64,000 bases of DNA from Arthrobacter sp. B1805. GTDB taxonomy: Bacteria; Actinomycetota; Actinomycetes; Actinomycetales; Micrococcaceae. Below are positions 1 to 64,000 of the stretch, in pieces (positions within the stretch are counted from its first letter, which is position 1; each line of letters opens with the position of its first letter). The notes under the pieces are model-generated. The model saw only the letters and a list, made by a program, of their open reading frames with translations. It was not told the origin of the DNA and did no database searches. Position numbers and translations under genes: made by a program. The stretch lies in assembly GCF_002929745.1 (NCBI RefSeq), contig NZ_PJIQ01000003.1:186001-250000 (forward strand), read 5' to 3'.

Positions 1-209
1 GCCCTAGGGTGGAGGTAGTTCCCCGTCCCGGGGAAGCGAAAAAGCTGCCGACATTCGGGCAGCGATCTATGCCCGGCACCGCCCTCCACCGCTCGTTGCT
101 CAACAGGCGGCTGCCGAACCATGACCTCTATATCGTCAAGGTGAGCAGCGGCGCGAAGAAGTCCGGGGACGGACCTAGTGCGGGTGGCCTTTCGGAGCAT
201 CGTACCCCC

Positions 210-851
210 ATGAATACACACACCTTCAGCACCAGCGCCCGTCGCGGACTCGCAGCAGTAGCACTCACCGGCCTCGGGCTCGGCGCAGCAGCCGGTGCAG
301 CCAACGCCGACACCTGGGATGACCTGGCACAGTGCGAGAGTGGCGGCAACTGGAGCATCAACACCGGCAACGGCTACCTCGGCGGCCTGCAGTTCTCCCA
401 GTCCAGCTGGAACGCTGCCGGCGGCACCGGCTCCCCCGCCCAGGCCAGCGTTGCCGAGCAGAAGCGCGTAGCCGCCAACCTCCAGCAGATGCAGGGCTGG
501 GGCGCCTGGCCCGCCTGCTCGGCGAAGCTCGGCCTGAACGGGTCGTCCTCGACGGGCTTCACCTCCACGCAGCAGGCACCTGCCGCCGCGGCTCCGGTCC
601 AGGTCCAGGCTCCCGTCCAGGTCCAGGCTCCCGTCCAGGTCCAGGCTCCCGTCCAGGTCCAGGCTCCTGTCGTAGCCCCCGTGACACTGAGCGGCGAGAC
701 CTACACCATCCAGTCCGGTGACACCCTCAGCTCCATCGCCGACAAGCTCGGCGTCAACGGCGGTTGGCAGGCCCTGTTCGCAGCCAACGCCGATACCGTC
801 ATCCACGCGGACCTGATCTTCACCGGTCACGTCCTGCAACTCCCGGCCTAG
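210..851 (+). CDS. rpf: Resuscitation-promoting factor (Rpf) with C-terminal LysM
   Basis: Secreted muralytic enzyme expected to cleave peptidoglycan and promote regrowth from dormancy. A signal peptide (about residues 1-33, Ala-rich core ending AANA) precedes the Rpf lysozyme-like domain (about 34-105), with catalytic Glu43 in QCESGGNW and the family motifs GGLQFSQSSW. A linker with four VQVQAP repeats follows, then one LysM domain (YTIQSGDTLSSIA to the end) that should bind the wall. The frame is open to position 9, but the ATG at 210 begins the signal peptide and has GGAG 12 bases upstream. 213 residues, normal for Rpf-LysM proteins. Family assignment is firm; gene-level orthology is not tested. 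Confidence 0.9.
   Translation: MNTHTFSTSARRGLAAVALTGLGLGAAAGAANADTWDDLAQCESGGNWSINTGNGYLGGLQFSQSSWNAAGGTGSPAQASVAEQKRVAANLQQMQGWGAWPACSAKLGLNGSSSTGFTSTQQAPAAAAPVQVQAPVQVQAPVQVQAPVQVQAPVVAPVTLSGETYTIQSGDTLSSIADKLGVNGGWQALFAANADTVIHADLIFTGHVLQLPA
590..667 (+). repeat. Short tandem repeat (about 18 bp, four copies) in rpf
   Basis: Four near-identical 18-bp units (consensus GTCCAGGTCCAGGCTCCC) encode VQVQAP repeats in the linker between the Rpf and LysM domains. Likely a variable-length wall-spanning linker. Confidence 0.85.
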
Positions 852-917
852 CCTGGACGATCGACGTCGGGACTGATATCACGCCTCCCGCGTGATCGGT
901 CCGGCACTGCTCCACCA

Positions 918-950
918 CTGAACCCCCGCCTCCTCGAGGCGGGGGTTCAG
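918..950. terminator. Bidirectional hairpin terminator
   Basis: Perfect 15-bp stem (CTGAACCCCCGCCTC and its complement) with a 3-base loop between the convergent rpf and lipoprotein genes. No long T tract; TCGTCT follows on the + strand. Confidence 0.75.
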
Positions 951-974
951 TCGTCTGACCGGCCCGACCGGTGG

Positions 975-1661
975 CTAAGCACAGGACGTCGCATCGACGT
1001 CGATCTTGAGGTTGTGCGCTACGGAATAATCCCGCTCGGGTGTGGAGAATGCTACGAGGATGTTGTCGGCGCTGCCGTGGGTGGCACCCTCCGCGAGTTC
1101 GACGGTGACGATGATGTTGACGTGTGCGTCCGGCACCAGCTGATAACCGTCGGCGGGCACAGGCGGCCCGATGGGCTCAGGAGGCGTGGTCGGCGTCGGT
1201 GCCGCCGAGTGGCCCCCGTGCGCGCCTGTCTCCGCCCCCGGGTGGTGATGTCCTTCCCGGTTGGCCGTCTGCACCATGGACGACAGGATGATGAGGCCCT
1301 GGGGGTCGCCGAGTTCCATCTCCCCGAAGGTGAACGTCTCGAGGGTCGGGTTGTGGAGCATGACCGTGTAGCGCAGGCGGCTGTCGTCGGGCTGCACGCC
1401 GCACAGCTCCGCGCCGTCGATGCCCACGTTGAGCGGATCGTCGCCGAGGTCGTTCCCGACGGGCGCGGCCTGACTGCCGTCCCGGGGATCGCTGGGCGCG
1501 GCCTGCGTGGCGCCGTCGCTGGAGGTGTTGATCCCGAGCGGGTCCTCCTCCACCGCGCCACAGCCCGCGAGCGCGAGCCCGGCGACCAGTGAGACGACGA
1601 GGAGTCCGGGGTGGCGCCGAGAAGGCGTTGCAGTCAGGAGTTTCACGTTCAGCCCATCCAT
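975..1661 (-). CDS. Putative lipoprotein, unknown function
   Basis: Exported protein of 228 residues. A hydrophobic segment (about residues 18-33) ends in the lipobox LALAGC, so Cys34 should be lipidated and the protein anchored outside the membrane. The mature part starts with a low-complexity acidic/Ala linker, then a domain with a His-rich loop (REGHHHPG, HGGH) that could bind metal (inference from composition only). I do not recognise the family. A GTG five codons downstream is an alternative start. It converges on rpf across the 918-950 hairpin. Confidence 0.75.
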   Translation of the reverse strand: MDGLNVKLLTATPSRRHPGLLVVSLVAGLALAGCGAVEEDPLGINTSSDGATQAAPSDPRDGSQAAPVGNDLGDDPLNVGIDGAELCGVQPDDSRLRYTVMLHNPTLETFTFGEMELGDPQGLIILSSMVQTANREGHHHPGAETGAHGGHSAAPTPTTPPEPIGPPVPADGYQLVPDAHVNIIVTVELAEGATHGSADNILVAFSTPERDYSVAHNLKIDVDATSCA

Positions 1662-1776
1662 GTCAGCCGGCAGACGGAACGAATCTCCGACGCCTCATGG
1701 CTGTGACTCGTCGCACAGACGGCCTTGGCTTGGTTCCTCCCGCGGGGCGCGGGCCCCATCGGCCGGTGGACGCACC

Positions 1777-2676
1777 TCAGGCGAGGGGCTTGCCTCCCGT
1801 GACTCCCAGGATCTCCCCGGAGACGTACCGTGCATCGTTGGACGCGAGGAAGACGTACGCGCCCGCGAGTTCCGCCGGCTGACCCATGCGACGCAGCGGC
1901 GTTCCCTCGCCGAACGACTCGAGCTTCTCGCTCGTCGTGGTCGCGGGCTGGAGTGGCGTCCAGATGGGCCCGGGGGCGACGGCGTTCACCCGGATCCCGC
2001 GCTCGCCGAGCAGTTCGGCGAGGCTGAACGTCAGGTTGTTCAGGGCAGCCTTCGTCGCAGCGTAGTCCATGAGGCTCGTCGACGGATGGTACCCCTGGAT
2101 GGAGGTCGTGTTGATGATCGACGATCCCTCGGACAGGTGGGGCAGGGCTGCCTGTGTCAGCCAGATGGTGCCGTAGACATTCGTCTCGAAGGTGCGGCGG
2201 AGCTGGGCGGCGTCGACGTCGGGCAGGCCGTTGGGCTGCGCGATGTGGAAGCCCGCGTTGTTGACCAGGATGTCCAGTCCGCCGAGACCATCCAGCACCT
2301 GCCGGATCGCCGAGGGTGCGTACTCCTCGTCGCGCAGGTCGCCGGGTACCGCGAGTGCCGTGCGCCCCTCGGCGCGGATCATCTCCAGGCAGCTCGCGCC
2401 GTCCTCCTCCTCCTCCGGAAGGTAGCCGATCGCCACGTCCGCGCCCTCGCGGGCGAAGGCGAGAGCCACTGCGCGGCCGATACCGGAGTCACCGCCGGTG
2501 ATGAAGGCGCGCCGGCCGGTCAGCCGGCCGTGCCCGGTGTAGCTGTCCTCGCCGTGGTCGGGACGCGGATCCATCCGCTCCGTGAACCCCGGGTACTCCT
2601 GCAACTCGGTGGAGACGTCGACGTCAGGACCACGCGGGTCCTCGCGGTCGAGCGTGCCGGACGGATCGTTACCCAT
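1777..2676 (-). CDS. Short-chain dehydrogenase/reductase (YghA/stress type)
   Basis: Classical SDR oxidoreductase of 299 residues with the N-terminal extension (about 45 residues, ending near HGEDSYTG) seen in the YghA/YdaD general-stress group. Visible motifs: NAD(P)-binding GGDSGIG, structural NNAG, catalytic Ser-Tyr-Lys with YAATKAA, and the C-terminal PGPIWTPLQP region. Substrate cannot be read from sequence. It stands alone, divergent from the type III PKS operon; the 80-bp gap should hold both promoters. Confidence 0.85.
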   Translation of the reverse strand: MGNDPSGTLDREDPRGPDVDVSTELQEYPGFTERMDPRPDHGEDSYTGHGRLTGRRAFITGGDSGIGRAVALAFAREGADVAIGYLPEEEEDGASCLEMIRAEGRTALAVPGDLRDEEYAPSAIRQVLDGLGGLDILVNNAGFHIAQPNGLPDVDAAQLRRTFETNVYGTIWLTQAALPHLSEGSSIINTTSIQGYHPSTSLMDYAATKAALNNLTFSLAELLGERGIRVNAVAPGPIWTPLQPATTTSEKLESFGEGTPLRRMGQPAELAGAYVFLASNDARYVSGEILGVTGGKPLA

Positions 2677-2756
2677 GGTGCTCCTGACTTTGGTGGCCGA
2701 AGGTACTAAGCCTACTGTCGTTGTGTTTGTCGCGTTAGTCCTCTAGTAATGGAGGT

Positions 2757-3989
2757 ATGACAGTGATCCTGAGGTCCCTCCAGACGGCTGTACCTGAAAC
2801 GGTCATGATCCAGCCCCAGGTACGCGATGTCTTCGCGGCCCAACCGGACCTGACACGTCTCGGCCGGCGCCTGGTCGGAGCGGCCTTCGACTCCTCGGGC
2901 ATCGACACCAGATACACGGTCGTCAAGGAACTGACGCTCGAGGCGGCCGCCGAGAACCCCGTCTTCTTCGACCAGAAGGAGCTGCGTATCCTGTCGCCGA
3001 GCACCAAGACCCGCAACGAGCTGTACGCGGAAGAGGGCACCAAGCTCTTCGTCGAGGCCGCGCGGAAGGCGCTCGATGCTGCGACGGGCATCGAGGCATC
3101 CGACATCACGCACGTCGTCACCGTCTCCTGCACGGGCTTCTTCGCACCTGGACCGGACTACAAGATCGTGCGCGCCCTGGATCTGGCGCCGTCGGTACAG
3201 CGCTACCACATCGGTTTCATGGGCTGCTACGGCGCCTTCCCTGCGCTCCGCTCCGCCAAGGCCTTCTGCGACGCCGACCCCGACGCCGTCGTGCTGGTCG
3301 TCTCTGCCGAACTGTGCTCGCTGCACGTGCGTTCCTCGAACAATCCCGATACCATCGTGGGCTCCTCGCTGTTCGCGGACGGTGCCGCAGCGGCCGTCAT
3401 CACGGCGCGGGACCTCCCCCTCGACGGCCCGGCCCTCAGTCTCGACCACTTCGAGACGGTCCTCACGCCGGTCGGCGAGGAAGCCATGGCCTGGAACATC
3501 GGTGACGAGGGCTTCGAGATGGTCCTCGGCACGTATGTTCCGCACATCATCGACGAGCACATCATCGGCGCCCTCGAACCGCTGCTGGCGCGCGACGCGT
3601 CGCTCGAGGGAATCGCCTACTCCGAGATCGAGCACTGGGCCATCCATCCTGGCGGACGCAGCATCCTCGACAAGGTCGAGGCCAAGCTGGGCCTCACGCA
3701 GGAACAGCTCGCTCCGGCGCGCGAAACCCTCCGCGACTTCGGGAACATGAGCAGCGCAACGGTGATGTTCGTGCTCAAGAACATCCTCGAGCAGCCGGCC
3801 ACCGACGGGAACAACCGCGTGTGCTCCATGGCCTTCGGGCCTGGGCTCACGGTGGAGACCGCGCTGCTCACCAGGATCGGCGCCACGGCCGGTCCCGACG
3901 CGGCCGTAGCGGACGATGCCGCAGCAGCGGCGGGCGGCGTCGACGTGCCTGCGGATCTTCAGCCGATCCTCGCCAAAGCCGGAGCATGA
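2757..3989 (+). CDS. Type III polyketide synthase (chalcone/stilbene synthase family)
   Basis: Iterative condensing enzyme that should extend an acyl-CoA starter with malonyl units and cyclise it to an alkylpyrone, alkylresorcinol or related product. Counting from the ATG at 2757, the triad is Cys157 (FMGCYGAF), His297 (WAIHPGGRS) and Asn330 (GNMSSATVMF); the family motif SMAFGPGLTVET is near the C-terminus. Length 410 is typical. GGAGG at 2751-2755 is only 1 base before this ATG but 7 before the GTG at 2763, so translation may start at 2763. The stop overlaps the methyltransferase ATG (ATGA), indicating a coupled operon of synthase, methyltransferase and hydroxylase. Product chemistry is inferred from this order. 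Confidence 0.9.
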   Translation: MTVILRSLQTAVPETVMIQPQVRDVFAAQPDLTRLGRRLVGAAFDSSGIDTRYTVVKELTLEAAAENPVFFDQKELRILSPSTKTRNELYAEEGTKLFVEAARKALDAATGIEASDITHVVTVSCTGFFAPGPDYKIVRALDLAPSVQRYHIGFMGCYGAFPALRSAKAFCDADPDAVVLVVSAELCSLHVRSSNNPDTIVGSSLFADGAAAAVITARDLPLDGPALSLDHFETVLTPVGEEAMAWNIGDEGFEMVLGTYVPHIIDEHIIGALEPLLARDASLEGIAYSEIEHWAIHPGGRSILDKVEAKLGLTQEQLAPARETLRDFGNMSSATVMFVLKNILEQPATDGNNRVCSMAFGPGLTVETALLTRIGATAGPDAAVADDAAAAAGGVDVPADLQPILAKAGA

Positions 3990-4714
3990 GCCGACGAGGG
4001 TTCCTCGCACAGCGGGACCCGGACGCCGTCGAGGAGATGGACCGGACCGACTGCGATCCCCGGAAACTGGACCGCACGTACGCCCAGTTCGGACTGGTGA
4101 ATGCGGTCGTGTCCGGCTGGCGCCGAACCTACACCTCCCTGCTCCGACCCGCCTTCTCGCCCGACCGCACGAACACGCTCCTCGACGTGGGCTCCGGTGG
4201 CGGGGACGTCCCCCGCGCCCTGGTGCGCTGGGCACGGCTCGACGGCCTGCGGCTCGAGGTGACCGCCATCGATCCCGACGAGCGCGCCCACGCCTTCGCC
4301 ACCTCCCGTCCGGCGCTTCCCGGACTGTCCTTCCGCCGCGCCCTCAGCTCGCAGCTCGTCGCCGAAGGCGCCCGCTTCGATGCCCTCGTCTCCAACCACG
4401 TGCTGCACCACCTCGGGCCGGCCGAGTTCGACGGCCTCCTGGACGACACGGAGCAGCTGGTACGGACAGTCGCCGTGCACAGCGACATCGCCCGGCACCC
4501 GCTCGGCTACGCACTGTTCTCGGTGGGCACACTGCCGCTCCCCGGGTCCTATATCCGCCAGGACGGTCTGACCTCCATCCGGCGGAGCTACACGACCGAC
4601 GAGCTGCGCGCCCTCGTCGGCGGACGCAGTGGATGGCAGGTCAGGACGGCCGCTCCCTTCATCAACCTGCTCGTCCTCGATCGCGGGGTCTCAGCGGCGC
4701 CCGGTCATGCATGA
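3986..4714 (+). CDS. Class I SAM-dependent methyltransferase
   Basis: 242-residue methyltransferase; the SAM-binding motif I is LLDVGSGGGDVPRAL and the post-motif acidic residue lies in VTAIDPDERA. The start at 3986 overlaps the PKS stop (ATGA); the longer frame upstream is a shadow of the PKS. The 3' end overlaps the FAD monooxygenase start by 8 bases. From context it probably methylates the polyketide or its hydroxylated quinol. In the Streptomyces srs phenolic-lipid cluster the methyltransferase is a membrane type; this one looks soluble, so the parallel is functional, not homologous. Confidence 0.85.
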   Translation: MSRRGFLAQRDPDAVEEMDRTDCDPRKLDRTYAQFGLVNAVVSGWRRTYTSLLRPAFSPDRTNTLLDVGSGGGDVPRALVRWARLDGLRLEVTAIDPDERAHAFATSRPALPGLSFRRALSSQLVAEGARFDALVSNHVLHHLGPAEFDGLLDDTEQLVRTVAVHSDIARHPLGYALFSVGTLPLPGSYIRQDGLTSIRRSYTTDELRALVGGRSGWQVRTAAPFINLLVLDRGVSAAPGHA

Positions 4715-5843
4715 CGTCGTCGTCGTCGGCGGTGGCCCGGTCGGACTCTTCACGGCCCTGCTCCTGCGCCAGGCAGGTCTCGACGCCGTAGTCCTCGAAC
4801 GGCGGACCGAACGCAGCAGCCACTCCCGCGCGATCGGCATCCACCCGCCGGCACTGCGTGCACTCGCCGCCGGCGGCATAGCCGACGAACTGCGCAGCCG
4901 GGGCGTCCTGATCCGGGACGGCGTCGCCCGCAGCGCGGGGCAGCATGTCGGTACGGTCTCCTTCTCGTGCCTGCCCGGGGAGGAGAAGTACGTCCTCGCG
5001 GTGCCGCAGGCCGTCACCGAGGAGATCCTCGAGCGCCGCCTCCAGGATGAGTTCCCCGGTACGCTGCGGCGGGGGGTCACCGTCCTCACGACGCGCGACG
5101 ACGGCACTCACGTCCGTATCGTCACACGGGACCAGGGCGGGGATGCCGCCCTCGAGGCGAAACTGGTGGTGGCAGCGGACGGCGCCCGCAGTTCCCTCCG
5201 GGACGACGTCGGGATCCGGGCGTCCGCCCGCCGGTACCCGGACTGCTACGTGATGGGCGATTTCGAGGACAGCACGGGCGACGGGGACGACGCCGTGCTC
5301 TATCTCGAGACCGGGGGCATCGTCGAATCCTTTCCCCTTCCGGGCGGCATCCGGCGCTGGGTGGTGCGTGTGGGCTGCCCGGTCGAAGGGCCGACGGCGG
5401 AATCGCTGACGCTGCTCATCAGGGAACGGACCGGTGTCGCTGTGGATCCCGAGACCAACTCGATGCTGAGCGCCTTCGAGGTGCAGTCGAGGCTGGCGGA
5501 GCGTCTCGTCTCGGGCCGCACGGTGCTGGTCGGCGACGCGGCCCACGAGGTGTCGCCGATCGGCGGTCAGGGCATGAACCTCGGGTGGTTGGACGCCGTC
5601 GGGCTGGTGCCGATCATCGCGGCCTCGCTCCGGGACGGGCACGACGTGGCGCAGCGGCTGCGACGATACGAGAAGGAACGGCGCGCCCAGGCCGCCGTCG
5701 CCCGCCGGAAGGCCCATCTCAACATGGCGCTGGGACGTCCGCTGCCGGGACAGCTCCTGCGTTCGCGCAATGCGCTCCTGGGGGCGCTCATCCGGAACCG
5801 TGCCGTCCACGGTCGCGTGGCGCGCGCCTTCACGATGCAGTAG
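4707..5843 (+). CDS. FAD-dependent monooxygenase (aromatic hydroxylase family)
   Basis: 378-residue flavoprotein of the PHBH-fold group. Motifs in order: N-terminal dinucleotide fold VVGGGPVGLFTALLL with ERR at the end of strand 2, the DG motif (ADGARSSLR), and the GD motif (VGDAAHEVSPIGGQGMNLG). It probably hydroxylates the ring made by the upstream type III PKS, before or after methylation. The start codon lies within the last 8 bases of the methyltransferase gene, which argues for translational coupling. Last gene of the three-gene operon. Confidence 0.88.
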   Translation: MHDVVVVGGGPVGLFTALLLRQAGLDAVVLERRTERSSHSRAIGIHPPALRALAAGGIADELRSRGVLIRDGVARSAGQHVGTVSFSCLPGEEKYVLAVPQAVTEEILERRLQDEFPGTLRRGVTVLTTRDDGTHVRIVTRDQGGDAALEAKLVVAADGARSSLRDDVGIRASARRYPDCYVMGDFEDSTGDGDDAVLYLETGGIVESFPLPGGIRRWVVRVGCPVEGPTAESLTLLIRERTGVAVDPETNSMLSAFEVQSRLAERLVSGRTVLVGDAAHEVSPIGGQGMNLGWLDAVGLVPIIAASLRDGHDVAQRLRRYEKERRAQAAVARRKAHLNMALGRPLPGQLLRSRNALLGALIRNRAVHGRVARAFTMQ

Positions 5844-5952
5844 GGACCGAGGACGCAGGAAACCCCCGCGGCCGGCAGCCGGTCCGCCACCCGGGGGTGG
5901 AGGAGCGGCAGTCCGGCACTGCGGGGGTCGACCGGCCCGGGGGCCGCAGGAC

Positions 5953-6492
5953 CTACTTCTTGAGCAGGCCCTTCTTGACGTTCTCCGGGCGCTGCATCTC
6001 GCCCTGCTTGGCGCCCATGACAACGACGATGCCGCTGATGAGGGGAAGGAGCCACTGGGTGGCCTTGAGCTGGGACTGCGCCTTGGCCAGTTCGTCGCTG
6101 GCACCGGGACGGGGCTCGGTTGCACCCTCGCCGCCCTGCTCAGCGAGCTCGCCGACCTTCTTGCCGAGCATGCCGGAGTACAGCGAGAGAGCCATGCCCG
6201 CAACGGTGACGACGGACTTCCAGACAGTGTTCGACCCGACGGTGTCCTGCGCCGCGACGCGGCCCTTGTTACCGAGGATCAGCCCGATGCCGCCGATGGC
6301 GTGGACGGCGAAGGCCGTGATCTGCACGGGGGTCCACTTCGCCCAGCCGAGTGCGGAGAGACGCGTGCGTTCCTTGGGGTCCTTCGCCTTGCCGGTTGCA
6401 CCGTTGAGTCCGACAGCGCCCATCAAGGTGCCGCCGAACCAGGCTGCCGCACCGAGATCGTGGGCTGATCGTGCCAAAAGGTTTCCTGCCAT
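5953..6492 (-). CDS. Conserved actinobacterial membrane protein
   Basis: 179 residues with about four hydrophobic segments (around 15-30, 60-75, 95-112, 143-160), so a small integral membrane protein; a charged loop (EGATEPRPGASDELAKAQ) precedes the last segment. No catalytic motif is visible and I give no function. Start supported by AAGGAG eight bases before the ATG. Divergent from the DUF3140 gene. Confidence 0.7.
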   Translation of the reverse strand: MAGNLLARSAHDLGAAAWFGGTLMGAVGLNGATGKAKDPKERTRLSALGWAKWTPVQITAFAVHAIGGIGLILGNKGRVAAQDTVGSNTVWKSVVTVAGMALSLYSGMLGKKVGELAEQGGEGATEPRPGASDELAKAQSQLKATQWLLPLISGIVVVMGAKQGEMQRPENVKKGLLKK

Positions 6493-6627
6493 GATGTAGA
6501 GCTCCTTAGACGTTGGTTCGACCTACCCTCTACGTTTATCAGCCTGCTTAGGATTAAGCTATCGCAAGCTGGAATTCCTGACCGGCTGTGATACTCGACG
6601 TGAAACTGCTACGAAGGGCGGACGCTC

Positions 6628-6975
6628 ATGGCGCAATCGACCGGTGAACTCGACGAGGTGTGGCCCCGGTGGAGGGAAGCGGTCAACATGACCGCTTCCG
6701 AGCTGAAGAAGTGGCTCGGCACGGAGGAGTCCCTGTCCGTCGGGCAGAAGGAATCCGACGGCGGCGAGTCGGTCGGCCACAAGTCGGGCAAGCGCATCAT
6801 CGAGATCCTCGGCACCAGACGACAGGATCTCGATGATGACGACGTCAAACACATGCACACGGTGGTCGGCTACGTGCACCGGCACCTTGCCCAGCGACCC
6901 ACGAAGGAGGACATCGAGTCCTCGAAGTGGCGCTACTCGCTGATGAACTGGGGCCACGACCCACTCAAGGACTGA
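6628..6975 (+). CDS. DUF3140-family protein
   Basis: 115-residue hydrophilic protein matching the DUF3140 pattern: MTASELKKWLGTEES near the N-terminus, SVGHKSGKRIIEIL in the middle, and the C-terminal block KWRYSLMNWGHDPLK. Function unknown. GAAGGG precedes the ATG. It converges on a DUF2945 gene; small proteins of these two types are often neighbours in Actinobacteria (recollection, not checked). Confidence 0.8.
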   Translation: MAQSTGELDEVWPRWREAVNMTASELKKWLGTEESLSVGQKESDGGESVGHKSGKRIIEILGTRRQDLDDDDVKHMHTVVGYVHRHLAQRPTKEDIESSKWRYSLMNWGHDPLKD

Positions 6976-7006
6976 CGGCGGGCGCCTGCCGCACGGCGCC
7001 GGCGGT

Positions 7007-7210
7007 TCAGGCCTTGTCCAGTGCGCTTTCCTTGTGAGCGGCCTGCTTGCCCGACTTCGAACTCTCGACGGTGTAGTAGGGCTCGTCCTTCGACGCCTTG
7101 AACTTCTGGTCGTCGAAGGTGAACTCCTTCTCGTGCTTCTCGACGATTTTTCCCTCGGTCTTACCCTGCGACGTGTTCCAGGTGACTTTGTCGCCCTTGC
7201 TGAATGACAT
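7007..7210 (-). CDS. DUF2945 / hypervirulence-associated TUDOR-domain protein
   Basis: 67-residue protein with the SH3/Tudor-like pattern FSKGDKVTWNTSQGKTEGKIVEK typical of DUF2945. Lys-rich and soluble. The ATG at 7210 has AAGGAA upstream and fits the family start better than the in-frame start at 7252. Function unknown; possibly nucleic-acid or stress related by fold only. Confidence 0.8.
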   Translation of the reverse strand: MSFSKGDKVTWNTSQGKTEGKIVEKHEKEFTFDDQKFKASKDEPYYTVESSKSGKQAAHKESALDKA

Positions 7211-7273
7211 TGCGTTCCTTCCTCGAGGCGATAGTGCTGTCGACACTGTCATCCCGCCGCAGAAAAAGGAAGC

Positions 7274-8965
7274 CTACTGATCAAGATGGGTCGGCGCGAA
7301 CAGCCGGATGAGCGTCTCCACCACGACGACGTTGGGACCCTCCGCCGCCAGGCTCTCCCTCAGGGCTGTCCCGATGTCCTCCGGCGCCACGCGCCGGGCC
7401 GGCACGCCGAAGGATTGCGCCAGCGCCACGAAGTCCGGCCGGGCGAGTTCCGTCGCCGTCGCCTTGCCGAAGGCTCCCTCCATGTACTCGCGCAGGATCC
7501 CGTAGCCGCCGTCGTCGACGATCAGCCAGGTGACGGGGATGTCGTGCTGCCGCGCAGTCGCCAGTTCGGCGATGGAATACATCGCGGAACCATCACCGGA
7601 TACGGCGAGGACCCTGGCGGGCAGGCCCTGTGACTCGAGTCCGCCGGACCCGCCGATCGCGCCGGGGAAACCGAAGCCCAACCCACCGGCGCCCTGGGCG
7701 GAGTGGAACTGGCCTGCACGCGCGTCCCAGCAGCTCCAGGCCCAGTAGGCCGAGATGGTCATGTCCCAGAACGTCTGCATGTCGTCCGGCACGGCATCGC
7801 GGATGGCCTGCAGGAATGCGCGTTCCTTGCCGAGATCCTGGGCATCGAGCCTCGCGCTGACCTTTGCAAGCGTCTCTGCCACCAGTGCAGCGGCGTCGTA
7901 GCCGGGTTCCCGGCTCCGATCGAGCGGCTCGAGCGCTTCGTCGAGCGCGGCGAGCGCCTGACCGGCGTCGGCCCGGATACCCAGGGCGGGACGGTTGGAT
8001 TCGAGGACGCGTGGTTCCGCGTCGATCTGGATGATCCGCCCGCGTGGCTCCATCGTGAAGTAATTCGAGGTCACCTCCCCGAGGGACGATCCGACGACCA
8101 GGAGGACATCGGCGTCCTCGAGCACCTCGGTGACATGCCGATCCTCGACCCAGGACTGCAGGGACAGTTCGTGGGTCCAGGGGAACGCACCGTTTCCGCC
8201 TGGCGAGCACACGACCGGGGCTCCGAGCTTCTCGGCGATCGAGAGCAGCCATTTCTCCGCCCTGCCCCGCCGGGTGCCGCCGCCGGCCACGATCGCGGGC
8301 CGCTTCGAGTCCTTCAACCAGCTGACGGCCTCGCGAACGAGTTCGATCCGCGGCGGGTTGTCGAAGGGCTCGGCGAGCGCATCCTCCACCTTCGGGACCA
8401 TCACGGGATCGAGGAGCACGTTCTGCGGCACCTCGACCCACACGGGACCCTGTGGGGAGGACACCGCCTCGGTCCATGCGTCCTGGATGGCGGAGGGAAT
8501 GCCGGAGGCGTGCTGGATGAGGCGCTGGCTCTTCGTGACGTTCGCCGCGGACGCCTTCTGGTCGTCGAGCTGGTGCAGCATGCCCTTGCGCCGGGCACCG
8601 AGCCCCTCGAGGGGGATCTGGCTCGCGACGACCACCATCGGCACGCCGGTCGCGTAGGCCTCCTGCAACCCCGCGAGCGAGGTCAGGGCCCCGGGCCCCG
8701 TCGAGAGGAACAGGACGCCGACGTCGCCGGTCGCCCTCGAGAAACCGTCGGCCGCGAACGCGGAGTTGTTCTCCACCCGTGACGAGACGAAGCGCAGGTT
8801 GGAACGGGACAGGGCATCGAAGAGGCCCAGGGCGTGCTGCCCCGGGATGCCGAACACCGTCGTCGCGCCCAGGGCGGACAACGTCTCCACCACCAGGTCC
8901 CCGCCGTTCCGCTGGCCGCTCACGGGGATGGGTGGCGCGGACGCGGCGCCTGCGGTGATGTCCAT
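7274..8965 (-). CDS. ThDP-dependent 2-oxoacid decarboxylase-like enzyme (possible 2-ketoarginine decarboxylase)
   Basis: 563-residue thiamine-diphosphate enzyme of the acetolactate synthase/benzoylformate decarboxylase superfamily. The cofactor-activating Glu is in RVENNSAFAADGFSR; the metal/ThDP motif starts GDGSAMYSIAELATA but ends VDDGGYG, with Asp-Asp where most relatives have Asn-Asn. The start abuts the ureohydrolase stop with no gap. A ThDP decarboxylase plus a ureohydrolase matches the last steps of the arginine transaminase pathway (AruI decarboxylates 2-ketoarginine; guanidinobutyrase releases urea), so that role is proposed from context. An acetolactate synthase-type assignment remains possible. 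Confidence 0.82.
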   Translation of the reverse strand: MDITAGAASAPPIPVSGQRNGGDLVVETLSALGATTVFGIPGQHALGLFDALSRSNLRFVSSRVENNSAFAADGFSRATGDVGVLFLSTGPGALTSLAGLQEAYATGVPMVVVASQIPLEGLGARRKGMLHQLDDQKASAANVTKSQRLIQHASGIPSAIQDAWTEAVSSPQGPVWVEVPQNVLLDPVMVPKVEDALAEPFDNPPRIELVREAVSWLKDSKRPAIVAGGGTRRGRAEKWLLSIAEKLGAPVVCSPGGNGAFPWTHELSLQSWVEDRHVTEVLEDADVLLVVGSSLGEVTSNYFTMEPRGRIIQIDAEPRVLESNRPALGIRADAGQALAALDEALEPLDRSREPGYDAAALVAETLAKVSARLDAQDLGKERAFLQAIRDAVPDDMQTFWDMTISAYWAWSCWDARAGQFHSAQGAGGLGFGFPGAIGGSGGLESQGLPARVLAVSGDGSAMYSIAELATARQHDIPVTWLIVDDGGYGILREYMEGAFGKATATELARPDFVALAQSFGVPARRVAPEDIGTALRESLAAEGPNVVVVETLIRLFAPTHLDQ

Positions 8966-9958
8966 CTACTTGTCCTCGGGGGTCGTGGCGCTGGTGGAGG
9001 GGTGGTCGGGCGTGAGGGTGTCTGCCATCAGCGTCACGAGATCGTAGGCGACATGCGATGCCGCGACGCCCGTGAGCTCGGCATGATCGTAGGCGGGGGC
9101 CACCTCGACGACATCGGCGCCCACGAGGTTCAGGCCGCGCAGTCCGCGCAGGATCTCGAGCAGTTCGCGGCTCGTGATGCCACCCGCCTCCGGCGTGCCG
9201 GTACCCGGAGCGTGTGCCGGATCGAGGACGTCGATGTCCACCGAGACGTAGAGGGGACGGTTCCCGATACGGGTGCGCAGCTTGTCGACGACCTCGTCGA
9301 CGCCCTGGCGGTAGACGTCGGAGGAGGTCACGATGCCGAACCCGAAACGGCGGTCGTCCTCGAGGTCCCGCACACCGTACAGGGGCCCGCGCGTGCCGAC
9401 GTGGGAGATGGCCTCGGTGTCGAGGATGCCCTCTTCGACGGCGCGGCGGAACGGAGTGCCGTGGGTGTATTCCGCGCCGAAGTACGTGTCCCAGGTGTCG
9501 AGGTGGGCGTCGAAATGCAGCATCGCAACGGGAGATCCTGCGCGTTCCGATGCCGCGCGCAGGAGGGGCAGGGCGATGGTGTGGTCACCGCCGAGGGTCA
9601 CGAGGCGCGCACCGTCCGCTGTGAGGTCCAGCGCATTCTGCTGCACCGTCTCGATCGCCTCGTTGATGTTGAAGGGATTGACGGCCATGTCCCCGGCGTC
9701 GGCCACCTGCACGCGCTCGAACGGCGAGACGTCGAGCGCCGGATTGTAGGGCCTCAGGAGGCGCGAGGCCTCCCGGATGTGGTTGCCGCCGAAGCGGGCT
9801 CCGGGCCGGTAGGACACTCCCGAGTCGAAGGGCACGCCCACGACGGCGATGTCGGCTCGGCCCACCTGGTCGAGGCGCGGCAGACGGGCGAAGGTGGCCG
9901 CTCCCGCGTAGCGGGGGATGCGGGAGGAGTCGATTGGCCCCAGGTGGCCGCCTCCCAT
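8966..9958 (-). CDS. Ureohydrolase (agmatinase/guanidinobutyrase family)
   Basis: Binuclear manganese hydrolase that should split a guanidino compound into amine and urea. All metal motifs are present: [16 protein letters not shown] and SVDIDVLDP. The start used is the ATG at 9958, preceded by GGAAGAA; a TTG at 10018 would add 20 residues but has no ribosome site. The substrate (agmatine, 4-guanidinobutyrate or another) cannot be told from sequence; the coupled ThDP enzyme favours guanidinobutyrate. 330 residues, usual for the family. First gene of a two-gene operon. Confidence 0.88.
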
Positions 9959-10169
9959 GACGCGCAGTTCTTCCACAGCTTCTTTCCCGTCCGGGCCCGC
10001 CAGAGCGAAGTTGCCCAATATGCATCAAAGGTTTTGCACAAGGCTATTCGCGGGCGTGGAGCCGGTCAAGGATCAGGGTCACCCGAAGGGTTTTCACCCG
10101 CGAAGAACGAGGCATCAAGGAAGCGTAAAGACGGGCAGTAGGCCCACCGGTGAGTCCTAGCGTGGTGCT

Positions 10170-12122
10170 GTGACCTCCTCTGTACGCATCCAGCCACGTG
10201 TGCCGACGCGGCAGCGGGGCAGCAAGCGCCTCGAGCGCTGGCTGCTCAACGAGTCCAGCCGGCCCACCGCCCACCAGCCCGAGCAGGATCGGACGCAGCC
10301 GTGGTGGAAGGTCATGTGCCTGACCGGCGTCGACTACTTCTCGACCCTCGGCTACCAGCCTGCCATCGCTGCCGCCGCGGCCGAGGTCCTCTCGCCCCTC
10401 GCGACCCTCATCCTGGTCGCCGTGACACTCTTCGGAGCGCTCCCGGTCTACAAGCGTGTCGCTTCGGAGAGCCCCCGGGGTGAGGGCTCCATCGCGATGC
10501 TCGAGAAGCTGCTGCCGAAGTGGCGCGGCAAGATCTTCGTGTTGGTGCTCCTGGGGTTCGCCGCAACGAGCTTCCTGATCACGATGACCCTGTCCGCGGC
10601 CGACGCGAGTGCGCACCTGGTGGAGAACCCCTTCGCCCCGGCCTGGCTCCATGGCCAGGAAGTCCTCATCACAGTGGTGTTCCTCGGCCTTCTGTCCGCC
10701 GTCTTCCTGCGGGGTTTCCGCGAGGCCATCGGCATCGCAGTGGCCCTCGTCGCGGTATTCCTCCTGCTCAACCTGATCGTCGTCGTCGTGTCCGCGGTGC
10801 AGATCGCCGGACAGGGCGGACTCGTGGAGGACTGGTGGACGGCCCTCACCACGCAGCACGGCAACCCGCTCGTCATGGTGGGACTGGCCGTGCTGATCTT
10901 CCCGCGCCTCGCCCTCGGCCTCTCGGGCTTCGAGACCGGCGTCGTCGTCATGCCGCAGATCGACGGCAGGCCGGGAGATACCGAGCAGAACCCCGCGGGC
11001 CGGATCGCGGGCGCACACAAGCTCCTCACGACGGCCGCCCTCGTCATGAGCGGCTTCCTCATCACCTCCAGTTTCGTGACAACGCTGCTCATCCCCGCGG
11101 AGGCGTTCGAGGAGGGCGGCCCCGCCAACGGCCGCGCGCTGGCATACCTCGCGCACCTGTACCTGGGTGACGCGTTCGGAACGGTGTACGACCTCTCCAC
11201 CGTCGGTATCCTCTGGTTCGCCGGGGCATCCGCCATGACGGGCCTGCTGAACCTGGTGCCGCGGTACCTGCCGCGGTACGGCATGGCACCGGCCTGGGCG
11301 AAGGCCGTCCGCCCCCTCGTGCTGGTGATCACGCTGATCGCCATCCTCGTCACGTTCTTCTTCCGCGCCGACGTCGAGGCGCAGGGCGGCGCCTACGCCA
11401 CCGGGGTCCTCGCCCTCATCACCTCCGCGTCGGTGGCTGTCACACTGTCGGCCCACCGCAAGCACCAGCGCGGCAGGACCCTCGGGTTCGGCGTCGCGAC
11501 CGCCGTCTTCGTCCTGACGACGGCGGTCAACATGATCGAAAGGCCGGATGGCCTCAAGATCGCCACGTGCTTCATCCTCGGCATCATCGTCATCTCGTTC
11601 ATCTCCCGCTCCCGGAGGGCGTTCGAGCTGCGGGCGACGAGCATCCGGATGGACGAGCTGGCGCTGTCCTTCGTCAGCTCACAGGACGACGGCGACATCC
11701 TGCTGATCGCCCACGAACCGAAGCGGCTCTCAAGCTCGGCCTACCGCCACAAGCTCCAGCACGCGTGCGCGGTCTCCCACTTCCCGGCCCCGGCCAGACC
11801 CCTGTTCATCGAGGTGACCGTCGACGACTCGTCCGACTTCGAGACCGAGTTGCTGGTCCGCGGTGTCGTGCGCCATGGCTACCGTGTCCTCGAGGTGCAC
11901 AGTTCCAACGTGCCGAACACCATCGCAGCGGTCATGCTGCACATCCGCGACATCACCGGGCTCATGCCGCACGTGTACTTCCGCTGGACCGAAGGCGATC
12001 CGGTCGCGAACCTCTTCAAGTTCCTGTTCACGGGCGAGGGTGAGATCGCCCCGGTGACGCGCGAGGTCCTGCGTGCCGCGGAACCGGACGTCACCAAGCG
12101 ACCCTGGGTGCACGTCGGCTGA
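10170..12122 (+). CDS. APC-superfamily transporter with cytosolic C-terminal domain
   Basis: 650-residue membrane protein with about 12 hydrophobic segments between residues 50 and 480, opening with [16 protein letters not shown], then a soluble C-terminal region of about 165 residues. The N-terminal pattern recalls the KimA group of potassium/amino-acid permeases (resemblance by eye). The GTG start has no clear ribosome site. It lies divergently from the ureohydrolase operon, so it may import a guanidino compound or amino acid, but a potassium transporter with a regulatory domain is equally plausible. Confidence 0.78.
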
Positions 12123-12128
12123 GCGCCC

Positions 12129-12707
12129 CTACTTGCCGGAGGCGGCGGGCACGAGGGTCCACAGGACGACGGCCTCGCGCCCGTCCGGGTTGAGCCACGT
12201 GTGCGGCTCGCGGCCCGGGAAGGTCACCGTGTCCCCCGCCTCGAGCTCGTAGCGGTCATTGGAGAAGACGAGCACGAAGCGGCCCTCGACGACGTGCAGG
12301 GTCTCCACCTCGCAATCCACCGAGTAGAGCTCGTCCTCGCCACGGCCGTATGGTTCGACGACGGCGCGGATCATCTGCAGGCGCCGCTCGGACCGGGCCG
12401 TGACGAGCCGCTCGTTGATGCCCTGCCCACCGAGGCTGATGCGCGGCGCCTCGGCCAGGCGCGTCAGATGCGTCTCCGGCACCAGGAAGAGGTCCCCGAT
12501 GGAGATCGAGAGCACCTGGCACAGCGTCACGAGCGATGCGACGGACGGGGACGTGAGGTCCCTCTCCACTCGACTGAGGAAGCCCTTGGTGAGGCCTGTC
12601 GACTCCGCGACCTGTTCGATGGTCATGCGCTGCGACTGTCGCGCCGCGCGGATGCGGGATCCGATGGCGACCGGCGCATTGGTCGGCTCGACGGGCAGGG
12701 CCTTCAT
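12129..12707 (-). CDS. XRE-family regulator with C-terminal cupin domain
   Basis: 192-residue transcription factor. Residues about 15-70 form a helix-turn-helix (IRAARQSQRMTIEQVAESTG, then FLSRVERDLTSPSVASL); residues about 105-190 form a cupin 2 barrel with the motif GDTVTFPGREPHTW. Such proteins sense small metabolites, often amines. It sits between the APC permease and the symporter, so it probably controls the guanidino/amine locus. The divergent 170-bp gap towards the symporter is the likely target. Confidence 0.88.
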   Translation of the reverse strand: MKALPVEPTNAPVAIGSRIRAARQSQRMTIEQVAESTGLTKGFLSRVERDLTSPSVASLVTLCQVLSISIGDLFLVPETHLTRLAEAPRISLGGQGINERLVTARSERRLQMIRAVVEPYGRGEDELYSVDCEVETLHVVEGRFVLVFSNDRYELEAGDTVTFPGREPHTWLNPDGREAVVLWTLVPAASGK

Positions 12708-12878
12708 GGTTGTCCTCTCTCACGGCGTCCCGCGAAAGCCTATCCGTCACAGGGCGAACATCGGGTCGTCACATGAGCTTGCCATGATTGACCCGTGACG
12801 ACGGTCACCAGTAGCTTACGGAGCAACAATAGTTGCCTCGGAGACATCGAAGCCCGGGCGCGGACCAGAGGATTCTTC

Positions 12879-14375
12879 ATGCAAGCACTCAACATCGCCA
12901 TCGTGGTGGCGTATCTCGTCGCCATGCTCGGCTTCGGGTGGTGGGGCAAGTCCCGCACCCGGAACGCCAGCGACTACCTCGTCGCCGGCCGGCGCCTCGG
13001 CCCGTTCCTGTACACCGGGACCATGGCCGCCGTCGTCCTCGGCGGTGCTTCGACGGTCGGCGGAGTGGGCCTCGGCTACCAGTACGGCATCTCCGGGATG
13101 TGGCTCGTCGTCGCCATCGGTACCGGCGTGCTGCTGCTCAGCCTGCTGTTCGCGCCCACGATCCAGAGACTGAAGATCTACACGGTGTCCCAGATGCTGA
13201 CCCTGCGGTACGGCCACCGGGCCACCCGGGTCTCGGGCATCGTCATGCTGGCCTACACGCTCATGCTGTGCGCGACGTCCACCGGCGCCTACGCGACCAT
13301 CTTCGTCGTGCTCTTCGGCTGGGACCGCGCGCTGTCCATCGCGGTCGGTGGCGTGATCGTCCTGATCTACTCCACGATCGGCGGAATGTGGTCCATCACG
13401 CTGGCCGACATGGCGCAGTTCGTCATCAAGACCATCGGCGTCTTCGCCCTCATGCTCCCCTTCTCGCTCGCAGCAGCCGGTGGCTTCGATGGGATCGCCG
13501 AGCGAGCGGGCGACGAGTTCTTCAGCATCACGGGCATCGGCGCCCAGAGCATCATCACGTACTTCGTCGTCTACACGCTCGGACTGCTGATCGGCCAGGA
13601 CATCTGGCAGCGCGTGTTCACCTCGCGGACGCCCGAGATCGCCCGCTGGGGCGGTTCGGCGGCCGGGATCTACTGCATCCTCTACGGCGTCGCCGGTGCC
13701 GTCATCGGCATGAGTGCAAGCGTGATCCTCCCCGCGATCGAGTCACGCGACGACGTCTACGCGGACGTCGCCCTCAACGTGCTCCCGATCGGCGTCGGCG
13801 GCCTCGTCCTCGCGGCGGCCGTCGCTGCCATGATGTCGACGGCTTCCGGTGCCCTGATCGCCGCGGCCACTGTCGCCCGGACCGACGTCGTCCCCTTCGT
13901 CGCCGGCTGGTTCGGCCGCGGCACCGAGGAGCGTGAGGCGTCCGACGACGGCGTGGCGTCGAGCCGCTGGTGGGTCCTCGGCCTCGGAGTCGTCACCATC
14001 GCCCTCGCCGTCGTCGTCCAGGACGTCGTCGCAGCCCTGACGATCGCCTACGACATCCTCGTGGGCGGCCTTCTCGTCGCGATCCTCGGCGGCCTCGTCT
14101 GGCGCCGCGGCAACGGCATCGGAGCGGGGGCGTCCATGGCCGCGGGCACGCTGGTCACGCTCGGCACCATGGCGTACCTCGAGGCGACGGCCGAGAACCG
14201 GTACGACGGCATCTACGCGAACGAGCCGATCTACTTCGGCCTGATCGTGTCCGCGATGGTGTACGTCGTCGTGTCCGTCGCGACGCGCCCCACGGACGGC
14301 GCCGTCATGGCCGCCTGGGACCGGCGCGTCGCCGGCGAGGTACCGGACGACGTCCCCGTCCAGGCGGGGCACTGA
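12879..14375 (+). CDS. Sodium:solute symporter (SSS family)
   Basis: 498-residue permease with about 13 membrane segments. The N-terminus shows the SSS pattern (LGFGWWGKSRTRNASDYLVAGR) followed by GGASTVGGVGLGYQYGISGMW. Start chosen at 12879, where AGAGGA lies 6 bases upstream; the open frame extends to 12795. Likely a sodium-driven uptake system for the substrate of the neighbouring ThDP/ureohydrolase pathway, controlled by the divergent XRE-cupin protein. The substrate is inferred from context only. Confidence 0.87.
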   Translation: MQALNIAIVVAYLVAMLGFGWWGKSRTRNASDYLVAGRRLGPFLYTGTMAAVVLGGASTVGGVGLGYQYGISGMWLVVAIGTGVLLLSLLFAPTIQRLKIYTVSQMLTLRYGHRATRVSGIVMLAYTLMLCATSTGAYATIFVVLFGWDRALSIAVGGVIVLIYSTIGGMWSITLADMAQFVIKTIGVFALMLPFSLAAAGGFDGIAERAGDEFFSITGIGAQSIITYFVVYTLGLLIGQDIWQRVFTSRTPEIARWGGSAAGIYCILYGVAGAVIGMSASVILPAIESRDDVYADVALNVLPIGVGGLVLAAAVAAMMSTASGALIAAATVARTDVVPFVAGWFGRGTEEREASDDGVASSRWWVLGLGVVTIALAVVVQDVVAALTIAYDILVGGLLVAILGGLVWRRGNGIGAGASMAAGTLVTLGTMAYLEATAENRYDGIYANEPIYFGLIVSAMVYVVVSVATRPTDGAVMAAWDRRVAGEVPDDVPVQAGH

Positions 14376-14402
14376 CCCCGACCGCCGTCCCGGCGAGCGC
14401 CG

Positions 14403-15725
14403 TCAGCGCTCGGTGACGGACGAGCCTCCCGTGCGGGGGTCGTGGTCGTCCTCACGGGCGCTGTCACCTTCGACCCGGCGCTCCTGGGTGCCGGGCCGGT
14501 CCACTGCTTCCTCGACGGCCACGGCAGCTGCAGCCAACGCGGCGTCCTGCTCCTCCTTCGGCGTCGAGCTGAGCCCGTGGCCGGTCTCGTCGAGCGCAGT
14601 CTGCCTCTCCGCCGCGGCCACCTCCTCGTCGGTGATGCTCTCGTCGCTCTCCTGGTTCCAGGCCTTGATGGCGGCCCAGGTCACGGCGGCGACCGGCACG
14701 GAGAGGATCGCGCCGATGATGCCCGCCAGGATGGTGCCGGCCGTCAGGGCGACCAGGATCACGAGGGCGTGGACCTGCAGCGTGCGGCCCATGACCACGG
14801 GCTGCAGGAAGTTCCCCTCGAGCTGGTTGACCACGACGACGGCGATGATCACCATGAGCGCCACGAACGGGCCGTTCGCCACGAGGGCGATCAGGGCCGC
14901 GAGGACGCCCGCCAGCGTCGCGCCGACGAGCGGGATGAACGCGCCGATGAACACGATCGCGGCCAGCGGGAGCGCGAGCGGCACCCCCAGGAAGAACAGG
15001 GCGAGCCCGATGAAGACCGAATCGACGAGTGCCACGATGGCTGTGCCCCGCACGTAGCCGCCGAGGACCGCCATGCTGTTGTAGCCCACGCGGCGGGCCT
15101 TGACGAGTCGCCTGCCCTTGAACGCGCGGAGCATGAAGGCCCAGATCTTCTCGCCGTCCTTGAGGAAGAAGAACAGGATGACCACCATGAGCAGCGCACC
15201 GGCGAAGAAGTTGCCCGCCGCGCTGAGGCCCGAGATAGCACCCGCACCGGCGGTACTGCTGGTGGCGAAGTCGATCACCCAGTCCCGCGCCTGCTGGATC
15301 TGGGCGTCGTCGATCGGGATCGGGCCATTCTGAGCGAAGGCGTAGAGCTTGTCGAATCCCTCCGTGGCACTCGATGCGAGCTCATCCGCCTGCCCGACGA
15401 CGGCGAAGACGATACCGGTGATCAGCCCACCGAAGACCAGGAGGAGCAGCAGGAAGGAGACGGTGGTGGCCGTGGTCGGTCCCCAGCCCTTGCGCCGCAA
15501 CCAGTTCACGAAAGGCCCGATCGCGGCCGCGAGGATGAGCGCCAGAAGCATCGGGATCACCACGAGCCGCACCTGGATGAGCGCATAGACGGCCACGACC
15601 GCCAGCACCAGGAGCAGGAGCACCTGGGCGGCGCGGATGCTGGCGGTCCCGAGGCTGTCACGCCACGGGCCCTCGTGGGCGGCGGAGGCCTCCGCCCGGA
15701 TGTTCGTCTGCGGGAGATGGGTCAT
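14403..15725 (-). CDS. AI-2E family transporter (PerM-like)
   Basis: 440-residue membrane protein of the AI-2E/PerM group: paired N-terminal helices, a soluble loop, then several helices with the conserved block GAFIPLVGATLAGVLAALIAL and NQLEGNFLQPVVMG. The C-terminal tail (after WNQESDESI) is long, acidic and Gln/Glu-rich. The family includes quorum-signal exporters and Na+/H+ antiporters, so the substrate is open. Its ATG overlaps the stop of the upstream acyl-CoA ligase (ATGA), so the two are translated together. Confidence 0.88.
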   Translation of the reverse strand: MTHLPQTNIRAEASAAHEGPWRDSLGTASIRAAQVLLLLVLAVVAVYALIQVRLVVIPMLLALILAAAIGPFVNWLRRKGWGPTTATTVSFLLLLLVFGGLITGIVFAVVGQADELASSATEGFDKLYAFAQNGPIPIDDAQIQQARDWVIDFATSSTAGAGAISGLSAAGNFFAGALLMVVILFFFLKDGEKIWAFMLRAFKGRRLVKARRVGYNSMAVLGGYVRGTAIVALVDSVFIGLALFFLGVPLALPLAAIVFIGAFIPLVGATLAGVLAALIALVANGPFVALMVIIAVVVVNQLEGNFLQPVVMGRTLQVHALVILVALTAGTILAGIIGAILSVPVAAVTWAAIKAWNQESDESITDEEVAAAERQTALDETGHGLSSTPKEEQDAALAAAAVAVEEAVDRPGTQERRVEGDSAREDDHDPRTGGSSVTER

Positions 15726-17452
15726 CGACTGTCACCTTTTCCTTTGGCACCGAGGCCGTCGTTGAGCAATTGCGTGCGCACCTCGCGCCGCAGGACCTTG
15801 CCGATCAGGGAGCGGGGAAGGTCCTCCGCCTGCACGATGACGCGGGGAACCTTGTAGGCGGCGAGCGCTTCGCGACAGTGGGAGCGCAGGCCCTCGACGT
15901 CGAGGGTCGTGCCGGGAGCGAGGACGACGACGGCGGCGACGTCCTCGCCTCCGCCCTCGCGGGGCAACCCGACGACGGCCGCGTCCGCGACGCCGGGGTA
16001 CGTCCGCAGGGTGTCCTCCACCTCCGAGGGCGCGACGTTGAAGCCACCTGTGATGATGAGTTCCTTGATCCGGTCGACGATCGTGATGAAGCAGTCCTCG
16101 TCCATGCGGACGATGTCGCCCGTGCGGAACCACCCGCCGTCGAGCAGTGCCGCGTGCGTCTCGTCCGGTTTCCGCCAGTACCCCTGGAACACCTGCGGTC
16201 CGCGGATGAGCAACTCCCCCGCCTCACCAGGTTCCCGGTCCCGGTCCGTGTCCTCGGGATCGACGATGCGGACGTCTGTGCCGGGGAACGGGACCCCGAC
16301 GGTGCCGGGGCGCCGCGTCGGTCCGATGGGGTTGCCGGCTGCGACGGGCGACGTCTCGGTCAGCCCGTAGCCTTCGATCAGATAGCCGCCCGTCGCCGCC
16401 TCCCAGGTCCGCACCGTCGATTGCGGCAGGTTCATCGCACCGGAGATGGCGAAGCGGATGCTGCTGAGGTCTGCACCTCGCTCCGCAGCGCCTGCCGCAA
16501 GCCGCTCGTAGATGGGCGGCACCGCGGGCAGGAAGGTCGGCGGACTCTTCCTCGCGGCATCGAGGACCAGTCCGACGTCGAACCGCGGGAACAGGACGAG
16601 CCTCGCGCCGATGCTCAGCGCGAAGGTCAGGCACAGCGTGAGTCCGTAGGCGTGGAACATCGGCAGGACGGCGTAGATCGTCTCGCGTCCGGCTTCGAGG
16701 CCCGGCACCCAGGCGCGCCCCTGGGCCGCGTTCGCGAGCAGGTTCCGGTGCGTGAGGATGGCGCCCTTCGGAACGCCCGTGGTACCGCTGGTGTACTGCA
16801 GGACCGCGGTGTCCTCCGGAGCGGGCCGTGGGTGACGTCGTGGCAGCGGCCTGTGGTGGACCAGCGCGCGCCAACCCACGACGTTCCGCGGACCGGTCAG
16901 CTTCTCGGTCGTCGTCAGCGCCGCCCGGGCCTCCCGGGCCGCGCGCACCGGGAGCTTCAGCGCCAGCCGGCGGGAGCGCGGCATCGCGCTGACGAGGTCC
17001 ACCGCCACGATCGCCGTCACCGGGATATCGGCGGGCAATTGCTGGACGCGCGGCACGACGCGGTCCCACACGATGGCGACCTTCGCCCCGTGGTCCTCGA
17101 ACTGGTGCCTGAGCTCACGGTCCGTGTACAGCGGGTTGTGCTCGACGACGATGGCGCCGAGGCGGAGCACGGCATGGAACGCGACGATGTGCTGCGGGCA
17201 GTTCGGAAGCACGAGCGCCACGCGGTCGCCCGCCACCACGCCGAGCGCGCGCAGGCCCGCCGCCGCCCGCGCCACGGCGTCGCCGAGCTCCCGGTAGGTC
17301 GTCGACGCCCCGAAGAACTCCAGGGCCCCTCCCCTGCCGTACGACGCGACCGATGCATCGAACAGGTCCGACAGCGTGCCCTCGGGCACGTCGAAGGTAG
17401 GGGACACACCGGGCGCGTAGCTCTCGACCCACGGTCGGGCTTGCAAATCCAT
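15722..17452 (-). CDS. Long-chain fatty-acid-CoA ligase (AMP-forming)
   Basis: 576-residue member of the adenylate-forming superfamily. Motifs: P-loop-like LQYTSGTTGVPKGAILTH, the A5 motif GYGLTETSP, and C-terminal GFNVAPSEVEDTL with the catalytic Lys near LIGKVLRRE. It should activate fatty acids via acyl-AMP for degradation or lipid synthesis. The start at 17452 fits the family length and has AGCAGG upstream; the frame is open to 17767 but that part overlaps the manganese riboswitch region and is non-coding on this strand. Overlaps the AI-2E gene. Confidence 0.9.
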   Translation of the reverse strand: MDLQARPWVESYAPGVSPTFDVPEGTLSDLFDASVASYGRGGALEFFGASTTYRELGDAVARAAAGLRALGVVAGDRVALVLPNCPQHIVAFHAVLRLGAIVVEHNPLYTDRELRHQFEDHGAKVAIVWDRVVPRVQQLPADIPVTAIVAVDLVSAMPRSRRLALKLPVRAAREARAALTTTEKLTGPRNVVGWRALVHHRPLPRRHPRPAPEDTAVLQYTSGTTGVPKGAILTHRNLLANAAQGRAWVPGLEAGRETIYAVLPMFHAYGLTLCLTFALSIGARLVLFPRFDVGLVLDAARKSPPTFLPAVPPIYERLAAGAAERGADLSSIRFAISGAMNLPQSTVRTWEAATGGYLIEGYGLTETSPVAAGNPIGPTRRPGTVGVPFPGTDVRIVDPEDTDRDREPGEAGELLIRGPQVFQGYWRKPDETHAALLDGGWFRTGDIVRMDEDCFITIVDRIKELIITGGFNVAPSEVEDTLRTYPGVADAAVVGLPREGGGEDVAAVVVLAPGTTLDVEGLRSHCREALAAYKVPRVIVQAEDLPRSLIGKVLRREVRTQLLNDGLGAKGKGDSR

Positions 17453-17571
17453 AAGCCTGCTTTCTGTTATCCGTTCGACTGTATCGCGGGTCGCCTGGTC
17501 GCGGTACTCGACGCACAGGGACGAGTGGTCGCTGAACCAGGGCCATCGACGCGATCCGGTAGGATAGTACG

Positions 17572-17676
17572 TCGAAGGGGAGTAGCTCCGCGTCCACAGG
17601 ACGTGCGGCCTGTCGACATACTGGCGCCACCGGCGCCCGGCAATCCACCGGTTCCACCGGCGAGCGAGACCTTCGG
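17572..17676 (+). promoter_or_regulatory. yybP-ykoY (manganese) riboswitch
   Basis: Conserved elements in order: GGGGAGTAGC (17577-17586), GTCGACATACTG (17612-17623) and GAGCGAGACCTTCG (17662-17675), closed by a basal helix in which CGAAGG (17574-17579) pairs with CCTTCG (17670-17675). This is the yybP-ykoY signature, an Mn2+ sensor that usually turns on exporters when manganese is high. It lies 85 bases before a VIT/CCC1 transporter. Confidence 0.9.
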
Positions 17677-17760
17677 CCGACTGAACGCCTCTGCGTCGCG
17701 GCCGAGGCCCTCCGCTTCGGACCACGGCGTGCAGTGGCACCGACCACCCGGAGCAGCCCC

Positions 17761-18858
17761 GTGACACCCCCCGAGCAGTCCCCCTCCCGCGACGACATCA
17801 GACGCTGGCGCCAGTACCTCGCCGACGAGCGGGCGGAAGCGTCCACCTATCGTGACCTTGCGCGGCGCAGGAAGGGGGAGGAGCGTGAGATCCTCCTCGG
17901 TCTCGCGGACGCCGAGGGACGCCACGAAGCGCACTGGCTCGCACTCCTCGGGGAGGACGAAGGCAGACCCCTTAGGCCCTCCCTCCGCAACAGGATGCTC
18001 GGATTGCTCGCCCGGCGCTTCGGGTCGGTCTTCGTGCTGGCCCTCGCACAGCGAGCGGAGAGCCGCTCCCCCTACGCGACGGATCCCTCGGCGACCAGCG
18101 CGATGGTGGCCGACGAGCAGATCCACGAGGAAGTGGTGCGCGGTCTTGCGACCCGCGGCCGCAACCGGCTGTCCGGCAATTTCCGGGCTGCCGTCTTCGG
18201 CGCCAACGACGGACTGGTCAGCAACCTCGCGCTGATCATGGGCATCGGTGCCACGGGGGTCTCCACCTCGTTCATCCTCTTCAGTGGGCTCGCCGGGCTG
18301 CTCGCCGGAGCCCTCTCGATGGGAGCGGGTGAGTACGTGTCCGTCCGCTCGCAACGGGAGCTGCTGTCTGCGACGCGCCCCACCCAGATCACCCTGACCG
18401 CCGCGAAGGAACTGGACATCGCCGCCAACGAGCTGGTGCTCGTGTATCGCGCCAGGGGCATGACGCCGGCGGCTGCCGAGCACCGGGCCGCCGAGCGGCT
18501 CGGCCTGTACAGCTGCGACTGCGACCCGAGCTTCTCCCTCCAGCCGGAGGAGGACGACGCCGTCGACGAGCACGAGGCCGTGGGCACCGGGCTGGGCGCA
18601 GCTGCTTCGAGCTTCTGCTTCTTCGCCTCGGGCGCCATCATCCCGGTGCTCCCCTACCTCCTCGGACTCAGCGGCACGGCGGCCGTCGTCGTCGCCTGTG
18701 TCCTCGTGGGCCTGGCACTGCTGGCCACCGGCGCCGTCGTCGGGCTGCTGTCCGGCGCGTCCCCGCTGCGGCTCGCGCTGCGGCAGCTGGCCATCGGTCT
18801 CGGCGCGGCCGCCGCGACCTATCTCCTCGGCCTGCTGTTCGGCACCTCGGTGGCCTAG
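17761..18858 (+). CDS. VIT/CCC1 family metal transporter with ferritin-like N-domain
   Basis: 365 residues. The N-terminal part (about 10-135) is a rubrerythrin/ferritin-like helix bundle with metal ligands in YLADERAEASTYRDL, EGRHEAHW and DEQIHEE. The C-terminal part (about 140-365) is the VIT1/CCC1 membrane domain, opening FRAAVFGANDGLVSNLALIMG, with further helices. Homologues move Fe2+ or Mn2+; the manganese riboswitch upstream argues for Mn2+ efflux here. The GTG at 17761 has GGAG 7 bases before it; a GTG at 17734 would add nine residues. Confidence 0.9.
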   Translation: MTPPEQSPSRDDIRRWRQYLADERAEASTYRDLARRRKGEEREILLGLADAEGRHEAHWLALLGEDEGRPLRPSLRNRMLGLLARRFGSVFVLALAQRAESRSPYATDPSATSAMVADEQIHEEVVRGLATRGRNRLSGNFRAAVFGANDGLVSNLALIMGIGATGVSTSFILFSGLAGLLAGALSMGAGEYVSVRSQRELLSATRPTQITLTAAKELDIAANELVLVYRARGMTPAAAEHRAAERLGLYSCDCDPSFSLQPEEDDAVDEHEAVGTGLGAAASSFCFFASGAIIPVLPYLLGLSGTAAVVVACVLVGLALLATGAVVGLLSGASPLRLALRQLAIGLGAAAATYLLGLLFGTSVA

Positions 18859-19325
18859 CCGGCGCCGCCCTGCTGCAGGACGTAGGCCTCGAGCTTCGCG
18901 AGGGTCTCCTCGATACTTTCCGGGTGCCGGCGCGTGAAGCCCATGAGCCGGAAGACGATCCTCCACGGCACGGCGCGGCCGTCCCATTCCTCGCGGACCA
19001 GTGTCCCGTTCCCGCGGGGCTCGAGGGTGTAGCGCCAGACATGCGCCGAGAAGTGACGCCAGGCGATCCGGCGGCCCTCCTCGAACTCCACCACGCGGTT
19101 GAGGATCCTGTAGGGGGCGCCGATCCTCATCTCCATGCCGAACGTCGCCCCTGCCGACAGTCGGGCAGGACCCTTCGGCTGCTCTCCGCGCACGGTGCCG
19201 GAGCCGTCGATCACGCTGTGCAGGGCGGGTGTCGCCAGCACCTCGAAGATGCGCTCGGCGGGCGCCCGGATGAGCCGTTCCCGCGAGATGAGATATGCCG
19301 AGGCCGTGCCGGACCTACCGGTCAT
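18855..19325 (-). CDS. SRPBCC/START-like protein
   Basis: 156 residues with the SRPBCC pattern: ISRERLIRAPAERIFEVLA at the N-terminus, a Trp-rich middle (AWRHFSAHVWRYTLEP, VREEWDG) and a long C-terminal helix (ESIEETLAKLEAYV). These helix-grip folds bind hydrophobic ligands in a cavity; no substrate can be named. Its 3' end overlaps the VIT gene by 4 bases, convergent. Confidence 0.82.
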   Translation of the reverse strand: MTGRSGTASAYLISRERLIRAPAERIFEVLATPALHSVIDGSGTVRGEQPKGPARLSAGATFGMEMRIGAPYRILNRVVEFEEGRRIAWRHFSAHVWRYTLEPRGNGTLVREEWDGRAVPWRIVFRLMGFTRRHPESIEETLAKLEAYVLQQGGAG

Positions 19326-19359
19326 GCCGCCGTCCTTCCCGGTTCTGCCGTCCCACGGC

Positions 19360-20415
19360 TCAGGGCTTCAGCAGCACCTTGATCGCGCGGCGCTCGTCCA
19401 TCGCCCTGTAGGCCTCGGCGACCTCCTCGAGGGGCATCTCGACATCGAACACCCGGCCGGGGTTGATCGTTCCGTCGAGGACGTCCTTGAGCAGTTCGGG
19501 AATGTAGGTGTGGGCCGGCGCCATGCCACCACCTACGGTGATGTTGGTCGAGAAGAGGTACCCGATGGGCAGTTCCGGTCCGCCCGCCGGCACTCCGACG
19601 AATCCCAGGTGGCCACCCGGACGCGTGCTGCGCAACGCCTGGTCCATGCTCTCCTTGGTGCCCACGCATTCGAGGACCGAGTCGGCGAGGACTCCCCCGA
19701 GCAGTTCACGCACCTTCGCCACAGCCTGGTCCCCCCGCTCGGCCACGATGTCCGTGGCTCCGAACTCCCGGGCGATGGCCTGGCGATCCTCGTGGCGGGA
19801 CATGGCGATGATGCGCTCCGCGCCGAGGCGCTTGGCTGCGAGTACGCCGCAGAGCCCGACGGCGCCGTCCCCGACGACGACGACGGTGCTGCCCGGGCCG
19901 ACGTTCGCCGACACGGCTGCGTGGTGGCCCGTGGACATGACGTCGGAGAGGGTCAGGAGACTGGCCGTCAGCGCGGCGTCGGGCTCGGACACCCCCTCGA
20001 CCTTGCGCAGCGTGCCATCCGCCCGCGGGACGCGGACGGCCTCACCCTGGCCGCCCTGCAGGTAGTCGCCGTGCTCATCCGTGCTGCCCCAGCCGGCGAG
20101 GTGGTCGCATGCGGAGGTGACACCGTTCAGGCACTGCGGGCACTGTCCGCAGCTGTCCACGAACGGGGCTATCACGAAGTCGCCGACCGCGAGGTCGCGC
20201 ACGCCGTCGCCCACCGACTCGACGACGCCGACGAACTCGTGCCCGATCGCCTTGGGTTCCTTGGTGGGGCGGATGCCGCGGTAGGGCCAGAGGTCCGATC
20301 CGCAGACGCAGGATGCCGTCACCCGGACGACGGCGTCCGTCGGACGGATGATGCTCGGGTACTCACGGTCCTCGACGCGGATGTCGCCGGGTCCGTGGAT
20401 GATCGTGGCGCGCAT
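19360..20415 (-). CDS. Zinc-dependent alcohol dehydrogenase (MDR family)
   Basis: 351-residue medium-chain dehydrogenase. Catalytic zinc ligands: Cys in SCVCGSDLW and His-Glu in GHEFVGVV; structural zinc: the four-Cys lobe CGQCPQCLNGVTSAC. The cofactor fold is VVVVGDGAVGLCGVLAAKRLGA with an SRHE start to the next strand, which may favour NADP (inference). Substrate unknown. Upstream is a sugar-type MFS, same strand but about 50 bp away. Confidence 0.9.
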   Translation of the reverse strand: MRATIIHGPGDIRVEDREYPSIIRPTDAVVRVTASCVCGSDLWPYRGIRPTKEPKAIGHEFVGVVESVGDGVRDLAVGDFVIAPFVDSCGQCPQCLNGVTSACDHLAGWGSTDEHGDYLQGGQGEAVRVPRADGTLRKVEGVSEPDAALTASLLTLSDVMSTGHHAAVSANVGPGSTVVVVGDGAVGLCGVLAAKRLGAERIIAMSRHEDRQAIAREFGATDIVAERGDQAVAKVRELLGGVLADSVLECVGTKESMDQALRSTRPGGHLGFVGVPAGGPELPIGYLFSTNITVGGGMAPAHTYIPELLKDVLDGTINPGRVFDVEMPLEEVAEAYRAMDERRAIKVLLKP

Positions 20416-20466
20416 ATTTCCTCCTGGAAGCTTGCCTAACGCAATCGTCTATCCCCCTCCATCACC

Positions 20467-21918
20467 CTACAAGCCGCGAGCGCCCAACCGTACCGCTGGT
20501 GTCCCGCCCGCCACGTCCCTGAAGTGGTGCTCGAGTTCCTCGAGGGTCCTGTCGCGGGTCTCCGGGATGTAGCGGCGCGCGAAGATGATCGCCGCGACTC
20601 CCAGGACCACGAACACGAAGAACGTGTTCGAGATGGTGATCGCTTCCATGAGGATCGGGAAGCTGAGGCTGACGGCGAAGTTGACCATCCAGAGCACGAA
20701 GACCGCGGCGCCCATGCCGAGCCCGCGCAGGCGCATCGGGAAGATCTCGGAGAGCATCAGCCAGGTCACGGGCGAGATGGCACCCTGCTGGAAGGCGAGG
20801 AACGTCACGGTGAGCGCCAGGACCAGGAAACCCCGCGCTGTCCCCTCCGGCACCAGCAGCGAGACGAGTCCGATCGCGAGCAGGGCCGACGTCGTGCCGA
20901 TCTGGCCCACCAGGAGCATGGGGCGGCGACCGACCCGGCCCAGCAGCCAGATCCCGACGAACGTGGCAGCGACCGAGATGACGCCGTTGGCGATGTTCGC
21001 CGTCAGCGCTGCCTGCGTCCCGAAGCCCGCGACCACCAGGATCTGGGTGCCGTAGTACATGATCGAATTGACGCCGGTGATCTGCTGGATGACGGCGAGG
21101 CCGAGGCCGACAACGAAGATGCGGCGGAGCCAGGGCTCACGCAGGTCACGGAGGCTCCCCTGCTCCCGTTCACGGTCCTCGATGGCCAGTGACCTGACCT
21201 CCTCGTACTCCTTCCGTGCCACGGCCGGTGGACGCAGCCGCTGCAGCACGCGCAGAGCGAACCCGAAGGAGCCCTGCGCTGCGAGCCATCGGGGGCTCTC
21301 CGGCACGAAGTGCATCCCGATCCACAGCCCGACGGCCGGGAGCGTCGCCAGGACCAGCATCCACCGCCAGATCCCCTGGCTGTCCCCGAACATGTTCCCG
21401 AGGAACGCGCTGGTGCTGAAGGCGATCAGCTGGCCCGTCACGATCATCAGTTCGTTACGCGTCACCATCTGCCCGCGGCGTGCTGCCGGTGAGAGCTCGG
21501 CGAGGAGAAGGGGCACCATCACGGAGGCACCACCCACGGCCAGGCCGAGGACGAGGCGGGAGGCCACCATCACTGCGACATCGGGCGCCAGGGCCGTGCC
21601 GAGCGTCCCGAGCAGGAAGACGACGGCGAGCACGATGATCATCTTCCTGCGGCCGTAGGCGTCGGCCAGACGGCCGCCGGCAAGCGCACCGAAGGCAGCA
21701 CCGAAGACCAGCGAGCTCGCCACGAGTCCCTCGGTGAACGCGGTGAGGCGGAGATCGCCGACCATGAAGGGCAGCGCTCCGTTGATGACACCGGTATCGA
21801 AGCCGAACAGCAGGCCGCCCAGGGTCGCCACCCACGTGACGCGCCTCAGGTATCTCCGCTGCTCGCTCCCGTCGGTTCCTGTCTCCTGCGCCGCGCCGTT
21901 CCCCGTCGCGCTGCTCAT
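20467..21918 (-). CDS. Sugar-porter MFS transporter
   Basis: 483-residue, 12-helix MFS protein of the sugar porter family: GFDTGVINGAL in helix 1, GRLADAYGRRKM, PESPRWL, QQITGVNSIMYYGTQI and PETRDRTLEELE. Likely H+/sugar or polyol symport. Start at 21918 has AGGGGG upstream and gives a normal N-terminus; the frame is open to 21987. The neighbouring alcohol dehydrogenase may act on the imported polyol (inference). Confidence 0.9.
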   Translation of the reverse strand: MSSATGNGAAQETGTDGSEQRRYLRRVTWVATLGGLLFGFDTGVINGALPFMVGDLRLTAFTEGLVASSLVFGAAFGALAGGRLADAYGRRKMIIVLAVVFLLGTLGTALAPDVAVMVASRLVLGLAVGGASVMVPLLLAELSPAARRGQMVTRNELMIVTGQLIAFSTSAFLGNMFGDSQGIWRWMLVLATLPAVGLWIGMHFVPESPRWLAAQGSFGFALRVLQRLRPPAVARKEYEEVRSLAIEDREREQGSLRDLREPWLRRIFVVGLGLAVIQQITGVNSIMYYGTQILVVAGFGTQAALTANIANGVISVAATFVGIWLLGRVGRRPMLLVGQIGTTSALLAIGLVSLLVPEGTARGFLVLALTVTFLAFQQGAISPVTWLMLSEIFPMRLRGLGMGAAVFVLWMVNFAVSLSFPILMEAITISNTFFVFVVLGVAAIIFARRYIPETRDRTLEELEHHFRDVAGGTPAVRLGARGL

Positions 21919-22080
21919 CGTCCACCCCCTGCTGATTCGAGTCGTCCAGTGGCGCACGGCAGTCCCCTGAAGGCCCTGCTCCTCCACGTCACGCTACGTG
22001 CTCCGCTGCAGCCACCGCAGTCCCTCCGGACGCCGATCGCGGGTTGACACGGACGCAACCGGACGCGCCCTGCCTACAGA

Positions 22081-22114
22081 ACAGCCTCCCTCGCACGGAT
22101 GCGGGGGAGGCTGT
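22081..22114 (-). terminator. Hairpin terminator after sucD
   Basis: 14-bp stem (ACAGCCTCCCTCGC against GCGGGGGAGGCTGT, one wobble) with a 6-base loop directly after the sucCD operon on the minus strand. Confidence 0.7.
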
Positions 22115-22128
22115 CGAGACGTCTGGGA

Positions 22129-23031
22129 TCAGAGGGTCGCGTAGACCTCGCGAAGGAGCTTCGCGGTCTCGGACGGCGTCTTGCCGACCTTGACTCCGGC
22201 AGCCTCCAGCGCTTCCTTCTTGGCCTGCGCGGTTCCCGCCGAGCCGGAGACGATGGCGCCGGCGTGGCCCATGGTCTTCCCCTCGGGGGCCGTGAAGCCC
22301 GCCACGTAACCGACGACAGGCTTCGTGACGTTCGCCTTGATGAACTCCGCGGCCCGCTCTTCGGCGTCTCCGCCGATCTCACCGATCATGACGATCGCCT
22401 TGGTCTCGGGGTCGGCCTCGAACGCTGCCAGCGCGTCGATGTGCGTGGTGCCGATGACCGGGTCACCGCCGATGCCGATGGCCGTGGAGAAGCCGAGGTC
22501 ACGCAGCTCGAACATCATCTGGTAGGTCAGCGTGCCGGACTTCGAGACCAGTCCCACCCCGCCCTTGCCGGTGATGTTCGCCGGCGTGATGCCGACGAGG
22601 GATTCGCCCGGCGTGATGATGCCCGGGCAGTTGGGGCCGATGATCCGGGTGATCTGCTTGCCGTCGGCGTCGACCTTGGACTGGGCGAGGGCCCAGAACG
22701 CGGCCGAGTCCTGCACGGGAACACCCTCGGTGATCACGACGACGAGGCCGATGCCGGCCTCGATGGCCTCGACGACGGCGTCCTTGGTGAATGCCGGCGG
22801 GACGAAGACGATCGACACGTCGGCGCCGGTCTCCCTGATTGCTTCCTCCACGGTGCCGTACACGGGGAGCGTGACGTCGCCATGGGTCACGGTGGTACCG
22901 GCCTTACGGGCGTTCACGCCGCCGACGACCTGGGTTCCGGCCTTCAGCATGAGGGCGGTGTGCTTGGTGCCCTCACCGCCCGTGATGCCCTGGACGATGA
23001 CCTTCGAGTCCTTGTTGAGGTAGATAGACAT
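22129..23031 (-). CDS. sucD: Succinate-CoA ligase, alpha subunit
   Basis: 300-residue TCA-cycle enzyme subunit that, with SucC, converts succinyl-CoA to succinate with nucleotide triphosphate formation. The CoA-binding Rossmann region starts [14 protein letters not shown]; the phospho-His is in [13 protein letters not shown]. Length is normal. The start at 23031 follows sucC by 11 bases. Highly typical sequence. Confidence 0.97.
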
Positions 23032-23042
23032 GTGGGAACCCT

Positions 23043-24209
23043 TTACTTTCCGTAGGCCAGCGCGGCGGCCTTGTCGGCGCCTTCGTCCATGGTGTCGGCG
23101 AGGGTTACCAGCGGGTGGTTGGCCTCGGCGAGGATGCGGCGGCCCTCTTCGACGTTGTTGCCGTCCAGGCGTACCACGAGGGGCTTGTTGGCCTCGTCGC
23201 CGAGGATCTCGAGGGCCTTGACGATGCCGTTCGCGACGGCGTCGCACGCGGTGATGCCGCCGAAGACGTTGACGAAGACGCTCTTGACCTGGCTGTCGTT
23301 GAGGATGACGTCGAGGCCCGCGGCCATGACCTCGGCGGACGCTCCACCTCCGATGTCCAGGAAGTTGGCGGGCTTCACGTTGCCGTGCGCCTCGCCGGCG
23401 TAGGCGACGACGTCGAGGGTGGACATGACGAGCCCTGCGCCGTTGCCGATGATGCCGACCTCGCCGTCGAGCTTGACGTAGTTGAGGTCGTTCTCCTTGG
23501 CCTTCGCCTCGAGCGGGTCAGCCGCGTCCTTGTCCTCGAGCGCAGCGTGGTCCGCGTGGCGGAATTCCGCGTTCTCGTCGATGGTGACCTTGCCGTCCAG
23601 CGCGAGGATGTCGCCGCTGCCGGTCTTGACGAGGGGATTGACCTCGACGAGGGTGGCGTCTTCCTTCACGAAGACGTCCCAGAGCCTGAGGATCGTCGTC
23701 ACGACGCCCTCGCGGAGTTCTGGGGCGAAACCTGCTGCGTCGACGATCTCCTCGGCCTTGGCCTGGTCGATCCCGGTTGCGGGATCGACGGAGATGCGTG
23801 CGAGGGCTTCGGGGCGTTCGACGGCGAGCTGCTCGATCTCCATGCCGCCCTCCACCGAGCACATAGCCAGGTAGTTGCGGTTGGACCGGTCGAGCAGGAC
23901 GGAGAAGTAGTATTCCTCGGCGATGTCCGCGCCCTGCGCGATCATGACCTTGTGGACCGTGTGCCCCTTGATGTCCATCCCGAGGATGTCCGAAGCGTAG
24001 GAGTAGGCCTCGTCCGGGGTCTTCGCGACCTTCACGCCACCGGCCTTGCCGCGGCCACCCACCTTGACCTGAGCCTTGACGACGACGACGCCGCCGATCT
24101 TCTCGGCTGCTGCCTTTGCTTCTTCTGGGGTGTGCGCCACGATGCCGGCGAGCACGGGAACTCCGTGTGCCTCAAAGAGATCGCGCGCCTGATATTCAAA
24201 CAGGTCCAC
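23043..24209 (-). CDS. sucC: Succinate-CoA ligase, beta subunit (ADP-forming type)
   Basis: 388-residue ATP-grasp subunit: starts [19 protein letters not shown], with [16 protein letters not shown] in the nucleotide site, VEVNPLV, and [14 protein letters not shown] near the C-terminus. Partner of SucD downstream. The 24210-24354 gap upstream holds the promoter region; I see no clear boxes there. Confidence 0.97.
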
Positions 24210-24354
24210 GGGCTAGAGTCCTTCTACGTCGAAGTAGGTTTACAAGAGGGAACTTTAGCCCCTCGGGCCTGAGGCCTTTCCCAGACTAGCCCTTTAGTGA
24301 GTAAGGCCACAGTTCTATCAATCGTAGAAACCGGGCCCCGTTCGTTGAGGGTTT

Positions 24355-24723
24355 TCAGCCGAACGAAGCCCCAGAATCGCGGCCGGTGACGAACCCCGTC
24401 GCGCTCTCCGGACTGCCGCAGATCATGCCGTCCTCGCCGAAGCCGCACCGGAACCCCCGCAGTTCGACAGCTTCCCCCCGTTGGAGGAGAGGAAGCTCCG
24501 GGACAGGGCCCCCTCGGGTATCGGCGCCGGGCGCGAACTCCGATTCCATCACCGTCATACCGATCCGGCAGCTTCCATAGGAGAAGGAATGGGCCGTGAG
24601 CATGACGGTTCCACCCTTGAAGCCGAGGTTCGTGCCGTTGCAGTCATCCGTGGCTTCCACCGGTGCGGGGTAGACCGCCAGCGCGATCATGAAGCTTGCT
24701 GCGCCTGCGCGTCGTCGCACCAT
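24355..24723 (-). CDS. Small secreted protein (DUF6636-like)
   Basis: 122 residues from the ATG at 24723 (GAGGG upstream). A signal peptide (about 1-24, ending APVEA) precedes a Cys-containing domain with GFKGGTVMLTAHSFSYGSCRIG and GFRCGFGEDGMICGSPESATGF; this two-block Cys pattern resembles DUF6636 secreted proteins (by eye). Function unknown. A start at 24759 would add 12 residues. Lies between sucC and pcrA on the same strand. Confidence 0.6.
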   Translation of the reverse strand: MVRRRAGAASFMIALAVYPAPVEATDDCNGTNLGFKGGTVMLTAHSFSYGSCRIGMTVMESEFAPGADTRGGPVPELPLLQRGEAVELRGFRCGFGEDGMICGSPESATGFVTGRDSGASFG

Positions 24724-24790
24724 GCGCCCCTCGGGCCTTCCGCTTCCTCCGGTCCTCATCAGCGCCCTCCCCCGTGCGGTTGGCGCTCCG

Positions 24791-27256
24791 TCAGGCCACC
24801 TTGGTCAGCGGTGCGTAGCGCAGCAGCAGGCGCTTCTCGCCGACGTCGAACCGGACCTTGGCGACGGTCTTGTCTCCCGCGCCCTCGACGGACACTACCG
24901 TGCCGTTGCCGAAGCTGGCGTGGTTGACCGAATCACCGACGGCCACGGAGACGACCTCCTTCTGGGGCTGCACCCGCCCGATGGCCTTCGATGGCGCTGC
25001 GCCGCTGCCGTTGAAGCCACCACCGCTCGCACCCCAGTAGGACCCACTGAACCGCGGCCCGCTGATGCTTCCGCTGGAGCTCCAGGCCAGCTTCGCAGCC
25101 CCCTCGCGCTTCCAGTGGATCAGCTCCTCGGGGATCTCGCTGACGAACTGGCTCGCCGGGTTGTACTGGCTCTGGCCCCACATGCTGCGCACCTCGGAGC
25201 GCGTGATGTAGAGGCGCTGCCGCGCGCGGGTCAGGCCCACGTAGGCAAGGCGCCGTTCCTCCGCGAGCTCCTTGGGATCGGTGGCCGAGCGCTGGTGCGG
25301 GAAGATCCCCTGCTCCATGCCGGTCAGGAAGACGACGGGGAACTCGAGCCCCTTGGCGGTGTGGAGTGTCATGAGGGTGACGACGCCCTGACGGCGCGCC
25401 TCCTCGACCGCGCGCTGGACATCGGCGGCGGAACCATCGGGCGCGTCCGGGATCTGGTCCGCATCCGCCACGAGCGACACCTGCTCGAGGAAATCGCCCA
25501 GTGTCCCCTCGGGATTGTCGCGCTCGAACTCTCGGACCACGGCGACGAGCTCGGCGAGGTTCTCGACGCGGGACTCGTCCTGGGGATCGTTGCTGGTGCG
25601 CAGCTGCTCGAGGTAGCCGGTCTGCTCCAGGACGGCCTCGAGTGCCGCCGACGCTCCTGATCCGTTGGCCACCTCCGCGAGGTCGTCGATCAGCTTGACG
25701 AATCCGGCCACGGAGTTGACCGAGCGCGTCGCCATGCCCGGCGCCTGGTCCGCACGCCGGAGGGCCTCCATGAAGCTGATGCGCTCACGCTCGCTCAGGG
25801 CCGCAATGGCGAACTCGGCGCGGTCACCGATGCCTCGCTTGGGCTCGTTGAGGACGCGACGCAGGTTGACGACGTCGTCCTGGTTCACGAGCACGCGCAG
25901 GTACGCCAGGGCGTCCTTGATCTCCTTGCGCTCGTAGAACCGCGTACCGCCGACCACCTTGTAGGGCAGGCCTACACGCAGCAGGATCTCCTCGATGGAC
26001 CGTGACTGGGCGTTGGTGCGGTAGAAGATGGCGACGTCGCCGGGACGGATGTTCTCCTCGTCCTGGAGGCGGTCGATCTCCTCCGCTATGAAGCGGGCCT
26101 CCTCGTGCTCGTTCTCGCCCACATAGCCGACGATCTTCTCTCCGCTGCCTTCGGCTGTCCACAGGCGCTTCTCGGGCCGGTTGGGGTTGCGCGAGATCAC
26201 TGCGTTCGCCGCACTCAGGATGTTCTGCGTCGACCGGTAGTTCTGCTCGAGCAGGATGGTACGCGCGCTGGGGTAGTCGTTCTCGAACTCGACGATGTTG
26301 CGGACGTCGGCACCCCGGAATGCGTAGATGGACTGGTCCGAGTCACCCACGACGGTGAGTTCGGCGGGGTCCTCGGACGACTCCCCCGGTACTCCGACGA
26401 TCTCACGGACCAGTGCGTACTGCGCGTGGTTGGTGTCCTGGTACTCATCGACGAGGACGTGGCGGAAACGCCGCCGGTAGTAGTCGGCCACGCCCGGGAA
26501 GGCCCGGAACATGAAGACCGTCTGCGCGATGAGGTCGTCGAAGTCCATGGCGTTCGCCTGGCGCATCCTCTGGGCATAGCCCGTGTACACCTCCGCGACG
26601 GCCTGCTCGAACGGATCGGAGAGGTTGGCGTCCGAGGCGAAGGCCTCCTCGTCGATCAGTTCGTTCTTGAGAGCGGAGATCTTGTGCTGGATCGCCTTCG
26701 GCGCGAACTTCTTCGGGTCGAGGTCGAGTCCCTTGGCGACCAGCGTGATGAGGCGCAGCGTGTCCGCGGAGTCGTATATTGAGAAGTTCGAGTTGAGCCC
26801 GACGGAGGCCGCCTCCCGGCGCAGGATCCGCACGCAGGACGAGTGGAAGGTCGAGATCCACATGCGCTTGGCGACATCGCCGATCAGCGCCTCGATGCGC
26901 TCGCGCATCTCCGCTGCGGCCTTGTTGGTGAAGGTGATGGCGAGGATCTGCCCGGGATGCGACCGCCCGGTGGCCAGCAGGTACGCGATCCGGTGGCTCA
27001 GCACGCGCGTCTTGCCCGACCCGGCGCCGGCGACGATGAGCAGTGGCGATCCGCCGTGCCTGACCGCCTCTTCCTGCTGAGGGTTGAGGCCCACGAGGAG
27101 TTCCTGCGCGCGGTGCTCGTCCACGCCCACACGGGACGGTACGTGCTCGGTCGCCGGGTCCGCCGACCCCTTCGTCCCCGCCATCGCGGCCCCTCGGGCG
27201 CGCTTCTTCTCGGCGGCCGTGGGGGCGGAGACGTAGGGATCGAAGAGCATGTCCAT
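24791..27256 (-). CDS. pcrA: ATP-dependent DNA helicase PcrA/UvrD
   Basis: 821-residue SF1A helicase for repair and replication restart. Motifs in order: Q motif NPQQEEAV, Walker A VAGAGSGKT, TFTNKAAAEM, Walker B VLVDEYQDTN, GDSDQSIYAFRGAD, YRSTQ, motif V LMTLHTAKGLEFP, and motif VI EERRLAYVGLTRARQRL. The C-terminus (about 770-821, GDSVNHASFGNGTVV) is the Tudor-like RNA-polymerase-binding domain typical of PcrA. The first 45 residues are a variable lead. Confidence 0.97.
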   Translation of the reverse strand: MDMLFDPYVSAPTAAEKKRARGAAMAGTKGSADPATEHVPSRVGVDEHRAQELLVGLNPQQEEAVRHGGSPLLIVAGAGSGKTRVLSHRIAYLLATGRSHPGQILAITFTNKAAAEMRERIEALIGDVAKRMWISTFHSSCVRILRREAASVGLNSNFSIYDSADTLRLITLVAKGLDLDPKKFAPKAIQHKISALKNELIDEEAFASDANLSDPFEQAVAEVYTGYAQRMRQANAMDFDDLIAQTVFMFRAFPGVADYYRRRFRHVLVDEYQDTNHAQYALVREIVGVPGESSEDPAELTVVGDSDQSIYAFRGADVRNIVEFENDYPSARTILLEQNYRSTQNILSAANAVISRNPNRPEKRLWTAEGSGEKIVGYVGENEHEEARFIAEEIDRLQDEENIRPGDVAIFYRTNAQSRSIEEILLRVGLPYKVVGGTRFYERKEIKDALAYLRVLVNQDDVVNLRRVLNEPKRGIGDRAEFAIAALSERERISFMEALRRADQAPGMATRSVNSVAGFVKLIDDLAEVANGSGASAALEAVLEQTGYLEQLRTSNDPQDESRVENLAELVAVVREFERDNPEGTLGDFLEQVSLVADADQIPDAPDGSAADVQRAVEEARRQGVVTLMTLHTAKGLEFPVVFLTGMEQGIFPHQRSATDPKELAEERRLAYVGLTRARQRLYITRSEVRSMWGQSQYNPASQFVSEIPEELIHWKREGAAKLAWSSSGSISGPRFSGSYWGASGGGFNGSGAAPSKAIGRVQPQKEVVSVAVGDSVNHASFGNGTVVSVEGAGDKTVAKVRFDVGEKRLLLRYAPLTKVA

Positions 27257-27329
27257 GATTCCTCAAGTCTAGGCGTTGCCCCCGACACTCGGCTCCGCCG
27301 CACGCGTGACCCCGCTGACAGGGGGAAAC

Positions 27330-27367
27330 GGAACTGCCTCCACCCGTGAACGGGTGGAGGCAGTTCC
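27330..27367. terminator. Hairpin terminator after the AGCS symporter
   Basis: Palindrome with an 18-base arm (GGAACTGCCTCCACCCGT) and 2-base centre, so a 17-bp stem with a 4-base loop. Lies between the symporter stop and the pcrA start, both on the minus strand. Confidence 0.75.
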
Positions 27368-27384
27368 GTCGAAGCGTGGTGAGG

Positions 27385-28947
27385 CTACTTCTCGGTCCGG
27401 AGCTCGTCCTTCTCGATACCGAGTATCAGCAGCTTGCCGCTCTTGCGGTCGGCCAGGTACTCACGCATCTCCCGCTTGATGACGGGCAGCAGGAAGTAGA
27501 CGCCGAGCAGGTTGATGAAAGCGCACACGAACAGGGCCGCATCGGCGAAGCTGATGACCTGGCTGAAGGTCAGCACGCAGCCGGCCACGGTGAAGAAGAG
27601 GAAGATGACCTTGTAGATGACCTCCGATGTCTTACCGCGCCCGAAGAGGTACTCCCAGGCCTTCAAGCCGTAATAGGACCAGGTGATGAGCGTCGAGTAG
27701 GCGAAGAGGATCACTGCGATCGCCAGCACCACCGGGAACCAGGGAAGGACCGTTGCGAAGGCGTCGGAGGTCAGGATCACGCCGTCGGGAGTGTCGCCGC
27801 CGCCCTGCACCTGGTCGATGCCGGACTGCAAGCTCGGTGCGCCGGCGATGATAATGGCCAGCGCGGTCATGGTGCAGATCAAGACCGTGTCGACGAGGGG
27901 CTCGTAGAGAGCCACGAAACCCTCGCTGACCGGTCGGCGCGTCTTGACGGCCGAGTGTGCAATGGCTGCCGAGCCGACGCCGGCCTCGTTCGAGAAGGAT
28001 GCCCGCTGGAAGCCGACGATCAGGACACCGAGGATGCCACCGGCTATCCCCTGCGGGTTGAACGCGCCGCTGATGATCGCTCCGAAGGCAGCAGGGACCT
28101 GGCCGATGTTCACGATGATGACGAAGAGGCAGGCGAGGACATACACCCCGCCCATTGCAGGGACGAGGCGGGAGGTAGTGGCGCCGATGGACTTGATGCC
28201 GCCCAGGATGACGACGGCCACGAGGAACGCGAGGATGATGCCGAAGATGAAGGCCGCTCCGGCGCTGCCGAGGAAACCGTCTTCACCGCCCGTGACGTTC
28301 TGCACCTGCGCGAAAGTCTGGTTGGCCTGGAACATATTGCCGCCGGCGACGCCGAAGATGAGGATCGCGACGGCGAAGATGCCGGTCAGGATCTTGGCGG
28401 GGATGCGACCGAGCTTCTGGAACGCGATGGGCAGGTACTTGAACGGTCCGCCGCTGACGGAGCCGTCGGCATGCACCTCGCGGTACTTCACGCCGAGCGT
28501 GCACTCGGCGAACTTCGTGGCCATGCCGATGAGGCCGGCGCAGATCATCCAGAAGGTGGCGCCGGGACCCCCGAGGGCCATCGCTGCACCGACACCGGCG
28601 ATGTTGCCGAGCCCGACAGTTCCGGAAAGCGCCGAGGTGAGTGCCTGGAAGTGGGGGACCTCGCCCGGGTCATCCTTTGAGGAGTAGCGCCCACGGACCA
28701 CTTCGTACCCGACCTTCAGGCCCCGGAGCTGCGGGAACCCGAAGTAGATGGTGCAGATGATGCCGGCCAGGATCAGCCAGGCGACGACAGCCGGAAAGCT
28801 GACGTCTCCGATGGTGATCGGGAAGAACACGATGGTCGAGAAGATCTCGGTCGGTTTGGCGAACGCGTTATTGATCGCTTCGTCGATGGCGGCGAGCCAC
28901 CCGACGTCCTCGGTGACAGCTCTGGGTAGTGCGGAAGAAAGATTCAT
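27385..28947 (-). CDS. Alanine/glycine:cation symporter (AGCS family)
   Basis: 520-residue permease of the AlsT/DagA type with about 11 membrane segments. Family blocks: HFQALTSALSGTVGLGNIAGVGAAMALGGPG, KFAECTLGVKYRE and GFQRASFSNEAGVGSAAIAH. Imports small neutral amino acids with Na+. Start taken at 28947, consistent with family N-termini; 28986 is also in frame. Confidence 0.93.
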   Translation of the reverse strand: MNLSSALPRAVTEDVGWLAAIDEAINNAFAKPTEIFSTIVFFPITIGDVSFPAVVAWLILAGIICTIYFGFPQLRGLKVGYEVVRGRYSSKDDPGEVPHFQALTSALSGTVGLGNIAGVGAAMALGGPGATFWMICAGLIGMATKFAECTLGVKYREVHADGSVSGGPFKYLPIAFQKLGRIPAKILTGIFAVAILIFGVAGGNMFQANQTFAQVQNVTGGEDGFLGSAGAAFIFGIILAFLVAVVILGGIKSIGATTSRLVPAMGGVYVLACLFVIIVNIGQVPAAFGAIISGAFNPQGIAGGILGVLIVGFQRASFSNEAGVGSAAIAHSAVKTRRPVSEGFVALYEPLVDTVLICTMTALAIIIAGAPSLQSGIDQVQGGGDTPDGVILTSDAFATVLPWFPVVLAIAVILFAYSTLITWSYYGLKAWEYLFGRGKTSEVIYKVIFLFFTVAGCVLTFSQVISFADAALFVCAFINLLGVYFLLPVIKREMREYLADRKSGKLLILGIEKDELRTEK

Positions 28948-29084
28948 CTCACTAATGAACCCTGCTTCTCCTGTGAACGCAATCACAGATCGGTCTCGGT
29001 GGGATGGCTGCGCTTCGACGGAACGCGATCGAGGCTCCTAAAGCGGTGAGCCCGCCGACCTCCCCGGCCCCGCATACTGGGAGC

Positions 29085-29717
29085 GTGGCAAAGACAAGGG
29101 CGCAGATCGCACGCAAGCACACGACGGGAGCGCTGCCGGAGGAACCCTCGGTGACCGGAACCCGCACGAACCAGAAGAGCAACGGCAGCCTGGTCCTGAT
29201 CGCCGCCACCGTCGCATCGCTCTTCCTCTTCTGGTACCTCCATCTGCTCACCCTCGGTCAGATGACCCAGCTCTCCGGCGGCCTCACCATGCCGGACATG
29301 ATGATCGGCGGCTACGACCAGAGCTACATCGAACGGCTCCGCGAAGCGATGGACGACGACGCCCGCGGCCAGCTCAGCTATGTGCACAAGACGGCAGGCA
29401 CGCTGTTTCCCCTGATCTTCGCGTTCGCCTGGTTGTTGCTGATCCAGCTGGGCGCGGGACGGCGATGGCTGCGCTGGGTGCTGTGGTCTCCCGTCATCCT
29501 GTTCGTCGTGGTGGACCTGTGGGAGAACATCGCCATCGATGCCGCACTCGCACAGGCCGCTCCCGATGCCGGCAGCGTGGCGCTCGCATCGACGCTGACC
29601 GTGCTGCGCTGGCTTCTGCTGGCCGCGAGCCTCCTGGCAGGAGCTGCGTGCGTCGTCCTGCCCCGACGCCTGCGTGTATCGACGCCACGCGCGGAAACAG
29701 TCGCGAAGAACGGGTAA
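29085..29717 (+). CDS. Small membrane protein, unknown function
   Basis: 210 residues from the GTG at 29085 (GGGAG just upstream); the frame is open to 29004. About four hydrophobic segments, with a polar loop between the first two containing GGYDQSYIERLREAMDDDARGQL. Family not recognised. Ends 37 bases before the tRNA-Arg 5' half, so its 3' flank should contain the tRNA promoter. Confidence 0.7.
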   Translation: MAKTRAQIARKHTTGALPEEPSVTGTRTNQKSNGSLVLIAATVASLFLFWYLHLLTLGQMTQLSGGLTMPDMMIGGYDQSYIERLREAMDDDARGQLSYVHKTAGTLFPLIFAFAWLLLIQLGAGRRWLRWVLWSPVILFVVVDLWENIAIDAALAQAAPDAGSVALASTLTVLRWLLLAASLLAGAACVVLPRRLRVSTPRAETVAKNG

Positions 29718-29754
29718 GCTGGGACCGCCGGATCGGTGGATCAGCCGCATCCGA

Positions 29755-29796
29755 GCCTCTGTAGCTCAGTAGGATAGAGCGTCCCTCTCCTAAAGG
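29755..29796 (+). pseudogene. Host tRNA-Arg(CCT), 5' half, cut by the prophage (attL side)
   Basis: Acceptor strand GCCTCTG, D-arm GCTC/GAGC, anticodon 5' stem TCCCT (29782-29786) and loop CTCCTAA (29787-29793, anticodon CCT). After TAAAGG the sequence no longer fits a tRNA. Joined to 63355-63386 it gives a canonical 74-base tRNA-Arg(CCT): anticodon stem TCCCT/AGGGA, T-stem GTCGG/CCGGC and acceptor GCCTCTG/CAGGGGC with one T-G wobble. The host gene is therefore interrupted in its anticodon loop. Confidence 0.92.
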
Positions 29797-30119
29797 TTAG
29801 AGGGAGACTTCTGCCCGGCCCCAGCACCAGGCATACCTTGCCCCTCCGGGCCATCTCCCGAGGGGCTTTCCTCGTTCAGAGCTCCGCCCCACATCAGCCA
29901 TTCGCGATCGACGCTGAAGGCTGCGGCGACCCGCTTGATCACATCGGTCTCGCCGCGTGGCGATCGACCTTTCTCGATGCCCTGGATGACACCGAACGTC
30001 ACGCCGGCTCGCAAAGCGAACTCGCGCTGACTCATACCCGTGGTGTTTCGAACCAGAAGGAAGCGGTTCGCCAAGCTGTCGACGGGCTTCCAGGGCTCGG
30101 ATGATGTCTCGATGCTCAT
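29790..30119 (-). CDS. Prophage repressor, XRE family, with stop codon on the att core
   Basis: 109 residues in the prophage. The HTH spans about 29-53 (MSQREFALRAG, then VIQGIEKGRS); residues 80-109 form a Gly/Pro/Ser-rich tail. The TAG stop is the complement of C29790-T29791-A29792, that is, host tRNA anticodon bases. In the circular phage, base 29790 is replaced by G63348, the codon becomes TAC, and the frame runs 24 codons more to a TAA at 63276-63278, ending YTYAA. So the virion form would be 133 residues with an ssrA-like end, while integration gives the short form. Expected to bind operators in 30120-30241. Confidence 0.88.
   Translation of the reverse strand: MSIETSSEPWKPVDSLANRFLLVRNTTGMSQREFALRAGVTFGVIQGIEKGRSPRGETDVIKRVAAAFSVDREWLMWGGALNEESPSGDGPEGQGMPGAGAGQKSPSNL
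29791..29796. repeat. attL core (TAAAGG)
   Basis: Six bases shared with attR (63349-63354). Bases left of it belong to the host tRNA; bases right of it belong to the phage. In the rebuilt attP the core is flanked by inverted arms CTCT and AGAG, plausible integrase core sites. Confidence 0.85.
29840..29866 (+). terminator. Terminator-like hairpin antisense inside the repressor gene
   Basis: GCCCCTCCGGG (29840-29850) pairs with CCCGAGGGGC (29857-29866) with one bulge and a 6-base loop, followed by TTTC on the + strand. It would stop transcription entering from the host tRNA promoter through attL into the back of the repressor gene. Confidence 0.45.
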
Positions 30120-30160
30120 GAAGTCATTGAATCACCTGACCATCCTTTTGCCAATACTTT

Positions 30161-30235
30161 TGTCATTCGACACGAAGTCTGTTGACAGACAGTTACGCAA
30201 CCCTCTTGCAAACAAGTTTGTCAGTGACTAACTTG
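30161..30235. promoter_or_regulatory. Operator-like palindromes between repressor and cro-like gene
   Basis: Three dyads in the divergent gap: TGTCATTCGACA (30161-30172), CTTGCAAACAAG (30205-30216) and CAAGTT-N11-AACTTG (30213-30235). The last two overlap the putative rightward promoter, so repressor binding would block it. No consensus could be tested. Confidence 0.5.
30206..30234 (+). promoter_or_regulatory. Putative rightward early promoter
   Basis: TTGCAA (30206-30211), 17 bases, TAACTT (30229-30234). The start point would fall at or next to the ATG at 30242, so the transcript may be leaderless. Confidence 0.45.
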
Positions 30236-30241
30236 TACCTC

Positions 30242-30463
30242 ATGGCTACCGCAACTCGATCGCTGATCGAAATCAAGCTCCAGGGACGTTCGCTGGAAGA
30301 GCTGGTGCGCTCCGGCCGCAGTGAGGGAAAGTCCTGGCACCGAATCACGAAAGCGATCGAAGCCGAGACGGAGATCGAGGTATCGAGCGAAACGCTCCGC
30401 CTTTGGTTCCGCCACCTGGACTCAGAGCTCGTCAGCTCGCGTTCGCAGGCGGCGTCGGCATGA
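30242..30463 (+). CDS. Small HTH protein, cro/excise-like
   Basis: 73 residues; after LIEIKLQGRSLEELVRSGRS comes a probable helix-turn-helix (SWHRITKAIEAETEIEVSSE, then TLRLWF). Divergent from the repressor with operators between them, the position of cro in actinophage immunity cassettes. It may repress the repressor or direct excision; neither is shown by sequence alone. The ATG at 30242 lies 8 bases after the putative -10 box. Converges on the minus-strand gene at 30475. Confidence 0.7.
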   Translation: MATATRSLIEIKLQGRSLEELVRSGRSEGKSWHRITKAIEAETEIEVSSETLRLWFRHLDSELVSSRSQAASA

Positions 30464-30474
30464 GCCCGCTGATG

Positions 30475-30780
30475 CTATTTGTTGCCGCTGGCGAGGGTCG
30501 CCCAATTGAGGATCTCTTCATCGCTGAGCCACCGTTTGGCTGCCTCGAGGTTGAGTGCCTCCGTCGACGTCTTGGCGCTGTCCGCGATGAAGGTCATGGG
30601 CACTCCTGCGGTGATCAAGATCTGGACGCTCCCTTGGACCCCGCCGGGGAGGGTGGAATTGACGCTTATCCACTCGCTGCCACCGCCTTCCACGACTCGC
30701 TGAATGAGCAACCGAGTCAGGTCCGCAGACGAGTCATCCATGACGTAAACCTGCCCGTTGTAGTACAGCGAGGTAGACAC
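30475..30780 (-). CDS. Hypothetical protein of the immunity region
   Basis: 101 residues from a GTG at 30780 with AAGGAG 7 bases upstream. Starts STSLYYNGQVYVMDDSSADL and contains ISVNSTLPGGVQGSVQILITAGVPMTFI, a beta-rich pattern, then a helix with KRWLSDEEILNW. No family recognised. It is one of few minus-strand genes, in the lysogenic block, so it may be expressed in the prophage (superinfection or conversion role; inference). The frame is open further upstream, but that part covers the hairpin region. Confidence 0.6.
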   Translation of the reverse strand: MSTSLYYNGQVYVMDDSSADLTRLLIQRVVEGGGSEWISVNSTLPGGVQGSVQILITAGVPMTFIADSAKTSTEALNLEAAKRWLSDEEILNWATLASGNK

Positions 30781-30848
30781 AGCGCTTCTCCTTCGGTTGG
30801 TGCACCGTCTGGTGCGGGTGTTGGAACCCCAACTGTAGGAGCAGAAGA

Positions 30849-31108
30849 GGGCGGCGCGCCGGACTCCACCGCTGACGCGCCGCCCCTCCATCAGTCGTCC
30901 GTTCGGGACCACCACGTCCAGGTGACTGGCGACCCACTGGCGGCTGGTCTCTATCAAGCGCGGTGCATCACCTGCGGGGCTTCGAAGCGGGTAGGCCCGC
31001 ATACCCTGATCCACTTCCTGAGCTACCACTAGACCCTCCGGCGGCGTCCCCCATCGCCGCCGGAGTTCGACGGGCTGGGAGCGTGCCTGAGACCCGCGCT
31101 CCCAGCCC
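30849..31108 (+). terminator. Three hairpins in a gene-poor stretch
   Basis: Within the 364 bases between 30780 and 31145: GGGCGGCGCG (30849-30858) pairs with 30876-30885; CTCCGGCGGCG (31036-31046) with 31055-31065; GGGCTGGGAGCG (31072-31083) with 31097-31108, then TTC. The last two together look like a terminator or anti-termination site before the early operon. No T tract is long enough to be sure. Confidence 0.45.
30922..31032 (+). CDS. Possible very small CxxC protein
   Basis: 36 residues from a GTG at 30922: TGDPLAAGLYQARCITCGAS then KRVGPHTLIHFLSYH. A CxxC pair and terminal His suggest a small zinc-binding phage protein, but no ribosome site is visible. Weak. Confidence 0.3.
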   Translation: MTGDPLAAGLYQARCITCGASKRVGPHTLIHFLSYH

Positions 31109-31144
31109 TTCACCCACCATCACTTCTTCCCCTGAGGACACCCG

Positions 31145-31639
31145 ATGTCAGCTACAGCATTGCCCGAATCAGGTCACGAGTCAGAGTCGCAGGAGATCTC
31201 CCTGCCGTTCGGCCTGTACTTCGGAGCGCTCAACTGCCCGCACTGGTCCAGCTACAACGACAACGATCCGAAGGCTCGGCGCGACGCGGCGTCGGTGCGT
31301 TCCGTCGAGAGGGACCGCCGCATGCGCGAGGTCCGCCGGCTACACGAGAAGGTCCATCAAGCGAAGCACGCTGCTGATTCACTCGTCGCACTCGACGCAA
31401 CTGGCTTCACCGAGGCGGCCGCTGGCCACCTCGAGGTAGCCCTGCAGAACCTCGTCAACGAGGCGAAGCAGGTCATCGGCAACATGCGGGCGGACGCCGC
31501 TGGCTGGATTGTCAACGGGCAGGCGGCAATGGCTGAGCTCGACGACGCGGCCGACCAGGGCGCCGGCGAGGATCTGCCAGTCGCACGCCCATACCCGACC
31601 CCGGCAGAGGTCCTCCAGAGCATCAGGCACGGCAAGTGA
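31145..31639 (+). CDS. Hypothetical early protein
   Basis: 164 residues. N-terminal Gly/Phe-rich block (LPFGLYFGALNCPHWSSY), then a long charged helix (ARRDAASVRSVERDRRMREV through KHAADSL), then another helix and an acidic tail. Predicted soluble, partly coiled coil. No family recognised. First gene of the long early operon after the hairpins at 31036-31108. Confidence 0.6.
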   Translation: MSATALPESGHESESQEISLPFGLYFGALNCPHWSSYNDNDPKARRDAASVRSVERDRRMREVRRLHEKVHQAKHAADSLVALDATGFTEAAAGHLEVALQNLVNEAKQVIGNMRADAAGWIVNGQAAMAELDDAADQGAGEDLPVARPYPTPAEVLQSIRHGK

Positions 31640-31654
31640 GCGCGGTGATCCACG

Positions 31655-31957
31655 ATGGCGCGCAGACTCGCACGGAACACGAGGCAGCCGGGACTGCAAG
31701 TCGAAGCCGAGAGCAAACTCCCCGATTGGGCTCGCGAGGACCTCGTCGTGTGCGGCAAGGGGCCACTGCACGGCCAATGGTTCACGCGCTCGCAGTGGGA
31801 GCAGCGGCGCCGCTCGCAACTCCGCATGCGGGAGCTCGGGTCGAGCCGCAGCCTCGGATCCCTCGACTACCTGGTGACGCACGAGGAAGTGCCGCATCCG
31901 GAGTACCCCAGCAAGACCGGCTTCCGAGCGGTACTCAAACCATCGGCCACCTCATGA
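31655..31957 (+). CDS. Hypothetical early protein
   Basis: 100 residues, very basic at the N-terminus (MARRLARNTRQPG) with a short motif DLVVCGKGPLHGQWFTRSQW. Gene starts 15 bases after the previous stop and its stop overlaps the next ATG (ATGA). No family recognised; small basic phage proteins like this often bind DNA, but nothing here proves it. Confidence 0.6.
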   Translation: MARRLARNTRQPGLQVEAESKLPDWAREDLVVCGKGPLHGQWFTRSQWEQRRRSQLRMRELGSSRSLGSLDYLVTHEEVPHPEYPSKTGFRAVLKPSATS

Positions 31958-32139
31958 GCCGCACTTCCCCCGAGGTGAAGCACCGCCGCCGATTCTTCGC
32001 CTGGCTCGCACTCTTCGCGCTCGCCGTCGCACTCATCGTCCTCTCCAGCGACTGGCTGACACCGTCCGCCGACGGCCGTCACATCCTCGCCGTATTCGCG
32101 GCACTCGGTCTGGTGTTCGAGTCGGAGCGGAAGCCATGA
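31954..32139 (+). CDS. Small membrane protein
   Basis: 61 residues with two hydrophobic segments (FFAWLALFALAVALIVL and ILAVFAALGLVF). Starts by ATGA overlap with the previous gene and ends by overlap with the next. Function unknown. Confidence 0.6.
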   Translation: MSRTSPEVKHRRRFFAWLALFALAVALIVLSSDWLTPSADGRHILAVFAALGLVFESERKP

Positions 32140-32393
32140 CGCTCAATCCGATAGACGTCATCGAGCAGGGATTCCTCCGCGGAACGGAACGCCGACTCGG
32201 GTCGATCGCTGACGAGTCCCCCGTCTTCGAGGAGCTCATGCGCCGCGACCTCGAAGTCTCCGCGCAGGACGCAGCGATCGTCGGCGTCGTTGCCCTCGAG
32301 TCCGGGGAACGCGATCAAGCAATCGACCTGCTGACCACCGCTCTTTCCCGATTCACCCACCTAAAGCACCTCGAAAGGATCGCGCTGCTATGA
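32136..32393 (+). CDS. Hypothetical early protein
   Basis: 85 residues, mostly helical and acidic (TERRLGSIADESPVFEELMR). Overlaps both neighbours by 4 bases, so it belongs to the early operon. No family recognised. Confidence 0.6.
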   Translation: MTLNPIDVIEQGFLRGTERRLGSIADESPVFEELMRRDLEVSAQDAAIVGVVALESGERDQAIDLLTTALSRFTHLKHLERIALL

Positions 32394-33763
32394 GCACCGA
32401 CATGCAGGACATTCCCCTGGCGAAGCTGGAACCACACCCACACAACGTGCGCCGGCAGCTGCAGGACCTCGACGACCTGTCCGCCTCGATCAAGGCGAAA
32501 GGCATCGTCCAGGCCCTCACCGTGGTGCCACACCCGACGGCGAAGACAAAGTACGTCGTCCTCGGTGGTCATCGCCGACTGGCGGCCGCGAAGCTCGCCA
32601 AGGTCAAGACCGCACCGTGCATGATCCGCGAGGACCTCGCCACCCCAGAAGCCCAAACCGAGTTCATGATCGTCGAGAACACGCAGCGCAACGACCTCTC
32701 GCCCATGGAGGAAGCCCGGGCATACCAGCAGCTACTCGAGCTGCCCGGCTATAACGCGAAGAAGATCTCGGAGAACACGGGCCGCAAGCCTCGCCTGGTG
32801 CAGGACCGCATCAAGCTCGCGAAGGTGACGGACCCGATCGCCGCAAAGCTCGACAGCGGACAGATCACGCTCGAGCAGGCTCTCGTCTTCGCTGAATTTG
32901 CGGACGACTCGAAGGCGACGAAGAAGCTACTTGATGACGTCGGCTCCTATAACTGGGACTATCGGGTGCGCTCCCTCCGCCAGGAGAAAAAGGCCGCCGC
33001 AGAGGCCGTCCGCACGAGGAAGGCGCTCGCCGCACTCGGAGTCGAACCCATGGCTCGCCCGGAAGGATGGCCTTGGCGGAGCGAGTACGCCCCCGTGCCC
33101 GCCGGTGGGCTCACCCCGGCCGAGCATGTCGCAGCTGGCCACAAGCCCTTGATTGACGGCACAGGTCATGCCGAGTGGGCCATCCTGCGCAGCGAACTGC
33201 CCGACGCCGAGGCCCCTCGCGAGCCCACCCCAGAAGAAATCGCGGAAGCGGAGGAGTACGAGCGGATCAAGGCTGGCCTCGACGTCGCCGACCACGTCCG
33301 CCGGCAACACCTCGAAGACATCTTTGCCACCCCACCCGCTGGCCTCGCCGCACGCCTCTTCTTGCCGCGCGTAGTCAGCACCTTCACCCAACTCAAGAGC
33401 GCTCGCGGCCTCATCGGACTGTCCGAGGAGGCGAAACCGGCCGACATCGAAGCAACGCTCGCCAAGCTATCGCTTGAGCAGCTCGTCGTAGTCGACGGCA
33501 TGGCCGGGGTCTATAACAGCGCGGATCTCCTCAACCCCGACTACTGGGGCGAGGGCCGATACGGCAACGACTTCACAAAGGGGCAGCGCGATCGGCTGGC
33601 GAACCTCTTCGGCTACCAGTGGAGCGACATTGAGAAGGAGGCCATGGAGAGGCTGCGCCTCAAGGCAGAGGAACGGCGCGCACGGATCGAGCGTGAGAAG
33701 GCGGCAGAGGCCGCAAAGCAGGCCGAAGGCGACGAGGAGGCGGACGATGCCGACGCGGCCTGA
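32390..33763 (+). CDS. ParB/Spo0J-domain protein
   Basis: 457 residues. The N-terminal ParB nuclease/CTPase-like domain (about 5-100) has IPLAKLEPHPHNVRRQ, VLGGHRRLAAAKLA and VENTQRNDLSPMEEARAYQ; a KorB/HTH-like region follows (about 110-200). The rest is phage-specific, ending in a Lys/Glu-rich coiled tail. No ParA is encoded nearby, so plasmid-like partition is unlikely; stand-alone ParB-domain proteins in phages may act in replication or as nucleases. Overlaps its upstream neighbour (ATGA). Confidence 0.85.
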   Translation: MSTDMQDIPLAKLEPHPHNVRRQLQDLDDLSASIKAKGIVQALTVVPHPTAKTKYVVLGGHRRLAAAKLAKVKTAPCMIREDLATPEAQTEFMIVENTQRNDLSPMEEARAYQQLLELPGYNAKKISENTGRKPRLVQDRIKLAKVTDPIAAKLDSGQITLEQALVFAEFADDSKATKKLLDDVGSYNWDYRVRSLRQEKKAAAEAVRTRKALAALGVEPMARPEGWPWRSEYAPVPAGGLTPAEHVAAGHKPLIDGTGHAEWAILRSELPDAEAPREPTPEEIAEAEEYERIKAGLDVADHVRRQHLEDIFATPPAGLAARLFLPRVVSTFTQLKSARGLIGLSEEAKPADIEATLAKLSLEQLVVVDGMAGVYNSADLLNPDYWGEGRYGNDFTKGQRDRLANLFGYQWSDIEKEAMERLRLKAEERRARIEREKAAEAAKQAEGDEEADDADAA

Positions 33764-34331
33764 TCCAGCTGCGCTCGCCGCCCTGCCGAAGCCATCGCCA
33801 ACCAGGTGCCCGGACTGCATGCGTCGAGTCCGCAAGGTCAGCGAGAAAGCGTGGGAGTGGCCCGGCACAGTCGCCATGACGACCCGCGACGGCCACTGCG
33901 CACCCTGCAAACGGGCCCGCCAGACAGCCCTAATCGAGTCCGATCGGCTCGCGCTCGCCGCCGCGCAAGAAGAGGCGCTCGCTGAAGCGGAGGAGCGCGA
34001 GCGACTGGCAGCGGAAGCAGCTCGGAAGGCACAGGAAGTGGAGTCGTTGCGCCAGGCCGAGGAAGCCGCGGCTGCACTGGTCGAGCGGAAGCGCCCGGAC
34101 TGTTCCGAGCACGGCTGCACAACAGAAGCGCTCACGCGAGGCCTCTGCTCGAAGCACTATCGGGCGTTCCGCCGCAATCAGAGCGGCGATCGGCCGATGC
34201 CCGGCCCGGATGGTTTGACGCCGGCGCTGCGCCAGGCACAGCAATCACTCGAGGCCTACTGGGCCGCTCGTCGACGCCGCGGCGTCCCACCGGAAGGAAT
34301 AGGGCATGAGCCCCTCGCAGAAGCTGGATGA
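33747..34331 (+). CDS. Zinc-binding protein with coiled coil
   Basis: 194 residues. Two Cys-pair sites: RCPDCMRR with GHCAPCKRA near the N-terminus and CSEHGCTTEALTRGLCSKHY near the C-terminus, the latter common in actinophage proteins. Between them is a long Ala/Glu/Arg helix (about 60-120). Starts inside the end of the ParB-like gene. Probably nucleic-acid binding (inference). Confidence 0.65.
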   Translation: MPTRPDPAALAALPKPSPTRCPDCMRRVRKVSEKAWEWPGTVAMTTRDGHCAPCKRARQTALIESDRLALAAAQEEALAEAEERERLAAEAARKAQEVESLRQAEEAAAALVERKRPDCSEHGCTTEALTRGLCSKHYRAFRRNQSGDRPMPGPDGLTPALRQAQQSLEAYWAARRRRGVPPEGIGHEPLAEAG

Positions 34332-34596
34332 CACGGACCTCCGAGAGGACAGCATCCGGCTGATCGACGCTGAGCAGTACTCCCGCGCCCCCTACTTCGT
34401 GACATGGGACCTCCCACACCCGCGCGCAACCGTGAAACCCACGGGCGACGGGAGGTGGCGGGCGGTCCTCTGGGAGGAACCCGGCGTGATCATGAGCGAC
34501 CACGTCCATGCCGGCGCTGTCACCATGCTCCTGCAGGCAGACGCCGTCGAGTGGGCCACTCGCATCGTCGGCTGGGAACGCCAGGTGCGCCGATGA
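34306..34596 (+). CDS. Hypothetical early protein
   Basis: 96 residues, acidic start (SPSQKLDDTDLREDSIRLID), then a beta-rich stretch with GDGRWRAVLWEEPG. Overlaps the previous gene by 26 bases and the next by 4. No family recognised. Confidence 0.6.
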   Translation: MSPSQKLDDTDLREDSIRLIDAEQYSRAPYFVTWDLPHPRATVKPTGDGRWRAVLWEEPGVIMSDHVHAGAVTMLLQADAVEWATRIVGWERQVRR

Positions 34597-35048
34597 ACCA
34601 GCAACCCAGAAGCTACTACCAAGAAGAGGAACCGGTGACCCAGAACGAAAAGGCAGAGAAGATCGTCACTGGTCAGCTCTCGCGCTTGAGTAAGCGCGAC
34701 GACTGGGCCGAGGATGACACCGCTGTCGGAGGGCAGGCAGCACACATAGTGAGGCTACTGAGCGAGGCGGGGCTGCTCCGCACCCTTCCTAAAGGGCAAT
34801 CAACGGAGCGGGCGCGTCAGGCCGAGATCCGAAACGAGCGCGAGGACCGCACCGCGACGTGGGGGACCTGCTCGAACCAGGACTGCCTTACGAGCATGGT
34901 CATCTACCCGCAGGCCGACCGGCAGACCGACTTACCCGACGAGGACGAGTGGGAAAACTCGACGTTCTTCATTGAGTGCCCGGTGTGCGACTCGAACATG
35001 GACTGGGGCGGCACCGACCATCCTGCGGACATCATCCTCAACTACTGA
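34593..35048 (+). CDS. Hypothetical protein with C-terminal zinc ribbon
   Basis: 151 residues. Charged N-terminal half; the C-terminal half has WGTCSNQDCLTSM and FFIECPVCDSNMDWGG, together a CxxxxC/CxxC zinc ribbon. ATGA overlap with the preceding gene. Function unknown. Confidence 0.6.
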   Translation: MNQQPRSYYQEEEPVTQNEKAEKIVTGQLSRLSKRDDWAEDDTAVGGQAAHIVRLLSEAGLLRTLPKGQSTERARQAEIRNEREDRTATWGTCSNQDCLTSMVIYPQADRQTDLPDEDEWENSTFFIECPVCDSNMDWGGTDHPADIILNY

Positions 35049-35164
35049 TGGGAGCTGCCGTGGCTGAGCTAATCAACCCCGAGCCAAATCGCTGCCCCTA
35101 CTGCCCGTTCGTCCACCCGGTGACCACGCTCGTCACTGACCACATCACCAAGGAGCACCTATGA
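35048..35164 (+). CDS. Mini C2H2-like zinc-finger protein
   Basis: 38 residues, with CPYC, then H and H in TDHITKEHL: a single C2H2-like finger. Starts at the last base of the previous stop codon and overlaps the next gene by 4 bases, which supports it as a real gene despite the size. Confidence 0.55.
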   Translation: MGAAVAELINPEPNRCPYCPFVHPVTTLVTDHITKEHL

Positions 35165-35934
35165 GCGACAACCTCACCCCGCAGGAGCAGGCACAGGCCG
35201 CCTCCGGGCTGTTCGAGCAAGCAGCGCAGCGCGAAGCCGACATCCTTCGCGACGCCGTGACCAAGGACGAGTTCCCCGGCTTCGAATCGAGGAAGGACGG
35301 CGTGCGTCGCGCCTTCCGCATGCTCGCAGCTGGAGAAGCGTTGAACGAGCGACAGACCGACTTGGTCGCAGAGACGCTCATCCCCGTCTTCCGGCACTTC
35401 GAGACGGGCATACAGGCACTGAACTCGCTGACCGAGGATGGCATCCGCCTGATTGATTGGAACGCCGTCGCCGACAGCCTGGCCGAGACCGAGGACCTAC
35501 CAAACGAGTTCCCCTTCCGAGCGAAGGTCGAAATCTCTGCTCCTCCGATTGAGACCACTGACGCACGGGTGGTCGCTGAGTGGATCGCGCAAAGCCGGCG
35601 GGTCAGAAGCCTCATCCCACAGGACGAGCCCCAGCAGTATGGAGAGCACGCACTGGTCGAGCACCTGGTGTCCAACCCCGGCATATGTCTCGTCTATCTG
35701 GCAGAGGCGCTCGCGGACGTGCTTGACCGCTGGTCAACACGTATCAGGGGCCTGAGAACGTGCACCTGTACCAGCTTCTGTCCTGAAGATCGCGACGAAA
35801 ACGAATGCAGCCACTGCCGGCTTCTGGACCCGTACGACCCCTGCCCTGTCATTGGTTTCGGGTGCGGTTCCGACTGCCAAGACGACGGCCATTGCACGCC
35901 GGCTCAGCAGGCTGCAGCTCAGAAGGGCCTCTGA
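35161..35934 (+). CDS. Hypothetical early protein with Cys-rich C-terminus
   Basis: 257 residues. A helical N-terminal region (about 1-110), a middle region (to about 200), and a C-terminal Cys cluster (RTCTCTSFCPEDRDENECSH and CGSDCQDDGHC) that could bind zinc. Sits in the overlapping early operon. No family recognised. Confidence 0.6.
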   Translation: MSDNLTPQEQAQAASGLFEQAAQREADILRDAVTKDEFPGFESRKDGVRRAFRMLAAGEALNERQTDLVAETLIPVFRHFETGIQALNSLTEDGIRLIDWNAVADSLAETEDLPNEFPFRAKVEISAPPIETTDARVVAEWIAQSRRVRSLIPQDEPQQYGEHALVEHLVSNPGICLVYLAEALADVLDRWSTRIRGLRTCTCTSFCPEDRDENECSHCRLLDPYDPCPVIGFGCGSDCQDDGHCTPAQQAAAQKGL

Positions 35935-36668
35935 TGATCCTCGACGTGAACACCCTCGACCTGAGGAAGGCGCTGCAGTCGGTGCTGCCCCACGCGGCCG
36001 ACGATGTCCCGGCGATCGCCGGCGTCAGCATCACGGCCACCGTGGACAACCTGTACCTGACAGCCACGAACCGGTACACCATCGGGCACGCGATCGCGTC
36101 GGTATGGGATGCCCGACGGCTAACCGGCAACCCGGCGGACGACACGTTCTTCATCTCGATCGAGACTGCGAAGGAGATCCTCGCGCTGTTCAAGTCGTCG
36201 GGTAAGAAGAGCGACGACGAGGTCGGCGTCGGTGAGGCCATGCGGATCACCGTCGACGACGAGAATCTGCGCTTCCTCGACGTCGCTGGCCTCTTCCCTG
36301 GCAAGCTCCTGCAGATCCCGCGCGAGGAGTCTGAGCCTTTCCCGGTGAAGTGGGCGAGCGTCTTCCTCAACAGCTTGCGGGCGAACAAGGTCCTGCCGGA
36401 GCGCCTCGCGACGTCGGGCAAGTACCTGCGCCTCTTTTCCTCGGCCGCGGCCGCCTACGGCGAGCCACTCGTCATCGAACCGACAGAGGGCAGCAGCATC
36501 CTCATCTCGTGCGGCGAGAGCTTCCTCGGCCTGCTCATGCCCGTCCGGGCCAGCGACGAGACAGAAGTCTATCGACAGATCGAAGCGTGGCGGATGGGTT
36601 GGGCTCACCGTCTGCCCGAGCTGGCGGCCGCGATGCCCCCGATGATGCGAGAGGACGTGAAGGCATGA
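35934..36668 (+). CDS. Phage sliding-clamp-like protein (DnaN-like)
   Basis: 244 residues. The segment VDNLYLTATNRYTIGHAIAS matches the repeated clamp signature (L-x-x-T-A-T-x-R-Y), with AMRITVDDENLRF later. Shorter than the bacterial beta clamp (about 370), as is usual for phage versions. Would tether a polymerase, presumably the host's since none is encoded here. The start overlaps the previous stop (TGATG). Confidence 0.7.
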   Translation: MILDVNTLDLRKALQSVLPHAADDVPAIAGVSITATVDNLYLTATNRYTIGHAIASVWDARRLTGNPADDTFFISIETAKEILALFKSSGKKSDDEVGVGEAMRITVDDENLRFLDVAGLFPGKLLQIPREESEPFPVKWASVFLNSLRANKVLPERLATSGKYLRLFSSAAAAYGEPLVIEPTEGSSILISCGESFLGLLMPVRASDETEVYRQIEAWRMGWAHRLPELAAAMPPMMREDVKA

Positions 36669-36964
36669 TGGCGCTAAAGCAGGCTCCCTATTACTGGTTC
36701 GAGTGCGACAAGTGCGGCGTGTCCTCGGGTGAGGACAGCGACTACTCCGCCTGGTCCGACCACGGACACGCCCACGACCAAATAGTGAATGACGACTGGT
36801 GGATCAGCGCGGACGAAACCAACCACTACTGCTGGTCCTGCGCGCCGAAATGCGATGAGTGCAAAGCGACGCTCGATAACGATGGCGGATGCGAGGACTG
36901 CGACAAACCAGCGGACCCCGGACTGATTCCGGGTCAGACTGCCATCAGCGGGGATGCCCAGTGA
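36665..36964 (+). CDS. Zinc-ribbon protein
   Basis: 99 residues with three Cys-pair sites: FECDKCGVSS, CWSCAPKCDECKATL and GGCEDCDK. The central DDWWISADETNHYCW is Trp-rich. Likely a small metal-binding accessory protein; function unknown. ATGA overlap with the clamp gene. Confidence 0.6.
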   Translation: MMALKQAPYYWFECDKCGVSSGEDSDYSAWSDHGHAHDQIVNDDWWISADETNHYCWSCAPKCDECKATLDNDGGCEDCDKPADPGLIPGQTAISGDAQ

Positions 36965-37080
36965 TCGCCGCACTGTTGTACCTCGCGATGCGGGAAGCGC
37001 TCGGCATCGTCGACGACGCCCGTAATCAGACACAAGCCGACTTCGCGCTCGCCGGCCCTTCGGATACGAGTACGACGTGA
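36961..37080 (+). CDS. Very small early protein
   Basis: 39 residues from a GTG at 36961 that overlaps the previous stop (GTGA). N-terminal hydrophobic stretch (IAALLYLAMREALGIV). No family; supported by the overlaps on both sides. Confidence 0.45.
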   Translation: MIAALLYLAMREALGIVDDARNQTQADFALAGPSDTSTT

Positions 37081-37469
37081 GCAAGCGACGCGAAGAGTTT
37101 TACGGCTCGAAGCCTCTGTCCCACGCTGCGGCAATCTGCACCTACGACGCGAAGTTTACTGAAGGTCCGATATGCGGCAAGCCCGCCACTTGGCATGCCT
37201 GGCCTGGCACGCCCCCCGAGACCCGAGAGCCCTTCGACGTGTACGCCTGCGATGCTCACTGGCCGATCCTTGACCCGAAACGGCTCTGGGACTATCACCG
37301 ACTCGGCGGTGCGTGCGGCATACCCGGCGCCCGGTGGTATGCCGGCGCCCGCCAGGGTCAAGGCCTTTGCCGCCACGACCTGGACGATGAAACGCTCACC
37401 GCTGCGCTCGCAGATCCGGAAGGCCAAGCACTTGTGCAGGCCATCCACGACCGAAAGCTGAACCGCTAA
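37077..37469 (+). CDS. Hypothetical early protein
   Basis: 130 residues from a GTG overlapping the preceding stop. Contains ICTYDAKF, GPICGKPATWH and YACDAHW, a spaced Cys/His pattern resembling small HNH-like or zinc folds. Not recognised further. Confidence 0.55.
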   Translation: MSKRREEFYGSKPLSHAAAICTYDAKFTEGPICGKPATWHAWPGTPPETREPFDVYACDAHWPILDPKRLWDYHRLGGACGIPGARWYAGARQGQGLCRHDLDDETLTAALADPEGQALVQAIHDRKLNR

Positions 37470-37473
37470 CCCA

Positions 37474-38559
37474 ATGCCATGGCTCCGCTCCGGCGACACC
37501 GCCGCCAACCACCCCATCGCGCTCGCCGCGCTGGAGCACGACGACTTCGACGACCGCCTCTTGAACGAGGTCTTCGGGTTCGTGATGCGCTGCGCACTGC
37601 AGTCGACCGCTCACCTGACCGACTATGTCGTGTCCCGAGGCACTGCCATCCAGATGGCTGGAGCCTCGAGGGTGGGCATGCTGACGGACGTGGCCACGTT
37701 CGCCGGCTATTGGGTGGAGCAGCGCGTGATGATCGACGGGGCGGAGCGCACGGTCTACAAGTTGGTTGAGGACCCTGACTTCATCCATATGCGGACGAAG
37801 GAAGAGATTGAGTGGGAGAGGCAGCGCAAGAACGACAACTCGAACCCCGCGCTGATCATCCCGGTCCGGTTCCGCGACGGCGACGCCTGCCGTTACTGCG
37901 GCATGGTTGTGAACTGGAACGCACGCAAGGGACGCCTAGCGGGCACGTACGACCATCGGAAGCCAAGGGCACGCGACACCACTGTGGACGACCTCGTCGT
38001 CGCGTGCGGCAAGTGCAACGGCATCAGGTCCGACAACCCGGACGCTGACCGCATATGCCCCCTCCTCCCAGCACCATCGAAGCCGTACTACTCCCCGAAG
38101 ACCATCGAATGGTTTGCGGGTCACGAGTGGGCGCAGAGCAACGGTTACAGGCCACCACGGCCTCCGGCTCGCAGCATCCCGCCAGGACAGCCATCAGGCA
38201 ACGGAACCACCGGCCAGAAGGCATCAGAGGCACCACGGACGAAGGGCAACGGACACCCCGGCTCTTCGCAGGGCAAGGGAAACACCGGCCCACAAGACGA
38301 CGCAAGACCCCGAGAACAAGCCGAAGAGAAGACCCCTCCGCCGCGACCTGCTGAATATCCGCAGATTCCAGCAGATCCAGCAGGTCGGAGGTCTACAGGA
38401 TCTGGAATATCCGGGTCGGGTAGGGACGGGACGGGACGGGTAGGTGAGGTTAGGTCTGGTCTCCCAGACCAGCCACCCTCCAAACCTGACCCATCCTCCG
38501 AATCTCCGAAGCGCAAACGAAACAGATCGAGACCCCGCAGGAGAGGCAACAGTTCATGA
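37474..38559 (+). CDS. HNH-domain protein with low-complexity tail
   Basis: 361 residues. N-terminal phage-specific domain (about 1-115) with RCALQSTAHLTDYVVSRGTA; a central HNH nuclease module (about 130-185) with CRYCG, YDHRKPRARDTT and CGKCNGIRS; then a Pro/Gly/Ser/Lys-rich disordered tail (about 225-361). The N-terminal part is of the kind found beside replication genes in actinophages (recollection). Could nick DNA for replication or act as a homing-type nuclease. Confidence 0.75.
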   Translation: MPWLRSGDTAANHPIALAALEHDDFDDRLLNEVFGFVMRCALQSTAHLTDYVVSRGTAIQMAGASRVGMLTDVATFAGYWVEQRVMIDGAERTVYKLVEDPDFIHMRTKEEIEWERQRKNDNSNPALIIPVRFRDGDACRYCGMVVNWNARKGRLAGTYDHRKPRARDTTVDDLVVACGKCNGIRSDNPDADRICPLLPAPSKPYYSPKTIEWFAGHEWAQSNGYRPPRPPARSIPPGQPSGNGTTGQKASEAPRTKGNGHPGSSQGKGNTGPQDDARPREQAEEKTPPPRPAEYPQIPADPAGRRSTGSGISGSGRDGTGRVGEVRSGLPDQPPSKPDPSSESPKRKRNRSRPRRRGNSS

Positions 38560-38912
38560 CCCGCTTCCCCAGCATGACCAGCGAGGAGTACCGGCTGTGG
38601 TTGTGCAACCAGTGGACTGAGTCCCAGCTGCAGGGCAAGATCCTCCAGCTGGCCGACGAGTTGCACTGGCTGAGCTACCACACCCATGACAGTCGGCGTT
38701 CACGTAAGGGTTGGCCGGACCTGTTCATGATTCACGTCAGGCAGAAGCGGTTCCTGGTCTGGGAACTCAAGAGCGAGAAGGGCAAGACAACCATCGAGCA
38801 GCGCGCATGGATCGCAGCATTCGCCGCCATTGGCATCGAGGTGGAAGTACTCCGGCCGGCCGACTGGGCAAGCGGACATATCGAGCGGCAGCTGAGAGGA
38901 CAGGCAGCATGA
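38556..38912 (+). CDS. VRR-NUC domain nuclease
   Basis: 118 residues with the PD-(D/E)XK-type VRR-NUC pattern: KGWPDLFMIH, then FLVWELKSEKGKTTIEQRAW. Catalytic Asp, Glu and Lys are present (GWPD, WELK). Typical of phage junction-type endonucleases for DNA processing. ATGA overlap with the HNH gene. Confidence 0.85.
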   Translation: MTRFPSMTSEEYRLWLCNQWTESQLQGKILQLADELHWLSYHTHDSRRSRKGWPDLFMIHVRQKRFLVWELKSEKGKTTIEQRAWIAAFAAIGIEVEVLRPADWASGHIERQLRGQAA

Positions 38913-39718
38913 CGAAGCCAACGAACGCAGAGCTGCAGCTGCAGAAGCGGTACCTAGTCCCCGGCCGCGGATCGATTCCGTACAGCCTGGCCATCGAGCA
39001 CACCGACTACCCGCGGTACTGCATCATCGGGGACCAGCACGAGCCGGCCGAGGCCCGGTCCAACCTGTGCTTCGGATGCTGGAAGCAACTCAAGTACGAC
39101 CTCGAGCTGATCCATGACCGGTGGGACAACCTCGACGACGCACTGATGACCAGCCGTCGACCATCTGACGGGGAGCGGGCAGGATCCAGCACCGAGGGCT
39201 CCGCTGCTCCAATCGACCTGCGGGTCTCCGAGGCAATGGGACTGGCTCGGCACGCGGTGTATTCGATCCTCCGCACTCTGGTGGAGGACCAGCCGTTCGA
39301 GGTATTCACTACGACCGAGGGAACCTGGGCGCTCGCGGGTCGGCTAGCTCGCAGACATGTTGGGTACATCGCAAGCCATCCAGACGAGCAAGTGACCGAG
39401 GCCGCGTACATTGCGACATGGAAGGCGGCGCGGGATATTGAGAAGGTGACGCACCCGCCCATCACCACCCAGCCGATCGAGTCGCACTGCCATCAGTTCC
39501 ACGACCCGGGCGACGGTAGCCGGCGTCCGTGCCCTGGTCAGCTGGTCGGAGTTGTGATGCCGGACGGGACGACCACCATTCAATGCAGCGAGGACCCGGA
39601 CCACTGGATCCCGATGGACGAGTGGCTGATGCTGCAGACGAGAAGGGACAGGCTGGCGAAGAAGTACACGAGCGCGCCGACACGCCGCCTGCGCGGTGCG
39701 TCCCAGCAGGGTGCTTGA
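38909..39718 (+). CDS. Hypothetical phage protein with Cys/His sites
   Basis: 269 residues. N-terminal zinc-like site (YCIIGDQHEPAEARSNLCFG then CWKQLKYDL), helical middle, and a second site (SHCHQFHDPG, RRPCPGQLVG, QCSEDPDHW). A Glu/Asp-rich finish to a basic tail (APTRRLRG). Family not recognised; last gene before the packaging block. Confidence 0.6.
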   Translation: MTKPTNAELQLQKRYLVPGRGSIPYSLAIEHTDYPRYCIIGDQHEPAEARSNLCFGCWKQLKYDLELIHDRWDNLDDALMTSRRPSDGERAGSSTEGSAAPIDLRVSEAMGLARHAVYSILRTLVEDQPFEVFTTTEGTWALAGRLARRHVGYIASHPDEQVTEAAYIATWKAARDIEKVTHPPITTQPIESHCHQFHDPGDGSRRPCPGQLVGVVMPDGTTTIQCSEDPDHWIPMDEWLMLQTRRDRLAKKYTSAPTRRLRGASQQGA

Positions 39719-39765
39719 CAAGCCAGTACATTGATCCTCGATGGTGGTGTTCTGCACCCAGAGCG

Positions 39766-39797
39766 AAGAGCCTCGACCCTAGCGGGTCGGGGCTCTT
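39766..39797 (+). terminator. Hairpin between early and late blocks
   Basis: AAGAGCCTCGACCC pairs with GGGTCGGGGCTCTT (14 bp, one wobble) around a 4-base loop. Followed by TGCC, so not a classical T tract. Marks the end of the early operon. Confidence 0.55.
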
Positions 39798-39818
39798 GCC
39801 GTATCCGGGGGTGCGGGC

Positions 39819-40145
39819 ATGCCGAAGCTCGACGAGTGGGACCCACGACGCGGCCGCAGCGGCCGGCCGTGGCAACGACTGGTCGCAAAGTACTGCGTGC
39901 CCGGTGCGATCTGCGCCTGGTGCGGGACCGAGATCGTCTTCGGTCTCCGGCCTCGGCATTCGCTTGGCCCATCGCTTGACCACATCGTTGCGCTCGAGGA
40001 TGGCGGGCATCCAACAGCTGAATGGAACTTGCAACCCATGCATCTCGGGTGCAACTCGAAGAAGGAAGCCGCGCGGCGCCGGAAGCTGGCACAGCCGGTA
40101 CTCCGGCCAGTGTCGAAACTCCGCGCAGCACGTAATCGCCGCTAG
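39819..40145 (+). CDS. HNH endonuclease
   Basis: 108 residues. Complete HNH: CAWCGTEI, SLDHIVALEDGG and NLQPMHLGCNSKKEA. Small HNH proteins next to the terminase are standard in HK97-type phages and help cut concatemers during packaging (family knowledge). Its position just before the terminase genes fits. Confidence 0.88.
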   Translation: MPKLDEWDPRRGRSGRPWQRLVAKYCVPGAICAWCGTEIVFGLRPRHSLGPSLDHIVALEDGGHPTAEWNLQPMHLGCNSKKEAARRRKLAQPVLRPVSKLRAARNRR

Positions 40146-40334
40146 TCAGAGTCACCTTCGCGCGAAATCGGTCCGGGTTTTTGAGCCCGCGCCAGTGTGG
40201 GCGACCCGCGCATCTTCCATTTTTTCTCTCCCCCGCGAAACCCCGGGTAGCGCCCTACAGATGAGGGGCGATCTCGCTGGCCGCGCTCGCCGCCGGCACC
40301 CTTCGAAATCCCGATACAGATTGGAACCAGCCGC
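40146..40334. other. Noncoding gap before terminase: candidate cos/pac region
   Basis: 189 bases with no convincing gene, lying between the HNH endonuclease and the packaging genes. Includes a TTTTT run (40183-40187) followed by GAGCCCGCGCC, a TTTTTT run (40220-40225) and CCCCGCGAAACCCCGGG. Packaging sites usually sit here, but no cleavage site can be named from sequence. Confidence 0.3.
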
Positions 40335-40907
40335 ATGAGCAAGACGACCGCTGTAGCAAAGCTCACCGGGAAGGCCGCATCGATCAGCGGCACAGTTGGC
40401 CTGTCGTTCTACGCCGACTACAACGACGAGCGGAATAAGGCTTGGGCGAAGTACACGCCGGCCCTCTCAATTAGCATCACTGTGCTGGAATCCGTTGCTG
40501 AGCAGTTTGAGCAGGGCGCAAATTACCTCGTGACCTTCGAGGCGGTGGACGACGGCGAGCTTTCGGAAGAGCCGGCCTCCGTCGTCTACTCCGTCGAGGA
40601 CGTGGTCAAGGAACTTCAGACCAACCCCCGCCACGCTTCATACGCCAAGAACGACCACACGGAGCAGTGGGACTCCGGCTATAAGGAAGCTCTGCGCGAC
40701 GTCCTCGAAGCTCTGAACGTGGCGGTCACTCCCGACTGGAGTGACCCCGAGCAGGTCCGCGCCGAGTACGAGCGCACCGGGATCAACCGGACGAACGAAC
40801 CGCCCGCAGGCAAGCCCATCGAGGAACTGACCTCGGCCGAGGCGCACGCTGCTCACTTCGCAGCGAAGCGGGAGGCCGCTCTGGTGCGGGAGGGGCGCCG
40901 ACCCTAG
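40335..40907 (+). CDS. Hypothetical phage protein
   Basis: 190 residues. Starts with a beta-rich domain (GKAASISGTVGLSFYADYN) and continues with YLVTFEAVDDGELSEE, then helical segments. No family recognised. First of the packaging/head block and close upstream of the small terminase candidate. Confidence 0.6.
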   Translation: MSKTTAVAKLTGKAASISGTVGLSFYADYNDERNKAWAKYTPALSISITVLESVAEQFEQGANYLVTFEAVDDGELSEEPASVVYSVEDVVKELQTNPRHASYAKNDHTEQWDSGYKEALRDVLEALNVAVTPDWSDPEQVRAEYERTGINRTNEPPAGKPIEELTSAEAHAAHFAAKREAALVREGRRP

Positions 40908-40950
40908 GCCCGCAGATCGTCCATCGAGGCTCTGAGAGAAAGGCGGACCG

Positions 40951-41442
40951 ATGACCGACCAGCCGATTCCGTTCCGTCATGGCAATGCGGGCCCGAGCGC
41001 CACGGGTTACCGGAAGGGCTGCCGGTGCGCTGGCTGCCGGAAGGCGAAGCGTGAGGACCAGGCGGCCTACCGTGCCGCGAAGAAGCTGAAGGAGTCTGGC
41101 GGCCCGGCGCCGGCCTTCGAGCCCGCAGCGCCGCTCGTCGAGCCGTCGTCGGTCGGCATCAGCTGGGATGCGCCGGCCGGACCGATCGAGCAGGCCCTCG
41201 ACGGTGAGCTCGCGGCGTTGATCGGGGAGCCTCCGTTCAAGAAGACCCTGATCGTGCTGGCCAGGTACAACGCCCGCGTGCTGGATCAGATCCCCGCGGC
41301 CGAGCGCTTCGACCTCGTCTCCGGCATGGAGTCCCGCTTGTTCAACGTCTTCGACCGGCTCCGCCGCGTCGAGTCGGCGCCCGGCGCGGGCTCGTGGGAC
41401 ATGTCCGGCCTGCTCCAGCCTGACGCGGCGGATGAGCAGTAA
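40951..41442 (+). CDS. Probable small terminase subunit
   Basis: 163 residues. N-terminal Cys/Arg cluster (YRKGCRCAGCRKAKREDQAA) followed by a helical domain (LARYNARVLDQIPAAERFDL). Assigned from size, composition and position, overlapping the large terminase by 11 bases. DNA recognition by the N-terminus and oligomerisation by the helices would be the family pattern; not proven. Confidence 0.6.
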   Translation: MTDQPIPFRHGNAGPSATGYRKGCRCAGCRKAKREDQAAYRAAKKLKESGGPAPAFEPAAPLVEPSSVGISWDAPAGPIEQALDGELAALIGEPPFKKTLIVLARYNARVLDQIPAAERFDLVSGMESRLFNVFDRLRRVESAPGAGSWDMSGLLQPDAADEQ

Positions 41443-42877
41443 CCCCCGGAACCCTCCACCTCGCTTCGCCACGCCGCGCAACCCCGCCCGACAGACCCTC
41501 GGCGGCTCCGTCTGCAAGGTCATGCAGGCCGCCGGCAACACTCCGATGCCCTGGCAGCGGGACGCGCTCGCCGTGGCCTGCGAGATCGATCCGGCAACAG
41601 GAGGGTTTTGGTACGACACCGTCATCGCGATCGTGCTCCGGCGTGCGGGAAAGACCACGATCAGCCGCGCGAAGCTGACACACCGGGCTCTGACAACGGT
41701 CGACGGCCGCATGATCTACACCGCTCAGAACCGACTGAAGGCACTCAAGCGACTCCGCGACGACTTCTACCTGCCGACCCTGCGCTCGCCGCAGCTCAAG
41801 GAATCGCTCGCGAAGCCGCGTTGGCGGGGCGGCGAGGAGGCGGTCCGGTACAAGACGGGCGCGGAGCTGGCGATCGACGCTGTGTCCGACAACTCCGGGC
41901 ACGGCGATATGAACCACGAGGGCCACATCGACGAGGCGTACGCGCACTCCGACAACACCCTCGAGGGCGGCATCCAACCGACCTTGCTCACCGTCGTTGG
42001 CTCGCAGCTGTGGATCCTTTCCGCGGCCGGCAACACCCGGTCAACTTACCTAGCTGAGAAGAGGGATATCGGCCGCGCACTGATCGAGTCCGGGCGCCAG
42101 TCGAGGACCTGCTACATCGAGTACTCGGCACCGGAGGACGCCGACCCGAACGACCCCGAGACTTTGGCCAACACGCACCCTGCAGGTGGCCACACGATCG
42201 ACGTCGAACGAGTCATGGGGCTGCGTGAGAACTCGACCGATCTCGCCGAGTGGGAGCGCGCCTGGTACGGCTGGTGGCCACAGGCGAAGGCTCCGCCGAG
42301 GATCATTCCGACGTCACTGTGGGAGGACGGCTACATCACCTCCGACGAGTCCGCATGGGAGGGTACGCCGCGTTGGGCGCTCGACATCTCCCCCGACAGG
42401 GAGTGGACGAGTATCGGAATGGCCGCCAGGTCGACGGATCCGGAGGCGAAGGCCTACATCGAGCTGTACGAGCATCGCGTTGGAACAGCCGGTGCAGTCG
42501 ACGAGCTGGCCGCCCTCGCGAGTCAGTTCGGCGGGTGGAAGGTCGCGATCGACGCCGGTGGCGGCGCCCGGTCGCTGGTGCCTGACCTCGAGGCGGCCGG
42601 CTTCGAAGTCGTGAAAGTCCCGGGCCCGGAAAGGATCGCGGCGTGTGGCGGCTTCTACGACGACGCCCTGGCGAACGATCTGCGGTACCTGAACGACCCG
42701 GAACTCAACGCGGCGATGGTCGCAGCGCAGAAGCACTACATCGGCGGCAAGGCGTTCATCTTCGCGCGCGGCCGGACACAGCAGGACATCAGCTCTCTCT
42801 ACGCGGTGACCTTCGCCCGCTGGCTCCTCATCGAGACAGCGGAGGACGACGGCGATCCACTCGACTCAATCCTCTAG
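41432..42877 (+). CDS. Terminase large subunit
   Basis: 481-residue DNA-packaging motor. ATPase: modified Walker A LRRAGKTTISR and Walker B in HEGHIDEAYAH; nuclease: acidic residues in WALDISPDREW and VAIDAGGGARS, and a C-terminal acidic patch. Overlaps the small subunit. Length and order fit HK97-like siphoviruses. Confidence 0.9.
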   Translation: MSSNPRNPPPRFATPRNPARQTLGGSVCKVMQAAGNTPMPWQRDALAVACEIDPATGGFWYDTVIAIVLRRAGKTTISRAKLTHRALTTVDGRMIYTAQNRLKALKRLRDDFYLPTLRSPQLKESLAKPRWRGGEEAVRYKTGAELAIDAVSDNSGHGDMNHEGHIDEAYAHSDNTLEGGIQPTLLTVVGSQLWILSAAGNTRSTYLAEKRDIGRALIESGRQSRTCYIEYSAPEDADPNDPETLANTHPAGGHTIDVERVMGLRENSTDLAEWERAWYGWWPQAKAPPRIIPTSLWEDGYITSDESAWEGTPRWALDISPDREWTSIGMAARSTDPEAKAYIELYEHRVGTAGAVDELAALASQFGGWKVAIDAGGGARSLVPDLEAAGFEVVKVPGPERIAACGGFYDDALANDLRYLNDPELNAAMVAAQKHYIGGKAFIFARGRTQQDISSLYAVTFARWLLIETAEDDGDPLDSIL

Positions 42878-42887
42878 GAGGCGAACC

Positions 42888-43028
42888 ATGAAGCAGGCCA
42901 TCACGACGGTCCTCGACCTGTGCGGCATCGCGCTGTTGGTCGCAGGCATCGCCCTCATCTACATCCCGGCGGCGTTCCTCGCCGCCGGGATGGGCCTGCT
43001 GGCCATCTCTTGGAGGGCGAGTAAGTGA
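42888..43028 (+). CDS. Small membrane protein between terminase and portal
   Basis: 46 residues: MKQAITTVLDLCGIALLVAG then IALIYIPAAFLAAG and a basic end. AGGAGG lies 8 bases before the ATG, and the stop overlaps the portal GTG (GTGA). Two hydrophobic stretches. A real small gene by its ribosome site and tight packing; function unknown. Confidence 0.7.
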   Translation: MKQAITTVLDLCGIALLVAGIALIYIPAAFLAAGMGLLAISWRASK

Positions 43029-44212
43029 GCCTTCTGTTTGGCCCCTCAGAGAGCCGCGCAGCGCCTGACCCAACTCTGGGACTGCCCGGAGGATTCGACG
43101 TCGGCAGTCTCAGCTCCACCTCGATGAAGCGATCGCTCCGCACGGTGGCCGTCTTCTCCGCGGTGAGCCTGATCGCGGAAGCACTCGCAACCACTCCGGC
43201 CGGCGTCTACAAGCGCAACCCCGACGGCACACGTACCAGCGTCGGGCCGTCGATCCTGGCGGACAACCCGAACCCGAACCCCTCCGGGACGCGGGTCGAG
43301 TGGATCCACCAGTACGTCGCGTCGATGAAGCTTCGCGGGAATGCCTACGGTGTGATCGTGGCCGTCGACCGGCTCGGCGTTCCCTCGAAGATCAAGTGGC
43401 TGAACCCCGAGTCGATCCGCGTCGACGAGTCCGGCCCGCTGCCGGTGTACCTGCACAACCGCGAGAAGCTCGACCCGGCGACGGTAGTCCACGTCGCCGA
43501 CTTCGTGCTGCCTGGTTCTGTCGTCGGCCTCGGCCCGGTCGAGCTGTTCCGGAAGAACTTCGAGATGGCAGAGGAAGCACAGGCCTTCGGCGCCGCTGCC
43601 TACAAGCAGTCGGGTATCCCGTCAGGACATCTCCGCTACCTCGAAAGAGCGCTCGATGCCCTGCAGTCCTCGGTCGCCAAGCAACGCTTCAAAGCGGCCG
43701 TTGCCAACAACGACGTCTTCGTCTCGGGAAAGGACTGGGAGTACAAGGAGATTGGGCTCAAGCCTTCCGACTCCCTGTTCCTCGACTCGATCAAGGCCTC
43801 GGCCAACCAAATCGCTGCAATCTTCAAGGTCCCGCCCGAGGAGATCGGCGGCGAGGCGGCGAATGGCAGCCTGACCTACTCGACGCTCGAGCTGAACCAA
43901 ATCAAATTCAACATGCGGTCCGTCCAGCCGACGGCAATTCGGCTCGAGCACCACCTGACCAGGCTGCTGCCCGAATCGCAGTACTTCAAGTTCAACCTCA
44001 ACGCGACCGTGCGCAGCGACCTGAAGTCGCGCCTGGACGCATATGCAGTTGGGCTGAAGAACGGCATCTACACGCTCGCGCAGGTCCGCCAGTTCGAGGA
44101 CTCTGCGATGCTCACGGACACCGAGATCGAGCAGTGGCAGAAGTGGTACAGCGGAGCACTCTCCGCGCCTGAAAACAATCAACAGGGAGGTGCACCCGGT
44201 GCGCGATCTTGA
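43025..44212 (+). CDS. Portal protein (HK97 family)
   Basis: 395 residues forming the dodecameric vertex through which DNA passes. Family features: VAVFSAVSLIAEALA, the PLPVYLHNR region, then GPVELFRKNFEMAEEAQAFGAAAYKQSG and KVPPEEIGG. Starts by GTGA overlap with the small membrane protein. The end overlaps the protease start region. Confidence 0.92.
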   Translation: MSLLFGPSESRAAPDPTLGLPGGFDVGSLSSTSMKRSLRTVAVFSAVSLIAEALATTPAGVYKRNPDGTRTSVGPSILADNPNPNPSGTRVEWIHQYVASMKLRGNAYGVIVAVDRLGVPSKIKWLNPESIRVDESGPLPVYLHNREKLDPATVVHVADFVLPGSVVGLGPVELFRKNFEMAEEAQAFGAAAYKQSGIPSGHLRYLERALDALQSSVAKQRFKAAVANNDVFVSGKDWEYKEIGLKPSDSLFLDSIKASANQIAAIFKVPPEEIGGEAANGSLTYSTLELNQIKFNMRSVQPTAIRLEHHLTRLLPESQYFKFNLNATVRSDLKSRLDAYAVGLKNGIYTLAQVRQFEDSAMLTDTEIEQWQKWYSGALSAPENNQQGGAPGARS

Positions 44213-44882
44213 GCTTCGCAATATCTCGATGCCCGTCGAGTTCCGAGCCGTCGACGGCGCGCTCGGAGTGCTCAGCGGGTACGCTGCCGTCTTCAACAAG
44301 CTGTCCCAGAACCTCGGCGGCTTCGTCGAACGGGTCGACCCGGGCGCCTTCACGAAGTCACTCGCCGACAACGTGCCCGTCCTCGGCCGGTACAACCACG
44401 ATGACAACGGCCTGCTCGGAACCACCGAGGGCGAAACGCTGCGCCTCAGCGTCGACGGCACCGGCCTGCTGTACGAGGTGGATCTGCCGAACACGACGAC
44501 CGGCAGGGATGTCAGCGAGCTCGCAAAGCGCGGCGACCTCCGATACTCGTCCTTCGCCTTCCGCACCGTCTCCGACGAATGGGACTTCACAGAGCAGGGA
44601 TTCCCGCTGCGAACCCTGACGGCCGTCCAGCTGGTCGACGTCGCACCCGTGAACAACCCGGCGTACCGGGACACCACGACCGGCCTGCGCTCGCTGGCCG
44701 AACGGCTGCACATGGACCTCGCAGAGGTTCGCCAGGCCAAACCCGAGGAACTGCGCGAGCGGCTCCTCAACCCAGACTCCGCTCCTCACGAGGAGCGGCA
44801 GGGCGAGCAGCCCGGGCAGGACGACATCCACCCGGACCTGAGCGCCTTCCGCCACCGGCTCGACCTAGCGAGCCGCGGCTGA
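44199..44882 (+). CDS. HK97-type prohead protease
   Basis: 227 residues. Catalytic His in RYNHDDNGLLG and Ser in RYSSFAF, the HK97 protease pattern; VDVAPVNNPAYRDT follows. Start taken at the GTG at 44199, 8 bases after AGGGAGG; another GTG at 44190 touches that ribosome site. The C-terminal Glu/Gln-rich tail is typical. Matures the capsid precursor downstream. Confidence 0.9.
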   Translation: MRDLELRNISMPVEFRAVDGALGVLSGYAAVFNKLSQNLGGFVERVDPGAFTKSLADNVPVLGRYNHDDNGLLGTTEGETLRLSVDGTGLLYEVDLPNTTTGRDVSELAKRGDLRYSSFAFRTVSDEWDFTEQGFPLRTLTAVQLVDVAPVNNPAYRDTTTGLRSLAERLHMDLAEVRQAKPEELRERLLNPDSAPHEERQGEQPGQDDIHPDLSAFRHRLDLASRG

Positions 44883-44988
44883 TCCATCCTGTGGGCAGGA
44901 CGAAATCCACCCGCACTCCCCCGCAACACAACTTCCACCCCGGCGCCACCGCGGCCCGGGGTTTGTCATTTCCGGAAAGGGGAATGCA

Positions 44989-46209
44989 ATGAGCCTTACG
45001 CTCGCCAAGCAGCTGCTCGAGCAGCGCAGAGCCGCCCACGAGAAGGGCAAGGTCATCCTCGACCGCGCCGAAGCCGAGAAGCGCGATCTCTCGGCTGAGG
45101 AGCGCGTCGAGTTCGACCAGATCACTCAGGAGATGGACTCCCTCCGCGCCCAGTCGGACCGCCTCGTCGCGTTCGACAACGAGCGGAAGGACATCGAGGA
45201 GTCCTTCCGCAGCATCCCCGGCTCCGGGGACGAGCACCGCGGCGGGAACGCCGACGCCGACGAGCAGATCCGTTCGCTCATCGCCGGCGGCCGCAACGCC
45301 GCGATCGATTACGTTCCTACCACGGAGGAGCGCAAGGAAGTCCGCGCGATGGTTAAGGGAACGCAGGCTGCTGGCGGCGCACTGGTCCCGACCACGTTCT
45401 ACGGCCAGCTGATGGAGCACGCGATCGAGACGTCGGCGATCCTTTCGGCTGGCGCGACGATCCTCTACACCTCCACCGGTGAAGAGATCCAGGTGCCCGT
45501 CACGATCAACGCGCCGACCGGTGCTCAGGTGGGCGAGGGTCAGCCGATCCCGGTCTCCGATCCCGTCCTCGGGAAGCGCAGCCTCGGCGCCTACAAGTAC
45601 GGCGACCTCAACCAGGTCAGCCGCGAGCTGGCCGACGACGCCGCGTTCGACATCGAGGGCTTCATCGCCCGCCAGGCCGGCCGTGCGGTCGGCAATGCCC
45701 TGGGCGCGAAGCTCGTCTCGGGTACCGGCGTGAACGAGCCCTCGGGCCTGATCACGACCAGCCTGCTCGGTGTCACCGGTGCGGGAGCGGTGCCGACGTT
45801 CGACGAGCTGATCCAGCTCTTCTACTCGGTCATCGGTCCGTACCGCAACAGCCCTTCGGCCGCTTGGCTGATCAAGGACTCCACCGCCGCGCAGCTGCGC
45901 GTCATCAAGGACGGCAACGGCCAGTACATCTGGCAGCCGTCCGTGGTCCTCGGCCAGCCCGACGCGCTGCTGGGCAAGCCGATCTACACCGACCCAACGG
46001 TGCCGGGTTCCGGCGCCGGCGCCCGGTCGGTCGCCTTCGGTGACCTGTCCGCGTACTTCGTACGGATCGTCAACGGTGTCCGCTTCGAGCGGTCCGACGA
46101 GTTCGCATTCGACCGCGACCTCATCACCTACCGGACGCTCATCCGAGGCGACGGCATCCTGGTCGACCAGACCGGCGCGGTCAAGCACTTCGCCGGCGCC
46201 GGCGCGTAA
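44989..46209 (+). CDS. Major capsid protein (HK97 fold) with delta domain
   Basis: 406 residues. The N-terminal 90 or so are a charged coiled-coil delta/scaffold domain (LLEQRRAAHEKGKVILDRAE); after it, GTQAAGGALVPTTFYGQL opens the HK97-fold shell domain, with GSGAGARSVAFGDLSAYFVR near the end. The upstream protease should remove the delta domain. The ATG follows AAAGGGG. Confidence 0.93.
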   Translation: MSLTLAKQLLEQRRAAHEKGKVILDRAEAEKRDLSAEERVEFDQITQEMDSLRAQSDRLVAFDNERKDIEESFRSIPGSGDEHRGGNADADEQIRSLIAGGRNAAIDYVPTTEERKEVRAMVKGTQAAGGALVPTTFYGQLMEHAIETSAILSAGATILYTSTGEEIQVPVTINAPTGAQVGEGQPIPVSDPVLGKRSLGAYKYGDLNQVSRELADDAAFDIEGFIARQAGRAVGNALGAKLVSGTGVNEPSGLITTSLLGVTGAGAVPTFDELIQLFYSVIGPYRNSPSAAWLIKDSTAAQLRVIKDGNGQYIWQPSVVLGQPDALLGKPIYTDPTVPGSGAGARSVAFGDLSAYFVRIVNGVRFERSDEFAFDRDLITYRTLIRGDGILVDQTGAVKHFAGAGA

Positions 46210-46303
46210 CCAGCAGCTCCACTCCTGACGGGCAGGCGGACACCGTTCCCCTGCCCGTCAGCGACCACGCACCAAGCAACAGCCCTACCTGAGGAGCATG
46301 ATC

Positions 46304-46699
46304 ATGGCTGAGAAGAAGAAGGAAGTCCGGATGATCGGCAGGATCTCCGGCACGCGCGACGGCAAGGACTGGCCCGCGCCCGGCGAGAAGATCACCCTGC
46401 CCGAGACGGAGGCCCTGCAGCTGATTGCCTCCGGCCTCGCCGCCGATCCCACAGTCGAGGAGAAGGCGCTCGCCGCCAAGGCCGGCGTCGAGACCGCCAC
46501 GACCTCGGGCAACCGGCCCCTGGTCACCGAGACGGCAGCCGACGCGAAGGCCCGCGCCGACGCTCTCGCGGCCGAACAGGCAGCCAGTGACCTGGCGGCC
46601 GCGGAAGCAGCTGCGAAGCTCACAGCGGACGCAGCGAAGTCCTCGGCCGGCAAGGCACCCAACGCGACGAAGAACGCCGATAAGGCCGACGCGAAGTAA
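46304..46699 (+). CDS. Lys/Ala-rich head protein
   Basis: 131 residues from the ATG at 46304, 7 bases after GAGGAG; an ATG at 46298 is too close. N-terminal domain RMIGRISGTRDGKDWPAPGE then a long Ala/Lys/Asp low-complexity tail (KADAK end). Similar small proteins sit after capsid genes in actinophages, possibly decoration or connector related; not shown. Confidence 0.65.
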   Translation: MAEKKKEVRMIGRISGTRDGKDWPAPGEKITLPETEALQLIASGLAADPTVEEKALAAKAGVETATTSGNRPLVTETAADAKARADALAAEQAASDLAAAEAAAKLTADAAKSSAGKAPNATKNADKADAK

Positions 46700-47487
46700 T
46701 GGGCTCCGTGGACCTCGGCGGAACCGCCAAGGTCAGCCTGAAGGGCACCGTGGCGGCGGGCGCGAACATCGCGCTCGCCGTCACGCAGCCTGACGGTCTG
46801 ACCCTCAACCCGGCACCAATCGTCGATCAGGAGGGGAAGACAGCCACACTGGTCCCGACTATGCCCGGCCGGCACCTGCTCCGATGGCTGGCGACGGGCA
46901 CGGAGACTGACGTCTTCACCGACGTCCTCGACGTGTGGCCCGCCGACCCGCGGTTCATCATCTCGCTCGAGGAGGCAGAGAACGGGCTGCGGTGGAGGAA
47001 CCCCTCGGCCGCGGACCGCGAGGACCTCCGGCTGTACATCGCCGCGGCGACGGAAGTAATCGAGGACATCGTCGGACCGATGGTCGCCTCGACCTACATA
47101 CACCACGCGGCCGGCGGCGGCTCCGTCGTCCTCCCACATATCCCGAGCCAGGTAATCGCCGTGACGATCGACGGGCTGCCCGTGGTCGAGTACTACGCGG
47201 ACTTCCAGTCGGGCATCGTCTACGCGGGCACTCGCTACCACCCTGCGTCATTCGTCGCCGGCGACGTCGCGGTGACGTACTCGTTCGGTTCCCCAATCAT
47301 CCCGCCCAACGTGCGCCTGGCAGCCCGCGAACTGGTCCGGCACTGGTGGCAGATCGGCATGCAGGGACAGGGCGCAGTCCGCGGGCAGGAACCCACGGCC
47401 GACGCCTTCACGCCGTCAGGCTTCGCGGTCCCTCGACGGGTCGTCGAACTGTGCAGCCCGCACCAGCAGATCGGAGGCTTCGCATGA
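46699..47487 (+). CDS. Head-tail connector-like protein
   Basis: 262 residues. First about 80 residues form an Ig-like beta domain (GTAKVSLKGTVAAGANIALA); then a helical connector domain of gp6 type with SAADREDLRLYIAAATEVIED and LAARELVRHWW. The fusion of an Ig-like domain to the connector is common in actinophages. Starts by TAATG overlap. Confidence 0.75.
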   Translation: MGSVDLGGTAKVSLKGTVAAGANIALAVTQPDGLTLNPAPIVDQEGKTATLVPTMPGRHLLRWLATGTETDVFTDVLDVWPADPRFIISLEEAENGLRWRNPSAADREDLRLYIAAATEVIEDIVGPMVASTYIHHAAGGGSVVLPHIPSQVIAVTIDGLPVVEYYADFQSGIVYAGTRYHPASFVAGDVAVTYSFGSPIIPPNVRLAARELVRHWWQIGMQGQGAVRGQEPTADAFTPSGFAVPRRVVELCSPHQQIGGFA

Positions 47488-47957
47488 GCAGTCCTGTCTC
47501 CGCCGTCTGGGCATTCAAGAAGGCGCTCGTCGCCGCAACCCGCGAACTGATGGCAGCGGACGAGGACACCATCAGGGTCCTCGTCACCGCCGGCACGCCG
47601 GGCACCTACGCGCCCGACGACATCATTGCCTTCGGTCGGGCCAGCTCCCGGCAGGACCGGGCGAACCTCGGCCCGCAGCGGCAGCGCGAGGAAGTCCTGT
47701 CCTGCTCCGCGACCTTCTCCTGCCTGGTTGGCGGCGGCGAGGAAGCGGAGGAGGAATCGCAGGAACGTGCCCTGCAGCTGCTCGGCCTCATCGAGCGCCA
47801 CGTCCGCCTGACCGACACCACGCTCGGCGGCGTCGTCCGGCACTGCTTCCTCACCGAGATCGAGACGGAGGGCGAGACGCCTCCGGAGTACACAAGCCAG
47901 GGCCGCGCGGTCGACGTCGTGGCAACCTTCGAAGCCCGCAACCGGGTCAAGGGATAG
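47484..47957 (+). CDS. Probable tail terminator / neck protein
   Basis: 157 residues. Helical N-terminus (VSAVWAFKKALVAATRELMA) and a beta-rich core ending with a strand SQGRAVDVVATFEARN. Position between connector and tail tube suggests the tail-completion role; family match is weak. Confidence 0.6.
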   Translation: MSSPVSAVWAFKKALVAATRELMAADEDTIRVLVTAGTPGTYAPDDIIAFGRASSRQDRANLGPQRQREEVLSCSATFSCLVGGGEEAEEESQERALQLLGLIERHVRLTDTTLGGVVRHCFLTEIETEGETPPEYTSQGRAVDVVATFEARNRVKG

Positions 47958-47966
47958 GAACCGCTC

Positions 47967-48143
47967 ATGCGCATCATCAGGAACATCTCGCCGCTCGGCG
48001 CTCTCGACGTCCCACTCCTCGGGAAGACGCTCGAGCCAGGCGAGGAGATCTCGGTCAAGAACAAGACTGCGGACCAGCTGCTGCTGCAGTCCGACAACTA
48101 CGAGCTGGTCGAAGCCGGCAACGAAGGAGATGACTCCGAATGA
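47967..48143 (+). CDS. Small phage protein before tail tube
   Basis: 58 residues: MRIIRNISPLGALDVPLLGK then a beta-rich middle (LEPGEEISVKNK) and an acidic end. Resembles small head/neck beta proteins; it overlaps the tail-tube gene by 4 bases. AGGAACCGCTC lies upstream, a weak ribosome site. Confidence 0.65.
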   Translation: MRIIRNISPLGALDVPLLGKTLEPGEEISVKNKTADQLLLQSDNYELVEAGNEGDDSE

Positions 48144-49165
48144 ACACACAGCTCGACTGCTCCATCGGCCTCAAGGAAGAAACCGGCTACGGCACCGCGG
48201 TTGTCCCCGACCGGTTCACCGAGTTCGTCAGCGAGTCCCTCGCCTGGACTCCCGAGTTCAAGCAGGGCGCAGGCCTCCGCCTCGGATCCCGCGTCCCCCG
48301 CGCATCCCGCCGGGCCCTGGTCAAGCAGTCCGCCGGCGGCGACATCGAGCTCGAGATGACGACGAAGGGAATGGGCCTGTTCCTCAAGGCGCTCTTCGGC
48401 AACTCGACGAGCACCGCGATCGGAGCCTCCGGTGCGTTCCAGCAGGTGCACACCCTCACCACGACGAGTCCACTGCCCTCCTACACCATCCAGAAGGGCA
48501 CGCCGCTTCTGCATGGCGAGGTGTCCGCAACGACGTTCCTCGGCGCGATGTGCGCCTCGGCCGAGCTGTCCGCGTCCAACGCGGACATCGTCAAGCTCAA
48601 GACGAGCTGGTCCGCACGCGAGATCAAGACCGACACGGCGTACGCGCCGCCGTCCTACGCCGTCGACGGGGATCTCCTCACCTTCGTCCACGGGGCAATC
48701 AGGATCGGCGGAGACGTCACTCCTCCCACCGCGACTGCGCTCGCGGACGGAGGTGCTGACGCCGCGAACATCACCGAGTTCTCGCTGACCATCGACAACA
48801 AGCTCGACGAGGGCGGCTTCACGTTCGGCGGCCAGGGCAAGCGCAACCGGAGGCAGGCCGTCGGTCTCGCCGAGGTGAAGGGCAAGATCACCGCCGAGTA
48901 CAGCAGCAACGTGCTCCGGGACGCCTACCTCAACCAGCTCCCGCTGACGCTGGTCATGACCTTCGAGACGCCGACCGACATCGCCCCGGGGGTGAAGGCC
49001 GCGCTGCAGATCTTCCTGCCGGTCATCAAGCTCGAGGGCGAAGTGCCGAAGTCCAACGGCGGCGAGGTCATCACGCAGTCGATCGACTTCACCGGACTGG
49101 ACCCGGCGCTCGCCGGCGTCGCACCCGTGTACGCGGTGTACCGCACCACCGACACCGACATCTAG
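48140..49165 (+). CDS. Major tail (tube) protein
   Basis: 341 residues, beta-rich, with FKQGAGLRLGSRVPRASRRA, GGDIELEMTTKGMGLFLKAL and ITEFSLTIDNKLDEGG, the pattern of siphovirus tail tube proteins. It stacks into the tube around the tape measure. Start overlaps the small upstream gene. Confidence 0.85.
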   Translation: MNTQLDCSIGLKEETGYGTAVVPDRFTEFVSESLAWTPEFKQGAGLRLGSRVPRASRRALVKQSAGGDIELEMTTKGMGLFLKALFGNSTSTAIGASGAFQQVHTLTTTSPLPSYTIQKGTPLLHGEVSATTFLGAMCASAELSASNADIVKLKTSWSAREIKTDTAYAPPSYAVDGDLLTFVHGAIRIGGDVTPPTATALADGGADAANITEFSLTIDNKLDEGGFTFGGQGKRNRRQAVGLAEVKGKITAEYSSNVLRDAYLNQLPLTLVMTFETPTDIAPGVKAALQIFLPVIKLEGEVPKSNGGEVITQSIDFTGLDPALAGVAPVYAVYRTTDTDI

Positions 49166-49767
49166 TGGCACGCCCGGCCTTCCAGCGCGGGGGCGGGCCA
49201 GACCTTCCGGAGATACAGATCACCGCTGTCAACCTCCGGCAGGTCATGGCTGACGCGAAAGCCGTCAGCCCGAAGCTCCAGCGCGAGCTGCGCAAGTCCC
49301 TCCGCTCGGTCGGTGATCACATCATCGCCGACCAGCGCGCGCTGCTGTCAGCACCGCTGCCCGGCAACGCGGTAAAGACCGGGCAGCGTATCCGATTGGT
49401 GGGCGGCAAGGGCGGGAAGAAGCAATACCTCCGCGCGGTGAACACCTACAAGGCCGAGAGTGCCAGCCGCTCACGGTCGACAGGTATGAGGAACCGGCTC
49501 AAGTCCGGCCTGAAGACCCGGGTCGTCACTGGCGCCACCCGCTCCGGAATCTCCATCCGCGCGGACAAGAGCGTCGGCGGAGCGATGACGAAGACCTGGA
49601 ACAAGCGCACCTTCCGCCACCCCGTCTTCGGGAAGAAGACGTACGTGACCCAATTCGGTCAGCCCTACTGGTGGGACCCGATCAAGCGCGGCCAGCAAGA
49701 GGCCCGCACCAACGCGCTCGCCGCGATCGACAAAGCACTCGAGCAGATAGGAAGCACCGGACTGTGA
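49165..49767 (+). CDS. Basic tail-assembly protein (HK97 gp10-like)
   Basis: 200 residues, strongly basic (KSLRSVGDHIIADQRALLSA, then KSGLKTRVVTG). Ends with GQPYWWDPIKRGQQEARTNA, a block shared by neck/tail-completion proteins of this kind. GTG start inside the previous stop. Role assigned from position and composition. Confidence 0.65.
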   Translation: MARPAFQRGGGPDLPEIQITAVNLRQVMADAKAVSPKLQRELRKSLRSVGDHIIADQRALLSAPLPGNAVKTGQRIRLVGGKGGKKQYLRAVNTYKAESASRSRSTGMRNRLKSGLKTRVVTGATRSGISIRADKSVGGAMTKTWNKRTFRHPVFGKKTYVTQFGQPYWWDPIKRGQQEARTNALAAIDKALEQIGSTGL

Positions 49768-50144
49768 AACTGATCATCAGCGGCAAGAAGTACGAGCTCG
49801 ACGAATCGATGCAGAAGGCGTCGCTGAACGACCTCTACGTACTCAAGGTCCGCTCCGGAATGGGGATCAAGAGCCTCAAGGACAACCTGATCAAGATGCA
49901 GACGTACGAGGATCCGCTCGACTTCCTCGACGAGGCCGACAACCTCATGGCGCTGCAGGCAATGATCTGGCTGTGCCGTCGCTTCGCCGGCGAGAACCTC
50001 ACCATCGAGCAGGCGAACTCCTGCCCGCTCAACGAGATCGGCTTCGAGTCCGATGAACCAGAGCCCGAGGCAGAGGCGGCCCCGGACCCAAAAGTAACTC
50101 CTCCGGATTCCGATCCGGCAGGCGAGCCGCCCGCACCCCAGTAA
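49764..50144 (+). CDS. Tail assembly chaperone, short form (G-type)
   Basis: 126 residues. N-terminal YELDESMQKASLNDLYVLKV and a helical middle; the C-terminus is Pro/Glu-rich. Contains the heptamer CCCAAAA (50087-50093) in the correct frame (C CCA AAA), so part of the ribosomes should shift into the next frame. Overlaps the previous gene by 4 bases. Confidence 0.8.
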   Translation: MKLIISGKKYELDESMQKASLNDLYVLKVRSGMGIKSLKDNLIKMQTYEDPLDFLDEADNLMALQAMIWLCRRFAGENLTIEQANSCPLNEIGFESDEPEPEAEAAPDPKVTPPDSDPAGEPPAPQ

Positions 50145-50314
50145 TCGAGGAGACGGACGACATCGAGTTGTCCGTCTTCCGCTGGATCCCGACGATCGCC
50201 CATGTCTGGCCCGGCATCACGCCTCTGAACGTCTGGGAGATGCGCTACGACATGTGGCTGCTCTTCGTCCGCAATGCTCGCGTCTGGGAAGAAGAGCGCA
50301 CCAAGAAGAAGTGA
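49764..50314 (+). CDS. Tail assembly chaperone, frameshifted long form (GT-type)
   Basis: The -1 frame after CCCAAAA (50087-50093) is open to the TGA at 50312-50314 and adds 73 residues (including VFRWIPTIAHVWPG and WEMRYDMWLLFVRNARVWEE). Total about 183 residues. A G/GT pair by -1 frameshift directly before the tape measure is the rule in siphoviruses; the T part has no good start of its own. Confidence 0.85.
50087..50093 (+). promoter_or_regulatory. Programmed -1 frameshift slippery site
   Basis: CCCAAAA read as C CCA AAA in the G frame; slipping to CCC AAA keeps pairing in both sites. Lies 51 bases before the G stop, with the -1 frame open on both sides. Confidence 0.8.
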
Positions 50315-50327
50315 ATAGGGAAGGGCG

Positions 50328-52571
50328 GTGCCCGTGGCTACTCAGCAGCTGCTGTTCGACATCTTCGCCAGGTCGCAGGGCGTCGAGAAGACCTTCGACT
50401 CCATCGTCAGCAGCGCCGACGCTATGGAGTCCAAGCTGGGGCCCGCGGGCCAGCGCGCTTCGAAGGCGCTCTCATCCCCGATCCTCCTCGGTGGGGCTGC
50501 CGCCATCGGCGGGGCGGTCGTCGGGCTCGGTGCTCAGTTCGGTCAGATGGCAGCCACTGCGGAGCAGAACGCCGGCGCCGTCGGCACCGTGTTCGGTACG
50601 GCGGCCGGGGACGTCGAGGGGTACGCAACCCGGGCAGCGGATGCTGTCGGTCTCTCCTCGAGCGCCTACAACGAGTTGTCAGCTGTCACGGGGACAGCCC
50701 TCAAGTCGGCGGGCGTCCCAATGGACGAGCTCGCGAAGAAGAACGACGAGCTGATCACCCGTGGAGCTGACCTCGCGTCCGTCTTCGGAGGCACCACGAC
50801 AGAGGCTGTCGGCGCGATGGGTGCGGCCTTCCGCGGCGAGTTCGACAGCCTCGAGCGGTACGGCCTGACCCTGACCGCTGCGCAGGTGGAAGCGGAGCTT
50901 GCCGCTCGTGGACAGGACAATCTCGGCGGTGCAGCGCTGGAGGCGGCGAAGAAGCAGGCCACGATGGACCTGATCATGCAGCAGTCCGCGACCTCTGCGG
51001 GGAACTTCGCCAAGGAGTCGGACACAGCCGCTGGCGCTCAGGAACGCCAGGCAGCCGCCTTCGAGAACGCCGGCGCCAAACTCGGGGAGACCCTGCTGCC
51101 GGCCATGACGAAGCTCGCAGAGATCGCGACCGCGGCCGCAACGTGGATTAGTCAGAACGCGGGCCTGGTGACAGGCTTCGCGATCGCCCTCGGAGTACTC
51201 GCCGGCGTCATCGGCATACTCTCCGCAGCCGTCACCGTGATGAACATCGTCATGGCCCTCAACCCCATGACGTGGATCATCGTCGGCGTGATCGCCCTCA
51301 TCGCGGCGCTCGCCCTGCTCATCGCCAACTGGGACGTCGTCGTGGCATGGATATCCACCGTATGGGGCGGCTTCCTCACCTGGCTGCAAGGTGTCGTCGG
51401 CGGCTTCGTCGGCTGGTGGAACGGCCTCTGGGCTGGCTTCGCCGGCTGGATGCAGGCGCTGTGGGCTGGCCTCGTCGGCTTCCTACAGGCGGCATGGCAG
51501 GGCTACGTCGCCTGGATCACCGCCGTCGTGGTCGGCTTCATGGGCTGGTGGAACGGCTTCTGGGCTGGCTTCGCCGGCTTCTTCCAGGCGCTCTGGGCGG
51601 GGCTGGTCGGCGTCGTACAGGGCCTCTGGCAAGGCTACGTCGCCTGGATCACCGGAGTTGTCGCGGGCTTCATGGGCTGGTGGAACGGCATGTGGAACGG
51701 CTTCACGAGCTTCTTCCAAGGGCTGTGGGCGGGTCTCGTCGGCGTCGTGCAAGGCATCTGGCAGGGCTACGTCGGCTGGCTGACCGGAGTCGTCTCCGGC
51801 TTCATGGGCTGGTGGAACGGCATGTGGACGGCGATCACGTCGTTCCTCACCGGTGCCTGGCAGAACATGGTCGCAGGCGCCACGCAGATGGGTTCGAACC
51901 TGTTCGCGTTCTTCAGCTCCATTCCGGGGCGAATCCTCGCGGTCCTCTCCGGAGCTGGCAGCTGGCTGCTCAGCACCGGGCAGAACCTCGTCTCCGGCCT
52001 GATGAACGGGATCACCGGGACCATCGGTCGCGTCTGGTCCTTCCTCGGCGGGCTCGCGGGCAGCGTCACGGGCGCGGTCTCCGGCGCCGGCTCCTGGCTC
52101 TACAGCACCGGCACCAACCTGATCCAAGGGCTCGTCAACGGCGTCCAGGCCATGGCTGGCAGGATCCGCGACGCCGTCCGTGGAGTCATCGGGAACGTCG
52201 TTGATTTCGCTAAGGACATCCTCGGGATCGCTTCCCCGTCGAAGGTCTTCACCGTTATCGGGCAACAGACCGGCGAGGGGTACGCGGTAGGCCTCGGCCG
52301 CATGGGTGCCCGGGTGAACGCCGAGATGGAACGGCTCATTGCTCCTCCTGATGCAGCCACGATCAGCTCGAGCATGAGTCCCACTTCTGCGCTCGCCGCC
52401 CGTGACTCAGACGGCCGAGTGCCTACCCGCGAGGAGACCAGGGAAGGCAACACTTTCCAGTTCTTCGGGGACCTGTTCGGCAGCGCTGAGCAGATCATCG
52501 ACGAGGTCGACAAGAGGAAACGCCGGGCGAACGTCCTCACCGGCACGCGGCGCATCATCGTGGAGGTGTAA
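50328..52571 (+). CDS. Tape measure protein
   Basis: 747 residues. N-terminal helical part with Ala/Gly-rich segments; hydrophobic helices at about 280-335; then a Trp-rich repeat region (about 360-505) built of 44-residue units such as FMGWWNGFWAGFAGFFQALW; then amphipathic helices (GAGSWLLSTGQNLVSGLMNG twice over) and a C-terminal polar tail. No peptidase motif visible. GTG start with AGGGAAGGG upstream; GTG 50334 is an alternative. Sets tail length (by the usual about 0.15 nm per residue rule, near 110 nm). Confidence 0.92.
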   Translation: MPVATQQLLFDIFARSQGVEKTFDSIVSSADAMESKLGPAGQRASKALSSPILLGGAAAIGGAVVGLGAQFGQMAATAEQNAGAVGTVFGTAAGDVEGYATRAADAVGLSSSAYNELSAVTGTALKSAGVPMDELAKKNDELITRGADLASVFGGTTTEAVGAMGAAFRGEFDSLERYGLTLTAAQVEAELAARGQDNLGGAALEAAKKQATMDLIMQQSATSAGNFAKESDTAAGAQERQAAAFENAGAKLGETLLPAMTKLAEIATAAATWISQNAGLVTGFAIALGVLAGVIGILSAAVTVMNIVMALNPMTWIIVGVIALIAALALLIANWDVVVAWISTVWGGFLTWLQGVVGGFVGWWNGLWAGFAGWMQALWAGLVGFLQAAWQGYVAWITAVVVGFMGWWNGFWAGFAGFFQALWAGLVGVVQGLWQGYVAWITGVVAGFMGWWNGMWNGFTSFFQGLWAGLVGVVQGIWQGYVGWLTGVVSGFMGWWNGMWTAITSFLTGAWQNMVAGATQMGSNLFAFFSSIPGRILAVLSGAGSWLLSTGQNLVSGLMNGITGTIGRVWSFLGGLAGSVTGAVSGAGSWLYSTGTNLIQGLVNGVQAMAGRIRDAVRGVIGNVVDFAKDILGIASPSKVFTVIGQQTGEGYAVGLGRMGARVNAEMERLIAPPDAATISSSMSPTSALAARDSDGRVPTREETREGNTFQFFGDLFGSAEQIIDEVDKRKRRANVLTGTRRIIVEV
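51402..51836 (+). repeat. 132-bp tandem repeats in the tape measure gene
   Basis: Three full units and a partial fourth, each 44 codons, beginning FVGWWNG/FMGWWNG and containing LWAGLVG and WQGYV. Units differ at several positions, so not a recent duplication. Confidence 0.85.
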
Positions 52572-53536
52572 TGGGAATCCTGCTGGGCGTACCACTCGCC
52601 CCGTCGTCGCTGCCGAACAACCAGTGGGAGGACGTCCGAATCATCTGGCGTGGCGTCGATGGGTCGACGTGGGATCTTACGGATCCGACCTCGGGCGTGT
52701 ATCTGAACCGGGACGGCGTCGAGGGGCTGCACCACGTTGACTTCCAGGAGTGGGTGCAGAAGTCACCGACTGTCCCCGGCCAGCAGTTCAACGGCGCGCA
52801 GGCCGAACCCCGTGAGCTGTTCTTCCCGATCGAGGTCTACAACGAGAACGGGTCCGCGGAGTGGGCCCAGCAGAACGATCAGTGGTGGAAGTCGCTCAGC
52901 CCGAGGGCATACGGCGAGGTCACCGTCGTCCTCCCGGGCGGCCGCCGGTTCACGATCGCAGCGAGGTTCAAGCCGAAAGCTGGCAAGGCATTCGCAAGCG
53001 ACCCGATCCACGACGGGTGGGCGGCGTACGGCGTGACCCTGGTTGCCGACGCTCCGTTCTTCCGGGGGCTGCCGAGGGCCGAGAGCTGGAAGGCGAACCC
53101 CGCACCTCTACCGTTCTTCGAGAAGAACGGTCCGCACCTGGTGAACATCGCCTCGGGCCACACCATCGGCTCAGCGTCGTTCGACAACCCGGGAGATGAG
53201 GAAGCATGGCCGATCTGGCGGGCCTTCGGCCCTCTCGAAACGGTCGAGGTAGGACTTGCAGGCATGATCGTCGACCTGCCCGTCGTGGACGCAGGCAAGG
53301 TCATTGTCATCGACACCGACCCCGTCGACCAGCGCCTCATCCAGTACGACTACGTTCCCGCGACCCCTGGTCAGGCCGCACAGTTCATCAACCCGGTGTC
53401 CCGTACAGCGGAGCTGACGAGACGGGACGACTTCGCGCCGATCCCACCGGGCCAGAAGGTCAAGCTCCAGCTGGCACTGACCGGCGCCGGGTCCGTGCAG
53501 GTCGAGATCACGCCGCTGCATTGGAGGGTCTTGTGA
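52571..53536 (+). CDS. Distal tail protein (Dit-like)
   Basis: 321 residues, beta-rich. N-terminal LAPSSLPNNQWEDVRIIWRG then GVDGSTWDLTDPTSGVYL; the GARLP-like positions and the middle block (FNGAQAEPRELFFPIEVY) suit the Dit ring between tube and baseplate. TAATG overlap with the tape measure. Confidence 0.78.
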   Translation: MGILLGVPLAPSSLPNNQWEDVRIIWRGVDGSTWDLTDPTSGVYLNRDGVEGLHHVDFQEWVQKSPTVPGQQFNGAQAEPRELFFPIEVYNENGSAEWAQQNDQWWKSLSPRAYGEVTVVLPGGRRFTIAARFKPKAGKAFASDPIHDGWAAYGVTLVADAPFFRGLPRAESWKANPAPLPFFEKNGPHLVNIASGHTIGSASFDNPGDEEAWPIWRAFGPLETVEVGLAGMIVDLPVVDAGKVIVIDTDPVDQRLIQYDYVPATPGQAAQFINPVSRTAELTRRDDFAPIPPGQKVKLQLALTGAGSVQVEITPLHWRVL

Positions 53537-54651
53537 GGTCTCCGTACAAGATCAGCATCTATGACCGGCACTACGTCAAGCAGGGCACCCTCGGTGACGC
53601 GCTTGCCGTGGAGCCGGTCCTGCGATGCAACGACATGGGGACAGCTACCCTCACCCTCGGGCTAAGCAACTCGAAGCTCCCGGACCTCATCGAGCCGGGT
53701 TCCCGAGTCGTCATTGAGCAAGACGGGGATTACCGGATCGGTGGACCAATCCGGGGCAGGGGCGGGAAGTGGTCGGGGGCCAACGGCGAGATAACGCTGA
53801 CAGTCGAGGATCACTTCCGGGTGTTCCGCCTCGTTCAGGGCTGGCCCGTACCAGGTGCAGCCCTGAGCGCGCAGACCAGCGAGTACCACACCGTATCGGG
53901 GCCGGCCGAGACGGTGCTCAAAACCGTCGTGCAATCCAACGCCGTCAACCGGCTCGGCTGGCCGATAACGATTGAGCCGGACGAAGGCAGGGGCGCCAAC
54001 ATCACGGTCTCCCTGCGGTTCACCCCGATCCTCGACAAGCTGTTCCCCGTGATCGAAGCCGCCGGCCTGAAGGTCACCGTTCGACACGACGGCGCCGGCC
54101 TTCGCCTCTCGGTCTCCGAGCTCGTCACGCTCCCCCGCACCATCAAAGAATCCAGCGGCACAATCGAATCGGTCACATGGAACAACCAGCCTCCGGAACT
54201 GACAGACGTCATCGTCGGAGGGCAGGGCGAAGGCGTCGAGCGGACCTTCCGAGGCTTCACGGACCCCGCTCTCGCGGAGCTGTGGGGCGAACGGTCCGAA
54301 GGATTCCGCGACGCACGCGACACCGACAACCCTCTGGTCTATGAGGAGCGAGCCGCCGAGACCTTCGCCGAGACCGGCGAGAAGTCAGGACTGGCCATCA
54401 AGTTCATGGAAAGCAAGAGCTTCGCCTACGGCGGCCTCGACGGGTTCGTGGAAGGCAACAGGCTCAAGCTCCAGATCGGGCCGAAGCTACAGATCGAGGA
54501 CATCGTCAGATCCGTGGCCATGCCCTGGACACGAAACGACGGCCTCGTAGTGTCACCCCAGATCGGCGACATCACCGACGATCCGGACGAAGAAATCGGA
54601 AGGGCATTGCGGACACTCGCCGCCGGCCAACGAACAGAGAGGACACGCTGA
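53533..54651 (+). CDS. Minor tail / baseplate protein (Gp37-like)
   Basis: 372 residues, beta-rich, with YKISIYDRHYVKQGTLGDAL, GSRVVIEQDGDYRIGGPIRG and a C-terminal helix. Resembles siphovirus ReqiPepy6 Gp37-like tail proteins (by eye). GTGA overlap with the Dit-like gene. Probably the tail hub. Confidence 0.72.
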   Translation: MRSPYKISIYDRHYVKQGTLGDALAVEPVLRCNDMGTATLTLGLSNSKLPDLIEPGSRVVIEQDGDYRIGGPIRGRGGKWSGANGEITLTVEDHFRVFRLVQGWPVPGAALSAQTSEYHTVSGPAETVLKTVVQSNAVNRLGWPITIEPDEGRGANITVSLRFTPILDKLFPVIEAAGLKVTVRHDGAGLRLSVSELVTLPRTIKESSGTIESVTWNNQPPELTDVIVGGQGEGVERTFRGFTDPALAELWGERSEGFRDARDTDNPLVYEERAAETFAETGEKSGLAIKFMESKSFAYGGLDGFVEGNRLKLQIGPKLQIEDIVRSVAMPWTRNDGLVVSPQIGDITDDPDEEIGRALRTLAAGQRTERTR

Positions 54652-55640
54652 TGACATTCCGCAGCATCGGGTACGACACCACACCCGAAAACGGCGTCAC
54701 CGAAATCGACTGGCAGCAGGCACTCCCCCGCATCGGCAGCTCCTTCTACGGAGTCGACGGCCTCAACGACTGGAAAGTAACCGCCGTCGCAGGCCAGGAC
54801 CGAACGATCAGCATCGAACCCGGAGGCGGCTGGGGCCCCGGCGTCCACGACATATGGCCTGCCGCAGACGGGAATGTCACCATCGCCCTCGCGGCCGCAA
54901 TGGGCTCACCCCGCTACGACCTCATCTGCAACCGAAGGAACTGGCAGCCAGTCGGCGGAGGCCCCAGCGCCTTCACCGTCGTCCCCGGATCCGCCACGCG
55001 GACAATCCCTGACGGCAGGCAGCACAACCCCGGCACACTCGACGACCAGCCCCTCGCTCTCGTCCGCGTCGACCCCGACCGAACCGACATCCGCGAAATC
55101 ATCGACCTGCGCGCGCTCGCAGGCGGCGGCGGCGTACGCATCTTCGACCTGCTCGCCCGTGAATACCTCAACTTCCCCGGCGCCCGGGTCATGCATCAGG
55201 ACACAGACTGGGCGTACGTCGCCGACACCAACGGCCAGTTCTCCTGGCAGCGATTCGGCCCGAAGAGCAGGGCCTACGGCCGAGTCGGGGAATACTACGA
55301 ACCCCCAAACTCAGGGACCCGAGCCGACTACGTCATCTACTCCCACGAGATACCCGACCCCGGGTTTCCCTACCACGTCGTGGCCAGCGCGACCGTCGAG
55401 GCCGGCGGCGGCGGAGCGGGCACAAGGTGGGACGTCATCCTCGAAGTAGCCGGCACCTGGCTGGATGCTGCGCGCGGCGACGCCGTCGCCCCGTGGTTCA
55501 AGGTCAACGGCGCCGGCCCACGCTCCCCGATTACCGGTGCAACGACCGTACGGGTCATCGCACGGAAGCAGTTCGGAAGCGGCAACTTCGGCCAGTCCGC
55601 TTTCAACCAGTTCTTCACCGCCCTCGTGGTTCCTGCATGA
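54651..55640 (+). CDS. Minor tail protein
   Basis: 329 residues. N-terminal SFYGVDGLNDWKVTAVAGQD and DRTISIEPGGGWGPGVHDIW give a beta fold seen in upper baseplate/fibre attachment proteins; the centre (REIIDLRALAGGGGVRIFDL) and C-terminus are beta-rich. Starts one base into the previous stop. Function by position. Confidence 0.7.
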   Translation: MTFRSIGYDTTPENGVTEIDWQQALPRIGSSFYGVDGLNDWKVTAVAGQDRTISIEPGGGWGPGVHDIWPAADGNVTIALAAAMGSPRYDLICNRRNWQPVGGGPSAFTVVPGSATRTIPDGRQHNPGTLDDQPLALVRVDPDRTDIREIIDLRALAGGGGVRIFDLLAREYLNFPGARVMHQDTDWAYVADTNGQFSWQRFGPKSRAYGRVGEYYEPPNSGTRADYVIYSHEIPDPGFPYHVVASATVEAGGGGAGTRWDVILEVAGTWLDAARGDAVAPWFKVNGAGPRSPITGATTVRVIARKQFGSGNFGQSAFNQFFTALVVPA

Positions 55641-56113
55641 GGCGGGGCGGCAGGTTGTCTCGCGCGCAACGACTCGATCTGCAGCTGTCGGGAGCCTCTC
55701 CTGCGCGTTGGTACGGACGAATCTGGGGTCGATTGGAAGAACCAGCCGCCATGACTGCGGCGCAGGTAGGGACGTTTCTGTTCGCTGCGGCTGCCGGGAT
55801 TGTCGCCGTGGCTGGCGGGTTCCCGTTCTTGCTGACCGAAGCACTCGGCCCGGTAGCAATTCTGGTCGGCGGGATCCTTGGGGTTGGCGGGGCCATCGGT
55901 GCGTTCGCTTGTCTGCGTGGGCTTTGGTGGCTTGAACGGATCGCCCTGTTGCTTGTCGGCCTCGGCTGGGCTCTCCTCGTTCCTTCGTTGCTCTACGTGC
56001 CACTGCGCGCTCTCCTTCGCGGCTTTTTCCTGATCCTCGTCGCGATCGCGCTCTTGGACATCTACAAGCGGTACCGGCGCATTGATTGGGCCTACCTGGA
56101 CCCGACCAAGTAA
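55637..56113 (+). CDS. Small membrane protein
   Basis: 158 residues with about three to four hydrophobic segments from residue 40 onwards (VGTFLFAAAAGIVAVAGGFP, ALGPVAILVGGILGVGGAIG and following). Basic N-terminus (MRRGGRLSRAQR). Next to the lysis genes, so a holin-related role is possible; not shown. Confidence 0.6.
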   Translation: MRRGGRLSRAQRLDLQLSGASPARWYGRIWGRLEEPAAMTAAQVGTFLFAAAAGIVAVAGGFPFLLTEALGPVAILVGGILGVGGAIGAFACLRGLWWLERIALLLVGLGWALLVPSLLYVPLRALLRGFFLILVAIALLDIYKRYRRIDWAYLDPTK

Positions 56114-56130
56114 CCGGAGGGACAACGGGG

Positions 56131-56430
56131 ATGACTCCGGAATTGATCACCGCACTGCTGGGAACCGGTGGGCTCGCCCTCATCATCCCGAAAGCGATCG
56201 AAGGCGTTAAGGCGTGGCGTTCAGGTCGTGCGCTCGAGGAGAAGGCGACAAACAAGAGCCTTGTCGATCGACTCGCACTCGCGGAGGCAAAGGCCGATGG
56301 CGAAGCCGAGTATCGCCGTCAGATCCAGGAATACGCGGGGAGCCTACGTGTGTGGCTGGTGAACCGTGGGGTACCGGTCAGCGAGCTGCCGCCGTGGCCG
56401 AAGCGCAGAGACAACACTCTCACCGATTAG
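56131..56430 (+). CDS. Small protein with one membrane segment
   Basis: 99 residues. N-terminal hydrophobic segment (LITALLGTGGLALIIPKAIE) followed by a coiled, charged helix (LEEKATNKSLVDRLALAEAK) and EYAGSLRVWLVNRG. GGAGG 10 bases upstream of the ATG. The fold type (one TM plus coil) is common before phage lysins. Confidence 0.65.
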   Translation: MTPELITALLGTGGLALIIPKAIEGVKAWRSGRALEEKATNKSLVDRLALAEAKADGEAEYRRQIQEYAGSLRVWLVNRGVPVSELPPWPKRRDNTLTD

Positions 56431-56490
56431 CCCTCGTGCCCGACAGGGGCCGAGGTTCTTCATGCAGGACCTAGCGTGGAAGGCACGACG

Positions 56491-58317
56491 ATGACAGTTG
56501 AAGTTCAGGAGCACGTCCTCTCCCGGATCCTCGGAGTAGCGGCCAACCCCGACCAGCATTACGGCCTGCAGTGCGTCGACCTGGCGGACTGGTACGCCGA
56601 GCAGCTCTTCGGCGTCCCATGGGCGCAATGCCTCGGGCCAGTGGCAGGAGCCCGCGACCTCATGGACGTGGCACCTGACAAGTACTGGACCAAAATCTGG
56701 AACGACGGGTCAGTCGACCTGATCCCGCAGCGCGGCGACGTCGTGATCTACGAGGGTTGGGGCGCAAACCAGTGGGGACACGTCGGGATCCCGCTGCAGG
56801 CCGACCAAGACGGCACGAACCTCGCACAGCAGGACGGCTTCGCTCCCCCGCTAATCTTCGTCGACGGCGGCTGGTACTCGAACAAGCCCGCCCACGAGGC
56901 CCGGTACGACTACAGCCTCGGCGGCGTCACTACCGTCCGCGGCTGGCTCCGCCCGAAGCTCGAAGGCCTCGACCAGTCCGCGCGTCCTGCAGGGCAGTCC
57001 TCGCCGCAGGCGCTCTCCGGCATCGACATTGCCTCACATCAAGCGGGCATCAACCTGGACGCTGTGCCCGCCGACTTCGTAATCGTCAAGGCAACCGGCG
57101 GCACTTGGTACGAGAACCCCGAGCTTGGCCACCAGTTCGACGGCGCCGATGGGAAGCTCCGCGGCCTCTACCACTTCGCCCGCGAGGGGCAGCAGGCCGG
57201 CCCGGTTGAGGAAGCGCAGCACTTCTTGTCCCGCACTCGAAACCGCTGGGACGGCAACACTGTGCCCGTCCTCGATTGGGAAGCTGACAACGTGCACGAC
57301 GTCGGCTGGGCGAAGACCTGGCTCGACACCGTCGCGGCCGCCCTCAACGGGGTGAAACCCCTGATCTACATGAACCTCAACGCCGCGATGTCTCACGACT
57401 GGTCTTCGGTCATCGACGCCGGCTACAAGCTGTGGCTGGCCCAGTACCCGTCAAGCGCCCGCCAAGGCTACGGGCCCTTGGCCGGTCGACCGAACACCGG
57501 CCGCTGGTCCACCATCATGTGGCAGTACACGCAATCCGGATCCCTCCCTGGCTACGCCGGAGGCCTCGATCTCAACGTCTTCTACGGCTCACACGACGAC
57601 TGGCTCGCGCTCGCCGGTGGAAAGCCTGTCGAGCCGAAGATCGGCGCCGTCGTGACCCCTGTCGTGGTTGACCAGACGGGGTCGTACACGGTGCAGGCGG
57701 GCGACATGCTGTCCCTGATCGCTGAGCGGTTCGGCGTCAGCCTCGAGGCGCTCGTCCAGGCGAACAGGATCGCGAACGCCGATCGAATCGACGTCGGACA
57801 GATCCTCGTGATCCCGCGCGGCGGCACCGCTGTCGTCGAGACTGGCAACGTCGGAATGTACGTGGTTCAGGGCGGCGACAGCCTGACCTCCATTGCGCAG
57901 CGCTTCGGCACCACGGTCCCAACCCTCGTCGCCCTCAACGGCCTGGCCAACGCGGACCTGATCCACGTCGGCCAGACACTCAAGGTGCCAGGCTCAGCTG
58001 CAGCTCCAGTTGCAGCGGGCGCCCGAACACACACTGTGCAAGCCGGCGAGTACCTGTCCTCGATCGCAGCCCTCTATGGCACCGACTGGCAAACTCTGGC
58101 CAGCCGGAACGGGATCACCAACCCCGACCTGATCCAGCCCGGGCAGGTCCTCACCATCAGCGGCAGCGGGGGCGCTCGCGTGCACACGGTTCAGGCCGGC
58201 GAATCACTGTCATCGATCGCCGCCGCCTACGGGTCCGACTGGCAGACCCTCGCCGCTCACAACGGCATCGCGAACCCGGACGTGATCCAACCCGGCCAGC
58301 AGATCCGCATACCCTGA
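56491..58317 (+). CDS. Endolysin: CHAP + GH25 muramidase + four LysM
   Basis: 608 residues from the ATG at 56491 (GGAAGG 7 bases upstream). Domain 1, CHAP amidase/peptidase (about 10-155): Cys28 in GLQCVDLADW, His97 in WGHVGI. Domain 2, GH25 muramidase (about 176-370): Asp179 in GIDIASHQAG, Asp262/Glu264 in PVLDWEAD. Domain 3: four LysM (about 398-443, 454-500, 512-557, 563-608), each starting like YTVQAGD or HTVQAGE. It should cut both peptide and sugar bonds of the wall at lysis. No signal peptide, so a holin is expected. Confidence 0.93.
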   Translation: MTVEVQEHVLSRILGVAANPDQHYGLQCVDLADWYAEQLFGVPWAQCLGPVAGARDLMDVAPDKYWTKIWNDGSVDLIPQRGDVVIYEGWGANQWGHVGIPLQADQDGTNLAQQDGFAPPLIFVDGGWYSNKPAHEARYDYSLGGVTTVRGWLRPKLEGLDQSARPAGQSSPQALSGIDIASHQAGINLDAVPADFVIVKATGGTWYENPELGHQFDGADGKLRGLYHFAREGQQAGPVEEAQHFLSRTRNRWDGNTVPVLDWEADNVHDVGWAKTWLDTVAAALNGVKPLIYMNLNAAMSHDWSSVIDAGYKLWLAQYPSSARQGYGPLAGRPNTGRWSTIMWQYTQSGSLPGYAGGLDLNVFYGSHDDWLALAGGKPVEPKIGAVVTPVVVDQTGSYTVQAGDMLSLIAERFGVSLEALVQANRIANADRIDVGQILVIPRGGTAVVETGNVGMYVVQGGDSLTSIAQRFGTTVPTLVALNGLANADLIHVGQTLKVPGSAAAPVAAGARTHTVQAGEYLSSIAALYGTDWQTLASRNGITNPDLIQPGQVLTISGSGGARVHTVQAGESLSSIAAAYGSDWQTLAAHNGIANPDVIQPGQQIRIP

Positions 58318-58457
58318 TGCGCTTCCGCCTGCTCGCGCTCGCGGCGGTCGCTGTCGGGCTCGTAACCCTCGTGCTCTGTTGGGCACTCCTAACGCTCTGG
58401 GAGGGCGCCTCTGCCCTGCTGGAGATCGTCGCCGAAGCTCTCGAAAGGAACCCGTGA
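58317..58457 (+). CDS. Small single-span membrane protein
   Basis: 46 residues: MRFRLLALAAVAVGLVTLVL then CWALLTLWEGA and an acidic helix ending ALERNP. Start one base into the endolysin stop, stop shared with the next ATG (TGATG). A lysis accessory by position. Confidence 0.65.
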   Translation: MRFRLLALAAVAVGLVTLVLCWALLTLWEGASALLEIVAEALERNP

Positions 58458-58795
58458 TGGGAACACTCGCAGCATCCATCATCCGCACCGTCGTCCCAGT
58501 CATCATCGGAGGCCTGCTCGGCTGGCTGGTCACCCTCGGCATCGACTTTGACCAGGCCACAGACGAGGGCATCGTCCGGGCCGCGGAGACCGTAATCACC
58601 GCACTCGTGACGATCGCGTATTACGTGCTGGTCAGGATTATCGAGCAGCGTTTCCCCCAGCTCGGGATCCTGCTCGGGCTGCCGAAGGCCCCGGTGAGCT
58701 ACGCGAACGCGAACACAATTCCCGGTGAGCTCACAGACCGTCACGGGCATTCCCTCGATCGCACGCCCGGCCCTGACCACCGGCGCGCCGGCTAA
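58457..58795 (+). CDS. Holin-like protein
   Basis: 112 residues with two membrane segments (IIRTVVPVIIGGLLGWLVTL and ETVITALVTIAYYVLVRIIE) separated by a short polar loop, then a polar tail. This topology directly after an endolysin is the usual actinophage holin. No family motif checked. Confidence 0.7.
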   Translation: MGTLAASIIRTVVPVIIGGLLGWLVTLGIDFDQATDEGIVRAAETVITALVTIAYYVLVRIIEQRFPQLGILLGLPKAPVSYANANTIPGELTDRHGHSLDRTPGPDHRRAG

Positions 58796-58838
58796 CGACC
58801 CTTTCGGCCGCCAGGCCCTACCTGCATTGGAGTAGCGC

Positions 58839-60749
58839 ATGACCCGTTTCCCCTACCGCGGTGACGTCACCATCGACCCGGTAACCAAGCAAGCAGCGCC
58901 GAACGCCGAGGGCCAGATCTTTGACGTCGACGACACTCAGTTCTCGCTACCTCTCACTGCTACTGATGCGGCCGGAACCCCGATCGCACTGCGCTCCAAC
59001 GAGAACTGCGTCCTGCCGACGTTCTTCGTCGAGGACCAGACATCGGTGATGTGGAAGTCCGGTGACTTCGTAGCCCCGCTGACGACGTCGATGCCGATTC
59101 CCGGGCCGCCCGGCGCATCAGTCGTCGAGGTCCACGCGAACGGTGATGGCACAGCCAACTTCGCGCTGTCCGACGGCACGGTAGTCGGCCCTGTACCGCT
59201 GCCGGCAGGGCCGCAGGGCGACAAAGGGCCGAAGGGCATGCCTGCCACCGATGCTGCCAGCAACGACGAGGCCCTGACCGAGTTCGCAACAACTCCGGGA
59301 ACCCAGTTCAACGCTGCACTAAGTGCCACCATTGCGGAGGCGGTCCCGGTTCGCCCCCTGATCCCGGCGCGTACGCCGTGTGAGTCGCTAGCTCAGGTTG
59401 TGGACTTCGCTTCCGGATTTCACCGAATGGCTATCGCCGGGGATTCGACTTGGAATGACGGCGGCGACCCGCCTCGCAAAGTCTTGGCGCGAATCGCTGA
59501 AATCACACCCGCCAGTGTCGGCTCCCAGGAGCAGCAGTGGAGCACCAGCACGAACGCCTACGGTAGCCCTATCGTGGTCAAGGCTGGATCTGCTACCCCT
59601 GACACGGGCGGCACGGTGCTTTCAGATAACTTCAATCGGACCGCTGCAGAGCTGGTCGGTTCAGCCACAAGCGGCGGGCAAACGTGGGCGGGCAACTCGA
59701 CCGGGTCGTGGTCATCGAACGGGACTGTTGCTACCCCGGCAGGAGTTGGCGCACTGTCGTTCAACGCGGCGGCGAAAGATGTCACCCTGACTTTGCCATT
59801 CACGGTCGTGACCACTAACACAGGGACGCAGACTATCCTGCAACTCCATGCGTCAAGCACAGGCCTGTCCCTTGGTGACAACGACGTATTCGCGCAAATA
59901 GCAGTCACCAGTACAGGCCTTTTTGGATTCAGCCTCTGGAAAAGGATCGGCGGTGTCTCCGCGCAAATCGGCTCCACCAGCTACGCAACCGGAATCACTA
60001 GCAATACTGCAGCAGCGCAGGCAGCGACGCTCAAGTTGCAGATCGCCATCCAGCAGGTCACTGCGACCATCACATTCAACGGCACCGACACCGTGCTCAG
60101 TGGCACCATCACTGAAACGGACGTGCCCAAAATCGGAACAATTTCAGGAGTGAAAGCTGGTGCCGCGGACGGGCGCATCAAACTCGACTCCATCACCATG
60201 GAAACCCCGTTCACGGCTGGTGTGGCTACCCGGATCGAGTTTTGGAACGCCGCTGTACCTGGCACGAAGCTCACGTATCAGCATGAGCGGCTGGCGACCA
60301 TGTTCCCGACCGGAACGGCGTTTGATTCTCTGCTAGTCACGGGAGGACACAACAACGGCACACAAACAGCAGCGGAGTTCATTGCTGAGGTTGATGCTTT
60401 CATCACCGCATTCAAAGCCGCGCACCCGGACACGCTCATCGTCATCAGCTCGCAGAACCCGCAGTACGCGCCCTCCACCACCGTCGAGGCACATGCCCGC
60501 AGACAGGTAGCACTCCGCGATTACGCCATGTCCAAGGGTTACGAGTACATTCCCGTGTTTGAGGCGTGGAGAAACCAGCCGGACGGCGGGGTGCAATACA
60601 TCCAGTCAGACGGCATCCACCCAACCGTGTCGAGCCCTACGATCTCCCTTGGCTGGTCCGGGTCCACCCTCACCGCCTCAGTGTGGCTCTCGATCATCAA
60701 CTCACGGCGGCAAGTGGGAACAGTGCCGGCCATTACCTCACTACCGTAG
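58839..60749 (+). CDS. Tail fibre / receptor-binding protein with SGNH hydrolase domain
   Basis: 636 residues. N-terminal virion-attachment domain (about 1-80); a collagen-like stretch (GPPGAS, GPQGDKGPKG, about 89-132); then an SGNH hydrolase with nucleophile Ser203 (IAGDSTWND), a TGGHNNGT block and catalytic SDGIHP near residue 590, interrupted by a beta-rich insert (about 250-470). Would de-esterify a cell-surface glycan during adsorption. Lies after the lysis genes, unusual but known. The second half looks poorer in GC than its neighbours. Confidence 0.8.
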   Translation: MTRFPYRGDVTIDPVTKQAAPNAEGQIFDVDDTQFSLPLTATDAAGTPIALRSNENCVLPTFFVEDQTSVMWKSGDFVAPLTTSMPIPGPPGASVVEVHANGDGTANFALSDGTVVGPVPLPAGPQGDKGPKGMPATDAASNDEALTEFATTPGTQFNAALSATIAEAVPVRPLIPARTPCESLAQVVDFASGFHRMAIAGDSTWNDGGDPPRKVLARIAEITPASVGSQEQQWSTSTNAYGSPIVVKAGSATPDTGGTVLSDNFNRTAAELVGSATSGGQTWAGNSTGSWSSNGTVATPAGVGALSFNAAAKDVTLTLPFTVVTTNTGTQTILQLHASSTGLSLGDNDVFAQIAVTSTGLFGFSLWKRIGGVSAQIGSTSYATGITSNTAAAQAATLKLQIAIQQVTATITFNGTDTVLSGTITETDVPKIGTISGVKAGAADGRIKLDSITMETPFTAGVATRIEFWNAAVPGTKLTYQHERLATMFPTGTAFDSLLVTGGHNNGTQTAAEFIAEVDAFITAFKAAHPDTLIVISSQNPQYAPSTTVEAHARRQVALRDYAMSKGYEYIPVFEAWRNQPDGGVQYIQSDGIHPTVSSPTISLGWSGSTLTASVWLSIINSRRQVGTVPAITSLP

Positions 60750-61601
60750 TGCTGTGATTATGGCGTCTGCCCAGACACGTGAACCTGCGTCGTTTGGGTG
60801 GACGCCCGTCCCGTCGTCTAGGAGTAATGCGGTGAGGTCCGGTTTCGTGTCGAACGCTGACCTCACATCTAGTGTGGGCAGGCCGTTCGTTCCCGCCCAC
60901 TGCTTCACTGCGGCCTGGTTCTCGTCGGTCCGCTCGGTTCGCGGCGGGTTGGCGGGGTTTTGAATGATGACTGAAGTTTCAGCTTCAGGTGCTGCGGAGG
61001 CAATGGCGTCATAGGTTGCCTGGAATGCGGGGCCGATGTTCTGGGGTGTTCCGTTGTGCCCGAATGACAGGAGAACTATGTCTGGGGTTTCCGGCTGGAT
61101 GACCGAAAGTTTGTCGACCGGGTAGTCGGCGGACGCACCTGACATCGAGCCGTTCCAGATCGTAATCTGCTTTTCGGCGGTGCCATAGACCTTGGGCTGG
61201 GAGTAGTACTGCTGTTTGAGTTGGTCCCACATGTGTACAGTCACGGTCGCGTTTTTCGCGAGGTCCTGTGCCCAGAGGTCCACCCATTCCCCGGAGCTGT
61301 TGCCTGTGGAGTCACCAAGAACGCTGATTATGGAAGCGCCGTCGAGTGAAACCTGTTCAGATGTTTGGGGCGCTGGAGATGAAGTCGCCGTTCCTGTCGC
61401 CGGGGAGGTGGCTATCGCGGGTGTGGTGACCTTCGCGTTGTACGCTTCAGCCGCTGCCGCGTTCTCGGCCAACGATTCCCGGTTAGCTAGGTTCAAACCA
61501 GTGAAAGTCAACACGACGGCGGTGCCGAGGCAGGCCACGGTGGTAATCTTCGCCCGCTTCGTGATGGACGGGCGGCGCTTCGTTCTGCGTACTGACGGCA
61601 C
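60741..61601 (-). CDS. Membrane-anchored or secreted SGNH hydrolase
   Basis: 286 residues, minus strand. Basic N-terminus (MPSVRRTKRRPSITKRAKIT), one hydrophobic segment (about 21-37), an Ala/Thr/Ser linker, then an SGNH domain: Ser98 in ISVLGDSTGN, LSFGHNGT and DDGTGVHPND (Asp and His two residues further apart than usual). Acts outside the membrane. It faces the fibre gene, overlapping its end by 9 bases. As a reverse-strand gene outside the late operon it may be a lysogenic-conversion gene that alters the surface glycan (inference). Confidence 0.8.
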   Translation of the reverse strand: MPSVRRTKRRPSITKRAKITTVACLGTAVVLTFTGLNLANRESLAENAAAAEAYNAKVTTPAIATSPATGTATSSPAPQTSEQVSLDGASIISVLGDSTGNSSGEWVDLWAQDLAKNATVTVHMWDQLKQQYYSQPKVYGTAEKQITIWNGSMSGASADYPVDKLSVIQPETPDIVLLSFGHNGTPQNIGPAFQATYDAIASAAPEAETSVIIQNPANPPRTERTDENQAAVKQWAGTNGLPTLDVRSAFDTKPDLTALLLDDGTGVHPNDAGSRVWADAIITALR

Positions 61602-61699
61602 GTGCTTCCCCCACTGTTAGAGACCTGCATAGATTATGCCCCACCTCTTACTCATCATGAATCCGGGATAGTAGGGAAGCGCAACGAAAGGCGGACTCC

Positions 61700-61792
61700 A
61701 TGGACGGGTGGATGGAACTTGGATACAACCCCGAACTCGACGAGTTCGACGAAGAACTGGAGAGCGAAGAGGACGTCCAGCCCTCTCAATAG
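61700..61792 (+). CDS. Tiny acidic protein
   Basis: 30 residues, strongly acidic (ELDEFDEELESEEDV). AAAGG 9 bases before the ATG; a terminator follows 12 bases after the stop. No family; the position between two transcription units makes a gene plausible. Confidence 0.45.
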   Translation: MDGWMELGYNPELDEFDEELESEEDVQPSQ

Positions 61793-61804
61793 ATCCGGCT
61801 TAGT

Positions 61805-61846
61805 GCAGTAGAGCCCCCGCCCTTCATCGGACGGGGGCTCTACTGC
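61805..61846. terminator. Strong hairpin terminator before tRNA-Arg
   Basis: 15-bp perfect stem (GCAGTAGAGCCCCCG) around a 12-base loop. Separates the late region from the tRNA gene. Confidence 0.75.
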
Positions 61847-61892
61847 GTGGTTCGAGTTCGCTGAGTAGGTTCGGTTAGACTCTTCAGGTCCC

Positions 61893-61965
61893 GCCTCCGT
61901 AGCTCAGGGGATAGAGCAGCCCTCTCCTAAAGGGCAGGTCGTACGTTCGAATCGTATCGGGGGCA
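61893..61965 (+). tRNA. Phage-borne tRNA-Arg(CCT)
   Basis: Complete cloverleaf: acceptor GCCTCCG/CGGGGGC, D-arm GCTC/GAGC, anticodon stem GCCCT/AGGGC with loop CTCCTAA (anticodon CCT), T-arm GTACG/CGTAT with TTCGAAT loop, discriminator A; CCA not encoded. Same anticodon as the split host tRNA but differing in stems, so a homologue rather than a copy. It ends one base before the integrase stop. It should replace the tRNA-Arg(CCT) lost by integration. Possible -10 box TAGACT at 61876-61881. Confidence 0.95.
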
Positions 61966-61966
61966 C

Positions 61967-62830
61967 TCATGCCACGATGGACAACCCGTCGATGGCGTCC
62001 CTGCGGTCCTTGTCGAGGACCTGAGTGTAGATCTGTGTGGTTGCCAGGCTCTCGTGGCGTAGCAGCTCCTGCACGGTCCTGAGGTCGACTCCGTTGTGAA
62101 CGAGGGTCGAACCGTACCAATGCCGCAGCTGGTGCGGGGTGCCCTGAACGCCGGCCCGTCGCATAGCCGAGCGGATTGCTTTCCCTACCCCGTTCGGGGC
62201 GATCGTCTCGCTCGAGGTGCCGAACGGGAACCATGGTCCCCAGCTGGGGAACGACGTCGCGAACATTGCGACAGTCTGGTGCAGCGGCAGTATCGCGGTC
62301 TTGTTGCCCTTCCCCGTCACCGTCAGGCTCATCGTTCGTACATCGACGTCCTCCCCGCGGATCTTCGCGATTTCATGGATCCGGAGTCCCTGCAGGGATG
62401 CGAGCAGCACCATCATCTTCGTGCGCCGACGGTTGCATGCCTTCAGGATCAGTGGCAGGTCGTGACTGCTGACCGGCCGCGGCAGTCCTTTCGGCTGCCG
62501 CGGGATCGGAGTCTGCGCGGTCGGGTCCTCGGTCCGTTTCCCAGTCCTGACAAGCCATTTGCTGTAGGCGCGCAAGTGCTTGTGGTAGGTCGCCCTGGTC
62601 GACTGTCCGATGCCAGGCCGGCCGATGAACGTGATGACGTGCTCAGGAGTGATTGCGAGAGGGCCAGCGTTGGTCGTCGCGAAGAAGAGCGTGAGGAGGT
62701 ATTCCCGGTCCTGGATCGTACGAGGCGACAGGCCCTGAGCTTCCTGCCACTTCCTCCAGGATCGGAGCACCCCCATAGTGTCGTTTCCCATACGAATCAG
62801 TTGTAGGCGAGGAACGTCAATTTGTGGCAA
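61967..62830 (-). CDS. int: Tyrosine-family integrase
   Basis: 287 residues from a TTG at 62830; an ATG at 62791 is also possible. N-terminal SAM-like core-binding domain (about 15-105), then the catalytic domain with Arg150 (GLRIHEIAKI), Lys174 region (GKGNK), His233-x-x-Arg236 (HQLRH), His259 (LRHES) and nucleophile Tyr268 (IYTQV). Ends SIVA. Its attP lies about 520 bases upstream, inside the repressor gene, so in the circular phage repressor and integrase are transcribed in the same direction. No arm-binding domain is obvious, which suits a small integrase. Confidence 0.93.
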   Translation of the reverse strand: MPQIDVPRLQLIRMGNDTMGVLRSWRKWQEAQGLSPRTIQDREYLLTLFFATTNAGPLAITPEHVITFIGRPGIGQSTRATYHKHLRAYSKWLVRTGKRTEDPTAQTPIPRQPKGLPRPVSSHDLPLILKACNRRRTKMMVLLASLQGLRIHEIAKIRGEDVDVRTMSLTVTGKGNKTAILPLHQTVAMFATSFPSWGPWFPFGTSSETIAPNGVGKAIRSAMRRAGVQGTPHQLRHWYGSTLVHNGVDLRTVQELLRHESLATTQIYTQVLDKDRRDAIDGLSIVA

Positions 62831-63275
62831 CGGAGAGACCTTCTGTAGCTGGAACGTTACGGGTACCTGCGAGTAGGAACGAACGCTGGGGAGATCTTGC
62901 GGACTCCCTGCGGGAGCTCTGGTCTTGCTTGGTCCCCAGCCCCAGTGACCCGCTGACCCCGACCCCGCTCTTCAGCATTCACCCACGACGAGTAGACCCA
63001 CCCCGTAGGAGTGCGTCGCTCTATGTGGCCTTCGGTTCCAGTAGCTGTCTGGTTCCTACGTCAGGCGGTTCTGACGACTCAGGAGGGTTCCTATACCGCG
63101 CCCCTACTGGTTTATCGCGAGAGGGGCTGTGAGACGCGATGGGCGTCAGTCACAGCTAGTCGGGCAGGGGCGGTCGCCGGTAGACTGGCGATCGCAACCA
63201 CGTACATAGCTGGACTGGTTGCCTCGCCCGTCGGATGTTGCAAGCATCCGACGGGCTTTTTCGTGCTGGCGGAGG
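62831..63275. other. Gene-poor region between integrase and attR
   Basis: 445 bases with no convincing protein gene on either strand. Contains a possible + strand promoter (TTCTGA about 63066, 17 bases, TATACC about 63091) and the terminator at 63226-63261, so it may encode a short RNA. In the circular phage it lies between the long-form repressor and int. Confidence 0.4.
63226..63261 (+). terminator. Orphan rho-independent terminator
   Basis: Perfect 12-bp stem (GCCCGTCGGATG/CATCCGACGGGC), 7-base loop, then TTTTT, on the + strand. No + strand gene precedes it within 1.2 kb except the tRNA. Confidence 0.9.
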
Positions 63276-63350
63276 TTAGGCCGCGTAGGTGTACGCGGGT
63301 GCCGCGCTCGCCGGCCGAAGCTCGACGACGTTGGAACCGTCACTCTTGTA
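63276..63350 (-). other. Detached 3' end of the repressor gene (viral form)
   Basis: 24 codons plus TAA, in frame with the repressor once attP is rebuilt. Encodes an extension that begins YKSDG and ends YTYAA. Third codon positions are GC-rich like real coding sequence. In the prophage it is separated from its promoter by 33 kb and not translated. Confidence 0.85.
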
Positions 63351-63354
63351 AAGG
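63349..63354. repeat. attR core (TAAAGG)
   Basis: Matches attL 29791-29796. Left flank CTCTTG is phage; right flank GGAAGGTCG is host tRNA. Confidence 0.85.
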
Positions 63355-63386
63355 GAAGGTCGTCGGTTCGATTCCGGCCAGGGGCA
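63355..63386 (+). pseudogene. Host tRNA-Arg(CCT), 3' half (attR side)
   Basis: Completes the anticodon stem (AGGGA with the core), variable loop AGGTC, T-arm GTCGG/CCGGC with TTCGATT loop, acceptor CAGGGGC and discriminator A. Its 5' half is at 29755. Followed by a hairpin GGTCGGA/TCCGACC (63393-63413) and a strong terminator. Confidence 0.92.
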
Positions 63387-63414
63387 CGAGTGGGTCGGAC
63401 GGGTTTTCCGACCA

Positions 63415-63452
63415 GCGAAGGAGGATGGGCAGTTCTGCCCATCCTCCTTCGC
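63415..63452. terminator. Terminator of the host tRNA-Arg gene
   Basis: GCGAAGGAGGATGGGCAG paired with its complement over a 2-base centre (17 bp with 4-base loop). Now detached from the tRNA promoter by the prophage. Confidence 0.75.
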
Positions 63453-63479
63453 CATTCACGGCGGGTAGGTTGGACGCCA

Positions 63480-63678
63480 TGGGGAAATCATCCACCGTGC
63501 CGTCCCGCCTCATGCGCATCTCGAGCGAGGCATGGGACATGGCCACGGCAGCCGTGCGCGGCGGCGGGCATACGAGTCCCCGGCCGACGGCGGCGTCCTC
63601 GAGCGAGCGGGACGAGGCGTCCAGCATGCGGGCGAGGCCCCTGACCTCGCGCGGGTCCATCCCGATGATGCCTGTCAT
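63480..63678 (-). CDS. Possible WXG100-like small protein (doubtful)
   Basis: The frame starts MTGIIGMDPREVRGLARMLD, like the N-terminus of WXG100/ESAT-6-type proteins, but then runs into the tRNA terminator and the antisense of the tRNA (the open frame closes at 63340). Only the part to about 63480 could be real; probably a remnant or a misread frame. No ESX genes lie nearby. Confidence 0.3.
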
Positions 63679-63763
63679 CCCGCACCGCCCTGGACCGCCC
63701 CGTCGGAACCGCAGCCCGCGCCACCTTGTGGGCCGGCCCGGACGCCGAGCAGTTCCGGCAGGG

Positions 63764-63898
63764 ATGCCGACTTTCGGACTGGACTACTCCGCCCGGTCGG
63801 AGGACAGGACCATCGCGCTCTACCCCGAGGACATCGGCTGGACCAGTTGGACTGTCGACGTACTCCGCGACGAAGCCGCTGGTGAGGCCCGTGGCTGA
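63764..63898 (+). CDS. Small hypothetical protein
   Basis: 44 residues: PTFGLDYSARSEDRTIALYP then EDIGWTSWTVDVLRDEAAG. Ends overlapping the NUDIX start by 8 bases. No family; accepted because of the tight overlap and codon use. Confidence 0.45.
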   Translation: MPTFGLDYSARSEDRTIALYPEDIGWTSWTVDVLRDEAAGEARG

Positions 63899-64000
63899 CC
63901 CGGTGATCGCCGTCACGGCTCTCTGCCTGCTCGATGACCGTGGACGCCTGCTGCTCGTCCGGAAGCGTGGCACCGAAGTGTTCATGCAGCCGGGTGGGAA
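63891..64000 (+). CDS. NUDIX hydrolase (5' part, cut by window end)
   Basis: From a GTG at 63891: VIAVTALCLLDDRGRLLLVR then KRGTEVFMQPGGK, the N-terminus of a NUDIX domain just before its GX5EX7REUXEEXGU box. Substrate unknown. Confidence 0.8.
   Translation, partial: MADPVIAVTALCLLDDRGRLLLVRKRGTEVFMQPGG

Follow-up and report, generated by a model that had tools for sequence, protein, structure and literature searches.

Integration-dependent immunity (IDI) has been described for phage BPs and its relatives (PMC4557955) and for Mycobacterium abscessus prophages (PMC9934374), and it has been predicted in Gordonia phages (PMC5559632; PMC4929511) and in Bifidobacterium prophages (PMC6109161). In BPs, according to the accessible part of the description, attP lies inside the repressor ORF, the stop codon at attL is supplied by the host, the prophage form of the repressor is the shorter one (103 aa against 136 aa), only the virion form carries an ssrA-like -AA end, and int lies beside rep. 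The BPs integrase is reported to have a C-terminal degradation signal too. For the Arthrobacter phage Galaxy, the available portion of PMC5513430 describes an arrangement reminiscent of IDI, without recognizable tags and with attP outside the repressor.

A second strategy, tRNA-dependent lysogeny (PMC10865867; Guerrero-Bustamante and Hatfull 2024), uses a tyrosine integrase and a short core over a tRNA gene which is not rebuilt upon integration, and the phage encodes a tRNA of the same isotype. In the accessible text of that paper IDI is named only as a contrasting system, and its Table 2 gives 8 bp as the shortest core and holds no tRNA-Arg site. The two strategies come close to each other in the M. 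abscessus tandem prophages prophiT36-2a/b, which use IDI and one of which carries a tRNA-Thr while the tRNA at attL is impaired; in the part of PMC9934374 available, this tRNA is a compensation within the tandem pair.

Here we analyze a prophage in Arthrobacter sp. B1805 (NZ_PJIQ01000003.1, positions 186,001-250,000, forward strand; this whole 64,000-nt stretch is referred to as the window), which very probably joins these two known lysogeny strategies through one anticodon. The repressor and gene-order features listed above for BPs recur in it, with repressor forms of 133 and 109 aa and a related integrase. In contrast to BPs as described in the accessible text, the core is only 6 bp long, no tRNA 3' half is coded, the stop arises from a mismatch at tRNA nucleotide 35, and the host tRNA is not rebuilt but replaced by one that the phage brings. 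The features given for tRNA-dependent lysogeny are found as well, with a core shorter than any in the table cited and at a tRNA-Arg gene, and the design is that of a single phage, unlike the tandem pair. In the literature searched, the coverage of which excludes most subscription papers and bioRxiv, the coupling of IDI to a phage-replaced tRNA is unreported: a single 6-bp recombination event in an anticodon would both create the repressor stop and break a tRNA that the phage replaces. A first-pass annotation of this DNA had stressed the non-mycobacterial host, which is not new in view of the available accounts of Gordonia and Bifidobacterium cited above.

Attachment sites and the repressor stop

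The prophage lies between two copies of a 6-bp core, each flanked by one part of a host tRNA gene:

29791..63354 (about 33.6 kb): prophage; PHROG matches of selected ORFs include a ParB-like protein, HNH endonuclease, terminase, portal, major head protein and tape measure
29791..29796: attL core TAAAGG (6 bp), read from the sequence
63349..63354: attR core TAAAGG (6 bp), read from the sequence
29755..29796, plus strand: 5' part of host tRNA-Arg(CCT), the attB half at attL, cut by the prophage in the anticodon stem
63355..63387, plus strand: 3' part of host tRNA-Arg(CCT), attB half

The left neighbor of the core is host C29790 at attL and phage G63348 at attR, and the right neighbor is phage T29797 at attL and host G63355 at attR. 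Since the bases flanking both cores differ, the identity between the sites is exactly 6 bp. Joining the host flanks (29796|63355) gives a 75-nt tRNA-Arg(CCT) that folds into a cloverleaf with ARAGORN, and of 37 other genomes searched within the genus, 35 match the 128-nt joined empty site across an unbroken tRNA. The remaining two, G029 (83% complete) and G031 (99% complete), lack a close match to this site. G031 is a single contig; given this and its completeness, its tRNA-Arg(CCT) may be dispensable or diverged. The attL core sits at the center of an inverted repeat whose 7-bp arms, TCCCTCT and AGAGGGA, are 10 bp apart. When scored with 9-bp arms and a 10-bp spacer, attL reaches 7/9, attP 6/9, and attB and attR 5; a score of 6 is reached by 1.5% of prophage positions. 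The repeat is supportive, short of decisive.

The repressor gene spans both ends of the prophage, and the features that bear on it are as follows:

29790..30119, minus strand: repressor in the short prophage form, 109 aa, HTH_3 (Pfam PF01381, E=3.6e-7; phrog_2328, transcriptional repressor, E=3.2e-14)
29790..29792, minus strand: stop codon TAG that ends the prophage form of the repressor, complementary to tRNA nucleotides 35-36-37
63276..63348, minus strand: 3' end of the virion-form repressor at attR, coding YKSDGSNVVELRPASAAPAYTYAA, stop TAA at 63276-63278
30242..30463, plus strand: small divergent protein, 73 aa, cro-like by position
61967..62830, minus strand: tyrosine integrase ending -LSIVA, 287 aa from TTG 62830 or 274 aa from ATG 62791 (PF00589, E=1e-24)

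Stretches of Gordonia phages that carry the annotation immunity repressor share 42-50% identity with the repressor, among them those of Clown (44%) and Santhid (50%). In standard tRNA numbering, the anticodon loop of the interrupted gene reads C32 T33 C34 C35 T36 A37 A38 and the core starts at T36. Among the 12 positions compared, attP (CTCTTG|TAAAGG) and attB (CTCTCC|TAAAGG) differ at nucleotides 34 and 35 only. Nucleotide 35 sets the antisense codon, with C giving TAG and G giving TAC; the TAG at attL therefore depends on attP and attB carrying G and C, respectively, at this nucleotide, just outside the core. It had been claimed earlier that the repressor TAG lies on the attL core and takes C29790, T29791 and A29792 from the host. 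The stop does lie on the core, but C29790 (nucleotide 35) is the only base unique to the host, T and A being part of the common core.

The circular form is restored by the join 63348|29791, which is equivalent to 63354|29797. The wording of the first-pass annotation, 63349 leftwards to 29797 rightwards, would omit five bases of the core; 63348|29791 produces the 133-aa frame. TAG then becomes TAC and the repressor gains 24 residues, from 109 to 133 aa, reading ...SPSNL|YKSDGSNVVELRPASAAPAYTYAA across the junction, where the first codon of YKSDGSNVVELRPASAAPAYTYAA takes its T and A from the core. Joining the sequence in this way reproduced the proposed readthrough to the TAA at 63276-63278 and the C-terminus -AYTYAA. 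The attP core thus lies inside the repressor ORF, and the stop of the prophage form depends on a bacterial base at attL. A promoter scan of 29780-30700 returned no sigma-70-like promoter, which we count against the proposed reading.

Followed along its minus strand, the circular form has rep first, then attP and int; rep and int become adjacent once the ends are joined, int being the downstream gene of the two and read in the direction of rep, and the cro-like gene is divergent. This order and the two repressor sizes, pointed out previously as matching known IDI, were confirmed from the ORFs. The integrase also resembles those of Charlie and Redi. The 73-aa divergent protein has no Pfam or PHROG match; we call it cro-like because of its position and its match to Santhid, where the stretch concerned carries the annotation HTH gp32 (57 aa aligned at 42% identity; E=6e-6, obtained with a local database of small size). 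No family besides PF00589 matches the integrase at E<=0.01, and the missing N-terminal Pfam match is a weak sign as to the armless type. Among the 60 matches listed of 554 phage records, the integrase is 44-46% identical to phage integrases, and the relatives listed include WST1, IdentityCrisis, Phrann, Rem711, Charlie and Redi. Identity is 45% to Charlie and 46% to Redi, presumably both cluster N phages, and 43% to Brujita. Cluster N is one of the IDI clusters named in the accessible part of PMC4557955. The C-terminus of the window integrase is -LSIVA, that of Rem711 -GIVA and that of Santhid -SLVA, and the integrases of Arthrobacter cluster FF phages, discussed below, end in -AA in 8 of 8 cases; we count the -IVA end of the window integrase against the proposed reading.

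Several other genes and signals of the prophage were noted. A ParB-like protein (32390-33763), present in this integrating phage, is 28-32% identical to ParB-like proteins of cluster FF. The minus-strand ORF 60741-61601, which sits between the tail-end gene and the phage-borne tRNA-Arg, has an N-terminal hydrophobic stretch and a GDS-like motif and looks SGNH-hydrolase-like by eye; a GDS-like motif is likewise present in the neighboring ORF 58839-60749. A tRNA-Cys(gca) called by ARAGORN at 63204-63282 was rejected, as it overlaps a long G+C stem followed by T5 (approximately 63226-63261), a terminator-like hairpin. This hairpin is more likely a plus-strand terminator, sited to stop transcription running antisense into the repressor across attP.

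The tail of the virion-form repressor

An ssrA-like tag with two C-terminal alanines is present on the virion form of the repressor only. The tmRNA tag of the host is AEQKRTDFALAA, ending -FALAA, and the fact that the virion form ends in -YAA rather than -LAA is counted against the proposed reading. One simple possibility is that this is an ordinary prophage in which the repressor happens to end at attL and the virion extension is fortuitous and without a role. At least 24 codons remain open at 68% of sampled positions in this G+C-rich DNA; the open extension is thus uninformative and was rejected as evidence in itself. What is informative, and speaks against chance, is that the repressor stop falls exactly on the core and that the extension ends in two Ala codons, which precede just 24 of the 2079 stop codons in the window (1.2%; both strands, all frames). 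The tail can also be aligned with YKSNASGTVVDLRPASQDPEGDQIAAA, a remnant that in Arthrobacter sp. HY1533 (L094) immediately precedes an int of 50% identity. None of 20,000 shuffles reached the score of this alignment, for a remnant chosen by eye among seven relatives. Taken with the recurrence of the arrangement in a second lysogen and the codon-position pattern of the related tails, both described below, these results make a chance extension very improbable.

In the int-upstream DNA of the seven relatives a clearly similar tail was found in HY1533 only; an ORF of L082 ends -PAAA, and none was seen by eye in the remaining ones. Among seven genomes of the family with a related integrase, repressor-like matches were weak and confined to one of the seven, and their attL ends were not found. 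A scan of viral contigs with the 109-aa repressor found no relative. An IMG/VR record with a 100% identical integrase (L006/L115) was discarded as independent evidence since all of its 40-base probes, sampled every 400 bases, fall within the window.

We also compared the ends of 17 repressors from annotated phage records, eight of them from cluster FF, leaving out prophiGD36-2, which is a prophage form. Against the 24 of 2079 stops in the window, twelve of these end in -AA, two in -VA, two in -TA and one in -IT; the last is the phiT45-1 repressor (-RIRIT), which is outside the -AA pattern and was kept among the 17. Another case against the pattern is the repressor-like ORF next to the closest independent integrase (L116, 54%), which ends -PFPA. 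Several further int-upstream repressor-like ORFs, left unscored, end in -AA or -VA (for example L123, L126, L134 and L129).

Judged from the joined sequence, the earlier proposal that this prophage uses the IDI switch is supported. In the virion genome the repressor gene would span attP and code for a 133-aa protein whose ssrA-like -YAA end presumably leads to its degradation by a ClpXP-type protease. The tyrosine integrase would recombine attP with the anticodon stem-loop of host tRNA-Arg(CCT) over the 6-bp identity TAAAGG. Integration would turn the Tyr codon TAC into TAG and leave an untagged 109-aa repressor, presumed to be stable and active. Because the host letter removes the probable destruction tag, immunity should start only after insertion.

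The interrupted tRNA gene and its phage-borne counterpart

The prophage also carries a tRNA gene of its own:

61893..61966, plus strand: phage-borne tRNA-Arg(CCT), called by ARAGORN, abutting the 3' end of int on the opposite strand

Integration mispairs the anticodon stem and removes the T arm of host tRNA-Arg(CCT), and ARAGORN calls no tRNA at the attL or attR junction in the window. With attB overlapping the tRNA gene, the 6-bp core is too short for rebuilding it. The genome (79 contigs) has 46 RF00005 matches, and ARAGORN was applied to loci covering all 46; the phage copy is the only intact tRNA-Arg(CCT) among them. Several positions distinguish it from the rebuilt host gene. The same integration that would create the repressor stop would thus break the host tRNA, and the prophage tRNA-Arg(CCT) beside int should replace the broken gene. 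Excision should reverse both the shortening of the repressor and the breakage of the tRNA.

The need for the phage tRNA can be questioned while IDI itself is accepted as real, in which case tRNA-Arg(CCT) would be a translation helper that lysogeny does without. The host retains a tRNA-Arg(TCT) (L036), and tRNA-Arg(TCT) might read AGG by wobble, so that tRNA-Arg(CCT) may not be essential; in addition, G031 has no close match to the CCT tRNA, and phages carry tRNAs for other reasons too. The phage gene, however, is of the same isoacceptor as the broken one, is the only intact CCT copy found and abuts int, and an analogous pairing with TCT tRNAs is seen in the FF phages and in a second lysogen. 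Furthermore, among 108 loci with this integrase type, including the window prophage, a tRNA is found within 2 kb 3' of int in two, although many of the 108 contigs end near int. On balance we consider a role restricted to translation rather unlikely. The second of these two loci, L185 (IMG/VR 2765235938), has a tRNA-Lys(ttt) at 832-905, immediately beyond the 3' end of a related int and on the other strand from it; the contig ends at this int, and the single HTH match in the record is far from it. If nucleotide 35 decides in the way described above, the codon at a tRNA-Lys site would become TAA.

A different challenge comes from the likeness of attP to another tRNA. It is identical to the intact tRNA-Thr(TGT) of the host over 11 bp (CTCTTGTAAAG) in the register of the anticodon loop, which exceeds the 6 bp shared with tRNA-Arg, and attR of the HY1533 prophage resembles, by eye, the 3' half of tRNA-Thr(TGT). 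The true attB could then be tRNA-Thr(TGT), with insertion into tRNA-Arg(CCT) being off target and the TAG a by-product; use of secondary sites is reported for a tRNA-defective mutant in the accessible text of PMC10865867. We regard such a capture of a secondary site as distinctly unlikely: the phage carries the very isoacceptor that is broken, ARAGORN finds no tRNA-Thr in the window, and the second lysogen (G358) and the FF phages repeat both the pairing with an Arg tRNA, there TCT, and the mismatch. A Thr-like G35 is moreover needed for the open TAC in the virion, and the Thr match is better read as ancestry.

The preferred reading remains that tRNA-Arg(CCT) is the proper site, and an ancestral attP may have used tRNA-Thr(TGT) before the phage moved to tRNA-Arg(CCT). 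G35 would have been kept in attP because a C there would stop the virion repressor gene. An origin of attP by deletion of the tRNA 3' half is not claimed, as it rests on few residues. The Thr-like anticodon loop kept in attP suggests a route between tRNA sites for such phages.

Recurrence in cluster FF phages and a second lysogen

The first-pass annotation had advised looking among Arthrobacter phages for tagged repressors whose genes contain attP. A tblastn search with the repressor led to Arthrobacter phage Popper, which has an annotated tRNA-Arg(tct) beside int. The phages of cluster FF that were examined number eight: Popper, Elesar, Zaheer, Cole, Nandita, Ryan, Gusanita and QuinnAvery. 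Their repressor homologs end in -AA (five), -TA (two) or -VA (one), and a tRNA-Arg with TCT anticodon lies 3' of int in all eight, adjacent in seven and two genes off in Gusanita. The sequence CAACCTTGTAATCCAAAGGC is identical inside the repressor gene of all eight and contains the predicted attP. Its 11-base part CCTTGTAATCC has one mismatch to the tRNA-Arg(TCT) loop CCTTCTAATCC, at nucleotide 35, and this single base again decides between TAC and TAG; the reference loop is from the tRNA-Arg(TCT) of the window genome (G000 L036), not from the A. globiformis gene. A ParB-like gene is a further shared feature. Unlike the window prophage, the FF phages have small genes between rep and int, and their tRNA-Arg is TCT rather than CCT.

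The same arrangement recurs in an integrated state. When the Popper integrase was compared with 395 genomes of the family, matches at E<=1e-50 were found in three, one of them partial. G358 has a repressor homolog on the contig that carries int, at a distance of 39 kb from it. At attL the end of this repressor, ...VSDPKPLD-TAG, falls on the 5' half of a tRNA-Arg(TCT), and at attR the tRNA 3' half is followed by YKVGGSAEVLAFPLRREHFADLPLEIAA-stop, a remnant ending -EIAA. The shared 6-bp core reads TAATCC, its left-hand neighbor being C in one copy and G in the other. Another tRNA-Arg(TCT) copy lies 3' of int; its first nine bases are N, which is why ARAGORN did not call it. No repressor match was found in the other two genomes with a Popper-type integrase. 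In one genome (G387), a tRNA-Arg(TCT) at L223 10084-10157 lies near a partial FF-integrase match; this may be an FF-like prophage in decay.

Within the tails of the FF phages and of G358, changes number 179, 208 and 383 at codon positions 1, 2 and 3 (summed over pairs), a third-position excess as expected for translated sequence. Counted against this, codon differences among the nine FF-type tails are more often nonsynonymous (370) than synonymous (172), and the window tail is clearly above shuffles in comparison with only two of these nine (Nandita, Ryan). The FF integrases are 27-28% identical to the window integrase; at this distance, the design common to both is either old or convergent.

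The attachment site of FF phages was not described in the accessible parts of the literature searched (PMC13097055, PMC12766476, PMC12821334 and PMC10871062; QuinnAvery, IsHungry, Kihatsu and Gusanita). Of eight FF phages, all but Elesar are reported to have a second tyrosine integrase, and QuinnAvery forms lysogens in approximately 53% of host cells, with the role of its two integrases left open in the available text (PMC13097055); the accessible portion of the Kihatsu paper likewise leaves open which of the two works. The second FF integrase (L202-L207) is located on the other side of tRNA-Arg; in all eight phages examined, -AA is the end of the integrase encoded on the strand of the repressor. 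Gusanita is reported, in the part of PMC10871062 available, to form clear plaques, which we count against the proposed reading. This reading predicts the lysogeny route of the isolated cluster FF phages and favors the integrase on the repressor's strand, between repressor and tRNA-Arg.

The window prophage, the FF-like lysogen and, by their sequences, the FF phages likely represent a class of Micrococcaceae temperate phages in which a conserved attP/attB mismatch at nucleotide 35 serves as a genetic switch and places a double lock, of immunity and of survival, on integration. By this logic, tRNAs with U36, A37 and either C or U at position 35 (Arg AGR, Ser AGY, Lys and Asn) could serve as sites, whereas at Thr and Ile/Met tRNAs no stop would arise in the frame. 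The 6-bp core would carry both strategies at once, with the repressor frame reading the anticodon antisense and taking its stop from bases that the host can hardly change. If this is true, two anticodon bases of the host together with A37, read backwards, are the stop that should activate immunity, and the host relies on the tRNA of its phage.
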